From positions 2,882,501-2,946,500 of the forward strand of contig NZ_CP009286.1 in NCBI RefSeq assembly GCF_000758685.1: a stretch of 64,000 bases of DNA, in the 5' to 3' direction. Of the stretch, positions 1 to 64,000 are shown one piece after another; within the stretch, counting starts at the first letter, position 1; each line of letters opens with the position of its first letter. Source of the DNA: Paenibacillus stellifer (lineage in GTDB: Bacteria; Bacillota; Bacilli; Paenibacillales; Paenibacillaceae). The notes under the pieces were generated by a model that was not told where the DNA came from, searched no databases, and saw only the letters and a program-made list of their open reading frames with translations. The translations under genes and the position numbers were made by a program.

Positions 1-259
1 GCGCATGCAAGGTTCCGAAGCTGCGGACAACCGCATCCGTCATGCCTCGCACCTCCTCATCCAGCGACACATCACCTTTGAACGTCTCAGCCGTTCCTCC
101 GGCAGACCGAATCATCGCTGCCGTCTCCAGCGCTTCAGCTTCCGATCTGGAATAATTAATCGCAACCGACGCTCCGCGCCGGGCAAGCTCAAGCGATACC
201 GCTCTGCCGATGCCCGTTCCTCCGCCCGTAACCAGAACAGTCCGTCCCCGTAACTCCAT
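1..259 (-). CDS. SDR family NAD(P)-dependent oxidoreductase, N-terminal part
   Basis: Only the first 86 codons lie in the window; the gene continues past the left edge. The ATG at 259 follows AAAGGAG at nine bases. Residues 11-18 read TGGGTGIG, the nucleotide-binding glycine motif of classical short-chain dehydrogenases, followed by the expected helix and an acidic/polar patch (NYSRSEAEA) typical of NADPH-preferring members. The catalytic Ser-Tyr-Lys lies outside, so the substrate cannot be inferred. It is divergent from a LysR regulator, a common regulator-target arrangement. Confidence 0.85.
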   Translation of the reverse strand, partial: MELRGRTVLVTGGGTGIGRAVSLELARRGASVAINYSRSEAEALETAAMIRSAGGTAETFKGDVSLDEEVRGMTDAVVRSFGTLHA

Positions 260-340
260 TTCTCATCTCTCCTTTAATATCCATGATTAGTAGAATCCTG
301 CTTCCTGCAAAAGTTATTGTAGCTCTTGAACATCATTATG

Positions 341-355
341 TATAATTGAATTATA
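341..355. promoter_or_regulatory. Palindrome in the LysR/SDR divergent region
   Basis: TATAATTGAATTATA is a perfect 7-1-7 inverted repeat and fits the T-N11-A outline of LysR-type operators. It lies about 60 bp upstream of the LysR start and 80 bp upstream of the SDR start. An AT-rich chance palindrome is possible, and it also contains a TATAAT that could be a -10 element. Confidence 0.4.
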
Positions 356-416
356 TAAAGAGTTAGTTCAAAAAAAATGAACTACAGGCCATTTGCCTAT
401 CGAAGAAGGAGCCGAT

Positions 417-1301
417 ATGGATCTTCGCGCGTTGCATACGTTTCATAGGATTGTGAAGCATGGCAGCTTCATTCGGGCTGCCGAAGAATTGAGTTATGCC
501 CAATCGACGGTTACGATGCAGATGCAGAAGCTGGAGGCGGAGCTTGGCATGCAGCTGTTCGAACGAGGGAAGACCATCCGGCTGACCGAAGCGGGAAGGC
601 TGCTGTCGGAGCGAAGCAGGCCGCTTCTGCAAAATATGGAGCGGCTCGAAGAAGAAATGGCCGGACTTACGCACGGCAGCTCCGGCCATATCCGGCTTGG
701 GGTGACGGAACCGACGGCAAGCTATCGTCTGCCAGCCGTCATCCGCTCTTTCACAGGCCGATATCCGGACGTGAAATTCTCGCTGATGTTCGGCAATACG
801 CCCCAGCTCAGCGAGCTGCTGCAGCGCGGCGAACTCGATCTGGCACTCTGCTCGGCTCCAGATACGGGGAGAACGCTCCATTTCGAACCGCTGTTTCGCG
901 AGGAGTTCGTCTTGCTGCTGCCGAAAGGGCATCCCCTGGAAGAACGACAAACGGTGTCGCCCGAGGATTTCGAGGGACACCGTCTGCTGGTTACTTCCGA
1001 TACATGTCCTTACCGCCGCAAGCTGGAGCTGATTTTGCGGGAAGCCGGAGGAATAGCTCCGGGTACAATGGAGATTGGGAGCATGACGGCACTCAAAGCC
1101 TACGTCGCCGAAGGACTCGGGATGGCGCTCGTTCCGAGAATTACCGTAGAGTCCGCTCCGCCAGGAACCGTGATCAGGGAGGTCACCGGTGGACTGGTGG
1201 AGATGACCTTCGGCATATTAAGCAGCATCTCCGTGGATCAGCTGAAGCCGGCCGGGTACCGTTTCGTTCATGCCCTTAGGGAGAAGCTTGGAGCCTGGTG
1301 A
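417..1301 (+). CDS. LysR family transcriptional regulator
   Basis: A 294-residue protein of standard LysR length. The N-terminal winged helix-turn-helix (residues 1-60: DLRALHTFHRIVKHGSF, then SYAQSTVTMQMQKLEAELG) binds DNA; the rest is the two-lobed effector-binding domain, beginning near HIRLGVTEPTASY. An upstream in-frame ATG at 393 exists, but the ATG at 417 has a proper GAAGGAG six bases ahead and matches the usual family start. It is divergent from the SDR gene, which is its most likely target together with itself. The effector is unknown. Confidence 0.92.
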   Translation: MDLRALHTFHRIVKHGSFIRAAEELSYAQSTVTMQMQKLEAELGMQLFERGKTIRLTEAGRLLSERSRPLLQNMERLEEEMAGLTHGSSGHIRLGVTEPTASYRLPAVIRSFTGRYPDVKFSLMFGNTPQLSELLQRGELDLALCSAPDTGRTLHFEPLFREEFVLLLPKGHPLEERQTVSPEDFEGHRLLVTSDTCPYRRKLELILREAGGIAPGTMEIGSMTALKAYVAEGLGMALVPRITVESAPPGTVIREVTGGLVEMTFGILSSISVDQLKPAGYRFVHALREKLGAW

Positions 1302-1320
1302 CCGAAGAGCGTTGATCGGC

Positions 1321-2307
1321 TTACTGAAAGCCCATGACCGGGTGCGGCACATAGGGCTCTTCCAGCCGGCGAATTTCGTCGTCCGTCAGCTGGACATCAA
1401 GCGCCGCCACGGCATCCTCCAGATGATGAGGCTTGGTCGCGCCGACAATCGGAGCGGTAACGGGCTTCTTCTGGAGCACCCAGGCCAATGCGACCTGCGC
1501 GCGGGGCAGACCCCGGCTCTCCGCGATTTCCTTCACAACTCCGGCAACCTTGCGGTCCGCTTCTTCCGCTACCGAATAGAGCAGCTTTCCGAATTTATCG
1601 GTTTCCGACCGGAAGCTTGTCTCATCCCAGTCGCGGGTCAGCTTGCCGCGGGCAAGCGGGCTCCAGGGAATGACGCCGATGTTCTCGGCTTCGCATAGCG
1701 GCAGCATCTCCCGCTCCTCTTCCCGGTAGAGGAGGTTCAGATAGTTCTGCATACTGACGAACCGGGTCCAGCCGTGGCGTTCCGCAGTGAACAGCGCCTT
1801 CTGGAACTGCCAGGCGTACATGGAGGAGGCTCCTATGTAGCGGGCTTTGCCGGCTTTGACCACATCATGAAGAGCTTCCATCGTCTCCTCGATCGGCGTA
1901 TTGTAGTCCCAGCGGTGAATCTGGTACAGATCCACATAATCCGTACCGAGACGCCGGAGGCTGTGATCGATTTCCGAGAGAATTGCCTTGCGGGACAAAC
2001 CGCCGCCATTCGGCCCTTTGCGCATTTACCCATGGACCTTGGTGGCGATGACAACCTCGTCCCGGCTGACCATATCCTTCAAAGCTCTGCCGACGATTTC
2101 CTCGCTGGAGCCATCCGAATACACATTCGCTGTATCGAAAAAATTAATGCCGAGGTCCAGCGCTTTTTTGATAAATGGCCGGCTCTGTTCCTCATTCAGT
2201 GACCATTCATGGTTGCCCCTTCCCGGTTCTCCGTAGCTCATGCACCCCAGAACGATCCGGGATACCTCCAGGCCGCTGCTGCCGAGTCTCGAATACTGCA
2301 TATTCAT
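1321..2307 (-). pseudogene. Aldo/keto reductase interrupted by one in-frame stop
   Basis: Two abutting reading frames in the same phase make up one full-length aldo/keto reductase of about 328 codons. The upstream part (2307-2026) starts MNMQYSRLGSSGLEV and carries the catalytic Asp58, Tyr63 and Lys90; the downstream part (2025-1321) carries the catalytic His in YQIHRWD and the NADPH-binding end (GATKPHHLEDAVAAL). They are separated by a single TAA at codon 94 between KVHG and MRKGPNGGG, where one base change from AAA (Lys) would explain it. An ATG follows the stop directly, so low-level restart is conceivable, but that product would lack three of the four catalytic residues. A sequencing error cannot be excluded. 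Confidence 0.85.
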
Positions 2308-2463
2308 CCTCCTCTACTAATATATGGTTTCGAGTCCCAGTTTAGCTCTGAAAGAAGAGAGGTGCAAGTTTTGGCCCCTTGATAGAAACCGCATACCCAT
2401 TTAATTTACATTTCATGTATAATGTTCAGGATTGTTTATAATCCAACGAAGCGAGGACCTTCC

Positions 2464-3636
2464 ATGATCAATGTAACGAAGCTGCTTACCGGTATGAAGG
2501 GTGAAGGAGACGATCTGCGATACTCGATTAAGCGGGACAGCAGACCGCACGGCGTTTCGGCGGGCAGAGGACCTGTTGTTGTATGGAACGCGACACAGGC
2601 CTGTAATCTGAGCTGCAAGCACTGCTATGCCGAGGCCTGTCCCGCATCTGGACCGAATGAGATGACGACTGAGGAAGCGAAAGCGTTTATTGAGGATTTG
2701 GCGGCTTTCCGCGCGCCTGTACTGCTGTTCTCGGGCGGTGAGCCGCTTATGCGAAAAGACGTGCTGGAGCTGATCGCCTATGCTTCCAGTAAGGGACTGC
2801 GGCCGGTAATATCTACGAACGGAACATTGATTACACCGGAGATGGCGAGCCGGCTGAAAGCCGCGGGCACCGGATATGTAGGCATCAGCCTGGACGGACT
2901 GTCGGAGCGGCATGATGAATTCAGAGGCCGGAGAGGAGCGTTCGAACGTTCGCTCGCCGGCATCCGGAACTGTCTGGACATCGGACAGAAGGTGGGCGTC
3001 CGGTTCACCATAAGCAGACATACCTATGACGATTTGGACGGTATCCTGGAGCTGATTGAACAAGAGAATATTCCGCGTGCCTGCTTCTATCACCTGGTCT
3101 ACTCCGGCAGAGGCAGCGGCCTCCAGCGGGAGGATGTGACCCACGAACAGTCGCGCAGTGCGCTGAACCGCATCATGGCGAAGGCGAGAGAGCTTCACGC
3201 CAAAGGGCGCAAGACCGAGCTGCTCACGGTGGACAACCATGCTGACGGCATCTATATTTATCAGAAAATGATGGAGCATGACCCGGACCGCGCAGCCGAG
3301 GCGCTGGACCTGCTCCGCCGCAATGGGGGCAACCGTTCCGGCATCGCAATCGGCTGCGTCGATTGGAACGGCAACGTGTATGCCGATCAGTTCACAAGAG
3401 ACGAAGCGGTAGGAAACATCAGAGAGAGCGCATTCAGCGAAATCTGGCGAGAAGCCTCTCACCCTCTCCTGGCGGGTCTTCGGGACCGGAAGCCGCTACT
3501 ACAGGGCAGATGCCGGGAATGCAATTGGCTGGACGTCTGCAACGGCAACTTCCGGGCGCGGGCAACCGCCACCGGCGATCTGTGGGGCGAAGACCCTTCC
3601 TGCTATTTAAGCGATCAGGAAATCGGAATCGGTTGA
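2464..3636 (+). CDS. nirJ1: Radical SAM tetrapyrrole enzyme, NirJ1/AhbC type
   Basis: A 390-residue radical SAM/SPASM protein. The opening MINVTKLLTG...GDDLRYS resembles the family of NirJ and AhbC, which act on side chains of didecarboxysiroheme. The SAM-binding cluster motif CNLSCKHC is at residues 47-54, with the GGE motif in LLFSGGEPL. The C-terminal cysteine set (CRECNWLDVC...C) should hold an auxiliary iron-sulfur cluster. The ATG at 2464 is chosen over an in-frame ATG at 2422 because the conserved start is here and a GAGG lies ahead. A TATAAT at 2418-2423 could be its -10. It is first in an operon with nirJ2 and a fused siroheme decarboxylase. Whether it ends in heme b or a heme d1-like cofactor is open. 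Confidence 0.85.
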   Translation: MINVTKLLTGMKGEGDDLRYSIKRDSRPHGVSAGRGPVVVWNATQACNLSCKHCYAEACPASGPNEMTTEEAKAFIEDLAAFRAPVLLFSGGEPLMRKDVLELIAYASSKGLRPVISTNGTLITPEMASRLKAAGTGYVGISLDGLSERHDEFRGRRGAFERSLAGIRNCLDIGQKVGVRFTISRHTYDDLDGILELIEQENIPRACFYHLVYSGRGSGLQREDVTHEQSRSALNRIMAKARELHAKGRKTELLTVDNHADGIYIYQKMMEHDPDRAAEALDLLRRNGGNRSGIAIGCVDWNGNVYADQFTRDEAVGNIRESAFSEIWREASHPLLAGLRDRKPLLQGRCRECNWLDVCNGNFRARATATGDLWGEDPSCYLSDQEIGIG

Positions 3637-3664
3637 CCAATCTCCGTCAGAAAGGTGATCTTAG

Positions 3665-4666
3665 ATGCTAATATCCTGGAATGTCACCAAACGCTGCAAT
3701 TTGTACTGTGAACACTGCTATCGCGATTCTGGCCCGGATTCACCGATTGATTCACAGCTGAGCACGGAGGAAGGCAAGCTGCTTATTACGCAGATTCGCG
3801 ATGCCGGATTCCGGCTGCTTATCTTAAGCGGCGGAGAGCCTCTGATCCGCGAGGATCTCACCGAGCTTGTTGCCTTCGCATCTTCAGTGGGACTTCGTCC
3901 GGCGCTTGGGAGCAACGGTACGCTGCTGACGGCGGACAAAGCCGCAGAGCTTAAGAGAGCGGGACTCGGCGGAATTGCCATCAGTCTCGACAGCGCCGAT
4001 CCGGAGCATCATAACCGGTTCCGCAATGCTTCCGAGGGCTGGCAGCAAGCGGTGCAGGGCATTAAATATGCCCAAGAGGCCGGGCTTCGCGTGCAGATTA
4101 ATATGACGCTGACCGAAGAGAACACGGAACATTTCGAGCAGGTAGCCAAGCTGGCAGAAGAGCTTAAGGTGGCATCGTTACATCCGTTCTTCCTTGTGCC
4201 CACGGGCAGAGGAATACAGATTGAAGAGGAGAGCCTGAAGCGGGACCGGTATTACTCGGTTCTCCGGAATGTCCTATCCTTGCAGAAATCGTCATCGCTT
4301 GAAATCAAACCAACCTGTGCTCCCCAGTTCATGCCGCTGGCGAAATCGATGGGGCTAGAGATGCGTTACACGCGGGGCTGCCTCGCCGGTGTTGCGTATT
4401 GCTCCATCCTGCCTGACGGGGATGTTCATGTCTGCCCATATTTGCCTGTCAAAGCGGGGAATGTCCGGGAGCAGTCTTTCGATACGATCTGGAGAGAAAG
4501 TCCTGTTTTTCACCAACTACGAAACTTCGAAAAATATGCGGGAGCCTGCGGCTCCTGCCCTGATGTCGGCATCTGCGGAGGCTGCCGTGCCCGTTCCTTC
4601 TACTACAGCGGAGGCAATCTGATGGCCGAAGAACCCTGGTGCTACAAAAGAGAACTGGCTCTATAG
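3665..4666 (+). CDS. nirJ2: Radical SAM tetrapyrrole enzyme, NirJ2/AhbD type
   Basis: A 333-residue radical SAM protein beginning directly with the core fold: MLISWNVTKRCNLYCEHC places the three cluster cysteines at residues 11, 15 and 18. GGE (LILSGGEPLI), a SAM-contacting SLDSADPEHH strand and a C-terminal SPASM-like set (CGSCPDVGICGGCRAR...WC) follow. AhbD oxidatively decarboxylates the propionates of Fe-coproporphyrin to give heme; NirJ2 is the related enzyme annotated in Firmicutes. The start has AAAGGTGAT upstream, 28 bases after nirJ1. This enzyme is related to, but clearly distinct from, its upstream neighbour, consistent with successive steps. Confidence 0.83.
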   Translation: MLISWNVTKRCNLYCEHCYRDSGPDSPIDSQLSTEEGKLLITQIRDAGFRLLILSGGEPLIREDLTELVAFASSVGLRPALGSNGTLLTADKAAELKRAGLGGIAISLDSADPEHHNRFRNASEGWQQAVQGIKYAQEAGLRVQINMTLTEENTEHFEQVAKLAEELKVASLHPFFLVPTGRGIQIEEESLKRDRYYSVLRNVLSLQKSSSLEIKPTCAPQFMPLAKSMGLEMRYTRGCLAGVAYCSILPDGDVHVCPYLPVKAGNVREQSFDTIWRESPVFHQLRNFEKYAGACGSCPDVGICGGCRARSFYYSGGNLMAEEPWCYKRELAL

Positions 4667-4680
4667 AAGGGAGGGCGGAC

Positions 4681-5664
4681 ATGCCTCTGGATTTGGCTGA
4701 CAAGAAGCTGCTGAACCGTCTTCAGATCGGACTTCCACTTGTGAAACGGCCATGGGACTCCTTCGAGGACGAGCTTCAGCTTCAATATGAAGACATTCGG
4801 AAGCGATTGGAACGGTTGCAGCAGGAAGGTATAATCCGCCGGATCGGCGGCGTGTTTAACCCTTCCGCCCTCGGATACCGGGGGTGTCTGTACGCAATGG
4901 AGGTTGACGAATCCCGCTTTGCTCATACGGCGGCCGTAGTGAACCGGTTTAAGGGCGTCACGCATAATTACCGCCGCCGGAACCGGCTGAATATGTGGTT
5001 CACGCTGTCCTCCCGATTTGAGGAAGATCGGACGGCCATTCTGAGCGAGATCGGGGAAGCAGCCGGACATACCGGGATCTATGCTTTTCCTACCAAAAGA
5101 GTGTTCAAGCTGAGGGTATTTCTGAACATGGAGGAGCAAGGCGCGGACGGCGAACGGAGCGGCAGTGCCAGCAAGCCCTTGCTTCACCCGGCAACGGACG
5201 TGAACTGGGAGCATAGAGATTGGGAACTGATCCGTGAGCTTCAAGGCAGTCTTCCGCTCTCAGAGCTGCCCTTTGACGAAATCTCGGCCCGCATCGGCTG
5301 TGAACCGGAGGAAGTTCTCGAAAGGCTGCAGCGGCTTCATTCCGCCGGGGCACTTAAGCGGATCGCCGCAGTTCTGATGCACCGTCAGGCCGGTTACACT
5401 GCCAACGGGCTGTTCGTCGCCGAGGTTCCCGAAGAGGTGCTGGAGAAGGCGGGAACCCGTCTGGCGGGCCATACGGAAGTGAGCCACTGCTACGAGCGGC
5501 AGGCGTATCCCGAATGGCCGTACAATCTATACGCCATGATTCACGGTACGGATGAGAGAATTGTGCGGTCTGTCGCCGAAGAGTTTGCCCTGAAGGAAGG
5601 CATCGGAAAGTACGAGCTTCTGTTCAGCACAGCGGAGTTGAAGAAGACAAGCTTTACGATTTAG
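4681..5664 (+). CDS. Siroheme decarboxylase, fused AhbA-AhbB (NirD-NirL) type
   Basis: 327 residues made of two Lrp/AsnC-like halves. Each half has a winged helix followed by a ligand-binding domain: residues 1-155 contain GVTHNYRRRNRLNMWFTL, and residues 175-327 contain EVSHCYERQAYPEWPYNLYAM, the signature segments of AhbA and AhbB/NirDL. Such proteins remove the C12 and C18 acetate carboxyls of siroheme to give didecarboxysiroheme, the substrate of the NirJ/AhbC step. The ATG at 4681 follows GGGAGGGC and lies just after the nirJ2 stop. The Lrp-like fold would mislead an automatic annotation to transcription regulator; the HNY and HCYER motifs argue for the enzyme. Confidence 0.85.
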   Translation: MPLDLADKKLLNRLQIGLPLVKRPWDSFEDELQLQYEDIRKRLERLQQEGIIRRIGGVFNPSALGYRGCLYAMEVDESRFAHTAAVVNRFKGVTHNYRRRNRLNMWFTLSSRFEEDRTAILSEIGEAAGHTGIYAFPTKRVFKLRVFLNMEEQGADGERSGSASKPLLHPATDVNWEHRDWELIRELQGSLPLSELPFDEISARIGCEPEEVLERLQRLHSAGALKRIAAVLMHRQAGYTANGLFVAEVPEEVLEKAGTRLAGHTEVSHCYERQAYPEWPYNLYAMIHGTDERIVRSVAEEFALKEGIGKYELLFSTAELKKTSFTI

Positions 5665-5720
5665 TGCGGCATGTGAGCGAGTATCTGCTCATCCGTTATT
5701 TGGAAAGAGGCGGGAACATC

Positions 5721-6122
5721 ATGAAACGCGGAGACTGGCTGATCATTATGATCGGGTTGCTGATTGCAGGCTCGATCTATGGAATTCGATGGGTAACTAT
5801 GGATCATAGCGAGTATCGCCCCGGAGAGCTTGCGGCCAAAATATTGGTGGACGGCAAGCTGTACCGGGACGTTTCGCTTACTAAGGATACGCAGTATATA
5901 CACATTCGAACGTCATTTGGACATAATACGCTTAAAGTGTATAATTACGGGATTCAGATGGTACAGTCGGACGCTCCGAAGACGATCGCTCTGGACATGG
6001 GCTTTAAATCTAAGCCTTATCAGCAAATCATTTGCATCCCAAATCGGGTATATGTGGAAGTGTATAACCCGCATCGGAGCTCCTCGGAGAATGAGATCGA
6101 CGGCGTTATCCATCCCGGATAA
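5721..6122 (+). CDS. NusG domain II-like membrane-anchored protein
   Basis: A 133-residue protein with one N-terminal membrane segment (residues 5-22, WLIIMIGLLIAGSIYGI) and an extracytoplasmic beta domain with the pattern of NusG domain II proteins (VDGKLYRDVSLTKD, then a closing CIPNRVYVEV). The role is unknown; such domains often sit beside quinone, heme or FMN-related genes. The ATG at 5721 follows AGAGGCGGG; it starts 56 bases after the siroheme decarboxylase stop and could be co-transcribed with the tetrapyrrole genes. Confidence 0.65.
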   Translation: MKRGDWLIIMIGLLIAGSIYGIRWVTMDHSEYRPGELAAKILVDGKLYRDVSLTKDTQYIHIRTSFGHNTLKVYNYGIQMVQSDAPKTIALDMGFKSKPYQQIICIPNRVYVEVYNPHRSSSENEIDGVIHPG

Positions 6123-6160
6123 GCCAACCAACAGGCCTTTTGCATCATACACAGCCATTA

Positions 6161-6195
6161 ACGGACTGGCGTATGAAGCGGAAGGCCGTTTTTCT
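6161..6195 (+). terminator. Weak rho-independent terminator candidate
   Basis: AACGG at 6161-6165 can pair with CCGTT at 6187-6191, followed by a short T run. The stem is only five pairs plus two beyond a mismatch, so it may merely attenuate transcription from the tetrapyrrole operon. Confidence 0.3.
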
Positions 6196-6205
6196 CGCAA
6201 TTTGA

Positions 6206-6219
6206 GGACATATGTCCTT
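6206..6219. promoter_or_regulatory. Perfect 14-bp palindrome upstream of the yeiL operon
   Basis: AGGACATATGTCCT reads identically on both strands. It lies about 60 bp before the first gene of an operon that encodes a Crp/Fnr-family regulator, so autoregulation through this site is a reasonable inference. It does not match the consensus TGTGA-N6-TCACA. Confidence 0.45.
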
Positions 6220-6278
6220 CACGTCAGGTTTAAGATCGCTTTAAATAAGAGCAGAGCATAAATAAAGGAGAGACTACC

Positions 6279-6704
6279 ATGAGGGGATTATTACTGGCTC
6301 TGCTGGGGGGCGCCTGCATTACGCTGCAGGGGGTGGCGAACGCTCAAATCAGCCGGGATATCGGGACTTGGCAGGCGGCAACGATTACGCAGCTGACCGG
6401 CTTTCTTATTTCACTGCTGATTCTGCTGTTCACCCGCGACCGTAAGCAAGGTTGGGCCAAACGCGTAAATCCGCTGTACATCACGGGAGGCGGCTTTGCG
6501 GCGATCATTATTTTCAGCGAGGTAACTGCAATTAAGGGAGTCGGGGTAACGCTGACGGTCTCCGCGCTGCTGATTGCCCAGCTGCTGCTGACTTTTCTGA
6601 TCGACACGAAAGGATGGTTCGGCGTCCTGAAGCGCACGATGAGGCTGCCTCAGTTCATCGGCCTCGGTATGATGGTCGCGGGTGTTATCATCCTGAAATT
6701 CTGA
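6279..6704 (+). CDS. Small DMT-superfamily transporter, YdcZ type
   Basis: A 141-residue membrane protein with four or five hydrophobic segments (GLLLALLGGACITLQG, LTGFLISLLILLFT, GGGFAAIIIFSEV, LLIAQLLLTFLID, IGLGMMVAGVIIL). This matches the half-size YdcZ (DUF606) branch of the drug/metabolite transporters, usually expressed as pairs of unequal subunits. A second member lies one gene downstream, so the two probably form a heterodimer. The start follows AAAGGAGAGAC. The substrate is not deducible. Confidence 0.75.
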   Translation: MRGLLLALLGGACITLQGVANAQISRDIGTWQAATITQLTGFLISLLILLFTRDRKQGWAKRVNPLYITGGGFAAIIIFSEVTAIKGVGVTLTVSALLIAQLLLTFLIDTKGWFGVLKRTMRLPQFIGLGMMVAGVIILKF

Positions 6705-6765
6705 TACGATGGGAAGAACGCCGTTCAGGCGGAAGACTACTCACAATTGGAGTTGAGGGCGACAG

Positions 6766-7464
6766 ATGAAGGAAATCCAAGATTCCGCGCAGCTTCAGGC
6801 CTATATGAACCAATACGGATTTCAGAATATTTTTAACGAGCAATTGAAGTCTTCCATGACTTTGTACGATTTTGAACGGGGAGAGCTGGTCTGTTCCCAG
6901 GGCGATCTCGCGGAATCACTGTATATTCTGGTCAAGGGAAAAATCAAGGTATTCACCACCTCGCCGGAAGGCCGGTCGCTTATTCTGAATTTCACCACGC
7001 CGGTCGAGGTGATCGGAGATATCGAGTACGTTCAGAACATCAAAATCATGAACACGGTTGAAGCGGTGACACCGGTTCAAATGATCGGTGTGCCTTGTCG
7101 GCTGATGCGTAAGTACGGACAGGATTCCCCGGCGCTGCTTAGCTTTCTGCTGGATGTCATTACCCGCAAGTTCCATCAGAAGAACAACACGCTGCGCTTT
7201 AATCTTTTGTACCCGGTGGAGGTCCGTCTGGCCAGCTATCTGCTGTCGGTTACGTACGATGACTCGGACCCGGGGTATCAAGGCAAGCTCAGTACGCTCG
7301 TCTTGACGGATGTGGCCAATCTGATCGGCACGAGTTACCGCCATTTGAACCGGACGATCCGCAAGATGTGCCAAGACGGTCTGATCATCCGCAGCAAAGG
7401 GTTTCTTATCGTGAAGGACAGAGAAGGACTCAGCCGGATCGCCGACAAAAACATTTACGAATAG
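6766..7464 (+). CDS. yeiL: Crp/Fnr family transcriptional regulator, YeiL-like
   Basis: A 232-residue protein with an N-terminal cyclic-nucleotide-binding-like barrel (residues 30-125; YILVKGKIKVFTTSPEGRSL, then GDIEYV) and a C-terminal winged helix (GTSYRHLNRTIRKMCQDGLI). The C-terminal region resembles E. coli YeiL (SYRHL, DGL, IKSKGFLI). The glutamate and arginine needed to bind cAMP are not evident, so the signal is probably something else. It lies between the two YdcZ-type genes in one operon and probably controls it through the palindrome at 6206. Confidence 0.8.
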   Translation: MKEIQDSAQLQAYMNQYGFQNIFNEQLKSSMTLYDFERGELVCSQGDLAESLYILVKGKIKVFTTSPEGRSLILNFTTPVEVIGDIEYVQNIKIMNTVEAVTPVQMIGVPCRLMRKYGQDSPALLSFLLDVITRKFHQKNNTLRFNLLYPVEVRLASYLLSVTYDDSDPGYQGKLSTLVLTDVANLIGTSYRHLNRTIRKMCQDGLIIRSKGFLIVKDREGLSRIADKNIYE

Positions 7465-7475
7465 GAGAAATCAAG

Positions 7476-7928
7476 ATGATTCAGGGATTGCTTCTCGCCA
7501 TACTGGCGGGATCGCTGGTCAGTCTGCAGACGATATTTAACAGTAAGGTCAATGAACATACAGGCTCCTGGTCCACGACAACACTTGTCCTCTTCATGGG
7601 GTTCGCAGCTTCGCTTCTGTTCGGCATTATCTTTGAGGGGGGCGGGCTGTTCACGCTAAGTCATATGAAGCCCTGGTATTGGATAAGCGGAGCAATCGGC
7701 GTGGGCGTTGTGATCTGCCTGACCTTGTCCATCCGTATGCTGGGACCAACCTACGCAGTATCCGTCGTGCTGACCGCACAGCTCGGCTGTGCGCTGCTTT
7801 GGGACTCGCTTGGATTGATGGGCCTGGATAAGGTGCCGTTTACTTCTCAGCAGCTGATCGGAGTGCTTGTCATTATCGGCGGAATTCTGGTATTCAAATT
7901 GGGAGGAAGGGAGAGACAGACGGCATGA
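7476..7928 (+). CDS. Small DMT-superfamily transporter, YdcZ type, second subunit
   Basis: A 150-residue hydrophobic protein (GLLLAILAGSLVSLQTIFNSK, TLVLFMGFAASLLFGII, GAIGVGVVICLTL, VVLTAQLGCALLWDSLG, GVLVIIGGILVF) that is homologous to the gene at 6279 but clearly divergent from it. Its start ATG at 7476 has TAGGAGAAA ahead and comes 11 bases after the yeiL stop; its end overlaps the Nudix gene by ATGA. Pairing of two short YdcZ proteins suggests an asymmetric dimer. Confidence 0.75.
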   Translation: MIQGLLLAILAGSLVSLQTIFNSKVNEHTGSWSTTTLVLFMGFAASLLFGIIFEGGGLFTLSHMKPWYWISGAIGVGVVICLTLSIRMLGPTYAVSVVLTAQLGCALLWDSLGLMGLDKVPFTSQQLIGVLVIIGGILVFKLGGRERQTA

Positions 7929-8329
7929 GCTTGAACATTATTGATAAAATCGCATGGATTCGCCTGGATCAAGGCCGGCTGCTGTGCGCACGCTCCAAGG
8001 GTAAGGATATGTATTATCTCCCAGGGGGCAAAAGAGAGCCTGGCGAAAGCGACCAAGAGGCGCTGATCCGCGAGGTGTGGGAGGAGCTGACGGTACGCAT
8101 CGTGCCGGACAGCATCGTGCATTATGGAACGTTCACAGCGGCGGCTCACGGCAAGACGGAAGGCACCACAGTCTCCATGACCTGCTATACCGGTGATTAT
8201 GAAGGAAATCTGGAGGCGGCTTCCGAGATTGAAGAACTGACATGGCTTACCTACAGTGACCGTGATCAAGTATCGGCTGCCAGCCAGTTGATTTTCGACC
8301 GGTTGCGTGAAGAAGGGCTCTTGTCATAA
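7925..8329 (+). CDS. Nudix hydrolase
   Basis: 134 residues. The Nudix box is intact in its metal-binding part: Gly35, Glu41, then REVWEE at 49-54; the usual Gly after the EE pair is Thr56. It should hydrolyse a nucleoside diphosphate linked to another moiety; the substrate is unknown. The start overlaps the transporter stop (ATGA), so it is translationally coupled and probably part of the same physiological unit. Confidence 0.88.
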   Translation: MSLNIIDKIAWIRLDQGRLLCARSKGKDMYYLPGGKREPGESDQEALIREVWEELTVRIVPDSIVHYGTFTAAAHGKTEGTTVSMTCYTGDYEGNLEAASEIEELTWLTYSDRDQVSAASQLIFDRLREEGLLS

Positions 8330-8359
8330 AATGGAATCGTAAGAGGGAGGAGGAACCTC

Positions 8360-9049
8360 GTGGCCGATTTCAAGGTTATCAGTCTGGACATGTTCCAGAC
8401 ACTTGTCAATGTTAACAGCCGGACCGAGCATATCTGGAGACCGATTCTGCTGGATCGATTCAAGGCGGAAACCGCGCGTCAATACGCCGAAATGCTGCAG
8501 GAGCACTTGCACATTCATTGGAATGCACCGACAACCCCGGGCGTCTTCAACCTAATGAGCGACGTGTACGGACGCAGCTTCGCTTCCTTGTTCGGCAAGC
8601 TGGGGATCAATTATGATGTTTCGTCTGCGGTGGATATTCTGTTCAGAGAACATACGTTGTCCGAGATGTACCCGGAGACGGCTTCTTTCCTGGAGGATAT
8701 GGGCCGCAAATACCGGTTGTGCGTCGTGAGCGATGCGGATGAAGCGATGATGCCGGGTTTCTGCTCAAGCTATGAGATTCCTGTGTTTATGTCGGAGCTT
8801 CACCGCTCTTACAAGAATGATGCCGACAATGCCATGTTCAAAAAAGTGCTCGAAACCTTCCAGGTCGCCCCCGGCGAGGTCCTTCATATCGGAGATTCGC
8901 CTTCCGATGTGCTCGGAGCCAAGAGGGAAGGGATATCAGCCTGCTGGCTTAACCGATTAGGGCGAACATGGGATCATGATGTTCAGCCCGACTACACCGT
9001 CAAATCGCTTGATGAACTAAACATATTGCTTACGCATACATATGGCTGA
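8360..9049 (+). CDS. HAD family hydrolase
   Basis: 229 residues from a GTG at 8360 behind GAGGGAGGAGGAA. Motif I is LDMFQTL with the nucleophile Asp10; motif II is VVSDAD; motif III Lys lies in YKND; motif IV is HIGDSPSDVLGAK. The sequence type is the haloacid-dehalogenase-like subfamily I, mostly phosphatases of small metabolites. It is the last gene before the terminator at 9069, and with the Nudix gene suggests nucleotide or sugar-phosphate clean-up. Confidence 0.88.
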   Translation: MADFKVISLDMFQTLVNVNSRTEHIWRPILLDRFKAETARQYAEMLQEHLHIHWNAPTTPGVFNLMSDVYGRSFASLFGKLGINYDVSSAVDILFREHTLSEMYPETASFLEDMGRKYRLCVVSDADEAMMPGFCSSYEIPVFMSELHRSYKNDADNAMFKKVLETFQVAPGEVLHIGDSPSDVLGAKREGISACWLNRLGRTWDHDVQPDYTVKSLDELNILLTHTYG

Positions 9050-9068
9050 TCAGCCGCCGCATTCTCAC

Positions 9069-9105
9069 AACCGTTATCCTGAATACAATGGGATGGCGGT
9101 TTTTT
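9069..9105 (+). terminator. Rho-independent terminator of the yeiL operon
   Basis: AACCGTTATCC (9069-9079) pairs with GGATGGCGGTT (9091-9101) through eleven pairs including two G-U, with an 11-base loop and a T run. It lies 20 bases after the HAD gene stop. Confidence 0.85.
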
Positions 9106-9267
9106 ATTTAGGGCGGTGGCCTGTCCGCCAAAGGAACATCCGCGAGCAGTGTCGAATTATTCTATATGGGAATTTATAACATAAGGAGTTGCTCTAAAAG
9201 AGTTACTCTATAGGTATGTCATCGCTCCCGTATCATTCGATTATTCATTCAAAGAGGGTTATTCCTT

Positions 9268-9753
9268 ATGCGTGTGTTTAACTTGGCGATTGCACTTCTT
9301 TCCTTGCTGCTGCTTACCACATTCAAATCGGACTTACCTGCCTTCCGTGATGTGGAGTGGGGGATGAGCCAAGCAGAAGTAAAAGCGCGGGAATCGCTGA
9401 CGCTAAATGACGAGCATTCGGATGGTGCCACGGGCGAGCTTATTTACAGGCTGGATTCCCGGTACTCTCCAAATGCCGAAGTGTATTATTTCTTTCCTCA
9501 GAACCGGCAAAATCGGCTAAGCTTAGCCAGCTATCTTTATGAATTGGAACAACCGGATGCCCGGGATCGGCTTACGGATTATTTTCACCGAAGATTCAAC
9601 CGTTTGTACGGGGAAGGCAAGCCGAGCACGAATTCCAATTTACCGGGTTATGTGTGGCTGAAGCAAGGCATATTTCTGATTAATGATCCGGGCGCACAGG
9701 CGGTTGTCATAGATTACTTTGATCCTGACTCAACAATCACCTTTTCTCAATAG
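9268..9753 (+). CDS. Hypothetical exported protein
   Basis: 161 residues with an N-terminal hydrophobic stretch (LAIALLSLLLLTT) that could be a signal peptide or anchor, and a globular remainder with FRDVEWGMSQAEVKARE, a start often seen in small secreted proteins of Bacillales. No family recognised. The start has AAAGAGGGTT ahead. It is followed closely by two more small membrane proteins. Confidence 0.7.
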   Translation: MRVFNLAIALLSLLLLTTFKSDLPAFRDVEWGMSQAEVKARESLTLNDEHSDGATGELIYRLDSRYSPNAEVYYFFPQNRQNRLSLASYLYELEQPDARDRLTDYFHRRFNRLYGEGKPSTNSNLPGYVWLKQGIFLINDPGAQAVVIDYFDPDSTITFSQ

Positions 9754-9766
9754 GGGGAAACAAGCA

Positions 9767-10102
9767 ATGCTAAGGGGACAGCAACTATTTATACATCTTG
9801 GATTATTATTGGCAGCATTCTTATTGCCCGTAGCTATCTTAAAGCTGTTGTTTATTATTTTTTCTGAATTTTACACAAAGGGTTTCATGACAGGACTGGG
9901 TCAAGCGTTGATATGTATCTTAATGATTGCCGTAAATGTTATTACAATGATCATGTCCTCTGAAAGGATACAGGATGGGAAAATTAAAGATGTGAAGAAA
10001 TATATATTATTGGTTGTTTTTTTTAGCGTGTTCACCCAAATTACCTTGAGCCTTATTATTGAAAATCCATTCATAGATCCTCCGACGCCACATCTGTTTT
10101 AA
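9767..10102 (+). CDS. Hypothetical small membrane protein
   Basis: 111 residues with three predicted membrane segments (LGLLLAAFLLPVAILKLLFII, LICILMIAVNVITMIM, YILLVVFFSVFTQITLSLII) and a short tail. The ATG at 9767 follows TAGGGGGAAA and lies 13 bases after the preceding stop, so the two are probably one transcript. Not recognised. Confidence 0.65.
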   Translation: MLRGQQLFIHLGLLLAAFLLPVAILKLLFIIFSEFYTKGFMTGLGQALICILMIAVNVITMIMSSERIQDGKIKDVKKYILLVVFFSVFTQITLSLIIENPFIDPPTPHLF

Positions 10103-10166
10103 TAGCGAACCGGGTTCACTAGTCAGAAGGAATTGGTATATCCGTATTAGAAAAAGGGGGGATTTG

Positions 10167-10397
10167 ATGCCATCGCAGATAAGCTGGTTGTCGGTTGCCA
10201 TCACGGTGTTCCTTACCGTATGGACGTTCACCGCCATTTTTGCTACCATTAAGCCCCGCCTTTTTTGGGAGATTACCCAAGGCTGGAAAGCGACGCGGGA
10301 ACCGTCCCGCGCCTATTTCATCCTGTCTGCCATAGGAACCGGCTTTCTTTCACTGATCGGACTTACGCTGCTGCTTCTGCCGTATTTTCATCATTGA
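10167..10397 (+). CDS. Small membrane protein, DUF6199-like
   Basis: 76 residues with two membrane segments around PRLFWEITQGWKATREPSRAYF, a spacing (P-W-WKA-EPS-Y) that resembles the short DUF6199/YdfR-like proteins. The ATG at 10167 has GGGGGG five bases ahead; a TTG directly before it is less likely. Function unknown. It converges with the ABC exporter genes, with only three bases between stops and no obvious terminator. Confidence 0.6.
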   Translation: MPSQISWLSVAITVFLTVWTFTAIFATIKPRLFWEITQGWKATREPSRAYFILSAIGTGFLSLIGLTLLLLPYFHH

Positions 10398-10400
10398 AAC

Positions 10401-11183
10401 TCAAGACCCCGTTCCCCGGTAATGCCGGACGCCGAAGCGCCAGGCTGCCAGACAAGGCAGCAGAAACAGCAGGGAAGCCAGCGGCAGCAAGGAATAGAGG
10501 AGAGAGTGTCCCTTTGCCCGGCCGAGAAGCGAGAGCATTGGCAGATAGCTGACACAGGCAAACGGAATTATGAAGGTGAAGAAGATCTTAACCGGTTTCC
10601 TGTAAATGTTCAGTGGGTACTGTGCCATTTCCCTGCCGCCGTCCGTGAAGATGTTCGCGACTTCCAGAGCCTGAACCGTCCAGAAGCATAACGTTGCGTT
10701 CAGAATAAAAATACCCGCAAAAATCAATGCGCCTCCCGCGATCATCATCACGAGAGTCAGGATTTTAAGCGGTGTCCAGGCAATCGGCAGATTCAGTATG
10801 GCCCAGACCAGCACAACGGTGCTTTGGGCCATTCTGCCGATCCGGGTAAACTCGAATTTGCTGCCGAGCACCTGAATAACCGTACCTCTTGGCCTGACCA
10901 GCAGCCGATCGAAATCCCCGCTAACCACCAAGGTGGAGAAACCGTCAAATCCGCGAACCAGGCATTCGGCCAGCGAGAAGGACATATGAATGACGCCGAA
11001 GATCAGGGCGGTTTCATAAAAGCTCCAGCCGGGAATCCCGCCAAAGCGCGAGAACATGAAATAGAGGCCGGCGAATATCGAGAACGGAATAAAGAACTGC
11101 CCCAGCGACAGCATCCAGAAGGAAGCCCGGTACTCCAGCTGGGAGCGCAGCAGTATGGACATATATTTGAAGTACAACCTCAT
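10401..11183 (-). CDS. ABC-2 type transporter permease
   Basis: A 260-residue, six-segment membrane protein of the ABC-2 permease family (DUF990-like; MRLYFKYMSILLRSQLEYRASFW start, GFDGFSTLVVSGDFDRLLVRPR cytoplasmic loop). It starts 3 bases after the upstream permease stop with GGAGGGTAAACG ahead. Together with the next two genes it forms a complete exporter of unknown substrate. Confidence 0.85.
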   Translation of the reverse strand: MRLYFKYMSILLRSQLEYRASFWMLSLGQFFIPFSIFAGLYFMFSRFGGIPGWSFYETALIFGVIHMSFSLAECLVRGFDGFSTLVVSGDFDRLLVRPRGTVIQVLGSKFEFTRIGRMAQSTVVLVWAILNLPIAWTPLKILTLVMMIAGGALIFAGIFILNATLCFWTVQALEVANIFTDGGREMAQYPLNIYRKPVKIFFTFIIPFACVSYLPMLSLLGRAKGHSLLYSLLPLASLLFLLPCLAAWRFGVRHYRGTGS

Positions 11184-11186
11184 CGT

Positions 11187-11990
11187 TTACCCTCCTTGCA
11201 CAACGACCTGCCGCAGAGCCCGCTTGAGAAGGAACAAGCCGAGACCGATCAGAGCCGCTAGCCAAATCAATTGAATGCCAATCCCGATCATAGCTTGGTC
11301 TGCCCGGATATTCTCCGTATAGACCCGAAACGGAAAGTCGACTGTCCACCTGAAAGGCAGGGCGCTCGCGACCGCCGACATCCAGTCCGGCATCAGCGGT
11401 ATCGGAATGATCATGCCGGCGAAAAATTCACCTGCCGTAGCGATCATCAGAAGCGAACCGGTCGGCGACATCGTCCAGAAGATCGAGATGTAGATCAGCA
11501 TGGAAATGGAGCATACGAGCAGGACACTGAGTATGAGCGACGCTCCGAACAGCAGCCATGCCGAGCCTGAAGGCGGAAGATGCAGAGCATAAGGCTCGGG
11601 CAGCAGGAGAACGATGACCAGGATCGGCAGAGTCCGGAGCAGGGCGGCAGATACACGGGTTCCAAGCAGCTTGGCGTACCAGAAGCCGTACAAATCGCAG
11701 GGCCTGCACAGCTCGTAAGCAATGTTACCCCCGGTAATCAGTTGAAAAATATCCGTATCGCGAAAATAAAGCGCAATCAGGTTCAGGAACATCTGCTGAA
11801 GCCATACGTATGTGATCACGTCCTGCAGGCTCATCGGCTGATTCCCGCCCCCGAAGCGGTAGAATGCCTCATATACCATGATAAAGACGAAACCGAAGAA
11901 GAGCTGGGTCAGAAGCCCGGCGATTGCGGCGGCCCGATACTGCATCCCCATGACAAATCGCAATTTACCAACCGATAAATAAGCTCTCAT
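11187..11990 (-). CDS. ABC-2 type transporter permease
   Basis: A 267-residue membrane protein homologous in outline to the permease downstream (FRDTDIFQLITGGNIAYELCRPCDLYGFW corresponds to the other protein's VVSGDFDRLLVRPR loop). The ATG at 11990 overlaps the ATPase stop (ATGA) and has GGGAG eight bases ahead, so the two are translationally coupled. The two permeases presumably form a heterodimer. Confidence 0.85.
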   Translation of the reverse strand: MRAYLSVGKLRFVMGMQYRAAAIAGLLTQLFFGFVFIMVYEAFYRFGGGNQPMSLQDVITYVWLQQMFLNLIALYFRDTDIFQLITGGNIAYELCRPCDLYGFWYAKLLGTRVSAALLRTLPILVIVLLLPEPYALHLPPSGSAWLLFGASLILSVLLVCSISMLIYISIFWTMSPTGSLLMIATAGEFFAGMIIPIPLMPDWMSAVASALPFRWTVDFPFRVYTENIRADQAMIGIGIQLIWLAALIGLGLFLLKRALRQVVVQGG

Positions 11991-12976
11991 ATCCGATGCT
12001 CCCGGTACAGCTGAAGGATCACTTCGTCCACGGAGGCCGACTCCACCGACACATCCCGGACTTCCGCCGTTTCCGATACCGTCGCGATCAGCTCTGCAAG
12101 GCTGAACTGCCCGCTGTCATAGCTGAACACCGCCTGCTCCGGAGTCCAGGAATGGAGGGAGGCCAGCGGAATCTGCGGCTGCTGCCTGCATTCCAGAAAA
12201 TCCACGGTAACCGTCCGGCGGCTGCCGTATTTCTGCCTTAGCTCCTGAAGGGAGCCGTCATACAGGAGAGAGCCTTTGCCGATCATGAGAATCCGGTCCG
12301 CAAGCGCCTCGATGTCGTTCATATCATGGGTGGTGAGAATGACGGTCACGCCTTTCTCGCGGTTGATCGTCTTGATGAACTGCCGGACTGCAATTTTACT
12401 GGCGGCATCAAGGCCGATCGTCGGCTCATCCAGAAACAGAATTTTCGGATCATGCAGCAGCGACGCGGTAATCTCGCAGCGCATCCGCTGCCCGAGACTG
12501 AGCTGGCGGACCGGCACCCGGAGCAGTTCTCCAAGTGACAGCGTCTCCGTCAGCATGGACAGATTGCTGCGGTAGCGGGCTTCCGGTATGCGGTAAATGT
12601 CCCGCAGCAGCTCAAAGGAATCCAGGACAGGCACATCCCACCACAATTGGGAGCGCTGTCCGAACACAACGCCGATCTGCCCGACATAAGCGGTTCGCTC
12701 ACTCCAGGGGGTGCGGTTCAGGATCTTGCAGCTCCCGCCATCCGGTACTAGAATGCCGCACATAATCTTGATGGTTGTCGATTTGCCCGCGCCGTTCGGG
12801 CCGATGTAGCCGACGATTTCGCCTTCCCGTATCGAGAAGCTGATATCATTCAGCGCTTCTACGAGCCGATGCTTCCGGTGGAACAACGATTTGGCTGCCT
12901 GCAAAGCGCCGGCGGAGCGCTCGGCAACCTTGAAGGTTTTGCGGATGCCATTTAATTCAATAAGGGGTGTGCTCAA
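11987..12976 (-). CDS. ABC transporter ATP-binding protein
   Basis: 329 residues from a TTG at 12976. I prefer this to the in-frame ATG at 13006 because GGAGG lies eight bases ahead of the TTG and it yields the family start (STPLIELNGIRKTF). Walker A is GPNGAGKST, the signature is LSLGQRMR (usual LSGGQ replaced), Walker B is ILFLDEPTIGLD, and the H-loop is TTHD. A C-terminal extension of about 75 residues is typical for exporters with ABC-2 permeases. It energises the two permeases downstream. Confidence 0.88.
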   Translation of the reverse strand: MSTPLIELNGIRKTFKVAERSAGALQAAKSLFHRKHRLVEALNDISFSIREGEIVGYIGPNGAGKSTTIKIMCGILVPDGGSCKILNRTPWSERTAYVGQIGVVFGQRSQLWWDVPVLDSFELLRDIYRIPEARYRSNLSMLTETLSLGELLRVPVRQLSLGQRMRCEITASLLHDPKILFLDEPTIGLDAASKIAVRQFIKTINREKGVTVILTTHDMNDIEALADRILMIGKGSLLYDGSLQELRQKYGSRRTVTVDFLECRQQPQIPLASLHSWTPEQAVFSYDSGQFSLAELIATVSETAEVRDVSVESASVDEVILQLYREHRI

Positions 12977-13038
12977 GTGGGATACCTCCGTTTCATGGTT
13001 TAGCATGAACGACTATATCGGAATTCCCAAAAAAAGAC

Positions 13039-13148
13039 TAGACTTATGTTTTCCGGCCGTTTATACTAATATCATAAGGAACGGGGATACGACCCCTTGC
13101 TTAAAATCTATCTAAAACACCCAAACGACATGAAAATGTCGTTTTTTT
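13039..13148 (+). ncRNA. Possible short RNA or leader with its own promoter and terminator
   Basis: A promoter-like pair, TAGACT (13039-13044) and TATACT (13062-13067) with 17 bases between, would start a transcript near 13075. It would contain a GGGG-ATACGA-CCCC hairpin (13083-13096) and end at the terminator ACGACAT-GAAA-ATGTCGT (13125-13142) with seven T. No open frame with a ribosome site fits inside. It could be a small RNA of roughly 70 bases, or an attenuated leader of the acetyltransferase gene 126 bases further on. Confidence 0.35.
13125..13148 (+). terminator. Rho-independent terminator with GAAA tetraloop
   Basis: Seven-pair stem ACGACAT/ATGTCGT with a GNRA-type loop and a run of seven T on the plus strand. 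No plus-strand gene lies upstream of it, which is why a short RNA is proposed. Confidence 0.7.
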
Positions 13149-13273
13149 GTGTTTTATCCCCTTTATCATCCGTATGTCAAAGGCAGACCTGGCATCACAA
13201 AGTACCATATCATGGAAGGATGCGGACAGGGGAGCGGAGAATATATTACTTATGTGAGCCAGGAGGAATAACG

Positions 13274-13864
13274 ATGCAAATCGCAACTTCGATAATCGAA
13301 ACCGGCAGATTGCTGCTGAGGCCTTTTGAACCCGGAGACGCTGAAAGCATGCTTCGCAATTGGATCGGCGATCCCGAGGTTCAGCACGAGTATGGCGAGC
13401 CGGTATATGATAGTGAGGAAGAAGTCATGGAGCTGCTGCGGAAGTGGACGGCATCCTATGCGGAACCTGAGTTTTACCGGTGGGCAATGATCCGGAGAGA
13501 AGACCGGGAATGTATTGGCCAGATTGCCTTTTGCAGCGTGGATACACGGCATCATTTTGCCGATATCGAATACTGCGTCGGACGAAGCTATCAGGGAAAC
13601 GGCTATGCCAGCGAAGCGCTCCGGGCGGTCATTGCCTATACTTTTTCCTACACCAGTCTCAACAGGCTTCAGGCTTTCCACCGGGCCAGAAATCAGCATT
13701 CCGCCAGAGTTCTGCAGAAATCGGGCATGATTTATGAGGGCACGCTGCGGCAGAGCTTTTACTATGAGGATCTGGATGAATATGATGACCGGGTCTATTA
13801 TGGGATCTGTAAAGAAGAGGTGGATCGGAGAATTCCCAGTTCCCCAGGGTTCCCGCTGGATTGA
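13274..13864 (+). CDS. GNAT family N-acetyltransferase, RimJ/RimL type
   Basis: 196 residues from the ATG at 13274 behind AGGAGGAATAACG; longer upstream frames lack a ribosome site. ETGRLLLRPFEPGDAESM is the usual N-terminus, and YCVGRSYQGNGYASEALRAVIAYTF the acetyl-CoA-binding motif A; ARNQHSARVLQKSGM is motif B. This branch includes ribosomal-protein and small-molecule acetyltransferases; the acceptor is not predictable. Confidence 0.88.
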   Translation: MQIATSIIETGRLLLRPFEPGDAESMLRNWIGDPEVQHEYGEPVYDSEEEVMELLRKWTASYAEPEFYRWAMIRREDRECIGQIAFCSVDTRHHFADIEYCVGRSYQGNGYASEALRAVIAYTFSYTSLNRLQAFHRARNQHSARVLQKSGMIYEGTLRQSFYYEDLDEYDDRVYYGICKEEVDRRIPSSPGFPLD

Positions 13865-13983
13865 TCCGGCAAGCTTATTTTTCATATTAATTAAATTCCT
13901 ATTGGAGTACAATATTTACATAAAATAGCCTATATGTTTCATACTGGGTATCTGAATTAATCGTGGGCAAAGGAGTGATTAAT

Positions 13984-14772
13984 GTGAACGTTGTGGAAAG
14001 AAAAAGAGTTGCCGCTCAACCGAGACTGACATTAACGGAAGCTCAGTTATCCAAGCTCTTGAAGCAGAATTATTCATTGATTCAAGGCAGCAGACAAGTT
14101 CTGAAGAAGGTGTTCGAACAATTGCTGGCCAAAGAGAAATTCATCTGTTTGACGGACAAGAACGGCTGCATGATCGATCTGATTGCCGATATCGAGACCG
14201 TTCAGTTCTTATTCGAGAATGGATTGAAGCTCGGGACCAATGTGGGGCATGGCGGCGTTACTGCCGTCGGTAAAGTGCTGAAATCCAAACAAATGGAAGT
14301 GGTCAACGGTCCGGAGCATTCCTGGGACGCCTTGCTGTCGTGGACCTGTATTGCCGCTCCCGTATATTTTATGGAAGAGTTCAAAGGGGTCGTCAGTATC
14401 TCGCTGAAAATAGATGAAAAGATCAACCATTGTAAAATTGTAGTCCAATTGGTGAGTGATTATGTTGCGGCGCTGCTCCGAATGGACCGAAAGCTTAAAC
14501 CGGATAGGCTTACCTTCTTTGGAGCGTTAATACTGGATAATCAAATAGGGCTGACTCCCAGAGAGATTGAGGTCTTATACCATCTGAAATCCGGGGAGTC
14601 GATTCACCAGCTTCCGGACTATCTGAAGGTATCGCCGAACACCGTGAAAAGCCATCTAAAGAGCATATACCGAAAGCTGGATGTGAATTCGCTGGAGCAT
14701 TGCCTCTTCGTAATCGACAGCATGATTGAACAGGCTACACAACTAAATATCGAATGCATGGAGAAAGGGTGA
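13984..14772 (+). CDS. GAF domain-LuxR family transcriptional regulator
   Basis: 262 residues. Residues about 25-165 form a GAF-like sensor of the type found in AcoR-like activators (SRQVLKKVFEQL, FICLTDKNGCMIDLI, then GGVTAVGKVLKSKQM and APVYFMEEFKGVVSISL). Residues 188-250 are a LuxR-type helix-turn-helix (LTPREIEVLYHLKSGESIHQLPDYLKVSPNTVKSHLKSIYRKL). The GTG at 13984 has AAAGGAG eight bases ahead and is preferred to the GTG at 13963. Lying immediately upstream of the 14.9-23.1 kb pathway operon on the same strand, with a terminator between, it is the obvious candidate activator of that operon. Confidence 0.82.
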   Translation: MNVVERKRVAAQPRLTLTEAQLSKLLKQNYSLIQGSRQVLKKVFEQLLAKEKFICLTDKNGCMIDLIADIETVQFLFENGLKLGTNVGHGGVTAVGKVLKSKQMEVVNGPEHSWDALLSWTCIAAPVYFMEEFKGVVSISLKIDEKINHCKIVVQLVSDYVAALLRMDRKLKPDRLTFFGALILDNQIGLTPREIEVLYHLKSGESIHQLPDYLKVSPNTVKSHLKSIYRKLDVNSLEHCLFVIDSMIEQATQLNIECMEKG

Positions 14773-14792
14773 GAAATTTCACCCTTTTTTTG
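14764..14792 (+). terminator. Rho-independent terminator of the regulator gene
   Basis: AAAGGGTGA (14764-14772) pairs with TCACCCTTT (14779-14787) and is followed by T-rich sequence. The stem includes the stop codon of the regulator, so the regulator and the pathway operon are probably separate transcripts. Confidence 0.8.
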
Positions 14793-14878
14793 TTTGTGCA
14801 GGGTGATTCGACAACTGGAAATGATAGGTAAAATAGAGCTTAGAAATAAATCATTATATGGATAGGAGACTGAGGTGC

Positions 14879-16054
14879 ATGGAGAATGTTGTTATCGTTG
14901 CGGCGGCGCGGTCAGCGATTGGAGCATTTGGCGGGGTAATCTCTGAAGCATCAGCGACCACCCTTGGAAGTGCAGTTATCAGAGGACTTATGGAGAGAAG
15001 CGGCCTTAAGGCTGGTGAAATTGATGAAGTTATTTTAGGCAATGTGCTCACAGCGGGATGCGGGCAAAATCCGGCCAGGCAATCGTCTTACGAGGCCGGT
15101 CTTCCGTATCAATCATGCGCCTATACGATCAACAAAGTGTGCGGTTCGGGGTTAAAGGCCATTCAATTGGGTGTACAAGCTATATGCTGCCAGGATGCGG
15201 ACATTGTTATCGCAGGAGGACAGGAGAATATGGATATGGCCGCGCACATCCTGAATAAGTCCCGGAAGGGCCAACGGATGGGCAACTGGGAGCTTGTAGA
15301 CAGTCTGATTCAGGATGGCTTATGCGATGCATTTGGCAACTATCATATGGGAATCACTGCGGAGAATATCGCGGAGAAGTTCGGGATCTCCCGCACGGAG
15401 CAGGACGAATTTGCCGTCAATTCACAGGCTAAAGCGAATGAAGCAATTCAAAATGAACGGTTCGCCAGAGAGATTATTCCGATTCAGATTGAAAAAAGAG
15501 GTACTGTTCATTCTTTTGATAAAGATGAATTTCCACGGCCGGGCACAAGCTTGGAGGTGCTATCCAGGTTGAAGCCGGCATTCAAAGAGAACGGCACGGT
15601 TACTGCTGGTAATTCCTCCGGTATTAACAATGGAGCCGCTGCCGTCCTGTTAATGAGCGAGAAGAAAGCGCATGAACTGGGTCTCAAGCCTTTGGCAAGA
15701 ATTGCGGGATACGCCAATGTCGGTGTGGACCCTTCATTAATGGGCACAGGTCCGATTATGGCCAGCAAGAAGGCACTGTCCCGGGCAGGGTGGGAAGTTC
15801 AGGAGCTGGATTTGATCGAATCGAATGAAGCTTTTGCGGCTCAAGCCATCGCGGTCAACCGGGAGATGCAATGGGATACCGATAAAGTAAATGTCAACGG
15901 CGGCGCGATAGCACTTGGCCATCCGATTGGCGCTTCCGGGGCACGAATCGTTGTCACCCTGCTGCATGAGATGCTGCGGCGCGATGCCCGAAAAGGTCTG
16001 GCGACCTTATGCATCGGCGGCGGGATGGGAGCTGCAATGCTGCTCGAAAGATAG
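14879..16054 (+). CDS. Acetyl-CoA C-acetyltransferase (thiolase)
   Basis: 391 residues, the usual thiolase II length. The nucleophile Cys88 is in [29 protein letters not shown] holds the catalytic His, and [13 protein letters not shown] the second Cys. It should make or cleave acetoacetyl-CoA. The ATG at 14879 is preferred to the one at 14858 because it gives the family start ([18 protein letters not shown]). It is the first gene of an eight-gene operon; the next gene, a PhaB-like reductase, acts on the same kind of 3-ketoacyl-CoA. Confidence 0.92.
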
Positions 16055-16081
16055 AATCTGCCTTTGAAAGGTGTGCCCTAT

Positions 16082-16822
16082 ATGAGCGAAAAAATTGCCT
16101 TGGTTACCGGAGGAACACGCGGGATTGGAGAGGCCATCTGCAAAAACTTTCTTGAGAATTCGTTCCGGGTCATTACATGTGCTACAAATGCCGAGCGAAA
16201 TGCCCGGTGGCTGGATATGCGAATTTCCGAAGGATATTCCAACGTGGATTGCTATGTCTGCGATGTGAGTGATTATGAACAATGCAGGTCAACCGTTGCG
16301 GATATTGAGCAGAAATACGGGCAAATCGACATCCTGGTTAATAACGCGGGGATTACGAGGGATGCAAGCCTGAAAAAAATGACGAAGGAAAACTGGGACG
16401 CCGTGCTGAGAACGAATTTGGACAGCCTGTTCAACATCACAAGTCATGTGCTGCCCCTGATGCTCAAACGGAATTACGGCCGCATCATCAATATTTCATC
16501 GGTCAACGGCGAGAAGGGACAGTTCGGACAGACCAATTATGCGGCTGCAAAAGCTGGTACTCACGGGTTCACCAAGTCATTGGCAAGGGAGGTATCGAAT
16601 AAGAACATTACGGTTAACACCGTATCGCCCGGATATATAGAGACCGACATGATGGCGAGCATCCCGAAAAATATTCTCGACGATATTATTGGACAGATTC
16701 CGGTAGGACGGCTTGGTAAACCGGAAGAAATCGCCGAGGTTGTCTATTTTCTCACAACAGGCGGTGCAGAGTACATTACAGGCTCGGTTATCTCCGTGAA
16801 TGGAGGACTGCATATGTATTGA
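16082..16822 (+). CDS. 3-ketoacyl-CoA/ACP reductase, PhaB/FabG-like SDR
   Basis: 246 residues. TGGTRGIG (9-16) binds NADPH, NNAG is at 87-90, and the catalytic Ser140, Tyr153 and Lys157 are present. The segment GQFGQTNYAAAKAG and the end SVNGGLHMY are closer to acetoacetyl-CoA reductase PhaB than to housekeeping FabG. It should reduce a 3-oxoacyl thioester to the 3-hydroxy form. It starts 28 bases after the thiolase with AAAGGTG ahead. Confidence 0.88.
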   Translation: MSEKIALVTGGTRGIGEAICKNFLENSFRVITCATNAERNARWLDMRISEGYSNVDCYVCDVSDYEQCRSTVADIEQKYGQIDILVNNAGITRDASLKKMTKENWDAVLRTNLDSLFNITSHVLPLMLKRNYGRIINISSVNGEKGQFGQTNYAAAKAGTHGFTKSLAREVSNKNITVNTVSPGYIETDMMASIPKNILDDIIGQIPVGRLGKPEEIAEVVYFLTTGGAEYITGSVISVNGGLHMY

Positions 16823-16846
16823 TTAACCGCTAAGGGGTGAACAGGT

Positions 16847-17887
16847 ATGAGTCATTGCGGCATTATCGGTCTGGGAATCTATGTACCGGAGTCCATCGTT
16901 ACGGCTAAAGAGCTGGCTAAACAGTCGGGCATTCCGGAATCGGTCATTGTGGAGAAGTACGGTCTTAAGCAAAAACGGGTGGCCGTCCCAGAGGAAACTC
17001 CGCTCTACATGGGGGTACGCGCTGCTCAAAGTGCACTGGCTGATTCCGGGCTGTCCGCTGCGGAGCTTGATGTTGTGATCTGGGCTGGAGGCCAGCACAA
17101 AGATTATATATCCTGGCTTGCCGGCACCAAAATCGCCAGCGAGCTGAATGCTCTCAACGCCTGGTCATTCGACATGTCAGCCCTTTGCGGCTCTATGATC
17201 AGCGCGATCGAAATCGCGCGCTCATTGCTGGCAGGCAACGAAGGCTACCACAACATTTTGCTTGTAAGCGGGTATCGGGACAGTGATCTGATTGATTTGA
17301 AGTGCAAGGAAACCTCTTTTCTTATCGATGTCGCTGCAGGAGCTTCGGCGCTAATTATCCAGAAGAATGCACCGATCAACGTGATTTTGGCAACGGCGTT
17401 TAAGAGCGACGGGAGCTTCGCAGACGATTGTGTCGTGGAATATGGCGGTGCCAAGCACTGGCCCCCGAAGGAGAATGAGCTGCAAAGATTGCACTTCACG
17501 GTAAAAGATCCGAGCAATTTCAAGGAGCGGCTGAAAGCAAAGACCGTGCCGAATTTCATCTCGGTTATCCGCGAGGCGCTGTTCAAGTCCGGGAAGAGTG
17601 ACCGGGACATTGACTATTTGGCAATTCTGCATCTTCCTAAATCTTCACATCATCACTATCTGTCCGAGTTCAATTTATCCGAGAATCAATCCACTTATCT
17701 GGATGAGTATGGCCACTTGGGACAAAATGATCCCATTCTGTCTCTGCAGATCGGGCTTGCAGACGGCAAAATCAAAGATGGAAGCACGGTGGTCATGACA
17801 GCGGCAGGCGTCGGGTTTATATGGGCTGCTTCGGTAATTCATTGGGGCAGCGCAGCAAGTGCGAGGAAGGAGAGTGAAACGGGATGA
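16847..17887 (+). CDS. 3-oxoacyl-ACP synthase III-like condensing enzyme
   Basis: 346 residues of the thiolase fold. The KASIII triad is complete: Cys114 (MSALCGSMISA), His262 (AILHLPKSS) and Asn294 (GHLGQNDPI). The sequence departs from housekeeping FabH around the substrate tunnel, for example SALCGSM in place of the usual AACSGF, so it probably uses a special starter or a CoA substrate. It overlaps iorA by ATGA, so the two are made in fixed proportion, suggesting that the acyl-CoA from IorAB may feed this enzyme. Confidence 0.83.
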   Translation: MSHCGIIGLGIYVPESIVTAKELAKQSGIPESVIVEKYGLKQKRVAVPEETPLYMGVRAAQSALADSGLSAAELDVVIWAGGQHKDYISWLAGTKIASELNALNAWSFDMSALCGSMISAIEIARSLLAGNEGYHNILLVSGYRDSDLIDLKCKETSFLIDVAAGASALIIQKNAPINVILATAFKSDGSFADDCVVEYGGAKHWPPKENELQRLHFTVKDPSNFKERLKAKTVPNFISVIREALFKSGKSDRDIDYLAILHLPKSSHHHYLSEFNLSENQSTYLDEYGHLGQNDPILSLQIGLADGKIKDGSTVVMTAAGVGFIWAASVIHWGSAASARKESETG

Positions 17888-19677
17888 AGGTTGTTCTGAC
17901 AGGAAATGAAGCGGTCGCCCGGGGCGCTTATGAAGCGGGAGCCGGCATGGCGACGGGTTATCCGGGAACCCCTTCAACGGTAGTGATTGAAGAGACGATG
18001 AGGAAGTACGCTGAAATCTACTCGGAGTGGTCAACGAACGAAAAGGTGGCTCTGGAGGTCGCGATGGGAGCCTCTTTTGCCGGCTATCGAAGCTATGCCG
18101 TCATGAAGACTGTCGGGCTCAATGTCGCTCATGACGCGCTGATGTCCGCAGCTCAAGCACAGACGAACGGAGGGCTGGTGCTCGTGGTATCGGACGATGC
18201 CGGACGGATCAGCGATGACTGCAACGACTGCCGTCATTACGGGGACAGCGCCGGGGTTCCCGTGCTCGAACCGTCAGACAGCCAGGAAGCTCTGGAATAT
18301 ATGAAGCTTGCTTTTGAGCTCAGTGAGCGGCTCAGCCTGCCGGTCATTATCCGTCTGACTTCCATCACATGCAAGACACGCAGCACGGTGGACATCGACG
18401 ACACTTACCAATATCAGAAGGCATTCCGCAAGAAATACAAATTCAGCTATTATGGCGTGCTGGCAAGCACGATGATGATCGGCATGGCAGACTCCTCGAA
18501 TGCCAAGATTCGCCGGTTCGATCATGATTTTGCCCAGGCACTGCGCAGCCTCAAGGAAGAATCCGCAGACCTTCCGGTGAATGTGCTTGAAATAAACGGC
18601 AGTGACATTGGAATCATCACCGCAGGTGTGCCATATGGCTATGTCAAGGAAATGCTGCCGGAGGCTTCGGTCTTGAAGCTCGGCTTGGTCTATCCGCTTC
18701 CGGAGCGTCTGATTCGCAGGCTTGCGGATCATGTTAACCGGCTGTATGTCATTGAAGACGGTCATGTGTTCCTCGAGAAGGAGATCAAAAGCCTTGGCTT
18801 CGATGTCATCGGGGAGAGCCTGTTCCCCAAATTTCCGGAATCCACATGCTTCAGCCCCGAACTGATATCACAGAAGCTGGGTTCAACAGAAGTCAGCGTA
18901 CACCCGATCCAGAATGTTTCCTTCCGTCTGCCGATGAATTGTGCCGGCTGCTCCCATCTATTCGTCTATCACATTCTGAAGAAGCATCGAATCGAGGCTT
19001 CAACCGATGTGACCTGCGGCGGGATCGGCGTCTTCCCGCATATCGGCGCTTTCAATAACGCGAAGCATATGGGTTCCTCCATCGGGATGGCTCACGGTGT
19101 GAACGTGATGAATCAGAGACAAGGAGAGCGGAAGTATGTTGCGGTCATAGGGGATGGCGGGTTCTGGGCAACCGGAATTAACGGAATGATTAATATGGTC
19201 TACAATTCGGTAAATTCCACGGTTATTATCGTAGACAATCAATGCATCGCAATGACGGGGGGCCAGAGTCTTCCATCCGGCGATTTTGGAGCTCATTACA
19301 ATCCGGAGAATCGTCTGAGCATCGCAGAGATGTGCCGGGCGATCGGAATTCGTGATATCCGTACAGTTGATGCCTATGATCTTGAGGAATTGGAAGACGC
19401 GGTGCTTGGCGCCGTCAACTCACAAGAAAGCTCAGTCGTCATCGTTCAGAAGCCTTGTCTGTTGAAAATCAAGCCGGATCGGTCCGTATCCGGGCATGTT
19501 GTGCAGAGCAAATGCGTTCATTGCAAAAGCTGTCTTCAGCTCGGTTGTCTCGCATTGGAAATTAAAACAACGGATCAAGGCGAGGAGATTCAAATCAACG
19601 AAAATCTGTGCGTTGGCTGCAAATTATGCGCCGCAACCTGTAAAAGCGAGGCGATAAGCTATGAGTGCTCCGGATAA
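17884..19677 (+). CDS. iorA: Indolepyruvate:ferredoxin oxidoreductase, alpha subunit
   Basis: 597 residues in the expected order: pyrimidine-binding domain (GNEAVARGAYEAGAGMATGYPGTPS), transketolase C-like domain (around 250-340), TPP pyrophosphate-binding domain with VIGDGGFWATGINGMINM near 420, and a C-terminal two-cluster ferredoxin domain (CVHCKSCLQLGC and CVGCKLCAATC). It oxidatively decarboxylates aryl 2-oxoacids (indole-, phenyl-, hydroxyphenylpyruvate) to arylacetyl-CoA and reduces ferredoxin. It is oxygen-sensitive in known cases. Its placement between a condensing enzyme and an exporter suggests a biosynthetic use rather than only amino acid catabolism. Confidence 0.93.
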   Translation: MKVVLTGNEAVARGAYEAGAGMATGYPGTPSTVVIEETMRKYAEIYSEWSTNEKVALEVAMGASFAGYRSYAVMKTVGLNVAHDALMSAAQAQTNGGLVLVVSDDAGRISDDCNDCRHYGDSAGVPVLEPSDSQEALEYMKLAFELSERLSLPVIIRLTSITCKTRSTVDIDDTYQYQKAFRKKYKFSYYGVLASTMMIGMADSSNAKIRRFDHDFAQALRSLKEESADLPVNVLEINGSDIGIITAGVPYGYVKEMLPEASVLKLGLVYPLPERLIRRLADHVNRLYVIEDGHVFLEKEIKSLGFDVIGESLFPKFPESTCFSPELISQKLGSTEVSVHPIQNVSFRLPMNCAGCSHLFVYHILKKHRIEASTDVTCGGIGVFPHIGAFNNAKHMGSSIGMAHGVNVMNQRQGERKYVAVIGDGGFWATGINGMINMVYNSVNSTVIIVDNQCIAMTGGQSLPSGDFGAHYNPENRLSIAEMCRAIGIRDIRTVDAYDLEELEDAVLGAVNSQESSVVIVQKPCLLKIKPDRSVSGHVVQSKCVHCKSCLQLGCLALEIKTTDQGEEIQINENLCVGCKLCAATCKSEAISYECSG

Positions 19678-20272
19678 AGGAAGTTACCTCATTTGCGGAT
19701 TGGGTGGCCAGGGGATAGGCCTGTTCGGCAAAATACTTGGCGAGTACTACACCCATCATGGATACGAGATCAAAATCTCGGATGTAATGGGACTTGGACA
19801 ACGGGGAGGGAGCGTTGAATGTCATTTCAGATACTCGACAGAACGCATTTACTCTCCGCTTATTCCATTTGGTACGGCAGAGGCGCTCATTTCTTTTGAA
19901 CAAATCGAGACGCTGCGCAATGCCCATTACCTGAAGAAGGACGGGCGGATTATTAGCAGCACGTATGAATTGAGTCCGCCAACGGTAAATACGAGGCTTC
20001 AGGCTGATATTCAGGGCAGCAAACGGGAAATCATTCAGCGATTAGGTTTCCCGGTCCGGTTTATTGACGATGCGGAAGTCGACCGGGCCGATCCGGAGTT
20101 CAATCGTGTGCGCAATATGATCGCCTTGGCTGTGCTCGCGGAACAGATGGAGCTGGACATCCAGAGCTTGATCGAATTGCTGAAGAACAATATATCTCCC
20201 TCATATCTTCAATTGAATCTTAGAGCTTTTGAATACGGGAGACAGTTATTTGAGAGAACGACAGCATACTAA
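19661..20272 (+). CDS. iorB: Indolepyruvate:ferredoxin oxidoreductase, beta subunit
   Basis: 203 residues of the gamma-type 2-oxoacid:acceptor oxidoreductase domain (YLICGLGGQGIGLFGKILGEYY, SDVMGLGQRGGSVECHFRYS). The start ATG lies inside the end of iorA, overlapping by 17 bases, with GCGAGGCGAT upstream, so the subunits are coupled. It completes the IorAB complex. Confidence 0.93.
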   Translation: MSAPDKGSYLICGLGGQGIGLFGKILGEYYTHHGYEIKISDVMGLGQRGGSVECHFRYSTERIYSPLIPFGTAEALISFEQIETLRNAHYLKKDGRIISSTYELSPPTVNTRLQADIQGSKREIIQRLGFPVRFIDDAEVDRADPEFNRVRNMIALAVLAEQMELDIQSLIELLKNNISPSYLQLNLRAFEYGRQLFERTTAY

Positions 20273-20292
20273 CTGCCAGATGAGGTGATGAA

Positions 20293-21516
20293 GTGAAGCA
20301 TTCAGCTTCAGAGATGCGGATTATTTCGTTATTGGTTTTTTTGGTTCCTTTTCTAATGGGACTCGGGGTCGATTTATATGTGCCTTCTCTGCCCTCGCTC
20401 GTGTCTTATTATCATAGCGATACCGGAACCGTTCAGCGGAGCATTAGCCTGTATATGCTGGGATATGGTGTGGGGCAGATGATGCTCGGAATTCTCTCGG
20501 ATCGTTATGGGCGTAGAAAAATACTGCTGGGCAGCTCATTGAGCTATGGAATCATCAGTTTGATCTGTATTAGCTCGCCGACTGTTCAAGTGCTCAATCT
20601 ATGCCGGCTCATCCAGGGCTTAAGCGTTGGCGGGATGGCGGTTGTGGGCCGGGCAATGGTCGTGGATTGTTATAAAGGAAAAGAGTTGGCCAAAGCAACG
20701 AATTACTTCGGATTAAGCTGGTCGCTAGGCCCGATCATCGGTCCATTTATCGGCGGTTATTTTGAAGAATATTTAAGCTGGAAAGCCGACTTCTATTTCT
20801 TTGGATTGTACGGCCTGATTATTTTTGGTTTAGCCCTGGCGCGGTTGCCTGAAACCAATCAAAATCTGGTTAAGCTGAACCTGAAAATCACGCTCTCGAA
20901 CATCGGAAAGATTATTAAAGATCCCGTATTCATGGGTATGACGATCATCGGCGGATTCGGTTACGCTTCAGTGGTGCTGTTCAACACGATGGGGCCTTTT
21001 CTCATCCAGAATGTTCTTGGCTATTCTTCCGTGATTTACGGTTATATTGCGCTGGTACTGGGAGCTTCTTATTTCTTGGGGTCGATTGGCAATCGGTTCA
21101 GCGTGGGCCGTTATCCCATCATGACCTTATTGATCTTCGGATTATCCAGTGCGTTGATTTTCAGCCTGATCATGATTTTGATTGAGTTTGCGGCAGGCGT
21201 GAGTCTTCCCGGAACGGTGATTCCGGTTCTGCTGATCGTCTTTGTCTGCGGTTTTATCGTCCCCAATACGTTAGCGCGATCAATGGAACTGTTTGCCCAT
21301 CTGGCGGGTACGGCAAGTTCCTTGTTCGGCTCTCTGTCGGGTGTCATCGTATCGCTCGTCACAACATTCGCCAGCCATTTAAAGGTCGATTCCCAGCTTC
21401 CGATGTCGTTCACATACAGCGGACTGATGCTCATCTCGATCCTGCTGTTTGGTGTCTGCCATTATGTTGATAAGCTGCCGGCCGGCAAAGAAAAGGAGGA
21501 GAAACTGCATGTATGA
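20293..21516 (+). CDS. MFS transporter, Bcr/CflA-like efflux protein
   Basis: 407 residues with twelve hydrophobic segments. DLYVPSLPSL in segment 1 and the loop GILSDRYGRRK identify the Bcr/CflA drug-efflux branch of the major facilitator family. It starts at a GTG (20293) behind GAGGTGAT, 20 bases after iorB, and overlaps the next gene by 8 bases. It is the likely exporter of whatever the operon makes, or confers self-protection. Confidence 0.88.
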   Translation: MKHSASEMRIISLLVFLVPFLMGLGVDLYVPSLPSLVSYYHSDTGTVQRSISLYMLGYGVGQMMLGILSDRYGRRKILLGSSLSYGIISLICISSPTVQVLNLCRLIQGLSVGGMAVVGRAMVVDCYKGKELAKATNYFGLSWSLGPIIGPFIGGYFEEYLSWKADFYFFGLYGLIIFGLALARLPETNQNLVKLNLKITLSNIGKIIKDPVFMGMTIIGGFGYASVVLFNTMGPFLIQNVLGYSSVIYGYIALVLGASYFLGSIGNRFSVGRYPIMTLLIFGLSSALIFSLIMILIEFAAGVSLPGTVIPVLLIVFVCGFIVPNTLARSMELFAHLAGTASSLFGSLSGVIVSLVTTFASHLKVDSQLPMSFTYSGLMLISILLFGVCHYVDKLPAGKEKEEKLHV

Positions 21517-22270
21517 ACCGAAAGCCGCGAACCGGGAATTGAGTCTGGTGCTGGGGGATATGGATACCGTTTATCAAGTGTCAACCTATGGCGCCGTGTT
21601 CGCGGGAGTATTGGATGGATTTGTGCCTTTGAAGGATTTGAGCAAATGGGGGGACTTCGGCATTGGCAGCATTACGGGACTCCATGGCGAAATCGCCATT
21701 CTGGACGGTATCATCCATCATTTTGATGAATATGGGCAGACTCGTTCCATTGACCGAGAGGACCTAACGCCCAAAATGCTACTTTCCTTTTTCAAAACGG
21801 ATCAGATTGTTCCTTTGCACACAGCAGCCACCTATGAGGAGACGAAGTCTGCGATCGAGCAGGCGCTTCCCTCAGCCAACATCATGTATGCGATCAAGAT
21901 CGAAGGTCTCTTCGAAGTTTTACGGACCAAATGTTATCCTGCCCAGCCGAAGCCGTATCCCAAAGGGATCAACACCGCTTTATCCAAGCATGTCCGAACG
22001 TATCATAACGAGCGCGGAACGTTGGTTGGCTACCTTATGCCGGAACATCTTGGCGAGATTTCCGGGCTAAGCTACCATTTTCACTTCATTACAGAGGACG
22101 GCAAGTACGGAGGTCATATGATTGATTTTACACTGATTGACGGAACTGCCTATCTGGATTACAAGCATACTTTGCGGCTCGTTCTTCCCAGCGATGAGGA
22201 GTACTACCAAGCCGATTTATCCGATACGATGAACATCCTTCAACAGGTCGTGGACATTTCACTGCAATAA
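21509..22270 (+). CDS. Acetolactate decarboxylase-like protein 1
   Basis: 253 residues of the alpha-acetolactate decarboxylase (AlsD/BudA) fold: YQVSTYGAVFAGVLDG, the KWGDFGIGSITGLHGE segment, and the metal site YHFHFITEDGKYGGH with His190, His192 and His203. Glu61 is kept. Compared from memory with the Brevibacillus enzyme, the active-site Arg in KARTVP is Lys141 and the C-terminal Glu of HEF is Thr221, so plain acetolactate decarboxylase activity is doubtful. No secretion signal is seen. The ATG at 21509 follows AAAAGGAGGAG and overlaps the exporter gene. No acetolactate synthase is nearby. Confidence 0.8.
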   Translation: MYEPKAANRELSLVLGDMDTVYQVSTYGAVFAGVLDGFVPLKDLSKWGDFGIGSITGLHGEIAILDGIIHHFDEYGQTRSIDREDLTPKMLLSFFKTDQIVPLHTAATYEETKSAIEQALPSANIMYAIKIEGLFEVLRTKCYPAQPKPYPKGINTALSKHVRTYHNERGTLVGYLMPEHLGEISGLSYHFHFITEDGKYGGHMIDFTLIDGTAYLDYKHTLRLVLPSDEEYYQADLSDTMNILQQVVDISLQ

Positions 22271-22314
22271 ATGCCAGTGTGTAAGGCGAAGAATCCGATG
22301 GAGGAGGGGTTTAG

Positions 22315-23097
22315 ATGAAGAACGGTCAAAATGTAGAGTACCGCAATACGGATGTGTATACGCAAGTCAATACAACGGCAGCGCTTGTTGCGGGCGTGAT
22401 GGAGACAGAGGTTACAATTCGCGATCTGAGTGAGTGGGGAGATTTCGGGCTGGGCTGCACGAAGGGGATGCAGGAATCGGTTCTGCTGCTGGATAATCAG
22501 ACCTATGTCAATAAAGTAGTCAAAGACGATCAGAAGATCGGGTTATTTCTGCTGGCCTTCTTCGAGGAGACCAATCCGGTCAGGCTTCAGCAGACGATGG
22601 ACCTGAACGATCTGAGAGCCTATATTGATTCGGCATTGCCGACTCCCAATATCATGTACGCCGTCAAATGCAAAGGCAAGTTCGAATCCATTCAAACGTC
22701 TATCCCCTTATCGTTTCAGAAGCCGTATCCGCGTGTCGTTCCCGAAATGACAGACCAATCCATCAATGTTGAAGTGGATAATATCAGCGGCACCATCATT
22801 GCCTTCTGGCTCCCGTCATTTTTATCAGGGATCAACGGTGGAGCGGGAGGACTGCACGCGCATTTCATCAGCGATGACCGGAAATTTATGGGCCATGTGA
22901 TCGATTGCAAAATGACTGAAGGCGTACTGTGGATCGATGCCAAGCATCAGCTGAATCTTCAGCTTCCGAAGGCTGATCCCGCTTTCTATGAAGTTGACCT
23001 GAATGGAAATGAGGCCATGTCCAGACGGGTATCGGAATGGATCAAGGAAGGCATTGGAGGCAAAGAAATCCTACCTGGGGCCACTATAAAAGCATAA
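22315..23097 (+). CDS. Acetolactate decarboxylase-like protein 2
   Basis: 260 residues, homologous to the preceding protein but strongly diverged. The metal ligands are kept (HAHFISDDRKFMGH: His181, His183, His194), as is Glu54. The active-site Arg is replaced by Ser129 and the C-terminal Glu by Gln212, judged by alignment from memory. The start follows GGAGGAGGGG. Two different members side by side suggest a heterodimer or two consecutive decarboxylation or isomerisation steps on 2-hydroxy-3-oxo acid-like intermediates. Last gene of the operon before a strong terminator. Confidence 0.8.
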   Translation: MKNGQNVEYRNTDVYTQVNTTAALVAGVMETEVTIRDLSEWGDFGLGCTKGMQESVLLLDNQTYVNKVVKDDQKIGLFLLAFFEETNPVRLQQTMDLNDLRAYIDSALPTPNIMYAVKCKGKFESIQTSIPLSFQKPYPRVVPEMTDQSINVEVDNISGTIIAFWLPSFLSGINGGAGGLHAHFISDDRKFMGHVIDCKMTEGVLWIDAKHQLNLQLPKADPAFYEVDLNGNEAMSRRVSEWIKEGIGGKEILPGATIKA

Positions 23098-23158
23098 TAA
23101 TATAAGCTATACTGAGTTTAGTTATACTTGGTGCTTTTTTCCATCTAATGATGGGGCG

Positions 23159-23200
23159 GAAATAGACCGTGATCCTGGCCAGGGCGGTCTATTTCTTTTT
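23159..23200 (+). terminator. Rho-independent terminator of the pathway operon
   Basis: GAAATAGACCG (23159-23169) pairs perfectly with CGGTCTATTTC (23185-23195), 15-base loop, then TTTTT. It closes the operon that starts at 14879. Confidence 0.9.
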
Positions 23201-23256
23201 ACATATTGAGGTGACTCTTTCAGGTAAGTACAAATGATTAAGGAGCGGGGTCGAAG

Positions 23257-23667
23257 TTGAATATCGAGAAAGTTGATCTGGAACTTATAGAGGCAGCGCA
23301 GAACACGATAAGAAGTTTATACAAAGATGGCAAACATCACATTGGAGCGGCGGTTAGGACAAAAACAGGAAAAATATACACAGCGGTGCATCTAGAGGCT
23401 TACATCGGCCGAGTATCTGTGTGTGCTGAAGCGATCGCCTTGGGCAAAGCTATATCTGAAGGCGAGGATGATTTTGCTACGATAGTAGCCGTAAGGCATC
23501 CCGATCCGACAGAAGAGGATCAAACCATTGAAGTTGTATCGCCTTGCGGCATCTGCAGGGAATTGATTAGCGATTATGGAGCAGACATACAAGTTATTTT
23601 GAAGGGGACCAACCATTATTTTAATAAGAATATACAACAATTATTGCCGGACAAATATGAAAGATGA
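23257..23667 (+). CDS. Cytidine deaminase family protein (blasticidin-S deaminase-like)
   Basis: 136 residues from a TTG at 23257 behind AAGGAGCGGGG. Zinc and catalytic residues are in VCAEAIALG and SPCGICRE, the CAE/PCxxC pattern of cytidine and blasticidin-S deaminases. The order and spacing (HIGAAVRTKTGKIYTAVHLEAYIGR) resemble the blasticidin-S branch more than housekeeping Cdd. It begins a run of small accessory genes of lower GC. Confidence 0.8.
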   Translation: MNIEKVDLELIEAAQNTIRSLYKDGKHHIGAAVRTKTGKIYTAVHLEAYIGRVSVCAEAIALGKAISEGEDDFATIVAVRHPDPTEEDQTIEVVSPCGICRELISDYGADIQVILKGTNHYFNKNIQQLLPDKYER

Positions 23668-23691
23668 ACAGACAGCAACCAGGAGGAAGCA

Positions 23692-24261
23692 ATGAATACC
23701 TGCATATATATGATCAGACATGGAGAATCGCCAAAAACCGAAGGAAATGAAAGAACCCGTGGTTTAAGTGAGAAAGGTAGACTTGATTCGGAGAAAATAA
23801 TAGAACTTTTGAAGGACGAGGGAATCACCAGCTTCGTATCAAGTCCCTATAAGCGAGCTGTTATGACGATTGAGGGATTAGCCCACTTTTGCGGGCAAGA
23901 AGTATCTGTAATCGAGGATTTGAAAGAGTTCATGTTCTCAACCGAAGACAAAGTCGTAGGAGATCAGGAAGTATACGCAATGGTGAGAAAAATGTTTGAA
24001 ACCCCTGACTATGTACCTCCAATGGGTGAGTCGATGACAGAGTGTCAGCAACGAGCGGTGGCAGCATTGAAGGAAATTTTAACCATATACAAAGGGCAAA
24101 GAGTAGCAATCGGAACCCACGGTCTCGTTATGACCCTAATGATGAACCACTTCGATAATCAATATGGATATGAGTTCTTAATGAACACGTCCAAACCGGA
24201 TATTTACAAGATGGAATTTAATGAAGATACATTAGTTAACATTGATAGAATATGCTTATAG
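23692..24261 (+). CDS. Histidine phosphatase family protein
   Basis: 189 residues. The RHGE motif (YMIRHGESP, catalytic His10), VSSPYKRAVMTIEGL, and the second catalytic His in GTHGLVMTLMM are all present, so a phosphatase or mutase-type fold of the PhoE/GpmB kind is clear; the substrate is unknown. Good ribosome site (CAGGAGGAAGCA). Base composition is lower in GC than the pathway genes upstream. Confidence 0.88.
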   Translation: MNTCIYMIRHGESPKTEGNERTRGLSEKGRLDSEKIIELLKDEGITSFVSSPYKRAVMTIEGLAHFCGQEVSVIEDLKEFMFSTEDKVVGDQEVYAMVRKMFETPDYVPPMGESMTECQQRAVAALKEILTIYKGQRVAIGTHGLVMTLMMNHFDNQYGYEFLMNTSKPDIYKMEFNEDTLVNIDRICL

Positions 24262-24285
24262 GAATCTGAATAAGGGGGATTCTTG

Positions 24286-24843
24286 GTGATCAATGATGTG
24301 TACACAATGATTTCTAAATTGGCAACGCCCAGGCTGGTTGTAATATTGTGTGTTGCAATTATTTCTCTCTACATCTTGCTGAATTTTATCCTGGGTGTCC
24401 CCCAACTCAAACAGTTATCCGGCGGAATTGGAGTCATAGATTCAACCTTTAATTATTCCGCAGACAAAGTCTACACAATGATCGAAGCCTACGGACCCCA
24501 AGGGAGAAAAATCCATATTGTACTGGAAGTCGTTGACTTCATCTTTCCGCTTATTTACAGTTTGTTTTTCAGCTTGTCTGTTACCCTGATTCTTCGGCAA
24601 ATGTTCCCCCTAAATACGTTTACGCAGACGATATGTCTCCTGCCGTTATTGATCATTGTGTTTGAATATGTGGAGAACATAGGGGTATTAGCAATGTTAG
24701 TTTCATATCCAAGACAAATGGAAGTACTTGCTGTCTTAACAAATGTCGCTACCTTATTAAAAACACTGGTGACGGTATACTCCTTATTTGCAATACTTGC
24801 AGGCGCAATGTCCTGTTTTCTGAAAAAGTATGTAATTTACTGA
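24286..24843 (+). CDS. Hypothetical four-segment membrane protein
   Basis: 185 residues with membrane segments near residues 15-38, 80-105, 115-140 and 155-178, and an extracytoplasmic loop between the first two. No family recognised. The GTG at 24286 lies seven bases after GGGGG and is preferred to the TTG directly before it. Confidence 0.65.
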   Translation: MINDVYTMISKLATPRLVVILCVAIISLYILLNFILGVPQLKQLSGGIGVIDSTFNYSADKVYTMIEAYGPQGRKIHIVLEVVDFIFPLIYSLFFSLSVTLILRQMFPLNTFTQTICLLPLLIIVFEYVENIGVLAMLVSYPRQMEVLAVLTNVATLLKTLVTVYSLFAILAGAMSCFLKKYVIY

Positions 24844-24865
24844 ATCGTAAACGAAGGTGAGTCTA

Positions 24866-25336
24866 TTGAAAATTGAGTATGTAGAGACGGATCTAACCTC
24901 ACTTGCATTAATCCAGCCATTATGGGAGCGGCTTAGAGATCATCATGCTTCATTGTCGAGACATTTTTCGGAGCAGCTAAGCAGCAATACATTTGATGGG
25001 CGATCACGCGACCTGCTCGATAAATCGAGACAAGGACAAATAAAGATTATTTTAGCTCATGATGCAACTGCAGCGGCGAAGATACTGATCGGATATTGTA
25101 TTAGCTCGATCAACGAGGGGAAGCAGGGAGAGATCGATTCGATTTTTATTCTGGATCGTTATCGGGGTACAGGCATTGGAGATACCTTAATGAGACGAAC
25201 GCTGGATTGGTTTCAGGAAAATGAAATTCTCGACATTGGCATATCCGTTTTATTTGGAAATGAACAAGCATTGAAGTTTTATGAGAAATATGGATTTTAC
25301 CCAAGGTCTTATACATTGAAGAACACTGTGAATTAA
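24866..25336 (+). CDS. GNAT family N-acetyltransferase
   Basis: 156 residues. Motif A is IDSIFILDRYRGTGIGDTLMRRTLDWF and motif B is FGNEQALKFYEKYGF, both complete. The TTG at 24866 has AAGGTGA at the right distance; the GTG at 24857 does not. The acceptor is unknown. Confidence 0.82.
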   Translation: MKIEYVETDLTSLALIQPLWERLRDHHASLSRHFSEQLSSNTFDGRSRDLLDKSRQGQIKIILAHDATAAAKILIGYCISSINEGKQGEIDSIFILDRYRGTGIGDTLMRRTLDWFQENEILDIGISVLFGNEQALKFYEKYGFYPRSYTLKNTVN

Positions 25337-25550
25337 GTTGTAGGTTGATAAAAGAGCGGCACCATACGGTCTGTTGTCGAAGGAGAATAAGTTATTTGAC
25401 TGACGGTACGCCATTATCGAGAACGATAGTTAAATGGATAAGGGTTGCCACGTAACCGCTCTTCGCTCAAAAACGGGCAGAAAAGCGTTGTACATTGCTT
25501 GAGATATTTTAAGGGTACATCGAGTATAATGAATTAAACATCATCGGTAG
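25337..25550. other. Gene-free stretch with a distant inverted repeat
   Basis: AAGAGCGG (25352-25359) and CCGCTCTT (25456-25463) form an 8-base inverted repeat around 96 bases with no credible gene. A TATAAT at 25525-25530 may be the -10 of the murG paralogue; no good -35 stands 17 bases before it. The stretch could be the remnant of a small mobile element or simply a structured leader. Confidence 0.3.
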
Positions 25551-26645
25551 GTGGTAAAAATAAAAAAAATAATCTTTACTGGCGGTGGATCTGCAGGACA
25601 TGTAACCGTCAACATTGCAATGATACCTGAATTCATCCGTGCAGGCTGGTTAACCGAATATATTGGTTCAGTGGATGGTATTGAAAAGCAGCTAATCACA
25701 TCTAACTTTAATGTTAAATACCATTCAATATCAACAGGGAAGCTACGACGGTATCTAGATTGGCAGAACGTAAAGGATCCGTTTAAAGTGGTGAAAGGGA
25801 TTATGCAAGCATATCAGCTTATTAAGAAGCAGAAGCCTAATATTGTGTTTTCTAAAGGTGGCTTTGTTTCTGTACCAGTTGTAATTGGAGCTTGGTTGAA
25901 CAAAATTCCCGTTATCATACATGAATCTGATTTAACTCCAGGCTTAGCCAACAAGCTCGCAAGTCCGTTTGCTAGTCTGATTTGCACTACTTTTTCGGAA
26001 ACATCATCTTACTTTAACAACCACAAATGTTATTGCGTGGGACCTGTTCTTAGAGATGAATTGACAAAGGGCGATGCTGAACGTGGACGGGCATTCGTTG
26101 GGTTTTCAAATATTAAGAAACCTATAATAGTTATTATGGGGGGGAGTTTGGGATCACGGAAGATCAATCATGTGATTCGAGAATCCTTAACACAACTAAC
26201 AAAGAAGTTTCGAGTCATTCATCTTTGTGGAAAAGGACATCTGGATTCTTCTATTGCTAATTCTGATTACCGTGAATATGAGTATATAAACGAAGAATTA
26301 CCAGACATATTAACCATGTGTGATTTTGTGATTTCACGAGCGGGTTCGAATTCAATTTTTGAGTTTTTATCTTTAAAGAAACCAATGATTTTGATCCCTC
26401 TTACTAAGGAACAGAGTAGAGGAGATCAACTTTTAAATGCTGCTTCTTTTGAAAGCAAGGGTTACTGTAAAGTTCTACACGAAGAACAACTGAATCCTGA
26501 TAGCTTAATTGCTAGTATATATGAATTAGCAGAAGAAAAAGAACGGTATATTCGAAATATGAGTTCTTTCGAGCGTAATGATGCAGTAAGCCTTATTTAT
26601 AATCTGATTGTTGAGAACGCAAAGAATGGACTAAATGATGAATAA
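25551..26645 (+). CDS. murG: MurG paralogue, UDP-GlcNAc glycosyltransferase
   Basis: 364 residues. TGGGSAGHV (10-18), the KGGFVSVPVVIGAW segment, HESDLTPGLANK, GGSLGSRKIN and the sugar-nucleotide site ISRAGSNSIFEFL identify MurG, which adds GlcNAc to lipid I. The sequence resembles the second MurG of Bacillus cereus-type genomes rather than the one in the dcw cluster, and no cell-division genes are near. The GTG at 25551 overlaps its AGGTGG ribosome site; the true start might lie a few codons on. The gene is far richer in A and T than its surroundings, which points to acquisition or a different evolutionary history. Confidence 0.85.
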   Translation: MVKIKKIIFTGGGSAGHVTVNIAMIPEFIRAGWLTEYIGSVDGIEKQLITSNFNVKYHSISTGKLRRYLDWQNVKDPFKVVKGIMQAYQLIKKQKPNIVFSKGGFVSVPVVIGAWLNKIPVIIHESDLTPGLANKLASPFASLICTTFSETSSYFNNHKCYCVGPVLRDELTKGDAERGRAFVGFSNIKKPIIVIMGGSLGSRKINHVIRESLTQLTKKFRVIHLCGKGHLDSSIANSDYREYEYINEELPDILTMCDFVISRAGSNSIFEFLSLKKPMILIPLTKEQSRGDQLLNAASFESKGYCKVLHEEQLNPDSLIASIYELAEEKERYIRNMSSFERNDAVSLIYNLIVENAKNGLNDE

Positions 26646-26701
26646 ATAGTTTTTATTTCAAAATAAACACGTTGTACTAAAGGGACATTCTAATTCAATG
26701 A

Positions 26702-26749
26702 AACAGCGACAGACTAGGACTTATTATTCCGTCCATGGCTGTCGCTGTT
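26702..26749. terminator. Stem-loop between murG paralogue and ferric reductase gene
   Basis: AACAGCGACAG (26702-26712) and CTGTCGCTGTT (26739-26749) form an 11-pair stem, with a GGAC/GTCC inner stem. It sits between convergent genes and can serve both, though the T tracts are poor. Confidence 0.6.
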
Positions 26750-26779
26750 GACTGGAATTTCAGGGTTAGGCGAATACTC

Positions 26780-27409
26780 TTATCGGAAAGAGCTGTACCT
26801 CTTGTCAGGCCGGGATATTGGATATACCACCTCCGGCTGCGCCGCACGACGGCCTTCACGTTTCCGTGTGGCAAGATAAATCCGGCGAATAACCATCCCA
26901 ATGACTAGCGCTCCGGTTGTCGTATACATCAGCTTCATGGCAGGTGTACTGCTGTCGGTTCCTATCATTGCAGCATGTAACAACGCCATAATGAAGGTTG
27001 GGAGTGCCATGAAGTGAATGATGCGCCAAGTTTTTTTACCAATCGACTTCATCATATCGGAGCTGAGAATCAAAGCGAGCATGAGATAGAAGGCAAGGGT
27101 TCCAAGACCTGTCCAGAACGGCTCATGTCGGGATGCGAATGGAATGACGATTTCAAAGAACGAATAGCCGACATATTGGTCAAACACAAGAACCAGCCCA
27201 TGCACCAGACCGAAGAGCATGCCGAACCATCCGGTCCATTGATGAATCAGATTGAGCTGAGCTCTGCGAGCGCCTTTCGCCCACGGTTCTCCCTGAAGCA
27301 ATCCGGCGAATATCGCCGCGAAGAGCAACATATAAGAGGTTAACCCGGCAGCCCGTACGGTCGTCCACACGCTTAATGTATCCGCAATACTACTGAACCA
27401 ACTGTACAT
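26780..27409 (-). CDS. Ferric reductase-like transmembrane protein
   Basis: 209 residues with about six membrane segments of the ferric reductase-like (MsrQ/YedZ) type. Histidines in IHQWTGWFG, GLVHGLVLVF, RIIHFMALP and ALLHAAMIG could ligate b-type hemes. There is no FAD/NAD domain, so it probably passes electrons across the membrane to or from a partner. It overlaps the apbE stop by 20 bases and follows AAAGGAGAGG. The pairing with ApbE suggests an extracytoplasmic flavin-linked electron path. Confidence 0.82.
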   Translation of the reverse strand: MYSWFSSIADTLSVWTTVRAAGLTSYMLLFAAIFAGLLQGEPWAKGARRAQLNLIHQWTGWFGMLFGLVHGLVLVFDQYVGYSFFEIVIPFASRHEPFWTGLGTLAFYLMLALILSSDMMKSIGKKTWRIIHFMALPTFIMALLHAAMIGTDSSTPAMKLMYTTTGALVIGMVIRRIYLATRKREGRRAAQPEVVYPISRPDKRYSSFR

Positions 27410-28361
27410 ATCGTTCCTCTCCTTTCATATCTGCCAGGTAAAATTCCGCCATGCCACCCAGCACAATCGAGCAGTCTTCCCGTACGGCGATTACCGCGCA
27501 GTCCGGATGCTGCTCCTTCACCCAGGATACTCCTCGCGTTCCGCCTAGAATCAAAAAGGTCTTCGCCAGAACCTCCGCCTGCCCGAGTGAAGGGCAAATC
27601 GCCGTCACCTGAATCAAATCAGAGGTGCAGGGCTTGAGCGTGCGGGGGTCCAAAATATGATGCATTTCCTCACCGCCAGGACCTTTCCATCTCCGTTTGA
27701 CCCGGCTGCTTGTTGCGATCCCCGCTCCTGTACTGATCGAGAGAGTTGCGATATTTTCTACAGGCTGATAGGGGTGGGCTATGTCGATAAGCCGCTGAGC
27801 TTCTCCCCAGATGATAATGTCGCCACCGGCATCGATGGCTCCCTGACGTATACCTCGATTGGCTAGTTTCTCCGCCATTTGTTCGGCGCTCCACCCCTTG
27901 GCGAAACCGCCCAGATCAAGCGAGATGCCCGGCTGAAGCGTAATATTTCGCAGCTCTAAATCCAACTCCAGATAGGTATCCAGAGGAAGAGGAGTACGCG
28001 TCTCCGGTGCTTGAATATGGGTTGCCGAGAAGGCCGAAGCTGAAGTGTCGGGCGCTTGCTTATCCAAGAGCTCGAAGCTCTCCCGGTATCCGGCATTTTC
28101 CAGCGCTCTGCCCATGAACGGATTAAAAACACCGTCCGTTTCGCGGTAATACCTAGCCGCCTCCGAGACGGCCTGAAAGAGCAGCGGGGAGGCGGCAAAG
28201 GCTCTGCCTGAAGCCTGATTGAGACGGGACAGCTCACTGGCAGGCCGGAACCGGCTGAGCTGGGACTCGACGGAACGGAAATACTTCTCCGCTTGAGTCT
28301 CAGACTCTGCCGGCAGTCCATACAGGTAAAAGTCAGTGTTCATCGCTTTAAAATGTTTCAT
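27390..28361 (-). CDS. apbE: FAD:protein FMN transferase ApbE
   Basis: 323 residues. Conserved ApbE segments are DGVFNPFMGRALE, ISLDLGGFAKGW, GAIDAGGDIIIWG, SISTGAGIATSS and HHILDPRTLKP. The enzyme attaches FMN to Thr/Ser of target proteins. I see no lipoprotein Cys or signal peptide at the N-terminus (MKHFKAMNTDFYLYG), so it may act in the cytoplasm. The ATG at 28361 has AGGGGG eight bases ahead. No protein with an FMN-binding domain is encoded beside it. Confidence 0.92.
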   Translation of the reverse strand: MKHFKAMNTDFYLYGLPAESETQAEKYFRSVESQLSRFRPASELSRLNQASGRAFAASPLLFQAVSEAARYYRETDGVFNPFMGRALENAGYRESFELLDKQAPDTSASAFSATHIQAPETRTPLPLDTYLELDLELRNITLQPGISLDLGGFAKGWSAEQMAEKLANRGIRQGAIDAGGDIIIWGEAQRLIDIAHPYQPVENIATLSISTGAGIATSSRVKRRWKGPGGEEMHHILDPRTLKPCTSDLIQVTAICPSLGQAEVLAKTFLILGGTRGVSWVKEQHPDCAVIAVREDCSIVLGGMAEFYLADMKGEERYVQLVQ

Positions 28362-28381
28362 TCCGCAGTCCCCCTTCCGGA

Positions 28382-28735
28382 TCAAGAAGCGCGTGTACGC
28401 ATTCGGCCGCTGTCCTGGCTATCCGAGGACGAATTATCCGAGAAGCCCGAGCCGGAGGAAGATCCGGAATCGCCGGAGGAATACGATCGGCCCCGGCCTG
28501 GGCCGAAGCCTTGATCTGTGCTCGAACCGCTGTCTGTTCCGGAGTCCGAGTCGAAATCCCAGCGTGGCTGATTCTGGCTGCTCTCGAAGATGCTGCTGTC
28601 CTGCTGAGTTTGGTTAGAGGCGGCAGCGCTGCCTGCATCCGCCTGGTTCTGATTGCCGATATATCCGACGAAGCCTGTGAACAGAAGAACTCCCGATACG
28701 CCGGTCAGCCATTTCACCCATTGTTGTTTTTTCAT
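28382..28735 (-). CDS. Ser/Gly/Asp-rich membrane-anchored small protein
   Basis: 117 residues: a short cationic start, one membrane segment (WLTGVSGVLLFTGFVGYI), then about 85 residues of low complexity dominated by Ser, Gly, Asp and Gln (for example GDSGSSSGSGF). No family recognised. It is first in the operon with apbE and the ferric-reductase-like gene, 20 bases upstream of apbE, and divergent from a two-component system. It could be a partner or even a flavinylation target, but no recognisable FMN-attachment motif is evident. Confidence 0.7.
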   Translation of the reverse strand: MKKQQWVKWLTGVSGVLLFTGFVGYIGNQNQADAGSAAASNQTQQDSSIFESSQNQPRWDFDSDSGTDSGSSTDQGFGPGRGRSYSSGDSGSSSGSGFSDNSSSDSQDSGRMRTRAS

Positions 28736-28782
28736 AGTGTCCTCACCCTCGTCTTTAGTGATAGCTGAATTTTAGACGCAAT

Positions 28783-28835
28783 TGGTGAAAAAATGGTGAA
28801 ACCTCTCATGAGCTTCTTTTTCATGTGAATTTCAT
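28783..28835. promoter_or_regulatory. Paired 11-bp-spaced direct repeats in a divergent control region
   Basis: TGGTGAAA occurs at 28783 and again at 28794; TTTCAT (complement ATGAAA) occurs at 28819 and again at 28830. Both pairs repeat every 11 bases, one helical turn, in opposite orientation. OmpR-family regulators bind such tandem half-sites, and one is encoded 55 bases to the right. The region would control both the regulator operon and the apbE operon. Confidence 0.6.
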
Positions 28836-28889
28836 CATGGCATGTTATCCTGAGTTCAGGATTTCTTATTGAAGAAGGAGACGCTGTTC

Positions 28890-29576
28890 ATGAAGATACT
28901 GCTGGCAGAAGATGACCGGCGGCTGGGTGAACTGATTGCCCATATGCTGAAGAAGAAAGCCGAATGCGCCATTGATTGGGTGACGACCGGAGAGGATGCC
29001 TACCACTATGCGGCTGAAGCCCAGTACGATGTGCTTATTCTGGATTGGATGATGCCGGAGGGTGACGGCTTGGGAGTATGCAGGAAGCTGCGGCGGGATG
29101 GATACAGCGGGGCGGTTCTGATGCTCACTGCGAAGGACAGTCTTCAGGACAAAATCGAGGGGCTCGATGCCGGAGCCGACGATTATCTCGTGAAGCCGTT
29201 CGAAATTGACGAATTGCTTGCACGTATACGGGCGCTTACCCGCCGCAATTTTGCGCCGATTCTGGAGCAGGTGATGAAGCTGGGCGAACTGGCGCTCAAC
29301 CGGACCGCTCAGACGGTGAAGCGCGGCACCGAGTCCGTCCAGCTAACACCGCGGGAATTCCAGCTGCTTGATTTACTGGTCCAGAACCCAGGGATCGTCT
29401 TGACGCGAGAGGTCATTCTGGACCGAATTTGGGGGCTGGAGAGCGATGTCGGGCCCAAGACGATAGATGCCACAGTGAAGCTGCTGCGCAAGAAGCTTGG
29501 CGAAATTACGGATGAGGACTGGATTCAGAGCGTTCGGGGGGTTGGATATAAAATTGATAAAGAGAAGGTTCACTAA
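28890..29576 (+). CDS. OmpR family response regulator
   Basis: 228 residues. Receiver domain with Asp8, Asp9, phospho-acceptor Asp52 (LILDWMMPEGDG) and Lys in LVKPFE; C-terminal winged helix with LTPREFQLLDLL and VRGVGYKI. The ATG at 28890 has GAAGGAG nine bases ahead. It overlaps the sensor kinase gene. Likely autoregulated through the tandem repeats upstream. Confidence 0.93.
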   Translation: MKILLAEDDRRLGELIAHMLKKKAECAIDWVTTGEDAYHYAAEAQYDVLILDWMMPEGDGLGVCRKLRRDGYSGAVLMLTAKDSLQDKIEGLDAGADDYLVKPFEIDELLARIRALTRRNFAPILEQVMKLGELALNRTAQTVKRGTESVQLTPREFQLLDLLVQNPGIVLTREVILDRIWGLESDVGPKTIDATVKLLRKKLGEITDEDWIQSVRGVGYKIDKEKVH

Positions 29577-31020
29577 TCGGCTTCCAAAATGGAGATTATC
29601 GGCCGGCAAACCGCCAGATAACGATGTCATCCGGTTGACGCAGCGCAAGCTGACGATTCGTTATAGCGCCGTTCTGATCGGGTTTCTGCTGTTATTCATC
29701 GTTACGGTATATTTGCTGCTTCATTACCTCCTCATGAATCAGCAGAAGCAGCAGTTGAACAGCTGGCTTGAGCAGCAGGTGTACTCATTGCATGAAAGCC
29801 GGGAGCATGGTCAGGGTAAGAAAGGCTTCATCGGAGGCGGTGGCAATCCGGGTGGGGGAGTACGCAGCGGCGGCAATGAGATCGCAGGATTTGTCGCAGA
29901 CACATCGGGCAATCTGCTAGCATTGAATGCTGATACCTTGAACCTGGTTAGTGAGATCGAAAACGCCATGAAGGATGTTTACTCTGATTCTTACACATCT
30001 GTAGGTGAGGCGACCGAGTACTGGACTATTTGGGTGGATAACAATGAAACAACTGCAGCGGCGGATCAAGACAACGGCGGTGAGTCAACCGCAGAATCCG
30101 CTCTAGTAGGCGGTAAAAGCAAGCTGCTTGTCGCCGGACGGGCAATTGTTGAGGAAGGGCAAATGCTTGGTGTAATGTATGGAGCCAAGGATATAACGGC
30201 CCAGCATCGATTGTTCCAGTGGTTGCTGGCTGTGCTCGCAGCAGTCGCGGTGCTTTTTGCGGGACTTGCTGTATTTTTGAGCCATCAGATGTCTTCCAAG
30301 GCCATGATTCCGGTTAAGCGATCTTTCGCCAGACAGCGGGAATTTGTCGCGGATGCGTCCCATGAGCTGCGGACCCCACTTAGCGTGCTGTTGTCCTCAG
30401 TCGATGCGCTCGAAATGGAAGGGGTGGGCGAAGGGGAGCCATTTGCCCGAAAGGTGCTGCACAATATGAGAGATGAAGCCAAGCGCATGATCCGGCTGTC
30501 GGACAGTCTACTGACGCTGGCGAGGTCGGATTCGGGTGCGGCGACGCTCCGGATTACGGACTTTGATCTTGGGGCGGTCGCCGAGCGGATTGCGGATTCC
30601 TTAAGACCAATGGCAGTTTCCAAGGAGATTACGCTCCGTTATGAACGAACAGGGCCGCTTCCATACTGCGGCGATTCAGAGCGGTTGTCCCAACTGCTCG
30701 TCATCCTGCTGGACAATGCCATCAAGTATACACCTGATGGAGGGCTAATTGAGCTCTCGGTCTTCCAGATGGAGGTCAAGGGGCAGAAGCTTGTTATTGA
30801 AGTGCGTGATACCGGGATCGGCATCAAGCCGGAAGACCGGGAACGGATCTTCGAACGGTTCTACCGCGAGGAGAAATCGAGAGCCCGGGAGCTGGGCGGT
30901 CATGGGCTAGGACTTTCAATCGCCAAATGGATTGTTGAAGCCCACGGCGGAACGATTGAGGTGACCAGCACTTCCGGGGAAGGCAGCATCTTCAGGGTAG
31001 AGCTTCCGAACCTCCGATAA
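29554..31020 (+). CDS. Sensor histidine kinase
   Basis: About 488 residues. First membrane segment near YSAVLIGFLLLFIVTVYLLLHY, an extracytoplasmic domain of about 150 residues with a glycine-rich stretch (GGGGNPGGGVRSGG), a second membrane segment (LLAVLAAVAVLFAGLAVFL), then phospho-acceptor His in DASHELRTPLS, N box (LLDNAIKYTPDG) and G boxes (DTGIGI, GHGLGLSIAKWIVEAHGG). No ATG suits; the TTG at 29554, overlapping the regulator gene by 23 bases, is a guess, and a TTG at 29635 is possible. The stimulus is unknown but gene order hints at redox or iron. Confidence 0.85.
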   Translation: MIKRRFTNRLPKWRLSAGKPPDNDVIRLTQRKLTIRYSAVLIGFLLLFIVTVYLLLHYLLMNQQKQQLNSWLEQQVYSLHESREHGQGKKGFIGGGGNPGGGVRSGGNEIAGFVADTSGNLLALNADTLNLVSEIENAMKDVYSDSYTSVGEATEYWTIWVDNNETTAAADQDNGGESTAESALVGGKSKLLVAGRAIVEEGQMLGVMYGAKDITAQHRLFQWLLAVLAAVAVLFAGLAVFLSHQMSSKAMIPVKRSFARQREFVADASHELRTPLSVLLSSVDALEMEGVGEGEPFARKVLHNMRDEAKRMIRLSDSLLTLARSDSGAATLRITDFDLGAVAERIADSLRPMAVSKEITLRYERTGPLPYCGDSERLSQLLVILLDNAIKYTPDGGLIELSVFQMEVKGQKLVIEVRDTGIGIKPEDRERIFERFYREEKSRARELGGHGLGLSIAKWIVEAHGGTIEVTSTSGEGSIFRVELPNLR

Positions 31021-31090
31021 TCCATGATATGGCACAGATATCGATCATTTGGCTGTGAGTAATTGGCTCAGAAGATTCTTATATGCTATA

Positions 31091-31134
31091 AAAAAATAGC
31101 CGGCCGGCCAAGATATGATCCTTGGCTGGCCGGC
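31091..31134. terminator. GC-rich terminator-like hairpin
   Basis: GCCGGCCGGCCAAG (31099-31112) pairs with CTTGGCTGGCCGGC (31121-31134), fourteen pairs with one G-U. The A run on its left gives a T tract only on the minus strand, so on the plus strand, where it would end the sensor kinase transcript, it may be weak. Confidence 0.6.
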
Positions 31135-31190
31135 TTCACTATTGGGCAGGCAGCAGCAAGTCCTTCGAAACAACATCGCTTGAATTCATA

Positions 31191-31250
31191 TTGACAAGCA
31201 GGGGGGTAACACCTATAGTTATATTTCAGTGAGAGTGAGAATCATTATCG
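31191..31250 (+). promoter_or_regulatory. Sigma-A promoter with Fur box
   Basis: TTGACA (31191-31196), 17 bases, TATAGT (31214-31219) is a near-consensus vegetative promoter. TGAGAATCATTATCG (31236-31250) matches the 7-1-7 Fur core TGATAATNATTATCA at 13 of the 14 fixed positions bar one more edge base, and lies just after the expected start point. Iron-dependent repression of the following gene is strongly suggested. Confidence 0.82.
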
Positions 31251-31284
31251 CATTATTAGTGGATTTAGAAAGGGGATAATCATC

Positions 31285-32268
31285 ATGAGAAAATGGCTGA
31301 CACCTGCGCTTCTGCTGTTGATGGTAGTACTAACAGCCTGCGGAAACCAGGCGGCGAACAATAACGCCGCAGCCGGAACACCGGCTCCGAGCCAGGCCGC
31401 CGAAGCATCCGCGGCTGCAAGCAGTGCACCGGCAGCATCCGCCCCGGCTGAAAGCGGAACGGTTACATACGAGTCCCAGACTGGACCGATCGGAATTCCT
31501 GCGAACCCGCAGCGGATCGTCGCCCTGACTAATGCGCCCAATGTGATTTCGCTTGGCGGCACTTTGGTCGGAGTTGATGAGTGGACCGGCAAGAATCCGC
31601 TCTTCACGGATAAGCTCAGCGGAGTCAAGGTCGTATCGGAGGACAGTCTCGAAGATATTATCGAGCTGAAGCCCGATCTTATCATCGCCGGCGACTATAT
31701 GAAGAATCTGGACAAGCTTGCTCAAATTGCGCCGACAGTAGTGTACACTTGGGGCAAGCTGGATTATTTGAACCAGCAGATTGAAATCGGCAAGCTGCTG
31801 AACAAGCAGGCGGAAGCGCAGGCCTGGGTCGATGACTTTAAGCAGCGCGCCGAGGCGGCTGGCAGAGAGATCAAGGCGAAGATCGGAGAGAATGCGACGG
31901 TATCCGTCTTTGAATATGATGCCAAGAGCTTCTATGTATTCGGGAATAACTGGGCGCGTGGGACGGAAGTACTGTACCAGGCAATGGGTCTGAAAATGCC
32001 GGCAGCGGTCGAGAAGGACGCGCTCGGTCCGGGCTACTACACGCTGTCTAATGAGACGGTCCCGCAGTATGCCGGCGATTACATCGTGCTTAGCAAACCG
32101 GCAACGAACAGTGAGAATGCCTTCTTCTCGACGGATACGTGGAAGAACATTCCGGCCGTCAAGAACGGGCATGTGATTGAAATTGAGACGGAGAAATCCA
32201 CCTACAGCGATCCGATTACGCTCGACTATTTGCTGAAGGTCTTTACAGATGGTTTTCTGGCTAAATAA
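31285..32268 (+). CDS. Siderophore-binding lipoprotein of an iron ABC transporter
   Basis: 327 residues. Lipoprotein signal LLLLMVVLTACGN with the lipobox Cys19, an Ala/Ser-rich linker (about residues 25-57), then the helical-backbone binding fold of the FecB/FhuD type (IPANPQRIVALTNAPNVISLGG, ELKPDLIIAG, NIPAVKNGHVIEI). It delivers ferric siderophore to a permease; no permease or ATPase gene is adjacent, so it must share one encoded elsewhere. Strong AAAGGGG ribosome site and a Fur box upstream. Confidence 0.9.
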   Translation: MRKWLTPALLLLMVVLTACGNQAANNNAAAGTPAPSQAAEASAAASSAPAASAPAESGTVTYESQTGPIGIPANPQRIVALTNAPNVISLGGTLVGVDEWTGKNPLFTDKLSGVKVVSEDSLEDIIELKPDLIIAGDYMKNLDKLAQIAPTVVYTWGKLDYLNQQIEIGKLLNKQAEAQAWVDDFKQRAEAAGREIKAKIGENATVSVFEYDAKSFYVFGNNWARGTEVLYQAMGLKMPAAVEKDALGPGYYTLSNETVPQYAGDYIVLSKPATNSENAFFSTDTWKNIPAVKNGHVIEIETEKSTYSDPITLDYLLKVFTDGFLAK

Positions 32269-32320
32269 TACTGACTTAAATATTGTTGCGTGTGCATAAT
32301 AGATAGGGCATAAATAGGCA

Positions 32321-32358
32321 AGCCGGCCGGTCGAGGAGACAATCCTGACCGGCCGGCT
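32321..32358. terminator. Bidirectional terminator
   Basis: AGCCGGCCGGTC (32321-32332) and GACCGGCCGGCT (32347-32358) pair perfectly over twelve bases between two convergent genes, with T-rich flanks on each side. Confidence 0.75.
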
Positions 32359-32377
32359 TATTTGTTGTTCCTGATTA

Positions 32378-34897
32378 TTATATGAACAGATTATGTCCAG
32401 CCTGGTCCGCCTGGCCCAGGTAGTAGCCGACTCCGCCGATGCCGATATCGTCGATCAGCTCTTCACGCTTAATTCCCATTAGATCCATCGACATTTGGCA
32501 GGCGACGATTTCAACGCCCTGGTCGAGTGCGCTCTGGATTAGCTCTTCCAGTGACGAGACATTCTTGCTCTTCATCAGGGAGCGGATCATTCGGGGACCA
32601 GCTCCGAGCATGTTCATCTGCGACAGCTTCAGCTTCCGGCTTCCGCGCGGCATCATGGCGCCGAACATTCGACCGATGATGTCCTTCCGGACCGGGACCT
32701 TGCTGGATTTGCGAATGATGTTGAGACCCCAGAACGTAAAGAACATGGTGACCTTCTTGCCGCTGGAGGCGGCGCCGTTCGCGATAATAAATGAAGCGAT
32801 GGCTTTGTCCAGATCTCCGCTGAAGACGACCATCGTACTGGCATTGCGCGCCGTGTCCTGCTGCTGAACAGACTCATTCTGCGGCATCGTGCCGTCCTTT
32901 CGCAGATAAGCTTCGATCGTGCCGCCTGGCAGCTTGGTCAGCCGTTCAAGCGGATTGCGCGACATGCGGGCCCATGCCTGTATGTCCTCATAGAAGCCGG
33001 GATCGGTGGCGGTCGCCTTCAGAATCTGGCCTGCCTCCAGCTTGTCGATATTCTGCTTCACCTGAATAAGCGGACCGGGGCAGCAGAGACCGCAAGCGTC
33101 AAGCTCGGCATCGGCCTTTAGTTCACTGACGGCGGTAGCCGGCTTAGAGCCGAAATCCGCCTTAATGACATTGCTGCCTGTATCCGGTTTGACTTCCTTC
33201 TCTGCCGTTACAGTTTTCCCGCCTGTCGGATTGGTTGGAGGAGTCGGCTTCGGGGTGAACTGGGTCATTTGGTACGTTTTATAGCCACCGGTGAGATTTT
33301 TGACGCGGTAGCCTTTCTGCTTCAGGATACGGGAAGCGGTATAGCCTCTCAGCCCAACCTGGCAGTATACCCAGATTTCCTTGCTGTGGTCCAGTTCGTT
33401 CAGCCGGTTCCGCAGTTCGTCTACCGGAATGTTGACGGAGCCTTCGATATGACCGTTCGCATGCTCCATTGCTGTCCGGACGTCAACCAGCATTACGGAT
33501 TCCGGGTCAAGGTCCTTCAGGTCAGAAGGAACGATGACTTCGGTCAGTCCGAGAACGACATTCTCCGCCGTATAGCCTGCCATGTTAACGGGGTCCTTGG
33601 CCGAAGAGTAAGGAGGAGCATATGCAAGCTCCAATTCCGCCAAATCCCGAACCGTTCCACCGAACCGGATGACGGCGGCGATATCGTCAATTCGTTTGTC
33701 CACACCGTCATTGCCGACAGCCTGCGCTCCGAGCACCTTGCCTGTGGCGTCAAAGATCAGCTTCATCGACAATGGCATAGCTCCGGGATAATACGAAGCA
33801 TGGGAGCCGGGATGAACATATACGGTTTGATAGGGAATGCCTAACCGATTTAACGTTTTCTCGTTGTTACCCGTAGCCGCACCTGTCAAATCGAATACTT
33901 TCAGGATCGAAGTCCCTTGAGTGCCTTTATATTCGGTGCGCAGTCCGGCGACGTTGTCCGCCGCAATCCGCCCCTGCTTGTTGGCCGGTCCTGCAAGCGG
34001 CACAGCCGTCTTCTGTCCATTCACGAAGTCAACCACTTCAACAGCATCGCCGACGGCATAGACATTCTCACAATTGGTCATCATATGCTTATCGACGACA
34101 ATATGTCCTCTCGGACCGAGCTCCAGTCCGCTGTCCTTAAGAAAAGCGGTATCCGGCGTCACGCCAATGGCAAGCAGAACCATTTCACTGCGGAGCGCCT
34201 TGCCGCTGGACAGTGATACTTCGACCTGGGAGCCTTCTTCCTTGAAGCCCTGTACCCGGTCGGAGAAAATCAGACGGACGCCATGGTCCTCAAGCTCCCG
34301 CGACAGAACAGAGGACATTTCCGGGTCAAAGGGAGCCAGCAATTGGTTGCCCGCTTCAATCAGCGTAACCTCAAGCCCTGCCTCTCGCAGATTCTCCGCC
34401 ATTTCGACTCCGATGAAGCCTCCCCCGATGACCACGGCTGAACGGGTTCCTTCTTCAGCGACAATGGATTTAATACGGTCGGTGTCGGGTATGTTGCGCA
34501 GCGTGTAGATGCGGGAGCTGTCGATGCCCGGAAGTGCCGGCCGGATCGGCTTGGCTCCGGGAGACAGGATCAGTGCATCATAGCTTTCTTCATAGATGCC
34601 GCGTTCGCGGCTGTTAACCGTCACTGTGTGATTCGTGGGGTCAATGGAGATCACCTCGCTCTGAATCCGGACATCGATATTGAACCGGCTATGCATTGCC
34701 TCAGGCGTCTGCACTAGAAGCCGCGAGCGGTCCTGGATGGAGCCGCCGATATAATAGGGAAGTCCGCAGTTAGCGAATGAAATATAGGCGTCCCGTTCGA
34801 ACATGACAATATGTGCTTCCTCGTCCAGTCTGCGAAGACGGGCAGCGGCGGATGCGCCACCGGCCACTCCGCCGACAATCAATACTTTTTTAATCAT
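32378..34897 (-). CDS. CoA-disulfide reductase-rhodanese-TusA-DsrE fusion
   Basis: 839 residues in four parts. Residues 1-445: FAD/NAD-dependent CoA-disulfide reductase with the redox Cys44 in SFANCGLPYY. Residues about 455-545: rhodanese with active Cys512 in YCQVGLRG. Residues about 595-665: TusA-like domain with Cys602, Cys605 and Cys606 (ACGLCCPGP). Residues about 688-839: DsrE-like domain with Cys in VACQMSMDLMG. Such chains handle persulfide and polysulfide sulfur and pass it between cysteines. The start has AAGGAGGAATCACAGC. It overlaps the upstream ArsR gene by 8 bases, so it is regulated with it. Confidence 0.9.
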   Translation of the reverse strand: MIKKVLIVGGVAGGASAAARLRRLDEEAHIVMFERDAYISFANCGLPYYIGGSIQDRSRLLVQTPEAMHSRFNIDVRIQSEVISIDPTNHTVTVNSRERGIYEESYDALILSPGAKPIRPALPGIDSSRIYTLRNIPDTDRIKSIVAEEGTRSAVVIGGGFIGVEMAENLREAGLEVTLIEAGNQLLAPFDPEMSSVLSRELEDHGVRLIFSDRVQGFKEEGSQVEVSLSSGKALRSEMVLLAIGVTPDTAFLKDSGLELGPRGHIVVDKHMMTNCENVYAVGDAVEVVDFVNGQKTAVPLAGPANKQGRIAADNVAGLRTEYKGTQGTSILKVFDLTGAATGNNEKTLNRLGIPYQTVYVHPGSHASYYPGAMPLSMKLIFDATGKVLGAQAVGNDGVDKRIDDIAAVIRFGGTVRDLAELELAYAPPYSSAKDPVNMAGYTAENVVLGLTEVIVPSDLKDLDPESVMLVDVRTAMEHANGHIEGSVNIPVDELRNRLNELDHSKEIWVYCQVGLRGYTASRILKQKGYRVKNLTGGYKTYQMTQFTPKPTPPTNPTGGKTVTAEKEVKPDTGSNVIKADFGSKPATAVSELKADAELDACGLCCPGPLIQVKQNIDKLEAGQILKATATDPGFYEDIQAWARMSRNPLERLTKLPGGTIEAYLRKDGTMPQNESVQQQDTARNASTMVVFSGDLDKAIASFIIANGAASSGKKVTMFFTFWGLNIIRKSSKVPVRKDIIGRMFGAMMPRGSRKLKLSQMNMLGAGPRMIRSLMKSKNVSSLEELIQSALDQGVEIVACQMSMDLMGIKREELIDDIGIGGVGYYLGQADQAGHNLFI

Positions 34898-35186
34898 GCT
34901 GTGATTCCTCCTTAAGCAGTAGTTGAACCAGACGTATAACTCTTTCGTCTTTGACTGAATAGTAATTCTCCAGACCGTTGCGCTGTGTCTCGACTATGCC
35001 CAGAGAGCGAAGCTTCTGCAAATGCTGGGAAACAGTCGATTGCGGCAGCTCCAGGCATTCCTGCATATAGGTCACGTTGCAGCTGCCTTTGTCGATGAGT
35101 CCTTTAATAATGCACAATCGTACCGGATGGGCGATTGCTTTGAGCAGCTCGGCGCTCTGGGTATAGGCTTTAAACTGGTTATCCAT
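34890..35186 (-). CDS. ArsR family regulator, likely thiol or persulfide sensor
   Basis: 98 residues with a winged helix (LPQSTVSQHLQKLRSLGIVETQRNG). It lacks the ELCVC metal motif of arsenic sensors; instead it has Cys25, Cys36 and Cys44. Given its coupling to a sulfur-transfer enzyme, persulfide sensing as in SqrR/BigR is plausible, though the exact cysteine positions of those proteins cannot be matched by eye. It probably binds the perfect palindrome at 35236. Confidence 0.82.
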   Translation of the reverse strand: MDNQFKAYTQSAELLKAIAHPVRLCIIKGLIDKGSCNVTYMQECLELPQSTVSQHLQKLRSLGIVETQRNGLENYYSVKDERVIRLVQLLLKEESQHD

Positions 35187-35235
35187 GAACAGGTTTCACC
35201 TCGAAGATGCAAAATTTAAAATCAATTCAATCGAT

Positions 35236-35255
35236 ATATCGTAATATTACGATAT
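35236..35255. promoter_or_regulatory. Perfect 20-bp operator palindrome for the ArsR-like regulator
   Basis: ATATCGTAATATTACGATAT is fully self-complementary. It overlaps the -10 (TAATAT, 35244-35249) of a minus-strand promoter whose -35 is TTGATT at 35267-35272 with 17 bases between. Binding here would block transcription of the regulator and the sulfur enzyme. Confidence 0.78.
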
Positions 35256-35426
35256 TAAGATCAGAAAATCAAACCTTATTTTTAATATTGATTATTGCGC
35301 CTGTTCCGGAGCCTGTTCGCAGCTGATCCCCATAAATGCTGAAAAATTTCCGAATCCTGACGCCAGGCTGTGCCTTGGAATGCGGTTCACGCATAGATTG
35401 TTCTATACCGGGCACGAGGTGAGTCT

Positions 35427-36068
35427 ATGAATTTCGAGGAGATCGCTTGCTTAAGCTACAGTGTTATTTTCAGCCTAGGTCATAACTGTCTGGCTGCATC
35501 GGAGCTTCGACGGTCCGGACTGCGGATGCAGGCGGGTCCACTGGACTGGTTGTATGCGCCAGATGCTCGAGGAGTAATGGACCTGCTGACAGCCGATTTT
35601 CAGGATTTTTTTGCCAAACCGAATTTGGAAGTAACCGGGATTAACCCTGAGTCCCAATGTTATATGGTGGTAGACAGAAAATATCGGATGGTATCCATGC
35701 ATGATTTCGGAGTGGGGAAGAACAGCTCAGATGATCTGAGGGAGTGGGAGAATGTCAATCACAAGCTGAAGCTCAGGTCGGAACGGATGTTAACACATAT
35801 GAGGACGCTGCCTTACATGTTATTTATCCGCACTGACACGACTTATGAAGAAGCGGTTGAATTGTTCTCCATACTGGAGCGAAAGACAGGTGGCAATGCC
35901 ACTCTGCTTGTTATCAATCATGCGCCAGGCATACAGACGCCTACCGATCTGAAATGTCAGACCGGCAGGATCTGTATGCTGCAAATTCCGCAAGTTCCGG
36001 ATATGTTCCTGGATAATCGTCCGGCGTGGGATCAGATTATGGGCAAACTGAGGACTGTTAACCAGTAG
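35427..36068 (+). CDS. DUF1796 family putative cysteine peptidase
   Basis: 213 residues. SLGHNCLAASELRRSGLRMQAGPLDWL is the family signature with the presumed nucleophilic Cys; HDF and a later NHAPG may supply other active residues. Members are called putative papain-like peptidases, without proof, and often sit beside glycan genes, as here. Start behind GAGGTGAGTCT. Confidence 0.8.
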   Translation: MNFEEIACLSYSVIFSLGHNCLAASELRRSGLRMQAGPLDWLYAPDARGVMDLLTADFQDFFAKPNLEVTGINPESQCYMVVDRKYRMVSMHDFGVGKNSSDDLREWENVNHKLKLRSERMLTHMRTLPYMLFIRTDTTYEEAVELFSILERKTGGNATLLVINHAPGIQTPTDLKCQTGRICMLQIPQVPDMFLDNRPAWDQIMGKLRTVNQ

Positions 36069-36097
36069 GTTATCCTTGCAGGTTGCCTTAAATTCGC

Positions 36098-37072
36098 TTA
36101 GTTCTGCTCATCAGTCAAATAATAGTCCAGTGTTCGCTTTATGCCTTCTTCCAGCGGCACTTCTTCCCGGTAAGAAGTCAGGCGAAGCAGTTTGTCGATA
36201 ACGGGAGCCCTCCGGGAGACGCTGCCGCGGGGAGAAGGATGAAGTTCGAGCTGTCCCTTAATGCCGCTAATGTCCATCATCATTTCGGCAAGCTCCAGCA
36301 TACTGAGTTCTTTCGTGCCGCCGACGTTGACCGTCTCGCCTGCGGTCTCGGACTCATGAGCGCAGAGGACAGTTGCCTTTACCGCATCATCGATATACAT
36401 GAAGGAACGGGTGTCCGTATATCCGTATAGCTCGAACCGGCTCTCATTTAGCCGGCGGGCGAAGTCGGGCATTACATGCTTGTCGCCCATTCTCGGGCCG
36501 TATACATTGTGATAGCGGATAATGGTGAACGGAAAGCCTTTGGAGCTGCCCGCCTGATGCACGAGCACCTCGCCGTGAAGCTTGGATGCGGCGTAAGACC
36601 ATCTGGGATTGCCGGGGTCCGGAATGACAAGCGGGACATCCTCGGCTGTAGGCACCGGCCAGTTAAAGGAATCGACAGTGCCCGCATACGTTTCAGAGGT
36701 GCTGGCGTACACGAACCGTTTCAGACCGGAATCCGGGCGGCCGTAATAATCAATCAGATGAAAAGCAGGAAGCGTACAATGGCGAAGAACCTCATACGGA
36801 CGCTGATAGAAGTTCTGCGTGCCGTTGAGAGCCGCCAGATGAAACAAATAATCTACTTGCCCGGGCAATTTCCGAACCTCTTCAGGCCGGGTCAGATCGA
36901 CGTCATAGGCTGTTACATTCGCTCTGGCTGTAAGCTCTTGGTACAAAGAATCCTGTTCCCCGCGGACATGATTATCTGCACATATTACAATATTTCGCGA
37001 GTCCCGGCTCAAATACTCGGCCAGGTGGTAACCGATAAAGCCGGCTGCGCCGGTAACGAGATACACGCTCAT
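36098..37072 (-). CDS. NAD-dependent sugar-nucleotide epimerase/dehydratase
   Basis: 324 residues of the extended SDR family: TGAAGFIG NAD motif at the N-terminus, ASTSETYAG with the catalytic Ser/Thr, and YAASKLHGE with Tyr and Lys. It probably converts a UDP- or dTDP-sugar (UDP-glucuronate decarboxylase or 4-epimerase like). It overlaps the upstream dehydrogenase gene by ATGA, so the two likely act in sequence: oxidation to the uronate, then epimerisation or decarboxylation. Confidence 0.85.
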   Translation of the reverse strand: MSVYLVTGAAGFIGYHLAEYLSRDSRNIVICADNHVRGEQDSLYQELTARANVTAYDVDLTRPEEVRKLPGQVDYLFHLAALNGTQNFYQRPYEVLRHCTLPAFHLIDYYGRPDSGLKRFVYASTSETYAGTVDSFNWPVPTAEDVPLVIPDPGNPRWSYAASKLHGEVLVHQAGSSKGFPFTIIRYHNVYGPRMGDKHVMPDFARRLNESRFELYGYTDTRSFMYIDDAVKATVLCAHESETAGETVNVGGTKELSMLELAEMMMDISGIKGQLELHPSPRGSVSRRAPVIDKLLRLTSYREEVPLEEGIKRTLDYYLTDEQN

Positions 37073-38433
37073 TGTTCCTCACCATCCATTCGGGCACCCA
37101 GTGCGATATATTTGAATTTGCGCACATCATTGTCTCTTCCCTGGAACAGGTTCCAGAAATCATATACGATGGCCGGAGACGCCATGGTACCGGCCAACTG
37201 GTGAAGCGGCATGGACCGGAACACCGGATGATTATTCTGGATCACAGCGACATGCGTACCTTTAAAAGCATCTTCCAGCGTATTGGCGACCTGGACGCCA
37301 TCAAGGGACAGCTTCGCCAATTTGCCCGGACTTATGACAGGGTCAAAGATACGAAGGGCTGCATCCGGGAATTGCTTCCTGATCGCTTCAATCAGCGGGA
37401 ACGCCATACTTCCCCGGAGATCATCGGTTTCCGGACTTCCTTTGAAGGCCATTCCCAGGATCGCGATTTCGGGCTGGACTATGCCTTTGCCGTCCGTGTA
37501 TGCCCGAAGTATCTCCGCAATTCGCTCAGCCGACCGGATCGGGAGCTCCTCGTTGATTTTGCGCCCCGTGAGTGTAAGCTTGGGAACCACATTATGCAGC
37601 TCCAGACTTTCAGCGAGGATGTAAGGGTCTTTCTCCAGACAAGGTCCGCCGACCGGGCCGGGAGCGGAAAGATTGCATCGCGGGTAGTGAAGCGTAGTAG
37701 CGTGGATAATCTCGGACATATTGATGTTAAGCGGCTCGCAGATCAAAGCAATTTCGTTCGCAAAGGCAAAATTCACATCGCGGATCGTATTGCTCACCAG
37801 CTTGGCGAGCTCGGCTGTTTCAAGCGATCCGACTTTGATCACTGTCGGCGTAAGAAAGCTGAATAAACGTGCTGCCCGGAGACATGCGGACTCTGTCAGA
37901 CCGGATACGATCTGTGGCAGGGTGGACAGCTCCGACAACGCCTTGCCCTCAACCGTACGCTCCGGACAGAAGGCAAGATCGACCGAAGTGCCGCCCGCCT
38001 GCAGAAGCGGAAGAACGGTATGGCGCGTTACGCCTACCTTAACCGTAGAACGGAGTATGACCATATCGCCGTCCTTAAGTACGTCGGCCAACTGACGTCC
38101 GACCTCCATGATCGGCTCAAGCCGGATTTTTTTGTCTGGACCGACGGGAGTGCCTACCGTGACGATGTAGGTCCGGATTCCTTGATCTGCCGGAATTTCT
38201 TGGCTTACCTGGATTCGCCCGGATTTCAAATGCCGGATCAGATGTTCCTCCAGGTCTTGTTCATAGAAGCCGGGTTTCATCTGGCGCAGCTGTTCAAGTA
38301 CAGCTTCCGCCTTCTCGACCCCGTAAATTTGGAAGCCGGCATCAGCCAGGCCTACCGCCAGCGTAACACCGACGTATCCCATTCCTATTACTCCGATCAC
38401 TCGGTCTTCATAAATAACCGGTACAGGATTCAT
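37069..38433 (-). CDS. Nucleotide-sugar 6-dehydrogenase (UDP-glucose/UDP-ManNAc DH type)
   Basis: 454 residues. NAD-binding GVIGMGYVGVTLAVGLADAGF, central dimer helix region (TAELAKLVSNTIRDVNFAFANEI) and the catalytic Cys in GPVGGPCLEKDPYILAE. It makes a uronate sugar nucleotide. I choose the ATG at 38433 because GGAGGA lies seven bases ahead; in-frame ATGs at 38454 and 38463 lack a site. Coupled to the epimerase gene. Confidence 0.87.
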   Translation of the reverse strand: MNPVPVIYEDRVIGVIGMGYVGVTLAVGLADAGFQIYGVEKAEAVLEQLRQMKPGFYEQDLEEHLIRHLKSGRIQVSQEIPADQGIRTYIVTVGTPVGPDKKIRLEPIMEVGRQLADVLKDGDMVILRSTVKVGVTRHTVLPLLQAGGTSVDLAFCPERTVEGKALSELSTLPQIVSGLTESACLRAARLFSFLTPTVIKVGSLETAELAKLVSNTIRDVNFAFANEIALICEPLNINMSEIIHATTLHYPRCNLSAPGPVGGPCLEKDPYILAESLELHNVVPKLTLTGRKINEELPIRSAERIAEILRAYTDGKGIVQPEIAILGMAFKGSPETDDLRGSMAFPLIEAIRKQFPDAALRIFDPVISPGKLAKLSLDGVQVANTLEDAFKGTHVAVIQNNHPVFRSMPLHQLAGTMASPAIVYDFWNLFQGRDNDVRKFKYIALGARMDGEEQ

Positions 38434-38631
38434 CTCGCTCTCCTCCACATTCATCTGATTCATCTGCTTAAATTTGCTTGTTCATTCAGTTAATGCAAGC
38501 TCAAATCGCTTGGACAGGGCTGATGCCGCAGCAATTATTAAAAAAGAATGACTTCAGGTTGGAAATGTGGCGAAGCCTGCATATATATATTCTTTGGTAA
38601 AGTAAATCGCCTATGAAGGGAGGAGTTGAAG

Positions 38632-41211
38632 TTGGTATTCCACGCATGCACCATCATAATGGCCAGCCGGATTTCAGAGGCTCGTGAACTGTCCGATTCT
38701 CTGAAGCGCGTCTATCCGGATTCCGAATTATGGGTATTGCTGCTGGACGGGGAAGAGGTGATCAATTATGGCGGAGAGGCACGTCTGCACGTTCTGAATA
38801 TGCAGCAGATTGGCGTTGCCCGGCCGCAAACCTTGGCTTTTCGTTTCTCCATGAGCCAGTTAACGGCTGTACTGCAGCCGCTGCTGATCGATTATCTGCT
38901 CTCGGTCCGGCAGCTTGACAATATTCTATATATAGACGGCTGCCTGCGAATTTCGGGTTCCCTTCCGGAATTGATGGACTCCATGAACCGGGACAGCGCC
39001 GTTTACGCCTCAAGATCGGCGGACGACCTCTTTCCGCTGATTGGGATAACCAGTCAGGCCCAGGGAAGAAAGGCGCTCGCGAAATGGAGAAGCCGAATCG
39101 AGAACAGGGTGCTGAATGACTCTAGTGAACCAAGCATGAAAGTAGAAGAGATACACAAGCTGCTTGTTGATTCAGATATTTTAAACAAGATCAGCCTGAG
39201 TCCCGGCCGAATATCCCAAGTGGCTTCTACACTAACGTACCGGAATCCGGCAACCCCATATGTTGAGCCGGATTTATACAAATGGTCCCGATTCTCGAAT
39301 GGTTTTCCGATTCCCGATGTGTTTCGGCTGATTTATGGCTCTATCGATCCCCATGGCAGCCGCTTTATCAATCCGTTCGATTCGAACTCTCCGGAAGAAT
39401 TTCTGCGTTGGCTGAAATCACCGGTAAGCATGAAGACATCCGTTCCTAACCTTCTGTATGAAATTTATTGGCTCCGGGAAGATGTCCGGATGGTTTATCC
39501 CGACCCGCTGGGACAAGATGAAGCAGCATTTACGGAATGGGGCACAAATAACACCCAAACCGAATACGGCATTGCTTCCGATTTCTTCAAATGCCCGTTC
39601 GGCAGCCTGGAATGGGCGCTTGCGCCTGTTCATCCCGGCACTGTGCTGCCCAATCTGGTCTATGAAATTTACCGTACACGCCCGGATTTACAGAGTGTGT
39701 TTCACGATCCCTTGGGCCAGGACGCCGTTCACCTGCTGAAATGGGCGCAATTCCGGATTCCGGCGGAGTTTAGTCCGAATTTCGAATGGCTGCCCGAATA
39801 TATCGGAAATACCAAGGAGACGCCGTCTGATCCTCAAGCACTCTTGGCATGGGCCCTGGCTCCGGTTAACCCGCAGGTGCATCTTCCGAGAATGGTTTAT
39901 GAAATGGTTCAAAAGCGGCCGGATTTACAGCAGGCGTTTCCCGATCCTTTGGGCAAAGATGAGGTCCGTCTGTTAAAATGGGCGCAGGTTCATCTACAAT
40001 TGCATCATCCAGAGGAACGCCGCATTCATGAGCGTTTTCAGCTAAGCGGAACCTCGAAGCCGTTCTACAGGCATAGCCGCTTCCCTTTTATCTCGCTGGA
40101 TTCGGGGCGTGAGCGAGGTATTAATCTGATCGGTTATACCCGAACGGAGAATGGGGTAGGAGAGGCCAGCCGGATGGCAGCGAGGGCGATCCAGGCTGCT
40201 GGTATTCCATTCGGAATGATTCATATTCCTCTGAACGGAGCCCAATCCGAAGATCGCTCCTGGAGTCATATGGAAATCACGGACTCGCGCTATTCGACGA
40301 ATTTGATGTATATCAACGCTGATTCGGTTACCGGAGTGTATCACCGCTTGGGGTGGAATTTTTTTGCCGGCAACACGAACATTGCCTTATGGCATTGGGA
40401 GCTTCCCGAATTTCCGGATACGTGGTCCTCTTGTTTTGAAATGCTGGATGAGGTCTGGGCGCCTTCCCGCTTTGTTCAGCAGGCCATTCAGGAAATCTCT
40501 CCGATCCCGGTTATCCGGATGCCCCATGCGGTGAACGTGGAAGTTCCGCAGTGGAGCGGCAGAAGCTATTTCGGACTTCCGGTGGGCAAGTTCCTGTTCC
40601 TGTCGATGTACGACACCTGGAGCTTTCAGGAACGCAAAAATCCCCAGGCTGCCATTGAGGCTTTCCGCAAGGCTTTCCCGGAGCCGGACAGCAATGCGGG
40701 GCTTGTGCTGAAAGTGAATAATGCGAATTCGATGCCGGAGCAGTTGGAGCAGCTGAAGCGCAGCCTGGCGGGTATCCCCAATATTTATTTGATCGAGATC
40801 AGCCTGACCCGGCCTGAAATCAACGCACTGATTCATTCGGTAGATTGTTTCGTTTCACTGCATCGTTCGGAAGGCTTTGGCATCGTACTGGCAGAGGCCA
40901 TGTATCTGGGTAAGCCGGTGATCGGAACCCTGTGGTCGGGGAATACGGATTTCATGAACGCCGGCAATTCTTGCGGGGTCTCGTACCAACTGGTAGAGCT
41001 GGATGAAAGCTATGGTCCCTATTCAAAAGGCCAGCGGTGGGCGGAGCCCGACGTGGAGCAGGCCGCTTACTTCATGAATAGGCTGGTGAGCGATGCGGAG
41101 TGGAGAAACAAAATAGCTGCCAAAGGGCAGCATACGATTCGAACCGAGTTCTCACCGTTGAAGGTCGGGGCAATGATGAAGAAGCGGCTGGAGAAATTAA
41201 AGCGGTTATAG
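38632..41211 (+). CDS. Multidomain glycosyltransferase with internal repeats
   Basis: 859 residues from a TTG at 38632, six bases after GGGAGGAG. Residues 1-130 resemble a GT-A fold (SDSLKRVYPDSELWVLLLD, LDNILYIDGCLRI) with a degenerate DxD. Residues about 225-470 contain at least three copies of a 70-80-residue unit: ...LPNLVYEIYRTRPDLQSVF followed by DPLGQD and LKWAQ. Residues 490-859 are a GT4-like transferase (LIGYTRTENGVGEASRMA; SLHRSEGFGIVLAEAMYLGKP). It probably builds a surface glycan using sugar nucleotides made by the neighbouring genes. Confidence 0.82.
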   Translation: MVFHACTIIMASRISEARELSDSLKRVYPDSELWVLLLDGEEVINYGGEARLHVLNMQQIGVARPQTLAFRFSMSQLTAVLQPLLIDYLLSVRQLDNILYIDGCLRISGSLPELMDSMNRDSAVYASRSADDLFPLIGITSQAQGRKALAKWRSRIENRVLNDSSEPSMKVEEIHKLLVDSDILNKISLSPGRISQVASTLTYRNPATPYVEPDLYKWSRFSNGFPIPDVFRLIYGSIDPHGSRFINPFDSNSPEEFLRWLKSPVSMKTSVPNLLYEIYWLREDVRMVYPDPLGQDEAAFTEWGTNNTQTEYGIASDFFKCPFGSLEWALAPVHPGTVLPNLVYEIYRTRPDLQSVFHDPLGQDAVHLLKWAQFRIPAEFSPNFEWLPEYIGNTKETPSDPQALLAWALAPVNPQVHLPRMVYEMVQKRPDLQQAFPDPLGKDEVRLLKWAQVHLQLHHPEERRIHERFQLSGTSKPFYRHSRFPFISLDSGRERGINLIGYTRTENGVGEASRMAARAIQAAGIPFGMIHIPLNGAQSEDRSWSHMEITDSRYSTNLMYINADSVTGVYHRLGWNFFAGNTNIALWHWELPEFPDTWSSCFEMLDEVWAPSRFVQQAIQEISPIPVIRMPHAVNVEVPQWSGRSYFGLPVGKFLFLSMYDTWSFQERKNPQAAIEAFRKAFPEPDSNAGLVLKVNNANSMPEQLEQLKRSLAGIPNIYLIEISLTRPEINALIHSVDCFVSLHRSEGFGIVLAEAMYLGKPVIGTLWSGNTDFMNAGNSCGVSYQLVELDESYGPYSKGQRWAEPDVEQAAYFMNRLVSDAEWRNKIAAKGQHTIRTEFSPLKVGAMMKKRLEKLKRL

Positions 41212-41283
41212 GGTAAAGTGGCTGATGTCGCGGAAAAGTGCGCCGCAGGCTGATTACATCATGTCTGCGGGCACACCGTGCTG

Positions 41284-42369
41284 TTATTTGACATCGAATT
41301 TCCAAACGCCGGGGACGCCATTGAACAGATCGGGATGCTCTAGAGGCGCATGGCGCTCAAACCAGGCTTGGTAGTTAAACCCGCTTGCGGTTTCAAAGGG
41401 ATTGGTAAAGGCGTTCTGAAGATCGATGCGTTCCCGGTATAGCCTGCGGTGCAGTGCGGTGATCGGCATTCCGTTGTCGAAAGAGCCGAAAGCCCATTTG
41501 ATTTGGGTTAAGTAATCTGACTTCACTTGGACCTGGGATTCATACCACTGGAGCAGAGCAAGGACCGCGTCCCGGCTTGATCCCGCATGCTTGAGCACCT
41601 GGCCGAGGTGAGCGCCGCTGTCCCACCCGGTGAAATGGTAGAAGCCCAGCGGCAGGCCTTCAACATAAAAACCGCTCTCCACCGTACCGGTCAGATGCCT
41701 TGTTGGAATATTCCAGGAGGCTACATTGAAGCGGGGAGAGCGGAGGATATGGACCCCGTCGAAATAGATCGGAGCCAGATCAGCCCATTTCTGATCCGTC
41801 CACATTCCGTTCTCAGGCTCCGCCCGGCAGAAATGATACAAGCGGTCAGCCCACCAGTCGGCAAAGGCGCGTCCGTTCGCATCGTTTCGGACTGCCGCAA
41901 AACCGAGGTTGAAGAGACCGTTGCGCAGGGTGCTGAAAATTTCGTGTTCAATGACCGATTCATAGGTCGGCGACGGCTTCAACAGATGCGGTGTCAGCGC
42001 AATGCTGGAGCTTGCGAATTCATGAAGCAGATCGTCCAGCCTGCTGAATACGACGATGTCCGGATCGAAATACAGAACGCCGTCGCAGCCGGGCTGCCGG
42101 AACAGAATCTTCATGACAAACGGTTTGATAGCGGTGCTAAGCTCCGTGAGGTTATGCTTGAACAACCACCGGACGGTGTCCGGGATTTCAAGCTGACCGA
42201 TCGTAATGATGCTGTCAAAAGGCTCGGCTGAGGGATTGAACGACTCCGGGAGCCGATCCGTCAGCGCCAGGTGAAACCGGATCTCCGGATGATGCCGCTT
42301 AACGGACTCGCAGAGCACCCTGCATTTGGGCAAGTAGTTGATGGCGGCGCTTGTGAAGGCATGCAACAT
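41284..42369 (-). CDS. Glycosyltransferase, GT8-like, with a C-terminal repeat unit
   Basis: 361 residues from the ATG at 42369 behind AGGAGGGG. The N-terminus (LHAFTSAAINYLPKCRVLCES) and the metal motif in GVLYFDPDIVVFSRLDDLL mark a GT-A enzyme. The C-terminus (LHRRLYRERIDLQNAFTNPF) matches the repeat of the 38632 protein, which lies convergent to it. The two enzymes therefore seem to have evolved from shared parts and probably serve the same glycan. Confidence 0.8.
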   Translation of the reverse strand: MLHAFTSAAINYLPKCRVLCESVKRHHPEIRFHLALTDRLPESFNPSAEPFDSIITIGQLEIPDTVRWLFKHNLTELSTAIKPFVMKILFRQPGCDGVLYFDPDIVVFSRLDDLLHEFASSSIALTPHLLKPSPTYESVIEHEIFSTLRNGLFNLGFAAVRNDANGRAFADWWADRLYHFCRAEPENGMWTDQKWADLAPIYFDGVHILRSPRFNVASWNIPTRHLTGTVESGFYVEGLPLGFYHFTGWDSGAHLGQVLKHAGSSRDAVLALLQWYESQVQVKSDYLTQIKWAFGSFDNGMPITALHRRLYRERIDLQNAFTNPFETASGFNYQAWFERHAPLEHPDLFNGVPGVWKFDVK

Positions 42370-42700
42370 GAATACCCCTCCTGAACATGTTCTTGTTATT
42401 ATGGTATGTGCCGTATCCATATCCGCTTGGGTTGCTTCGGCATCTAAGATTGTCCCTTGCGCTATTTAGGCGGACATGTGCGTAGCGGGTTCGTTCAGAT
42501 GAGGTCGGAAGCTTGTACAGGCTGTGCAATCCAAGGAACGACGCTCATTTAGTCCGGTGAAAGTAAGTTTGTCCGGTGCAACTTAGTTAGTCAGGCCCTA
42601 TTTTTTCACCCCGGTAAAAAAACGTTTCTCTAGACCCACATGAATGGCGGCTGTTAGTATTAGTTACCATAGAGGGTGTAGAAAGGGGAACCCGGGGTTC
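42370..42700. other. Gene-free stretch upstream of the CDF exporter
   Basis: No coding frame with a ribosome site is seen. GTCCGGTG occurs at 42552 and 42571, inside longer imperfect repeats of 19-base spacing, and the second copy is flanked by AAGTT/AACTT. I looked for a yybP-ykoY manganese riboswitch, which would suit the next gene, and did not find one. The divergent glycosyltransferase promoter should also be here. Confidence 0.4.
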
Positions 42701-43609
42701 ATGGATCAACAACAGAGGTACCATAATTTGAAAATGGGCGAACGGGGCGCAATCATCAGTATTGTCGCTTATATCGTTCTGTCCTCATTAAAACTAATAA
42801 TCGGGGTGGCAGCAGGCTCCGAAGCGCTGAAGGCGGATGGTCTTAACAACGCAACGGATATTGTCGCTTCGGTCGCGGTGCTGATCGGGCTTAAGCTTGC
42901 CCAGAAGCCGGCGGATGAAGACCATCAATACGGACATTGGAAATCGGAGACCATTGCTTCGCTGATCGCTTCGTTCATCATGATGGCGGTCGGCCTGCAG
43001 GTGCTGTATCAAGCGGTTGTATCCATCTTTGAGAGCGGCGGCGAGCCGCCGGATCCCATCTCGATGTGGACGGGCTTGTTCTGCGCCGCTGTCATGTATG
43101 TGGTATACCGTTACAACCGCCGGCTTGCCGGACAGATTAACAGCCAGGCGGTCATGGCAGCGGCCAAAGATAACCTCTCTGACGCGGTAGTCAGTATCGG
43201 AGCGGTAATCGGGATCGCAGGCTCGCAGCTGAACATGCCCTGGCTTGATCCTCTGACCGCCGTACTGGTCGGTTGCATCATCTGCAAGACGGCTTGGGAT
43301 ATTTTCCGGGAGGCCTCCCATCATTTGTCCGACGGCTTTGACGAGAGCCTGATAGCTACATACAAGGACATGATTGCGAAGGTCAGCGGCGTTCAGGAAG
43401 TGAAGGATATCAAGGCGAGAAACTACGGAAATAACGAGGTCATCGATGTCATTATCGTAGTGGATGCGGACACCGAATTTCAGAAGGCGCATGAAATCGC
43501 CACACAAGTCGAGGAAGAGCTAAAGAAAGTACCGGTCATCTACGAGGTGAACGTTCATTACGAGCCTGCCGAGCCAGTGGAAGACCAAGAAGGGGGAGGG
43601 TTGCGTTAA
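42701..43609 (+). CDS. Cation diffusion facilitator, MneS-like manganese exporter
   Basis: 302 residues with six membrane segments and a cytoplasmic C-terminal domain. The metal site in segment 2 reads ADGLNNATDIVAS, the Asn-Asp form seen in manganese-type CDF proteins such as Bacillus MneS/MneP, and segment 5 has AKDNLSDAVVS; DEDHQYGHWKSE is the characteristic loop. The ATG at 42701 follows GAAAGGGGAAC. Manganese as substrate is inferred from the motif. Confidence 0.85.
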   Translation: MDQQQRYHNLKMGERGAIISIVAYIVLSSLKLIIGVAAGSEALKADGLNNATDIVASVAVLIGLKLAQKPADEDHQYGHWKSETIASLIASFIMMAVGLQVLYQAVVSIFESGGEPPDPISMWTGLFCAAVMYVVYRYNRRLAGQINSQAVMAAAKDNLSDAVVSIGAVIGIAGSQLNMPWLDPLTAVLVGCIICKTAWDIFREASHHLSDGFDESLIATYKDMIAKVSGVQEVKDIKARNYGNNEVIDVIIVVDADTEFQKAHEIATQVEEELKKVPVIYEVNVHYEPAEPVEDQEGGGLR

Positions 43610-43681
43610 TGCTAATCCTTCCGCATCTTGGCTCGTTGCAAAGTACAGTTGTCATATGCGGCTGCCCGCACACGAAGATGT

Positions 43682-43708
43682 AATGCTCCTCCAAGTTGGG
43701 GGAGCATT
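43682..43708 (+). terminator. Terminator after the CDF exporter
   Basis: AATGCTCC (43682-43689) pairs with GGAGCATT (43701-43708), with additional CC/GG pairs inside and T-rich sequence after it. Confidence 0.7.
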
Positions 43709-43792
43709 TGTTGGATTTAGACGTCGCAGAAGCCGTGTTCCGGATCGATCAAGGTCAGATGATGGGTATTTCTCCTTATTCGGGAAAATAAG

Positions 43793-43820
43793 AAGGACCC
43801 CTGCATTTTGCTGGAGTCCT
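43793..43820 (-). terminator. Terminator of the nitrate operon
   Basis: On the minus strand AAGGACTCC and GGGGTCCTT can pair around a 10-base loop, followed by TCTTATTTT. It lies 35 bases beyond the nitrate reductase stop. Confidence 0.65.
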
Positions 43821-43854
43821 TGCATGTATTCCTAAAAACGTTGATGTCATTATT

Positions 43855-46800
43855 TCAATAAACATCGCGTACATATCTTTTCTCCTGAGTCATGGTCTTC
43901 AGGTAATCTCTGGTCTCGTCCTCGCTCATGCCGCCATGCCGGGAAATGACGGTCCGCAGCGCGGCATCCACCTCCTGCGCCATTTGCGAAGCGTCGCCGC
44001 AGACATAGAAATGGGCGCCGTCCGAAATCCAGCTCCACAACTCTTCGCCATGCTCCAGCATGCGCTGCTGGACATAGATTTTCTCGGCCTGATCGCGCGA
44101 GAAGGCGGTGACGAGACGGTGCAGGAAGCCCTCTCTTTGCAAGTCCGCCAGCTCATCCTTGAAATAGAAGTCCTTGTCCTCGTGCTGCTCTCCGAAGAAG
44201 AGCCAGTTTCGTCCCCGCGCACCGCGCTCCCGCCGTTCCTGAAGGAAGCCGCGAAACGGCGCGATGCCGGTTCCGGGTCCCACCATTATCATCGGCGTAT
44301 CGGGACTTACGGGAGGCCGGAAACGGGTATTTCTCTGGATGAAGACCGGTATCTCCGTCTCCGCTGTCGCGATATCGGCGAGGAAGGTCGAGCAGACGCC
44401 TTTTCTCGGGTTTCCGTTATGACTATAGCGAACGGTGGATACTGTAATGTGAACCTCGCCGGGATGGGCCTTCGGGCTGGACGATATGGAGTACAGCCGG
44501 GGCTGGAGCGGCTTCAGCAATCTGAGCAGTGAGTCCGGGCTAATTGAAGAAGGGAATTCCTTCAGCATATCGGGCAATTGCCGCCCGTACAGCCAATGTT
44601 TCAGCCTGGTGCTGTTCTCGCTCTTCAGCAGCTCGCTCAGTTGGGCGCTTTCGCTTGCCCTTTGTACATGCCGGAGCATCTCAGGAGTGATTCTGGCGAT
44701 TTCGTAATGCTGCTGCAGCGCCTGGAAGAGCGGCATATTGCCCTTATCCGGCAGCTCAACCTGTGTATCGGGATTCAGGTGTAGAATATCGAGCAGCTCC
44801 AGGACCAGTTCAGGACAATTGACCGGCCAGACACCTAGAGCATCGCCAGCCTCATATTGAATTCCGGCACCGCTGATATCGAAAGCGTAATGCCGGGTTT
44901 CTTTGGCAGAGCTATCCCGGTTCAGCAGGCGGCTGTGAACAATCCGCGCCATCACGGGATGCTTCCGGTTGTATCCTATATCTTCCTTAATCTGAACCGT
45001 ATCGTCGATCGACAAGGAGGTGGCGGCCACCGGAGATAAGTACTCTTTCACCTCGTTCTCATCGCTCATTACAGCCGCGGCCATCATCGTCCAGCTCTCG
45101 GCCTGATCTTCATAATCCGTATCGCAGAGCAGGGTATCCAGCATCCTTCCGGCCCCCAGCTTGCTTAAACGGTCATCCAGCTTGCGGCCGAATCCGCAAA
45201 ATTCGTCATAGCTGGTATCGCCTAGAGCCAGAATCGCATATTGCAGCGAATGCAGGGAAGGGGCCTGATCAGTAGATAGCTCTTCAAAGAAGCGGACGCC
45301 GTTGTCAGGCGGATCGCCCGCTCCGAAAGTGCTCGCGATGAAGAGAACGTACCGTTCTTGCGGAAGCGCGGACAGCTTATAGTCGCTCATACAGGTCAGT
45401 TTGACTTCAAATCCTGCGGCTTGAAGCTTCTCAGCGCAGCCGGAAGCCGCGCTCTCGGCGTTCCCTGTCTGGGATGCCCATAGAATCGTAACCGGAATCC
45501 CTGAAGAGGCAGGTGCAGACCCTGTGTCTTGAACAGGCTGCACGGTGGCAGTGCTCCCAGTCCGTGAGAACAATCCGGCAAGCATTCCATTCACCCACAA
45601 GCGCTTCTCCGGTTCAAGCGGCGCGTCCTGCGGCAGAACGGGAACTCCGGCTGATGTGGAGTGGGAATCTGCCCGGAGGCCTGCCATGAAGCCGGTCAAA
45701 TAGATGGCATCCTGCCGGTTCAATTGGAAGGCGGAAAGCGCCGGAAGCTGCAGGGCATTCTCGAATGCGTCAAGCAGAGTGGAATATACGGATTGATTCA
45801 TAACAGGATTCACCACCTTCACAGTTTCTTCAGGTTCTATTGGCTGCATTATAGTGATGGCCGGGGGTCCAGAAGGAGCCGACAGTGCAGCTGCCGGTAT
45901 GGCTGACTTGGCCAGTGAAACGGCGCCGAACTTCACCTCAGGCTGGAGGGACAGGGGATCGACTGCGTCGCTGGTTATCGCGTTGACGGTTAGATCCTCG
46001 CCATACACATCGTTCCAGTGAAAAGGGGCGAAGCAGCTCCCCGGACTCACCCGATCGGTAATAACAGCCGGCAGTACGGCACGGCCCCGCCGCGATCTGA
46101 TCTCGACAGGGTCCGTGTCCCGCAATCCGAGCTGCTTCGCGTCATCCGGATGAATCTCAATGAAAGGACCCGGATTCAGCTTGTTCAGCTTCGGAATTTT
46201 GCCGGTCTTGGTCAGCGTATGCCATTGATGCTGAAGCCGGCCCGAATTCAGGACGAACGGGTACTCCACGTCCGGCATTTCGGAAGGCGGCATGTAAGGC
46301 CGCGCCCAGAAGACGGCTTTGCCTTCCGGAGCAGGGAAGATAATCCCTGCTTCCTGTACTGCTATCGCTTCATCCACGGCCGACCCGCTCCGATTCGTCT
46401 TGACATAGCGAATCGGATTGCGATTCTCCGAGTCCGGCGGGCAGGGCCACTGGACGGGCGCTGTCCGCAGGCGCTCGTAGGTCGCGCCCCGGATATCATA
46501 GCCTGTCTGCGGATTCCACGCTCCCTGAAGCTCCGCGTACACTTCCGCTGCCGATTGGTAAGTGAACGCGTCTCCGAAGCCCATTTCGCAGGCGACTCTC
46601 GCAATGATCTCCCAGTCAGGCATCGCTTCTCCGGGCGGTTCGACCGCTTTCTGCATCAGGGTCAGATTGCGCTCGGAATTGACCATTACACCCTCGCCCT
46701 CCGCCCAAAGCGCGGCAGGGAGCATAATATCCGCGTACTTGTTCGTCTCCGTATCGAAGAAAGCGTCCTGGGTCACGACCAGCTCGGCAGCCTCAAGGCC

Positions 46801-48051
46801 CGCGATGACCTTGGTTCTATTGGGAACCGATGCCACAGGATTGGTGCAGATGATCCAGCAGGCCTTGATCTCGCCGGCTTCCATCGCTTCGAACATGGAG
46901 ACGGTGCCCGTCCCGGATTCCTGACGAAGAGTTCCATGAGGAAGACGCCACAGGTCTTCCGTGAACCTGCGGTCGGCTTCCGACAGCAGTGACCGCTGTC
47001 CCGGCAGACCGGGACCCATGTAGCCCATCTCGCGGCCGCCCATTGCGTTCGGCTGGCCGGTAAGGGAGAAGGGCCCGCTGCCCGGAGTGCAAATGGCTCC
47101 GGTCGCCAGATGCAGATTGCAGATGGCATTGGTGTGCCAGGTGCCGTGGGTGCTTTGGTTCAGCCCCATGGTCCACAGGGACATCCAATTGCCGGAATTC
47201 CCGATCCATTCGGCGGCCTTGACGATTTCTTCTTCAGGAATTCCGGTAATTGCGGAGACTTTGACCGGAGGATAGTCTTCCAGAAACGCTGGAAGGCTGT
47301 CGAAGCCCGTTGTATGGGCTTGAATGAACTCATGGTCGGCATAACCATTCTTCAAGATCAGGTGCAGAAGACCGTTAAGCAGAGCCAAATCAGTACCCGG
47401 ATTGATCCGCAAATATAGATCGGCCTTCTCTGCTGTGGCCGTCCGTCGGGGATCGACGACAATCAATCTGGCACCGGCTTTGATGCGGTCCATCATCCGG
47501 AGGAACAGGATCGGATGGCAGTCCGCCATATTGGAGCCGATCACGAAGAAGAGGTCGGTCCCATCCATATCCTCATATGACCCTGGCGGGCCGTCAGCGC
47601 CCAGCGAGAGCTTATAACCCGTGCCTGCGCTCGCCATGCACAGTCTGGAATTGGATTCGATATGCCGGGTGCGGATGTAGCCCTTGGCAAGCTTGTTAAT
47701 CAGATATTGCGCTTCAAGCGACATCTGGCCGGATACATAGAAGGACAGGGCATCCGGACCGTGTTGGTCCAGAATGCCCCGCAGACGGCTTGCCGTCAAC
47801 CGGATCGCGTCCTGCATCAGGATTGAGGCAGGCTCGTTATGCCGGTCCGTTCGATAAAAAGCGTGCTCCAGACGGCCCGACTCTGTAAGGGCTGCCGCGG
47901 CGCTTCCGCCTTTGGTGCAGAGCCGGCCGTAATTGGCCGGATGATTCTTGTCGCCGGTGAGCTTGACCACGCGGTCTCCGGAGACTTCAAGTACGATTCC
48001 GCAGCCGACGCCGCAGTAGGGACATACGCTTTTCACTTGCCGTGTGGTCAT
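43855..48051 (-). CDS. Single-chain nitrate reductase fused to a diflavin (CysJ-like) reductase
   Basis: 1398 residues. Residues 1 to about 720 are an assimilatory molybdopterin nitrate reductase: [4Fe-4S] cysteines 10, 13, 17 and 45, and the Mo-ligand Cys138 in SRLCMASAG. After a linker, residues about 850-1000 are a flavodoxin-like FMN domain (ILWASQTGNAESAA), then an FAD domain (RLYSISSSP, KGVCSTFLAD) and an NADPH domain ending RYVRDVY as in sulfite reductase CysJ. The chain should carry electrons from NADPH through FAD, FMN and the cluster to Mo without a separate partner. I take the ATG at 48051, six bases after GGCGGTGA. It lies downstream of the nitrate transporter in one operon. Confidence 0.92.
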   Translation of the reverse strand: MTTRQVKSVCPYCGVGCGIVLEVSGDRVVKLTGDKNHPANYGRLCTKGGSAAAALTESGRLEHAFYRTDRHNEPASILMQDAIRLTASRLRGILDQHGPDALSFYVSGQMSLEAQYLINKLAKGYIRTRHIESNSRLCMASAGTGYKLSLGADGPPGSYEDMDGTDLFFVIGSNMADCHPILFLRMMDRIKAGARLIVVDPRRTATAEKADLYLRINPGTDLALLNGLLHLILKNGYADHEFIQAHTTGFDSLPAFLEDYPPVKVSAITGIPEEEIVKAAEWIGNSGNWMSLWTMGLNQSTHGTWHTNAICNLHLATGAICTPGSGPFSLTGQPNAMGGREMGYMGPGLPGQRSLLSEADRRFTEDLWRLPHGTLRQESGTGTVSMFEAMEAGEIKACWIICTNPVASVPNRTKVIAGLEAAELVVTQDAFFDTETNKYADIMLPAALWAEGEGVMVNSERNLTLMQKAVEPPGEAMPDWEIIARVACEMGFGDAFTYQSAAEVYAELQGAWNPQTGYDIRGATYERLRTAPVQWPCPPDSENRNPIRYVKTNRSGSAVDEAIAVQEAGIIFPAPEGKAVFWARPYMPPSEMPDVEYPFVLNSGRLQHQWHTLTKTGKIPKLNKLNPGPFIEIHPDDAKQLGLRDTDPVEIRSRRGRAVLPAVITDRVSPGSCFAPFHWNDVYGEDLTVNAITSDAVDPLSLQPEVKFGAVSLAKSAIPAAALSAPSGPPAITIMQPIEPEETVKVVNPVMNQSVYSTLLDAFENALQLPALSAFQLNRQDAIYLTGFMAGLRADSHSTSAGVPVLPQDAPLEPEKRLWVNGMLAGLFSRTGSTATVQPVQDTGSAPASSGIPVTILWASQTGNAESAASGCAEKLQAAGFEVKLTCMSDYKLSALPQERYVLFIASTFGAGDPPDNGVRFFEELSTDQAPSLHSLQYAILALGDTSYDEFCGFGRKLDDRLSKLGAGRMLDTLLCDTDYEDQAESWTMMAAAVMSDENEVKEYLSPVAATSLSIDDTVQIKEDIGYNRKHPVMARIVHSRLLNRDSSAKETRHYAFDISGAGIQYEAGDALGVWPVNCPELVLELLDILHLNPDTQVELPDKGNMPLFQALQQHYEIARITPEMLRHVQRASESAQLSELLKSENSTRLKHWLYGRQLPDMLKEFPSSISPDSLLRLLKPLQPRLYSISSSPKAHPGEVHITVSTVRYSHNGNPRKGVCSTFLADIATAETEIPVFIQRNTRFRPPVSPDTPMIMVGPGTGIAPFRGFLQERRERGARGRNWLFFGEQHEDKDFYFKDELADLQREGFLHRLVTAFSRDQAEKIYVQQRMLEHGEELWSWISDGAHFYVCGDASQMAQEVDAALRTVISRHGGMSEDETRDYLKTMTQEKRYVRDVY

Positions 48052-48075
48052 AATCATTCACCGCCGATCATGGAT

Positions 48076-49305
48076 TTAGAAGTTGATTCCGGACTCCGCC
48101 TTGGCCCAGGTTCTTCTCCAGGAACGGGTCACGGCGTAGAAGACAAGCGTCGTAATCAGGACGATTGATCCGACAACCAGGAAGCCCGTCACCTGGGAGC
48201 CGGTGGACTGCTTCAGCGGTCCGAGCACATAGGTAGGGAGCAAATATCCTCCCAGGCCGCCGGCCGCACCGACAATTCCGGTAATAACCCCGATTTCATG
48301 GGAGAAGCGCTGCGGGATAATCTGAAAGACAGATCCGTTGCCCATGCCGAGGCAGGCCATCATAATGCTGGTGTAGAGAAGCATCACAAGGAAGGAGCCC
48401 GGCATGGAGGCGATCAGAAACGCGCAGACCGAAATGATGCTGTACAGGACAAGCAGGAGGCGCATGCCGCCGATCCGGTCTGCGATCCAGCCTCCGATCG
48501 GACGGAAGAAGCTGCCTGCAATGACTGTAATGGTAACCAGATAGCCGACTTCGACTTTGGATAGACCGCCGGAATGTACATTGTCGCCGTAAATATCATA
48601 GAAGAAGATGTTCGCATAGTTGGCGAAGCCGACAAACCCGCCGAAGGTTATGGCGTAAAATATGGAGAACCACCACGTATCGGCATGCTTGAACACACTC
48701 AGGTAGCTCTTAAGCGGCTTCGGAGCAGGTGCGTTTGGAGCGTCTTTAACCAGAACTGCATATACGATCATTACGATTGCGAGCGGAATTATGGCAAATC
48801 CGAAGACGCTATGCCAGCCGTATACCTGTGCGATCTGGGGTCCGAAGAAGGTAGCCAGCGCTGTTCCGCTGTTGCCCGCGCCTGCGATGCCCATCGCAAG
48901 ACCCTGATATTCAGGAGGATACCAGCGGCTGGCGAGAGAGAGGGATACGGCAAAGGCAGCGCCTGCGATGCCAAGCAGAAATCCGATCATATGGACCTGC
49001 AGCAGGCTGCTTCCGCCCAGCCATCCCCAGAGCAGAGGAAGGATAGTAAGTCCCATGCCGGTCAGCCCGGCCTTTTTACAGCCGATCCGGTCCGCCAGAA
49101 TGCCCATCGGAATCCGGAACAGCGAACCGCCAAGAACGGGGATGGCGACCATCGTAGCTTTCTGGGTATCCGAAAGTCCGAAATCCTTCGTAATGTAGAG
49201 CGAAAGAGCGCCGCATATGACCCAAATCATAAAGCTGACGTCAAAGTACAGGAAAGCGGACAGTAAACTCGGCGAGTGGCCAGCCTTTCGAAAACCTTTC
49301 TCCAT
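48076..49305 (-). CDS. narK: Nitrate/nitrite transporter, NarK family
   Basis: 409 residues with twelve membrane segments of the major facilitator family. The nitrate signatures are present: GNSGTALATFFGP (residues near 144-156) and GAAGGLGGYLLP near 344-355. It imports nitrate, perhaps in exchange for nitrite. The start has GGGAGGAATTTTT ahead. It is first in the operon with the nitrate reductase and sits 125 bases below a leader terminator. Confidence 0.92.
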   Translation of the reverse strand: MEKGFRKAGHSPSLLSAFLYFDVSFMIWVICGALSLYITKDFGLSDTQKATMVAIPVLGGSLFRIPMGILADRIGCKKAGLTGMGLTILPLLWGWLGGSSLLQVHMIGFLLGIAGAAFAVSLSLASRWYPPEYQGLAMGIAGAGNSGTALATFFGPQIAQVYGWHSVFGFAIIPLAIVMIVYAVLVKDAPNAPAPKPLKSYLSVFKHADTWWFSIFYAITFGGFVGFANYANIFFYDIYGDNVHSGGLSKVEVGYLVTITVIAGSFFRPIGGWIADRIGGMRLLLVLYSIISVCAFLIASMPGSFLVMLLYTSIMMACLGMGNGSVFQIIPQRFSHEIGVITGIVGAAGGLGGYLLPTYVLGPLKQSTGSQVTGFLVVGSIVLITTLVFYAVTRSWRRTWAKAESGINF

Positions 49306-49429
49306 GTAAAAATTCCTCCCATTCCTTTTTCTGTACGAATGATCTTTCCGGCATTTCTAAGCTGCTGCGACTGAAGCAAGAAAACGGTTTGACGTTCACC
49401 CCCGGGCCAATAATGAGCGGGCATCAGGC

Positions 49430-49488
49430 AAAAAGGGGCCGACTGACAGAACCCGCATGCATTTATGCGGATCTTGTTAATCGGCCCC
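49430..49488 (-). terminator. Leader terminator upstream of narK
   Basis: On the minus strand GGGGCCGA (49488-49481) pairs with TCGGCCCC (49442-49435), followed by TTTTT; an inner CCGCAT/ATGCGG hairpin stacks inside. It stands between the nitrate promoter and narK, so it must be overcome for expression. Confidence 0.85.
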
Positions 49489-49498
49489 ATTGCCATTG

Positions 49499-49577
49499 CA
49501 GCCACGTCATTGTGGCTGACTGATTAATTTCATTCAATTGTGGGATGCACGCTGGGCTTCCGGTCACATCTTTGTGA
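49499..49577 (-). promoter_or_regulatory. ANTAR-type antitermination leader: two hexaloop hairpins
   Basis: Read on the minus strand, hairpin 1 is TCAC-AAAGAT-GTGA (49577-49564) and hairpin 2 is CAGCCAC-AATGAC-GTGGCTG (49518-49499). Both loops are six bases with A at position 1 and G at position 4, the hallmark of RNA targets of ANTAR proteins such as NasR, NasT and EutV. They lie between a consensus promoter and a terminator in front of nitrate genes, which NasR/NasT-type proteins control elsewhere. Hairpin 1 has a short stem. No ANTAR gene is in the window. Confidence 0.72.
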
Positions 49578-49613
49578 AGAAGACCGAGCGGCTGATGTAA
49601 ATCGTATAATGAC

Positions 49614-49642
49614 AATATAAAGAGAGCTGGATTAAATGTCAA
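49614..49642 (-). promoter_or_regulatory. Sigma-A promoter of the nitrate operon
   Basis: Minus-strand TTGACA (49642-49637), 17 bases, TATATT (49619-49614). Transcription would start near 49606, giving a leader of about 300 bases before narK. Confidence 0.82.
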
Positions 49643-49808
49643 TAACCATGACATAAAAATTTAAAATAATAATAATTTAACGACTTTTTCAGCAAAGTTC
49701 AGATTTTTGAGTTAAATTATCTAACATAAAATTGGAATTCTTTGTTCTTGTCAAATGAATCCTCTCTATATTAGTATATAACCATTCGCTTATATAAAGG
49801 GGGATCTC
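49643..49808. promoter_or_regulatory. AT-rich divergent region with probable ars promoter and operator
   Basis: TTGTCA (49748-49753) with TAGTAT (49772-49777) at 18 bases may be the arsR promoter. TATATTAGTATATA (49767-49780), a 5-4-5 inverted repeat overlapping the -10, is a candidate ArsR operator. The rest is AT-rich with no gene. Confidence 0.45.
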
Positions 49809-50135
49809 ATGGAATCAATCTCGGATATCGCGGAGGATTTAAAGCTGCTGGGGGACAAGACGCGTCTCCAGATACTCTCCCTTCTGAAAGAGCGGGAGTG
49901 GTGCGTGTGCGAGTTCGTTGAAGTATTTGACATCTCGCAGCCTGCAATTAGCCAGCATCTTCGAAAGCTGAAGGACCGCGGGATCGTGAAGGAGCAGAAA
50001 AGAGGGCAGTGGGTTCATTACTCGCTGAATGTTCAGGACAAGCCTTATATCTCGGCCATCCTGGAGCTGACACCGGGCTCCGACATTATTTTGACGCAAT
50101 TGAACACAAAAGCACCGAATGCATGCTGCGATTGA
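49809..50135 (+). CDS. arsR: Arsenic-responsive ArsR repressor
   Basis: 108 residues. Winged helix with SQPAISQHLRKLKDRGIV and the metal motif WCVCEF (Cys32, Cys34) in the DNA-recognition region; a C-terminal ACCD may add a ligand. The start follows AAAGGGGGATCTC. It heads an arsR-arsB-arsC operon, so arsenite or antimonite is the expected inducer. Confidence 0.92.
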   Translation: MESISDIAEDLKLLGDKTRLQILSLLKEREWCVCEFVEVFDISQPAISQHLRKLKDRGIVKEQKRGQWVHYSLNVQDKPYISAILELTPGSDIILTQLNTKAPNACCD

Positions 50136-50174
50136 TGCAAAACGCTCAACTGGGTATAGACTGGAGGATTTTCG

Positions 50175-51464
50175 TTGGTAATTCTCGCAATACTGATTTT
50201 TGTGATTACATTAGGATTTGTGATCTGGCAACCGCGAAAGCTGTCCATCGGCTGGTCGGCCAGCGGCGGTGCTGTCTTGGCTCTTGTTTCGGGAGTAGTC
50301 AGCTTCGGCGATGTGGTGGACGTCACCAGGATTGTCTGGAACGCTACCTTTGCCTTTGTGGCGATCATCCTGATTTCACTCATCCTCGACCGGATCGGAT
50401 TTTTTGAATGGGCCGCTCTGCATATGGCATACGCAGCAAGAGGCAACGGCGTTCGCATGTTCATATACGTCACGCTGCTGGGGGCGCTGGTATCCGCGTT
50501 CTTCGGCAATGATGGAGCTGCGCTGATCCTGACTCCCATCGTGCTGGCCATGGTCCGGGCCCTGCGCTTTGAAGAGTACAAGGTTGTTGCTTTTGTAATG
50601 GCGAGCGGCTTTATCGCGGATACCACGTCGCTTCCGCTGGTTGTCAGCAACCTGGTCAACATTGTCTCGGCTGACTTCTTCGGAATTACGTTTCTGGAGT
50701 ACGCCGGTCACATGCTGCTGCCCAATCTGTTCTCCCTGGCGGCCAGCATACTGGTGCTGTATCTGTTCTATCGCAGAAGGATAGCGGGAAGCTTTGACAG
50801 CTCAATGCTGCGGGCTCCGGCTGACGCGATCAAGGACCCGGCCATGTTCAAATTATCATGGTTCGTGCTGCTGCTTCTGCTTGTCGGATATTTCGTCAGC
50901 GAATTTCTGGACATTCCTGTATCTGCGGTGACGGGGCTGACCGCACTGTTCTTTCTGTTCATGGCGAGAAAAAGTCCGGCTGTGCACACAAAAGAGGTTA
51001 TCAAGGGCGCGCCTTGGAACATCGTCTTTTTCTCGATCGGCATGTATGTCGTCGTGTATGGTCTGCGGAATGCCGGGCTCACCGATGTGCTGGCCGGCAT
51101 CATTCAGAAGGCTGCTGATCAAGGACTGTTCGCTGCGACGATGGGCATGGGCTTCTTGGCAGCCTTGATTTCATCGCTGATGAACAATATGCCGACCGTG
51201 ATGATTAACGCGCTTGCAATTCATGCCACACATACCGGAAATGCGGTGAGAGAAGCTCTGACGTACGCGAACGTCATCGGCTCCGATCTGGGGCCGAAAA
51301 TTACGCCGATTGGCTCGCTGGCAACGCTTCTCTGGCTTCATGTCCTATCATCGAAGGGCGTGAAAATAAAGTGGGGGACGTATTTCAAGACAGGGATTCT
51401 TCTTACCGTCCCAACGCTGTTCATCACCTTGCTGGGATTGTATTTGCGGCTGATCTTATTTTAA
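50175..51464 (+). CDS. arsB: Arsenite efflux transporter ArsB
   Basis: 429 residues with about twelve membrane segments of the ArsB/NhaD family ([51 protein letters not shown]). It extrudes arsenite. It starts at a TTG (50175) behind GGAGG at seven bases, 39 bases after arsR. No ArsA ATPase is present, so it works as a secondary carrier. Confidence 0.92.
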
Positions 51465-51487
51465 ATGCTAAAGGAGTTATGAAAGAT

Positions 51488-51907
51488 ATGGAGAAGAAAT
51501 CCATTTATTTTTTATGCACAGGCAATTCCTGCAGAAGCCAAATGGCGGAAGGATGGGCCAAGAAATATCTGAATGACGGCTGGAACGTGTACAGCGCCGG
51601 GATCGAAGCGCATGGGCTGAATCCGAAGGCGGTGAAGGCGATGAGCGAGGTGGGAATCGATATTTCAACGCAGACCTCCGATATCATCGACCCGGAGATT
51701 TTGAACAATGCTGATATGGTCGTTACGCTGTGCGGTGACGCGGCCGACAAATGCCCGGTTACACCGCCGAGTGTCACTCGTGTACATTGGGGATTTGACG
51801 ATCCGGCCAAAGCGCAGGGCAGCGAAGAGGAGAAGTGGGAAGTCTTCCGCCGCGTTCGCGATCAGGTGGGGGAGCGCATCAGACGCTTTGCCGAAACCGG
51901 GGAGTGA
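51488..51907 (+). CDS. arsC: Arsenate reductase, thioredoxin-coupled
   Basis: 139 residues, exactly the size of Bacillus/Staphylococcus ArsC. The three redox cysteines are at 10, 82 and 89 ([21 protein letters not shown]). It reduces arsenate to arsenite for export by ArsB, using thioredoxin. ATGs at 51479 and 51488 are both possible; the family start and spacing favour 51488. Confidence 0.93.
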
Positions 51908-51941
51908 TTCTGAAGAAGAACCCCGTTCCATATCGAAGTGT

Positions 51942-51976
51942 ACAAGTCCTTGGCATCTCAGCCAGGGGCTTGTTTT
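51942..51976 (+). terminator. Terminator of the ars operon
   Basis: ACAAGTCCTTGGC (51942-51954) and GCCAGGGGCTTGT (51961-51973) form thirteen pairs with G-U wobbles around a six-base loop, followed by TTTT. Confidence 0.85.
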
Positions 51977-52156
51977 GTGCTGGGCGGCAGGAAAGAAAAT
52001 GAGGATTACGAATCGTAAGTTATGAGAGCAAAATCGGGGTCTGGACGAACGATATTTTTCTCAGAGAACAAATAAATTACATATAGTCGGAGATAGGCTT
52101 ATCCTCTTTACGAATAGTCAGATTATGTTAGGATGAATGGCAAAAGGAGGAGCATC

Positions 52157-52609
52157 ATGGATGAACTGGATTTGAAGATAATCGAACTGCTGGAGCAGGA
52201 CGGGCGAATTTCACATGAGGAGATCAGCAAGCAGCTCCATATGTCCAGGCCGGCGGTTCATCAGCGTGTCGCCAAGCTTGAGAAGATGGGGGTCATTCAT
52301 GGCTATCGGGCTGTTATCGACTGGAGCAAGCTAGAGCAGAAGATCAAGGTACTGATTTTCGTTAAGGTCAAATGCAAAAATTTCAATGAAATCGCACAGC
52401 AAATCAGCAGTTTGCAAATCGAAGGAACCACCATCATCGAAAGCCATCGACTGGCCGGTGAGTGGTGCTTGTTGCTCAAAGTAAGGGTGGTCGCCCCTGA
52501 TGATTTGACCCGGCTGCTTGACTGCATGGTTCAAATCCCGGAGGTGAAGGAGACGTCTACGACCTTTATTTTATCGACAATATTTGAGAACGGCCAAAAT
52601 TGGCTATGA
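52157..52609 (+). CDS. Lrp/AsnC family transcriptional regulator
   Basis: 150 residues. N-terminal helix-turn-helix (DELDLKIIELLEQDGRISHEEISKQLHMSRPAVHQRV) and C-terminal RAM domain (VLIFVKVKCKNFNEIAQQI, ESHRLAGEWCLLLKVRV). The ATG at 52157 has AAAAGGAGGAGC ahead. It lies 19 bases before an EamA transporter gene, so an amino acid-responsive control of that exporter is likely. Confidence 0.9.
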   Translation: MDELDLKIIELLEQDGRISHEEISKQLHMSRPAVHQRVAKLEKMGVIHGYRAVIDWSKLEQKIKVLIFVKVKCKNFNEIAQQISSLQIEGTTIIESHRLAGEWCLLLKVRVVAPDDLTRLLDCMVQIPEVKETSTTFILSTIFENGQNWL

Positions 52610-52628
52610 GGAAAAGAGGCAAGGAACA

Positions 52629-53564
52629 ATGAATACCGTTCAGACGGATTTGGCAAAAGGCAAAAACGCAGCATCTTTTTTATCGGTTGCAGCGGCTCTT
52701 CTTATGGTCTATCTGTTCTGGGGAGGAACCTATCTCGGCATGAAGATCGCCATCGAGAGCATGCCTCCGTTCCTGATGGCGGGCGCCCGTTTCATGACGG
52801 CTGGGCTGATCCTGTACATCCTGTCCAGAGCGCAAGGAGCCCCGAGACCTGTGGCGTTAGAATGGCGCAATGCCGGAATAGTCGGAGGATTGCTGCTGCT
52901 CATGGGCAATGGGGGAGTCGCCTGGGCGGAGCAGCATGTCCCATCAGCCATCGCTTCACTGGTGGTGGCGACCGTACCGTTATGGATGATCCTTCTGGGC
53001 AAGCTTCGCGGGTCCAACAGACGTCAAAGTCCCTTCGTATATGTGGGGCTTCTGCTTGGACTGGCCGGGATTGCCGTGCTTGTCTTGCATTCCGGCGGGT
53101 CTGCTCAGACCAGGCTGAGTCCCCTCGGCCTAATCGTACTGATCTTTGCTTCGATTTCCTGGGCGGCAGGCTCCCTGTTCTCGAGGAGCGCCAAGCTTCC
53201 CGTATTTCCGTTAATGTCAACGGCTATCCAAATGGTGGCTGGCGGCGCCCTTCTGCTGATCCTGTCCTTTGTAATGGAAGACTGGTCCGGACTTCATATC
53301 TCAGAGATTTCCGTCCGTTCATGGGCTGCATTCGGTTACCTGGTCCTGTTTGGCTCGCTACTGGGGTACACGGCATACATATGGCTGCTTAATAACGCCG
53401 ATCCGGCGATTGCTTCAACCTATGCTTTTGTTAATCCGATTGTCGCAGTATTCCTTGGATTCTTCGCCGGGAACGAAGCGTTGACAACCAACGTCTGGAT
53501 CGCCACATTTCTAATCGTTGGAGCCGTCGTCTTCATCACAAACGGGAAGGAGAAGCAGAAGTAG
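52629..53564 (+). CDS. EamA/DMT family transporter
   Basis: 311 residues with ten hydrophobic segments in two EamA repeats (MVYLFWGGTYLGMKIAIESMP and the second-half YLVLFGSLLGYTAYIWLLNNADP with AFVNPIVAVFLG). Members such as YedA/RhaT-like carriers export amino acids or other metabolites. Probably co-transcribed with the Lrp regulator. Confidence 0.88.
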   Translation: MNTVQTDLAKGKNAASFLSVAAALLMVYLFWGGTYLGMKIAIESMPPFLMAGARFMTAGLILYILSRAQGAPRPVALEWRNAGIVGGLLLLMGNGGVAWAEQHVPSAIASLVVATVPLWMILLGKLRGSNRRQSPFVYVGLLLGLAGIAVLVLHSGGSAQTRLSPLGLIVLIFASISWAAGSLFSRSAKLPVFPLMSTAIQMVAGGALLLILSFVMEDWSGLHISEISVRSWAAFGYLVLFGSLLGYTAYIWLLNNADPAIASTYAFVNPIVAVFLGFFAGNEALTTNVWIATFLIVGAVVFITNGKEKQK

Positions 53565-53658
53565 GCCGGAACAGATGGAAGCTATAATATTTCTCTTGCC
53601 CATCCATAATCATGGACTTATACTTTAATGCTATAGGGTTCATGTGATTAAATGATTA

Positions 53659-53697
53659 AGAAGCAGGGACCGGCGCCAGCCAGGTTTCTGCTTTTTT
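53659..53697 (+). terminator. Terminator after the EamA gene
   Basis: AGAAGCAG (53659-53666) can pair with the CTGCTT at 53688-53693, with inner CC/GG pairs, followed by TTTTT. It lies 95 bases after the stop codon and just before the AEC carrier gene. Confidence 0.6.
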
Positions 53698-53722
53698 ACG
53701 AGGAAAGAAGGCAGAGGGGTTC

Positions 53723-54610
53723 ATGATAGTCACCCAAATGATCATTCTGTTCGGTCTCATCTTGGTTGGATTTATCGCACACAAAACCGGCATTATGGAT
53801 GCCGAGAGCAACAAGAAAATTTCCAAGCTGCTCGTTAACGTGACGATTCCGGCTCTTATCATCGCTTCGGCAACCGGACATGAGATGGAAGACAAGTCCA
53901 AGGTATTTCTGGTTCTGGCCGCTGCGGCGGCGATGTTCGTTGTTACTCCCTTGATCAGCATTTGCATCGTACGAAGGCTCAAGCTGGAAACTACATATGA
54001 ACTGATGCTGAATTACAGCAACCTGGGCTTCATGGGGATTCCGATAATATCGGGCATTTATGGCGGAGAATCTGTCTTCTTTGTCTCCTTGTTCATGATG
54101 GTCTTCAATGTCAGCCTCTTCTCGCATGGCGTATATTTGTTGCAAAAAGGGACCGGGGGCCGGCTCAATCTGAAGAACATGCTGAACCCCGGCATTGTGT
54201 CTTCCCTGATTGCAGTCGGCATTTTTCTGTTCGAGATCCGGATTCCGGACCCGCTGCTCCAGCTCTTCAATTCAGTCGGAAGCATCACCTCGCCGCTGGC
54301 CATGATCGTGATCGGTTCCACGATGGGTACAGTGCATTTTAAGGATGTCGTGCGCGATAAAATGATGTACTTCTATACCTTTCTGAAAATTGCGCTGTAT
54401 CCTCTCATCATCTGGTTTCTGTTTCATTTCTTTATCCATGATCCGATGATTCTCGGAATCGCGGTGGTGCTGTCCGGTCTTCCGACGGCCGGGAACGTAT
54501 CCATGGTCTGTTCGGAATATGACGGGAATCTGCATCTCGTAACAAAAGGGACGTTCATGACCACTCTGTGCTCGCTGTTTACGATCCCGATCTGGATGAT
54601 GATATTCTGA
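53723..54610 (+). CDS. AEC (auxin efflux carrier) family transporter
   Basis: 295 residues with ten predicted membrane segments and the family pattern (LILVGFIAHKTGIMD, LLVNVTIPALIIAS, NLGFMGIPIISGIYG, then SGLPTAGNVSMVCSEYDGN). Bacterial members carry organic acids such as malate or malonate. Single-gene transcript, start behind GCAGAGGGG. Confidence 0.87.
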   Translation: MIVTQMIILFGLILVGFIAHKTGIMDAESNKKISKLLVNVTIPALIIASATGHEMEDKSKVFLVLAAAAAMFVVTPLISICIVRRLKLETTYELMLNYSNLGFMGIPIISGIYGGESVFFVSLFMMVFNVSLFSHGVYLLQKGTGGRLNLKNMLNPGIVSSLIAVGIFLFEIRIPDPLLQLFNSVGSITSPLAMIVIGSTMGTVHFKDVVRDKMMYFYTFLKIALYPLIIWFLFHFFIHDPMILGIAVVLSGLPTAGNVSMVCSEYDGNLHLVTKGTFMTTLCSLFTIPIWMMIF

Positions 54611-54651
54611 TTGCCCGGCACTCAAGAATGCTCTCAGGTGATTCTCTTACC

Positions 54652-54718
54652 AACAAAACAAGGCTGCTCCGGCCGTCATGAATCTCATGACAATGGCCGG
54701 GAGCAGCCTTGTTTTGTT
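54652..54718. terminator. Very long bidirectional terminator
   Basis: A 23-base arm (54652-54674) pairs with 54695-54718 with a single extra base, and GTCATGA/TCATGAC continues the stem to a three-base loop. A and T runs at the base suit both strands. It separates two convergent genes. Confidence 0.92.
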
Positions 54719-54741
54719 GAAGCTAGAAGGGTTCTAATGAG

Positions 54742-55626
54742 CTAAATCGACTTAACGGTTTTCCACAAAATCTCCCGCCTGAGTCCAAGAGGGTACACAT
54801 GCCGTTCCAGAAAGGTCAGCATAGGTGCATTGTCGGCTTCCACGAAGAAGATCCCTTCCCGGTAGCTGCTGTCGCCTGCGGCCCGGCGAAGCATTTCGGC
54901 TAACAAGGCCACACCACGGCCAAGCCGCTGATGCTCCTCTCTGACGAACATCGTCTTGAAGAGCAGGGTATCCTGGCTGAATGCCTCAACAGTCAGCCAG
55001 CCGGCGAGCTGATCTTTCCGGCGGACGACGAGGCTGCGCTGGGCATCGATGCCGCTCTCCCCGGCAAGCGGGTTTAGAATGGACGGATACCAATTATCTT
55101 CACCGCTGCGCAGCAATTCCCGTTCTTCCGGCGTCAGCGTATGAAAGGGCTGAATGGAGAAGGAGCGCGGCAGGACGAGACTTCCCACCCACGGGAGCTT
55201 CTTCGCCAGAGAAAGCGGGCCGGTGGCGGCATGAATCCCCGCCTGCGGCTCGGCAAACCCGCAGACGAGCAGGAAGTCAGCCTGTTCCGACCTCAGGGAC
55301 AGATCTTCCAGATACTCGGCGCTTAAGAATGTAATCCCGATAGTCCGGAGTCTTCGTTCCAGCTCGGCGATCAGCTTGCTGCCGACTCCTTGCCGCCGTA
55401 GAGATGGCGCAACGGCGACGCCCAGGAGTCTCGCTGTCGGCGTTCCATAGCCTGAAAGAACAGCGGCTGCAAGACCGGCCGGAACTCCCAGATGATAGGC
55501 GCCAAGCGCCAGTACAGTAGAAGGGAGCTGCTCACCGCTTAACGATCGAAGCTCCGCCGGTATCCATTCCGCAAATTGCGATGGAATGGCTCCCTTGAAG
55601 ACGGTGAACCGGACTGCGTTACTCAT
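54742..55626 (-). CDS. GNAT family N-acetyltransferase, two-domain
   Basis: 294 residues. The first domain carries VAVAPSLRRQGVGSKLIAELERRL (acetyl-CoA loop); the second has a weaker counterpart (VREEHQRLGRGVALLAEML). The substrate is unknown. The ATG overlaps the stop of the S-layer protein gene by ATGA, so its translation is coupled to that of a secreted protein, an odd arrangement for a cytoplasmic acetyltransferase. Confidence 0.82.
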   Translation of the reverse strand: MSNAVRFTVFKGAIPSQFAEWIPAELRSLSGEQLPSTVLALGAYHLGVPAGLAAAVLSGYGTPTARLLGVAVAPSLRRQGVGSKLIAELERRLRTIGITFLSAEYLEDLSLRSEQADFLLVCGFAEPQAGIHAATGPLSLAKKLPWVGSLVLPRSFSIQPFHTLTPEERELLRSGEDNWYPSILNPLAGESGIDAQRSLVVRRKDQLAGWLTVEAFSQDTLLFKTMFVREEHQRLGRGVALLAEMLRRAAGDSSYREGIFFVEADNAPMLTFLERHVYPLGLRREILWKTVKSI

Positions 55627-58118
55627 GGCAGCGGATTTGGGTTCACCGGAATGAGCAACTGGTTGACGAGGGCCATATTGTTGGCACTATCATGCAACCC
55701 GGTAATCGACAGACGGAATCGACCGATGAGGGATGAATTTGCGTTCAGCCAAGTATTTTGCAGAATCAGAGTAATTTGATTACCGGAACTCAGCGGTGGA
55801 TTGTATATGAAATCTACACCCTGATTCAAGGTAATGACATCGTTGCTGAAGTCGCCGCTTGCCGAGTATTCCAGCACCAGGGTTGTAGGAGGATCACTTG
55901 GGTACGCAGTCAGCGGTTCATCAAAACCAAGGACGATGCTGCCGTCCTGATAGACTGAATTTGTAACAGACGGCGCAACCGAATCGAACAGTACCGGAAG
56001 AGACACTTGATCGACGATCTGGCTGTTGTCGGTCAGGGTAAAGTGTAAGGCATGTGCGGCATTCGTATCTATCGGCAGATTAAATAATAGACTGACGCCA
56101 TTCGGCGAAGAATTTGATGTTACTGTCACATCATTGTTCTCCGATGTCAATTCCAGCTTGCCTACACTAGTACCGTTGCTGCTGCGAACGTCGAAAATGT
56201 TTCCGGACAGATAGGAAAGAGTCTCGACTTCCTCACCACGCTTGATCTGCACAAGCTTGGCGATATTTCGTTTGTTGTATCCTTCGTAATAAGAGCCCAT
56301 CATATTAATCTGATCCGTAACTACGATTGGAAGACCTAATGCCGGATTGACTACAAAAGAGGAATCCGGGGCAATGGAAATGGACAACAGTTGGATTTGG
56401 GCAGCGTTGAACACAATAATAGCCTGATTCAATGAATAGGCTGCCGATACAATCGTGTCCGGTATGGCATCAGAATTCAACTGAACCGCGATTGCGGAGT
56501 TGATTGCCGCCTGGAAAGTCTCGATTGCCGCGCTTGGATATTGTCCGTTGCCGCTGCCGGCAACCGCCTCGTTAATCAGAACAGTCGCGTTATCAATCGC
56601 TGTATTGAGCTGATCGATTCCGGTATAGATAACTGTCGAATACAGAAGGGCCGGGGATAACTTACCCGATAAACTCCGGAGCGTATGATCCGGGCTCGAC
56701 GGCTGATAGGAGACGATTAACGAATCGCCAGCCATTAATTCAAAGGGCAGAAGGATTGTAATGCTGCTGCCGGACACAGCAATATCCCCGTCGCTGATCG
56801 TAATCGGGAAAGAGCTTTGACTATCCAGAACCGTAATAGTGAACTCTTGTGCAGAGGGCTTGTAATCGGGATTCAAGGACTCGCTGTAGGCGAGATTCAG
56901 CGTTTCACTGTCCTTGAAAGAGATCACAGGCGGTGCCAACTGCACAGTGGCTTGAGCCAATTCGATCGGAGCCGAAGGAAGAGAGAGGTTGCCTGCGGCA
57001 TCAACGGCTATCACTGTGTAAATGCCGGTCTGAAGTCCTGTTGTGGAAATTGACGTAGCCGTGTCCGGCTCGGCAACTGAAGCCTTTACTGCAAGCTCAT
57101 GGCTCACCAGATTCTCCAGCTCATCCACAGTAGTGATTGACGTTCCGAGCGGAATCAGATAGACAACCCCTGTCTCACTGCTCTTGACGGTAACCGCTTC
57201 CCCTTGATTGACCACAGGCTCAGACAGCACCGTCAACACCGGCGGAATCAGATCCGAAGGGTTGGCAGGCGTTGGAGTTGCTGTTTCTGACGGGCTCGGC
57301 GTAGCTGTTGGTGTCGGTGAAGGAGTAGCGGTTGGTGTTGGTGAAGGAGTTGCCGTTGATGTTGGCGTCGACTCTGTTACCGGCGTAGAAGTCTGCGCAG
57401 GAGTCGGGGTGGCAGTCGGCGACGGCGATGCGCTTGGTGAAGCCGAAGGACTAGCCGCCTGCGACGCGCTCGCTTGTCCGGCAGCCTGCTGCTGCTGCGT
57501 CGTAATAAAGCGGGACGCGACCAGCGCAACCTGTTCACGGGAAGCATTGCCTCTTGGGTTGAAGGTTCCATCAGCGTTGCCGCTGATCAGGCCAAACTTC
57601 AATGCTGCTGCAACCGCATCTCTTGCATAATTCGAGATAGAAGACGCATCCGAGAAGGTTAAATTACCGCCCGCGCCTGCAGACTCTTCAGTAAGACCCA
57701 GCGCGCGAATGAACAGAACCGCCATATCCTGGCGGGATAGCGTATTTCCATAACCGAAGTTCCCATCACCCATACCTTTGATTAATCCGGCCTTAACCGC
57801 CGCCTCGACATAGTTGAAGGCATATCCGCCCGAAGGGACATCCGAGAAGGTCGGCAAAGCGGGTGGTGAGCTGACATCCAGTTTCAGCGCTTTGGCCAAA
57901 ATAACGGCGAAATCCTGCCGGCTGATCTGACCTGTCGGGTTGAATTGCCCGGCTCCGGTACCATTTATGATTCCCTTGTTCGCAAGCTCCAGGATGGCAT
58001 CCCTGGCGAAAGAATTGTTGATGTCGCTGAACGTCGTATCGGCCGCAAAAGCCGTCTGCACAGAAGAAGCTAGCAGCGCTGCAGTAGTCATGACTCCAAA
58101 TAACCGTTTTTTGCTCAA
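55623..58118 (-). CDS. S-layer homology (SLH) domain surface protein
   Basis: 831 residues from a TTG at 58118, eight bases after AGGAGG. A signal peptide ends near AFAAD (residue 26). Three SLH domains follow (about 28-78, 89-141, 153-205; each with FSD and a GNFG or GTFNP turn), which anchor to pyruvylated wall polymer. Then a Pro/Thr/Ser/Ala linker with SPTPTATP repeats (about 206-290), and beta-rich modules: an Ig-like domain, a SwmB-like domain (about 400-500), a helical FIVAR-like stretch (about 515-590), and a second SwmB-like domain at the C-terminus. No catalytic module is evident; a structural or adhesive role is likely. Confidence 0.9.
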   Translation of the reverse strand: MSKKRLFGVMTTAALLASSVQTAFAADTTFSDINNSFARDAILELANKGIINGTGAGQFNPTGQISRQDFAVILAKALKLDVSSPPALPTFSDVPSGGYAFNYVEAAVKAGLIKGMGDGNFGYGNTLSRQDMAVLFIRALGLTEESAGAGGNLTFSDASSISNYARDAVAAALKFGLISGNADGTFNPRGNASREQVALVASRFITTQQQQAAGQASASQAASPSASPSASPSPTATPTPAQTSTPVTESTPTSTATPSPTPTATPSPTPTATPSPSETATPTPANPSDLIPPVLTVLSEPVVNQGEAVTVKSSETGVVYLIPLGTSITTVDELENLVSHELAVKASVAEPDTATSISTTGLQTGIYTVIAVDAAGNLSLPSAPIELAQATVQLAPPVISFKDSETLNLAYSESLNPDYKPSAQEFTITVLDSQSSFPITISDGDIAVSGSSITILLPFELMAGDSLIVSYQPSSPDHTLRSLSGKLSPALLYSTVIYTGIDQLNTAIDNATVLINEAVAGSGNGQYPSAAIETFQAAINSAIAVQLNSDAIPDTIVSAAYSLNQAIIVFNAAQIQLLSISIAPDSSFVVNPALGLPIVVTDQINMMGSYYEGYNKRNIAKLVQIKRGEEVETLSYLSGNIFDVRSSNGTSVGKLELTSENNDVTVTSNSSPNGVSLLFNLPIDTNAAHALHFTLTDNSQIVDQVSLPVLFDSVAPSVTNSVYQDGSIVLGFDEPLTAYPSDPPTTLVLEYSASGDFSNDVITLNQGVDFIYNPPLSSGNQITLILQNTWLNANSSLIGRFRLSITGLHDSANNMALVNQLLIPVNPNPLP
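57301..57360 (-). repeat. 24-bp tandem repeat encoding the Pro/Thr linker
   Basis: The unit beginning at 57301 recurs at 57325 with few changes and a degenerate third copy follows. It encodes the SPTPTATP repeats of the SLH protein and could vary in number between strains. Confidence 0.75.
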
Positions 58119-58184
58119 AAGTTATTCCTCCTAGGGATTATGTAGAAGCTTTCAGACATGAAGCGAATCATTCCACCAGCTTAC

Positions 58185-58208
58185 TTAATATATCGAATTT
58201 AATATATC
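58185..58208. repeat. TTAATATATC direct repeat upstream of the SLH gene
   Basis: TTAATATATC occurs at 58185 and 58199, 14 bases apart, in the AT-rich region that should hold the minus-strand promoter of the SLH gene. It may be a regulator site or mere AT-rich sequence. Confidence 0.35.
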
Positions 58209-58287
58209 AATTATTTATATTAAAATGATTCTTTTTTCCTAGAGCATGTGTGCAAGCATGACAATCAAGAGGTTCATTTTTCATTCA

Positions 58288-58316
58288 TTGACTAACCCTT
58301 TCTCCGACTCTATACT
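58288..58316 (+). promoter_or_regulatory. Sigma-A promoter upstream of the neopullulanase gene
   Basis: TTGACT (58288-58293), 17 bases, TATACT (58311-58316). The transcript would start near 58323 and meet a terminator at 58381 before the coding region. Confidence 0.75.
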
Positions 58317-58380
58317 ACAGATGAAAGTGTTTTTAAAACCTAAGGGCAATGTTTGCCACTATCGTTCATTAGCGAATGAT

Positions 58381-58424
58381 GAGCACAACCCCGTTCAACC
58401 TACAGGGGAGGTGCTCTTTTTTTT
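58381..58424 (+). terminator. Leader terminator (possible attenuator) before the neopullulanase gene
   Basis: GAGCAC-AA-CCCC (58381-58392) pairs with GGGG-AG-GTGCTC (58405-58416), with an AA/AG internal loop, followed by eight T. It lies 30 bases before the start codon. Small hairpins GGCAA/TTGCC and TCATT/AATGA precede it. Nothing codes upstream on this strand, so it either attenuates the gene or ends a short RNA. Confidence 0.8.
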
Positions 58425-58454
58425 ATACTTTTTAATAATTATCAGGAGGTAACT

Positions 58455-60209
58455 ATGTTAAAAGAAGCAGTATATCATCGTCCCAAAAATAATTTTGCCT
58501 ATGCGTACGACACGAAGACACTGCATTTAAGATTGAGATCCAAGAAAAATGATCTTACTGAAGTAAACTTAATCCATGGCGATCCGTATAGTTGGGCCGA
58601 GGACGGAGTGGTGTCCGATACCGTTCCAATGAGTAAGCTTACCTCGGATGAGCTGTTCGATTACTGGTTTATCGCAATTTCGCCGCAAAATAACCGGTTC
58701 GTCTACATGTTTGAGCTGCATGATGGGGAAGAAGTCGCTATTTACGGCGAAAAGGGCTTTACTTCTTCTTTGGACGGCAATCGCTTTTTCCGTTTTCCAT
58801 ACTTGAATGCGATTGATGTGTTTGACGCTCCGGCATGGGCAAAGAGCACCGTGTGGTATCAAATTTTCCCTGAGCGGTTTGCCAACGGAAATCCGGATCG
58901 CAAGACGAATGTGAATGGGCAATGGGGAGATGTTCCGAAGTCGGACAGCTTTTTCGGCGGCGATTTGGAAGGGATTACACAGAATCTCGATTATCTTGTT
59001 GAGCTGGGGATCACGGGGATTTATCTGAATCCGATTTTCGAGTCGCCAACGAACCATAAATACGATACGACGGATTATTTGAGAATTGACCCGCAATTCG
59101 GTGATGAAGAGACGTTAAGAACGCTGGTGAAGGAAAGTCATGCCCGCGGTATTCGCGTTATGCTGGACGCTGTGTTTAATCACTCCGGCTATGGATTTGC
59201 GCCATTCCAGGATGTATTGAAGCACGGGGCCAAGTCTCGTTATGCCGATTGGTTCCATATTTCAAGCTTCGGGGAGAATGGGGAACCGCACACTTATGAG
59301 ACATTTGCCTTTGTTCCGGATATGCCAAAGTTTAAAACCTCCAATCCGGAAGTGAAGGAATACCTCTTGAAGGTTGCCAAATACTGGATAGAAAAATGTG
59401 ATATAGACGGCTGGCGGCTCGATATCGCGAACGAAATTGATCATAAGTTCTGGCGGCAGTTCAGAAATGAAGTTAGAGGGTTAAAGGACGATCTCTATAT
59501 CATCGCCGAGGTGTGGAACGATGCAATGCCTTGGCTGCAGGGGGATCAGTTCGACTCGGTAATGAACTATCCGTTCACTGAGGCGGTCATTGATTTTGTA
59601 GCTAAGCGCAAGATCGGTGCGGAGAAGTTCGCTAACGAGCTCGTCAGTCATCTTCAGCTGTACCCCGACAACGTCAATGAAGTGATGTTTAATTTGCTTG
59701 GAAGCCATGATACAGCGCGAGTATTGACAGAATCTCAAGACGACAAGTCGAGATTGAAGCTTGCTTTTCTGCTGCTGCTGACTTATCCCGGAAGTCCGAG
59801 CATCTATTATGGGGATGAAGTTGGATTAACGGGAGACGGCGACGATTTTGCCTATTACCGCAGATGCATGGAATGGGACCCGGAGAAGCAGGATCAGGAT
59901 TTGCTGAGCTTCGTCAAACGGTTAATTCGTATAAGAAAGACGAACAGTGCATTGACCGACAATGCCCGTTTCAGCATCATTGAGGCCAACAACGACTCCG
60001 GACTGCTTGTCTTCTCGAGAGGAGAAGGGCAGCAGAAGATCGTGGTAGCTCTCAATAACGGAACGGCTTCTGTTAACGTTGCACTGCCGGGCGACTTGGC
60101 GAAGCAGCGGATCGTTGATCTTTGGAGCGAGCAGCAGAAAGTACTGGAGAAAGAGGCATTAAGCTTTGCGCTTGAGCCTATGCAGTTCGTAATATACAGC
60201 GTGGAATAA
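58455..60209 (+). CDS. Neopullulanase/cyclomaltodextrinase-type GH13 enzyme
   Basis: 584 residues, the usual length of GH13 subfamily 20. An N-terminal N-domain (1-125) is followed by the barrel with VWYQIFPERFANG, DAVFNH (238-243), nucleophile Asp323 (GWRLDIANE), acid/base Glu352 (IIAEVWND) and Asp419 (LGSHDT). It hydrolyses cyclodextrins, pullulan or maltodextrins; without a signal peptide it acts inside the cell on imported sugars. Start behind CAGGAGGTAACT. No sugar transporter adjoins. Confidence 0.92.
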   Translation: MLKEAVYHRPKNNFAYAYDTKTLHLRLRSKKNDLTEVNLIHGDPYSWAEDGVVSDTVPMSKLTSDELFDYWFIAISPQNNRFVYMFELHDGEEVAIYGEKGFTSSLDGNRFFRFPYLNAIDVFDAPAWAKSTVWYQIFPERFANGNPDRKTNVNGQWGDVPKSDSFFGGDLEGITQNLDYLVELGITGIYLNPIFESPTNHKYDTTDYLRIDPQFGDEETLRTLVKESHARGIRVMLDAVFNHSGYGFAPFQDVLKHGAKSRYADWFHISSFGENGEPHTYETFAFVPDMPKFKTSNPEVKEYLLKVAKYWIEKCDIDGWRLDIANEIDHKFWRQFRNEVRGLKDDLYIIAEVWNDAMPWLQGDQFDSVMNYPFTEAVIDFVAKRKIGAEKFANELVSHLQLYPDNVNEVMFNLLGSHDTARVLTESQDDKSRLKLAFLLLLTYPGSPSIYYGDEVGLTGDGDDFAYYRRCMEWDPEKQDQDLLSFVKRLIRIRKTNSALTDNARFSIIEANNDSGLLVFSRGEGQQKIVVALNNGTASVNVALPGDLAKQRIVDLWSEQQKVLEKEALSFALEPMQFVIYSVE

Positions 60210-60235
60210 TCGAGTATATTCGGTATGACGAAGAT

Positions 60236-60271
60236 AAAAAGTCCTGCATTCACAAGAATGCGGGACTTTTT
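60236..60271 (+). terminator. Terminator of the neopullulanase gene
   Basis: AAAAAGTCCTGCATTC (60236-60251) pairs with GAATGCGGGACTTTTT (60256-60271), sixteen pairs with one G-U and an ACAA loop. Confidence 0.92.
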
Positions 60272-60315
60272 GTGAAGAAGAAGATATACAATGTAATGAG
60301 GATTAGAATATTTAC

Positions 60316-60363
60316 AGTTAGAATACTAAGTATTGGCACGATAACATAATTAGAATTCTAACT
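60316..60363. repeat. Inverted repeat beside the hmoA remnant
   Basis: AGTTAGAAT (60316-60324) and ATTCTAACT (60355-60363) are perfect inverted copies 30 bases apart in AT-rich sequence next to the truncation. It could be an operator, or a scar of the event that removed the 5 prime half. Confidence 0.4.
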
Positions 60364-60392
60364 ATAAGTCATAAAGATAATTAGAGCGAAAC

Positions 60393-60578
60393 ATGCAGAA
60401 CCGCAGCCGCAGTGAAGAGACGGAAGTTGTTGTAGTATTCATCCGGTGGGAATCCGAGGAAGCCTGGAAGAGCTGGGAGAAGAGTCCGGCCCATATTGCG
60501 GGACACAAGAACAGTCACAATCAGGAGAAGCCGGAATATTTGCTGAGCACCGAAGTAACCATGTATGAGGTTCAATAA
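60393..60578 (+). pseudogene. HmoA-like heme-degrading monooxygenase, N-terminally truncated
   Basis: 61 codons matching only the C-terminal half of HmoA/YetG-type antibiotic-monooxygenase-fold proteins: EVVVVFIRWESEEAW, KSWEKSPAHIAGHK and the end PEYLLSTEVTMYEV. The family is about 105-115 residues; the first 45-50, which complete the ferredoxin-like fold, are absent. Upstream is AT-rich, non-matching DNA with an inverted repeat, and the ATG at 60393 has no good ribosome site. A deletion remnant is the best reading. Confidence 0.75.
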
Positions 60579-60603
60579 ATCGTTCTGCATGGCTTAGCCA
60601 AAT

Positions 60604-60632
60604 AACAAAGCCGCACCAGGTGCGGCTTATTG
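60604..60632. terminator. Bidirectional terminator
   Basis: AAGCCGCAC (60608-60616), loop CAG, GTGCGGCTT (60620-60628), with A-rich and T-rich flanks, between the hmoA remnant and the convergent GNAT gene. Confidence 0.8.
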
Positions 60633-60660
60633 TCGATTCGGCTGCAGGAATTCGGCTCCA

Positions 60661-61638
60661 TTAGAGGTTCAGAATCATCTTGTAAATCCCCGGTTCGGAG
60701 CGGAATCCGAGCAAATCCCGGTTGATTCGAAGCATCGGACCGTTCTTGGAATCATTGTGTGTTCTCAAATAAGGAGAATCTAGCTCTGAAGCGGTTTCAA
60801 TCGCCAGCAGCTTCAAAGCCAGCGCAATCCGGCGGTTCCGGTATTCAAGGAGTACCCCGGTATAATCATGATACATTCCTCTTGTCTGTTCATTGCGCCG
60901 CATTGCGGCTACACCGACATAACGGTCTCCGTCTTTGGCGATATGTATCCATTCCGGGCTTGTATCGCTCTGCTGCAAATTCCATTTTCTCCACTCCTCG
61001 AACCAGGGGAAGCTGCCGGTATATCCCGGAATATCATTATGAGTCGTCTTGTACAATTCATGCAGCTTGCGCTCTTGCTCTTCGCCCGGCTCGCTCGCCA
61101 GAGTGACGAAGGTGATGCCGGAAGCTTCCGCTTCCTTGATTGCATGAAGCAGCGGCTCACCGTTATACGTAGACAAGTCCAGAACGGATTCGAACGTATG
61201 CCGCTCGGTCTGATAGCCCAGGCGTTCGGCAAAAGCAAGGGACCGGTTGTCGGCATCCCGCACATGGCTGACGAGACGCGAAGCCTTAACGCCTCGTGCC
61301 CATTCCAGAAGCACATCATACATTTCTCGGCCAATTCCCATTCCACGGTAATCCAGATGAACCGCAAGCGTAAGAGATAACAGACCGGGTGTGGTCCATG
61401 GCGCCCGCCAAATCATCGCATAAGCCAACAGATGGCCGCCTGCATCCTCCGCCACCCATTTCGGACGGTCCCATCCCGTCAATTCTCCTTGCTCATTGTA
61501 GTCCAGCTGTCCGGGAGGAATCATGTCCTCGGCTTCCTTAAGCTGTTCCGCCGACACAGGCTCCGGCTCGATCATGCTCAGCAGGAAAGCCGCTTCCTTG
61601 AAATCCTCCGGCTCCCGAAATTTTCGTATAGTAAACAT
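60661..61638 (-). CDS. Tandem GNAT N-acetyltransferase
   Basis: 325 residues with two GNAT domains. The first has LTLAVHLDYRGMGIGREMYDVLLEWA and RDADNRSLAFAERLGY; the second has TGVLLEYRNRRIALALKLLAIE and THNDSKNGPMLRINRDLGF-like end, the form seen in mycothiol-synthase-like double GNATs. The substrate is unknown. The ATG at 61638 gives the natural start (MFTIRKFREPEDF); an ATG at 61659 is less well placed. Confidence 0.83.
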   Translation of the reverse strand: MFTIRKFREPEDFKEAAFLLSMIEPEPVSAEQLKEAEDMIPPGQLDYNEQGELTGWDRPKWVAEDAGGHLLAYAMIWRAPWTTPGLLSLTLAVHLDYRGMGIGREMYDVLLEWARGVKASRLVSHVRDADNRSLAFAERLGYQTERHTFESVLDLSTYNGEPLLHAIKEAEASGITFVTLASEPGEEQERKLHELYKTTHNDIPGYTGSFPWFEEWRKWNLQQSDTSPEWIHIAKDGDRYVGVAAMRRNEQTRGMYHDYTGVLLEYRNRRIALALKLLAIETASELDSPYLRTHNDSKNGPMLRINRDLLGFRSEPGIYKMILNL

Positions 61639-61699
61639 TGGAATTAGTTCCACCTCCATCCTCTATATAAGCATAATCCGGATTGCCATGTCTAATTAA

Positions 61700-61737
61700 A
61701 GTTCAGAGGCAGTTCTTTGGAACATTTTTTCTGAACT
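61700..61737. repeat. Nested inverted repeat
   Basis: AGTTCAGA (61700-61707) and TCTGAACT (61730-61737) enclose GTTC-TTTG-GAAC (61712-61723). It lies between divergent genes and may be a regulator site or cruciform. Confidence 0.4.
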
Positions 61738-61822
61738 AAAATGCCCTTTCGCGGAGATATTAAGGTACAGATCACGTTAAAGAAAGCCACGGTAAGCACT
61801 TTTCAAAGTTAGGTGGAGAGTT

Positions 61823-62950
61823 ATGAACCGAGTGAAACGGATAATGAGTATTCTGATATGCGTCGTTATTCCGGTATCCCTGAGCATGGTGTGCACTCCA
61901 GCGCAGGCCGCGGCCAATCCCTCCGAGCAGGAGAACGAAGTAGAGTCCGTGCTTGAGACCATGTTCAAGGAACGGGCCAAGACTCTAGTCACTCAGGATA
62001 TGCCGGCTATTGAAGCTTTCTATGATAAGGAGAAGGCTAGCCGTGTGGCATACTGGCATGAGCGGAACCGCTGCAGCTATATGAACAAATGGGCGGAGAA
62101 GCGGGATGTGAAGCTGACACATGCCGATAGCTCGATCCGGATCGTCCGGAAGAGCGTCCATCAGGAATATGCGAAGATCTCTTTGGTGCAATCTGAACAA
62201 ATCGGGTATACCTATATGAAGAAATTTTTGCCCGAACAATTTTTCGGAGTCGGCACCCGGCACTTTATTACTCTTAAGAAGACGGATGGGGTATGGAAAA
62301 TCTACCGGGAATGGTATCTGGACCCTCTCGACGAAAACCCCGACAAAATCGCGGATGGCACACTGCCTTCCATTAACAAGGAAGCTGATGAATCGGAGCA
62401 TAACGGCAGCACTTATAAGCGCAAACGCGCCGTGCAATATGCCAATAAGTATGCAGGGGCAGCCTGGGGAGCTGGAAACCATCATCACTATAATAAAAAA
62501 TATCTCGATTACACCGGCAAAGGCGGAGATTGTACGAATTTCGCTTCTCAGGTCGTCGGAGACGAGAAAGAGGGGGGCGGCTTATCACATAAAGGCGGCT
62601 GGCTATATTTCAAAGGAACCGGTGGAACGCGGACATGGGTTCATACCGATTCATTCAGCCATTTTTTGACGTATTCAGGCTATGGAAGACTCATTAAGCA
62701 GGGTAGGTACGAAGAGGTCGTTGCACCATCGTCCAAGCATCCGAACGGAGCGGTCAGTGAACTGAAGCCTGGGGATCTGATCGCATATATACCGAGAAAT
62801 AATGACATCGATCACTTTGCGGTTATCGTAGGCTTCAACGATTACGGATATCCGATGGTCAATTGCCACACGGCTGACCGTTACCATGTCCCTTTTGATC
62901 TCGGATGGGACCGCAACACCCAATATCGGCTGATTCATATCAGAGATTAG
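61823..62950 (+). CDS. Secreted protein with putative amidase domain (Amidase_6)
   Basis: 375 residues. A signal peptide (MNRVKRIMSILICVVIPVSLSM... to AQA-AA near 30) precedes an N-terminal alpha/beta region and a C-terminal amidase-type domain from about 200: YANKYAG, GGDCTNFASQ with the probable nucleophile Cys237, and DHFAVIVGF with the catalytic His. Such NlpC/CHAP-like enzymes act on cell wall peptides or on amide substrates; the specificity is unproven. Start behind TTAGGTGGAGAG. Confidence 0.85.
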   Translation: MNRVKRIMSILICVVIPVSLSMVCTPAQAAANPSEQENEVESVLETMFKERAKTLVTQDMPAIEAFYDKEKASRVAYWHERNRCSYMNKWAEKRDVKLTHADSSIRIVRKSVHQEYAKISLVQSEQIGYTYMKKFLPEQFFGVGTRHFITLKKTDGVWKIYREWYLDPLDENPDKIADGTLPSINKEADESEHNGSTYKRKRAVQYANKYAGAAWGAGNHHHYNKKYLDYTGKGGDCTNFASQVVGDEKEGGGLSHKGGWLYFKGTGGTRTWVHTDSFSHFLTYSGYGRLIKQGRYEEVVAPSSKHPNGAVSELKPGDLIAYIPRNNDIDHFAVIVGFNDYGYPMVNCHTADRYHVPFDLGWDRNTQYRLIHIRD

Positions 62951-63038
62951 CCCAGGCTAATGCTGACAAGCCCGGTATAACGGAAGAGGTAGTCTCATAC
63001 AATGGACATCATGAGAATTCTGTTATGCTGGAGGCAAT

Positions 63039-64000
63039 ATGACAATACCCCGGCTTGTGCAGCAATCCGTAATCCGGGTCTGCGCGATACTTCTGGTGAA
63101 AGGAATCGGTCTCGCCGGCCGAGTCACTCTTACCCGTATGGTCGGACCCGAGGGGATCGGCCTGTATCAGATTGCCTACTCGTTCTATGGATTCGCTCTG
63201 ATGCTCGCAGGAGGTCTTCCGACCACGTTAGCCTTAGCGACCGCGAAGAGGCCGTCGCATGGCTGGACTTTTTTCATAATCTTATCGCTTCTGGTCGGTC
63301 CTGTGATTGGATTGGCCAGTTTAACCATGTTTCTTTTAGCTCCCGTAATAGCCGACCTGCTAGGGAACCGCAATCTGGAATTCGCCATTAGAAGCCTCGC
63401 GCCGGCACTGGCGGCTGTCACACTGTTAAGCCTGCTGCGAGGGTATTTGCAGGGATTAAAACAAGTAACCGTCATAGCCGTGTCCGAGGTTGTGGAACAA
63501 TCGGTCAGGTATGCCGTCTTGCTCCTGCTGGTCTGGCAGCTGCTGGATACGGGGATTGAACGAGCTGTCGGCTGGGGTATGTATGGTACTGTCTCCGGCG
63601 CTATCGCAGCTTTCGCTATGCTGACCCTGTTTCATGCCTTTTCGCAAAAACGTCTTCCGGCAGCAACCCATGAACGTTCGCTTCCGGCTTCCTGGTTCAT
63701 CAAGACTTCGCTTCTGATCTCCGCGACTCGCTTGCTCATTCCCGCCTCTGAGTTTATCGATGCGCTGCTCATACCGAACCGGCTGCTGTCGGCCGGGTAC
63801 AGCATCTCAACAGCTACAGCGATGTACGGCGTCATATATGGGATGGGGGTGATCGTGGTCTATACTCCGACTCTGTTGACCGGAGCGTTAAGCCATACGG
63901 TGTCCGCACAGCTTGCAGCCGCCTGGCAGCAGGGCAACCTGGTCCGGTACCGACGCCTCTCCCGAACCATTCTTCGCGCCGCCTGGCTCTGGGGGCTCAT
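63039..64000 (+). CDS. SpoVB-like polysaccharide/lipid flippase (partial, C-terminus missing)
   Basis: The gene starts at an ATG (63039) behind GGAGG and runs off the right edge; about 320 codons are present. The sequence (SVIRVCAILLVKGIGLAGRV, RMVGPEGIGLYQIAYSFYGF, then LRGYLQGLKQV) is the MATE/MviN-like fold of SpoVB and related flippases, which move lipid-linked precursors across the membrane. Eight or more membrane segments are visible. Sporulation versus surface-glycan use cannot be decided from this part. Confidence 0.82.
   Translation, partial: MTIPRLVQQSVIRVCAILLVKGIGLAGRVTLTRMVGPEGIGLYQIAYSFYGFALMLAGGLPTTLALATAKRPSHGWTFFIILSLLVGPVIGLASLTMFLLAPVIADLLGNRNLEFAIRSLAPALAAVTLLSLLRGYLQGLKQVTVIAVSEVVEQSVRYAVLLLLVWQLLDTGIERAVGWGMYGTVSGAIAAFAMLTLFHAFSQKRLPAATHERSLPASWFIKTSLLISATRLLIPASEFIDALLIPNRLLSAGYSISTATAMYGVIYGMGVIVVYTPTLLTGALSHTVSAQLAAAWQQGNLVRYRRLSRTILRAAWLWGL

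Follow-up and report, generated by a model that had tools for sequence, protein, structure and literature searches.

An eight-gene operon of two Paenibacillus species joins a thiolase, a ketosynthase, remodelled IorAB-like subunits and paired acetolactate-decarboxylase-like proteins in a possible small-molecule pathway

The locus at positions 14879–23097 of the window (the whole 64,000-nucleotide stretch of Paenibacillus stellifer DNA that was analysed) raises the question of what eight proteins of familiar families, encoded together in one operon, might make. Eight intact genes on the same strand lie downstream of a LuxR-type regulator gene and upstream of a strong hairpin terminator, with intergenic spacings, in order from Thl to Als2, of 27, 24, −4, −17, 20, −8 and 44 bases. 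The gene calls bear out the contiguous row of overlapping or closely spaced genes reported in a preliminary description, and family searches support the broad assignments that it gave to all eight. Each of the eight starts is preceded by a purine-rich stretch, as judged by eye. The features are as follows (dN/dS against Paenibacillus sinensis):

13984–14772, + strand: LuxR-type regulator with a C-terminal GerE domain (Pfam GerE, 1.4e-11; dN/dS 0.109)
14779–14806, no strand: candidate operator ahead of the thiolase gene, an inverted repeat TCACCCT-N14-AGGGTGA whose arms are identical in P. sinensis
14879–16054, + strand: Thl, thiolase of the acetyl-CoA C-acyltransferase family (TIGR01930; dN/dS 0.057)
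16082–16822, + strand: SDR of the acetoacetyl-CoA reductase subfamily (TIGR01829; dN/dS 0.050)
16847–17887, + strand: KAS, KASIII-fold ketosynthase of the NF005308 (PRK06840) family (dN/dS 0.127)
17884–19677, + strand: IorA-like thiamine-diphosphate 2-oxoacid oxidoreductase, remodelled (TIGR03336, below cut-off; dN/dS 0.089)
19661–20272, + strand: IorB-like subunit (Pfam POR, 7.9e-27; dN/dS 0.058)
20293–21516, + strand: MFS transporter of the Bcr/CflA efflux subfamily (TIGR00710; dN/dS 0.072)
21509–22270, + strand: Als1, acetolactate-decarboxylase-like (Pfam PF03306, 2.2e-55; dN/dS 0.095)
22315–23097, + strand: Als2, acetolactate-decarboxylase-like (Pfam PF03306, 8e-47; dN/dS 0.067)
23158–23196, + strand: terminator hairpin followed by a T run (fold of 23141–23205, −26.8 kcal/mol); also in P. 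sinensis

The LuxR-type regulator would turn the operon on, and the inverted repeat between its gene and the thiolase gene may serve as an operator. Described earlier as a GAF–LuxR protein, the regulator has the LuxR part and no Pfam match to a GAF domain; its N-terminal part (residues 22–172) is weakly similar to the DhaR model NF008485 (44.4 bits against a cut-off of 551 bits). The strong terminator, also anticipated from the first reading, was absent from the output of a simple terminator scan and was found by folding. In P. sinensis the same eight genes occur in the same order, all intact, with protein identities of 90.5–97.7%, and all eight are under purifying selection between the two species (dN/dS 0.050–0.127). 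This preservation of order and sequence places the gene set beyond chance.

The locus is read here tentatively, with somewhat less than even confidence, as a small specialised-metabolite operon, in which the thiolase and the reductase would form a C4 unit, a second acyl unit would be attached to it, and the product would be completed by Als1 and Als2 and exported; we infer the reactions, their order and the class of product from the protein families. The thiolase passes TIGR01930 (478.9 bits; cut-off 240.55) and falls below narrower models, for example NF004206 (594.1 versus 688 bits), and the SDR passes the acetoacetyl-CoA reductase model TIGR01829 (338.2 bits; cut-off 302.1). Going by these subfamilies, the two enzymes would convert acetyl-CoA to (R)-3-hydroxybutyryl-CoA. 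The earlier label ‘PhaB-like’ holds for the reductase at the subfamily level and fails for the PhaB equivalog NF042966 (196.5 versus 436 bits). The remodelled IorAB, as a thiamine-diphosphate iron–sulphur enzyme, would draw on a 2-oxo acid, probably other than an ordinary arylpyruvate, for the second acyl unit, and the ketosynthase, with its Cys-His-His residues, would couple that unit to 3-hydroxybutyryl-CoA. Acting as one heteromeric metalloenzyme, Als1 and Als2 would take the oxo acid so formed, by decarboxylation or rearrangement, to a small product resembling a hydroxyketone, to be exported by the MFS transporter, which passes TIGR00710 (Bcr/CflA efflux; 243.9 bits, cut-off 200.9) and is by its subfamily a predicted exporter.

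The specialised-metabolite reading is favoured by the retention of the eight genes as an intact unit under the selection noted above, by the thiolase, SDR, KAS and transporter scores, each over a curated family or subfamily cut-off, and by the efflux subfamily of the transporter. Set against it is the content of the operon, in which Pfam finds no domain of a thioesterase, ligase, aminotransferase or carrier protein. The operon probably makes a small molecule whose identity family names alone would not predict, because the families are combined in a way met nowhere else in the genomes examined and otherwise invariant residues are altered in several of the enzymes. No description of a pathway with this gene set was found in open papers, in keeping with the preliminary description, which knew of none.

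A related assembly logic, which adds to the case for the specialised-metabolite reading, is known from actinomycete carbazoles. In the available part of PMC7466098, carbazole assembly (Cqs/Nzs) combines a KASIII-like condensing enzyme with an (R)-3-hydroxybutyryl unit and a thiamine enzyme whose substrate is a 2-oxo acid, and by description the operon would resemble it in all three. The thiamine enzymes differ, that of carbazole assembly condensing indolepyruvate with pyruvate (PMC7466098) and that of the operon being of the two-subunit IorAB type. No domain corresponding to the cyclase, carrier protein or aminotransferase of the carbazole cluster occurs among the eight operon genes, whereas the two AlsD-like proteins of the operon have no mention for carbazole assembly in the same part of that paper. 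A carbazole cluster was set aside on account of these absent parts.

The ketosynthase bears on the main alternative. It passes NF005308 (408.4 bits; cut-off 315), a family for which no paper naming PRK06840 was found in the open literature. Motif alignment identifies Cys114, His262 and His290, and this Cys-His-His set replaces the Cys-His-Asn of FabH in 19 of 19 aligned NF005308 members, the operon pair included; the Asn is kept in two outgroup paralogues aligned with them. The residue preceding the catalytic Cys is Leu in the operon KAS and in two aligned haloarchaeal members, and Arg in 15 Paenibacillaceae relatives. In the tree, the operon KAS branches with Paenibacillaceae members (support 98/100 for the group). 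All 23 mapped non-operon loci (13/13 from the family sample, 2/2 from the genus search and 8/10 plasmid records) have an ABC transporter with a solute-binding protein adjoining the KAS relative, and in 15 of the 23 an alpha/beta hydrolase and an SDR are also adjacent. Because the transporter adjoins every one of these relatives, the neighbourhoods suggest a catabolic origin, and they call the anabolic direction of the specialised-metabolite reading into question.

With the NF005308 clusters of Paenibacillaceae and haloarchaea, which carry a five-gene ABC transporter, the operon shares the ketosynthase family, the His where FabH has Asn and, for the 15 loci from Paenibacillaceae, an SDR close by. 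It differs from them in having no hydrolase and no ABC transporter gene (none by Pfam in the operon or its regulator) and in possessing a thiolase, IorAB, an MFS transporter and two AlsD-like genes, none of which, by matches to thiolase, IorA, IorB, MFS and AlsD at E 1e-15, was present in the stretch examined around the 23 relatives. In the neighbourhood comparison proposed at the outset, the unit is conserved in P. sinensis, and 0 of the 23 mapped KAS relatives carry the set.

A catabolic operon, the main rival, is plausible but rather doubtful. The MFS transporter would import a hydroxy-oxo acid, which Als1 and Als2 would prepare and from which IorAB would form a 3-hydroxyacyl-CoA by oxidative decarboxylation, as in the conversion of a 4-hydroxy-2-oxo acid to 3-hydroxybutyryl-CoA; oxidation by the SDR and cleavage by the thiolase and KAS would then give acetyl-CoA, and the route would yield reduced ferredoxin as well. 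Besides the ABC transporters and the position of KAS in the tree, a self-consistent chain of IorAB, SDR and thiolase for 4-hydroxy-2-oxo acids, as judged from family reactions, and the single regulator heading the operon argue for such a route. It sits poorly with a transporter above an efflux-subfamily cut-off, with neighbourhoods of KAS relatives devoid of the other operon families, and with two terminal decarboxylase-like genes in an operon that by Pfam has no CoA ligase or CoA transferase, an arrangement that we judge unusual for a degradation operon.

In the preliminary description IorAB converted arylpyruvates to arylacetyl-CoA and the AlsD-like pair decarboxylated 2-hydroxy-3-oxo acids. 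As worded, neither reaction is supported, because the curated cut-offs of both families are missed and their invariant residues are partly lost; the coherent operon and conserved unit of the same interpretation stand. The operon subunits are like indolepyruvate ferredoxin oxidoreductase, the best NCBIfam match of IorA, in their two genes in the same order, their thiamine-enzyme domain and the retention of the eight Cys of two 4Fe-4S motifs, and IorA is 36–45% identical to the matches listed. They differ from it in scores below the curated cut-offs listed, with IorA at 487.7 versus 650.9 bits (TIGR03336) and IorB short of the cut-off in each of the 18 listed NCBIfam models (100.2 versus 205.8 for TIGR03334; 138.5 versus 230 for the best model). 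Furthermore, of 139 positions that do not vary in 25 other IorAs (the best-scoring 19 from 212 other phylum genomes with a match, and 6/6 family genomes), 38 are changed in the operon IorA, compared with 0–6 in each of the leave-one-out controls, and 20 of the 38 changes fall in residues 103–114, 376–398 and 425–435.

Judged by these residues, IorA stands apart from ordinary arylpyruvate oxidoreductases; the changes mark a different enzyme and do not point to a substrate, which also tempers the specialised-metabolite reading. A route that extends an arylacetyl-CoA by C2 or C4 units and ends, through decarboxylation, in an aryl ketone or acyloin is accordingly disfavoured by the altered positions, and also by the lack of an aromatic aminotransferase domain in the operon, and we consider it improbable despite the best-matching model, the identity range and the Cys motifs. 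In xenocyloin and other acyloin pathways, a thiamine enzyme and ketosynthase-like proteins make acyloins, the thiamine enzyme being of another type than that of the operon.

Als1 and Als2 score 169.2 and 149.5 bits against TIGR01252 (AlsD/BudA; cut-off 180.65), which no protein of the genome exceeds; the cut-off is strict, one of five control genomes with a match being over it. They were compared with 33 other AlsDs. These remained, after removal of two duplicates, from 35 sequences taken from 11 of the 54 other class genomes with a match, from 18 of 35 order genomes and from 6 of 170 plasmid records. Three conserved His, which we take to be metal ligands, are present in both proteins as in 33/33 of these. 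The Arg conserved in all 33, presumably R145 in Brevibacillus numbering, is Lys in Als1 and Ser in Als2. Both conserved Glu, which we assume correspond to E65 and the C-terminal E253, occur in 33/33 AlsDs; Als1 has the first only, the C-terminal one being absent, and Als2 keeps the C-terminal Glu, with Ser in place of the first. This complementary loss suggests a heteromer and would allow a split active site to be tested incisively and at little cost. The two proteins group together in the tree (support 97/91), which with the Glu and Arg losses favours the specialised-metabolite reading, although the grouping may reflect long branches (operon stems of 1.98 and 2.6 changes per column). The long-branch warning issued for the Als tree concerned other parts of that tree. 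The structure model of Als2 has a mean pLDDT of 78.9.

A bolder version of the specialised-metabolite reading, in which an undescribed C–C bond-forming pathway employs the remodelled IorAB as thiamine-dependent acyl donor or carboligase, a Cys-His-His KAS, recruited from the ABC-transporter-linked family, to make the link to 3-hydroxybutyryl-CoA, and a composite Als1/Als2 metalloenzyme site with one Glu per subunit to process a product that no known AlsD accepts, seems unlikely.

An ordinary module in which the AlsD pair makes acetoin and the thiolase and reductase feed polyhydroxybutyrate is very unlikely. The family names fit, and like alsSD/budAB the operon encodes AlsD-family proteins with three His. 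It differs from alsSD/budAB in having no AlsS (none over the cut-off in the genome) and two AlsD-like copies, both below the family cut-off, both without the Arg and each without one Glu; the acetoin pathway is disfavoured by the AlsS scores, the missing Arg and the Als scores. Two weaker acetolactate-synthase relatives (309.6 and 218.7 versus 551.1 bits) could supply acetolactate, and they weigh against the specialised-metabolite reading. In favour of that reading, the genome showed no further AlsD, no other IorA (E 1e-8) and no AlsS above the cut-off. The genome likewise has no PhaC_N domain, which speaks against polyhydroxybutyrate one-sidedly, the model having matched 1 of 14 control genomes. 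Because the PhaC_N model may overlook a Bacillus-type PhaC, polyhydroxybutyrate supply, although disfavoured, is retained at low probability.

Beyond the two Paenibacillus species, the eight-gene combination was met nowhere else among the genomes examined. Carriers were 2 of 100 genus genomes (the species of the window and P. sinensis) and 1 of 295 family genomes; the other wider samples comprised 299 class, 398 phylum and 392 order genomes, and the records G598 and L046 were treated as one assembly and counted once. A contig scan of 84,980 genomes for exact matches to six eight-residue KAS patterns confirmed one locus and did not recover the relatives at 34–43% identity found otherwise, so that divergent carriers could escape. 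A plasmid-borne origin is disfavoured, as none of 72,556 plasmid records has a near match to the whole operon; relatives of Als2, KAS and IorA in these records are all below 60% identity. As candidate empty sites, three other genomes of the genus have the ABC genes found upstream of the operon, at 72–73% identity, and no operon genes in the 18 kb examined; their flanks are too divergent to place a junction.

If the specialised-metabolite reading holds, known enzyme families have been re-tuned jointly in one small operon, a test case of primary-metabolism enzymes giving rise to a new pathway. The IorA and AlsD matches, without residues invariant in 25 and 33 compared sequences, caution against naming pathways by family label. 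Nitrogen-fixing, rhizosphere Paenibacillus are described in the available excerpts of the literature, and by that token a small molecule, if secreted, might have effects on plants. The patchy spread would also fit a chance assembly or decaying island with no joint function, which is rendered highly improbable by eight intact genes with overlapping starts, kept in order at dN/dS 0.050–0.127 between two species.

The eight operon genes run head to tail across 14879–23097 in the order thiolase, SDR, KASIII-fold ketosynthase (KAS), IorA, IorB, MFS transporter and two acetolactate-decarboxylase-like (AlsD-like) proteins, Als1 and Als2. The spacings between them are 27, 24, −4, −17, 20, −8 and 44 bases, and the operon ends at a strong hairpin with a T run. 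Upstream is a LuxR-type gene, separated by 106 bases that contain the inverted repeat TCACCCT-N14-AGGGTGA, the arms of which are also found in Paenibacillus sinensis HN-1. Between the two species, dN/dS across the operon genes ranges from 0.050 (SDR, lowest) to 0.127 (KAS, highest), with 0.109 for the LuxR-type gene; each operon gene is under strong purifying selection. No frame of the P. sinensis locus, which retains the genes that follow, matches the cytidine-deaminase gene 3′ of the operon (23257–23667); this gene is therefore placed outside the operon unit. The gene set is undescribed in the open PubMed Central papers searched for such combinations. The operon is composed of known families in a combination not encountered elsewhere in this analysis, and it carries unusual residues at positions that are otherwise invariant.

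KAS matches at E 1e-60 occur in 4 of 100 genomes of the genus: that of P. stellifer itself, one at 90% identity, taken as the P. sinensis assembly, and two at 34–36%, both located in a different, ABC-transporter-linked kind of cluster. At E 1e-40, a family sample gave matches in 14 of 295 genomes, all but the P. stellifer genome 36–42% identical. P. sinensis was the sole locus confirmed by a contig scan with exact eight-residue KAS patterns, which would miss divergent operon carriers. A search with Als1 in 392 genomes of the order (E 1e-15) gave AlsD-family matches in 35, with two matches only in the two carriers, and a search with Als2 in 299 genomes of the class found matches at E 1e-20 in 55, with two only in P. 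stellifer.

A role in biosynthesis and export is tentatively favoured for the operon. The thiolase and SDR would supply a C4 unit and IorAB a second unit, KAS would join the two, and Als1/Als2 would finish the joined product before its export.

The AlsD-like pair was compared with 33 distinct chromosomal and plasmid AlsDs (35 collected, less 2 duplicates); every one of these contains the first Glu, an Arg, three His and a C-terminal Glu. At these sites Als1 reads Glu, Lys, His, His and His, with the C-terminal Glu missing, and Als2 reads Ser, Ser, His, His and His, with that Glu retained. The losses in the two proteins are complementary and suggest that the pair may form a single heteromeric enzyme whose site is shared or split between them. 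Both proteins miss the curated AlsD cut-off, a strict one that only one of five control genomes with a signal exceeded. One branch of a maximum-likelihood tree separates the four operon Als sequences from all the others (support 97/91), so that a single duplication would be the simplest reading, notwithstanding the long operon stems and a long-branch warning from the tree tool.

The operon IorA retains both iron–sulphur Cys motifs and, by superfamily membership, is assigned as a thiamine, iron–sulphur 2-oxoacid enzyme. The aryl substrate proposed in the preliminary description is not supported by this membership, the protein being changed at 38 of the 139 positions invariant across 25 other IorAs (the best 19 among 212 phylum genomes with a match, plus all 6 of a family search) and scoring 487.7 bits against a cut-off of 650.9. 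Leave-one-out counts for each of the 25 were 0–6. Twenty of the 38 changes fall within segments 103–114, 376–398 and 425–435, the last of which we take to be the thiamine-binding motif. At E 1e-8 the genome yielded no second IorA.

The operon KAS passes the NF005308 cut-off, and Cys, His and His are present in 19 of 19 aligned members, including the operon pair; two FabH-type paralogues in the same genome have Asn in place of the second His. In a tree of 21 rows, four of which contain one stop sign each, the operon KAS clusters on a long branch with Paenibacillaceae members. Around the 23 other KAS loci mapped (15 Paenibacillaceae and 8 haloarchaeal, from 8 of 10 plasmid records), five ABC-transporter gene matches in constant order always adjoin KAS, and alpha/beta hydrolase, SDR and BTAD-type regulator matches are found in all 15 Paenibacillaceae loci, with a CoA transferase in 8 of them. 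Two haloarchaeal loci encode a thiamine-dependent 2-oxoacid dehydrogenase complex near KAS. Thiolase, IorA, IorB, MFS and AlsD gave no match at E 1e-15 in the stretches examined at these 23 loci. A catabolic operon is the somewhat less likely reading; it would fit these KAS relatives and offers a tidy reaction chain for 4-hydroxy-2-oxo acids. The relatives speak more strongly than any other evidence for a catabolic past and are to be weighed against the export-type transporter.

A supply of polyhydroxybutyrate precursors by the thiolase and SDR is unlikely, and so is a role of the Als pair as a spare acetoin module, because profile scans of the genome found no match to PhaC_N (a model that Bacillus-type PhaC may escape) and no AlsD apart from the pair, and no AlsS exceeds the cut-off, two weaker relatives lying at 1.55 Mb and 2.75 Mb of the 5.66-Mb single-contig genome. 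The operon is not assigned to the carbazole (Cqs/Nzs) clusters of actinomycetes, which follow a similar assembly logic with a thiamine enzyme, a KASIII-like enzyme and a 3-hydroxybutyryl unit (PMC7466098), as the other parts of such a cluster are absent from the eight genes.

The five-gene branched-chain-type ABC transporter directly followed by a Cys-His-His ketosynthase is itself a recurrent cluster (stretches L030–L042, L085, L086; L044, L045, L123–L128) that spans two domains of life, Paenibacillaceae and haloarchaea. In one such cluster (L032, 4255–7743) the genes that come next are PEP-mutase/isocitrate-lyase-like, citrate-synthase and MmgE/PrpD genes. Together they resemble the methylcitrate cycle, a hint that propionyl-CoA is a product. 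At approximately 2.746–2.751 Mb of the P. stellifer genome (L090, 7900–13428), a second KASIII-like gene, a carboxymuconolactone-decarboxylase-family gene and an acetolactate-synthase-like thiamine enzyme share one strand, with a transposase-like frame (by eye) between them, perhaps a disrupted thiamine–ketosynthase cluster.

Elsewhere in the window, a radical SAM/SPASM protein beside a siroheme-decarboxylase-like (NirDL/AsnC-type) protein (3665–5664) possibly carries out alternative haem or haem d1-type chemistry. At 32378–34897, a pyridine-nucleotide-disulphide oxidoreductase carries fused rhodanese, TusA and DsrE domains. A 1400-residue protein (43855–48057) combines a molybdopterin oxidoreductase with flavodoxin, FAD and NAD domains and resembles a reductase joined to its own flavoprotein. 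At 24001–26000, G+C falls to 0.40, compared with 0.46 on both sides and 0.45–0.59 in the rest of the window; recent acquisition of this stretch, at which a MurG-like open frame (by eye, 25551–26645) lies, is possible.
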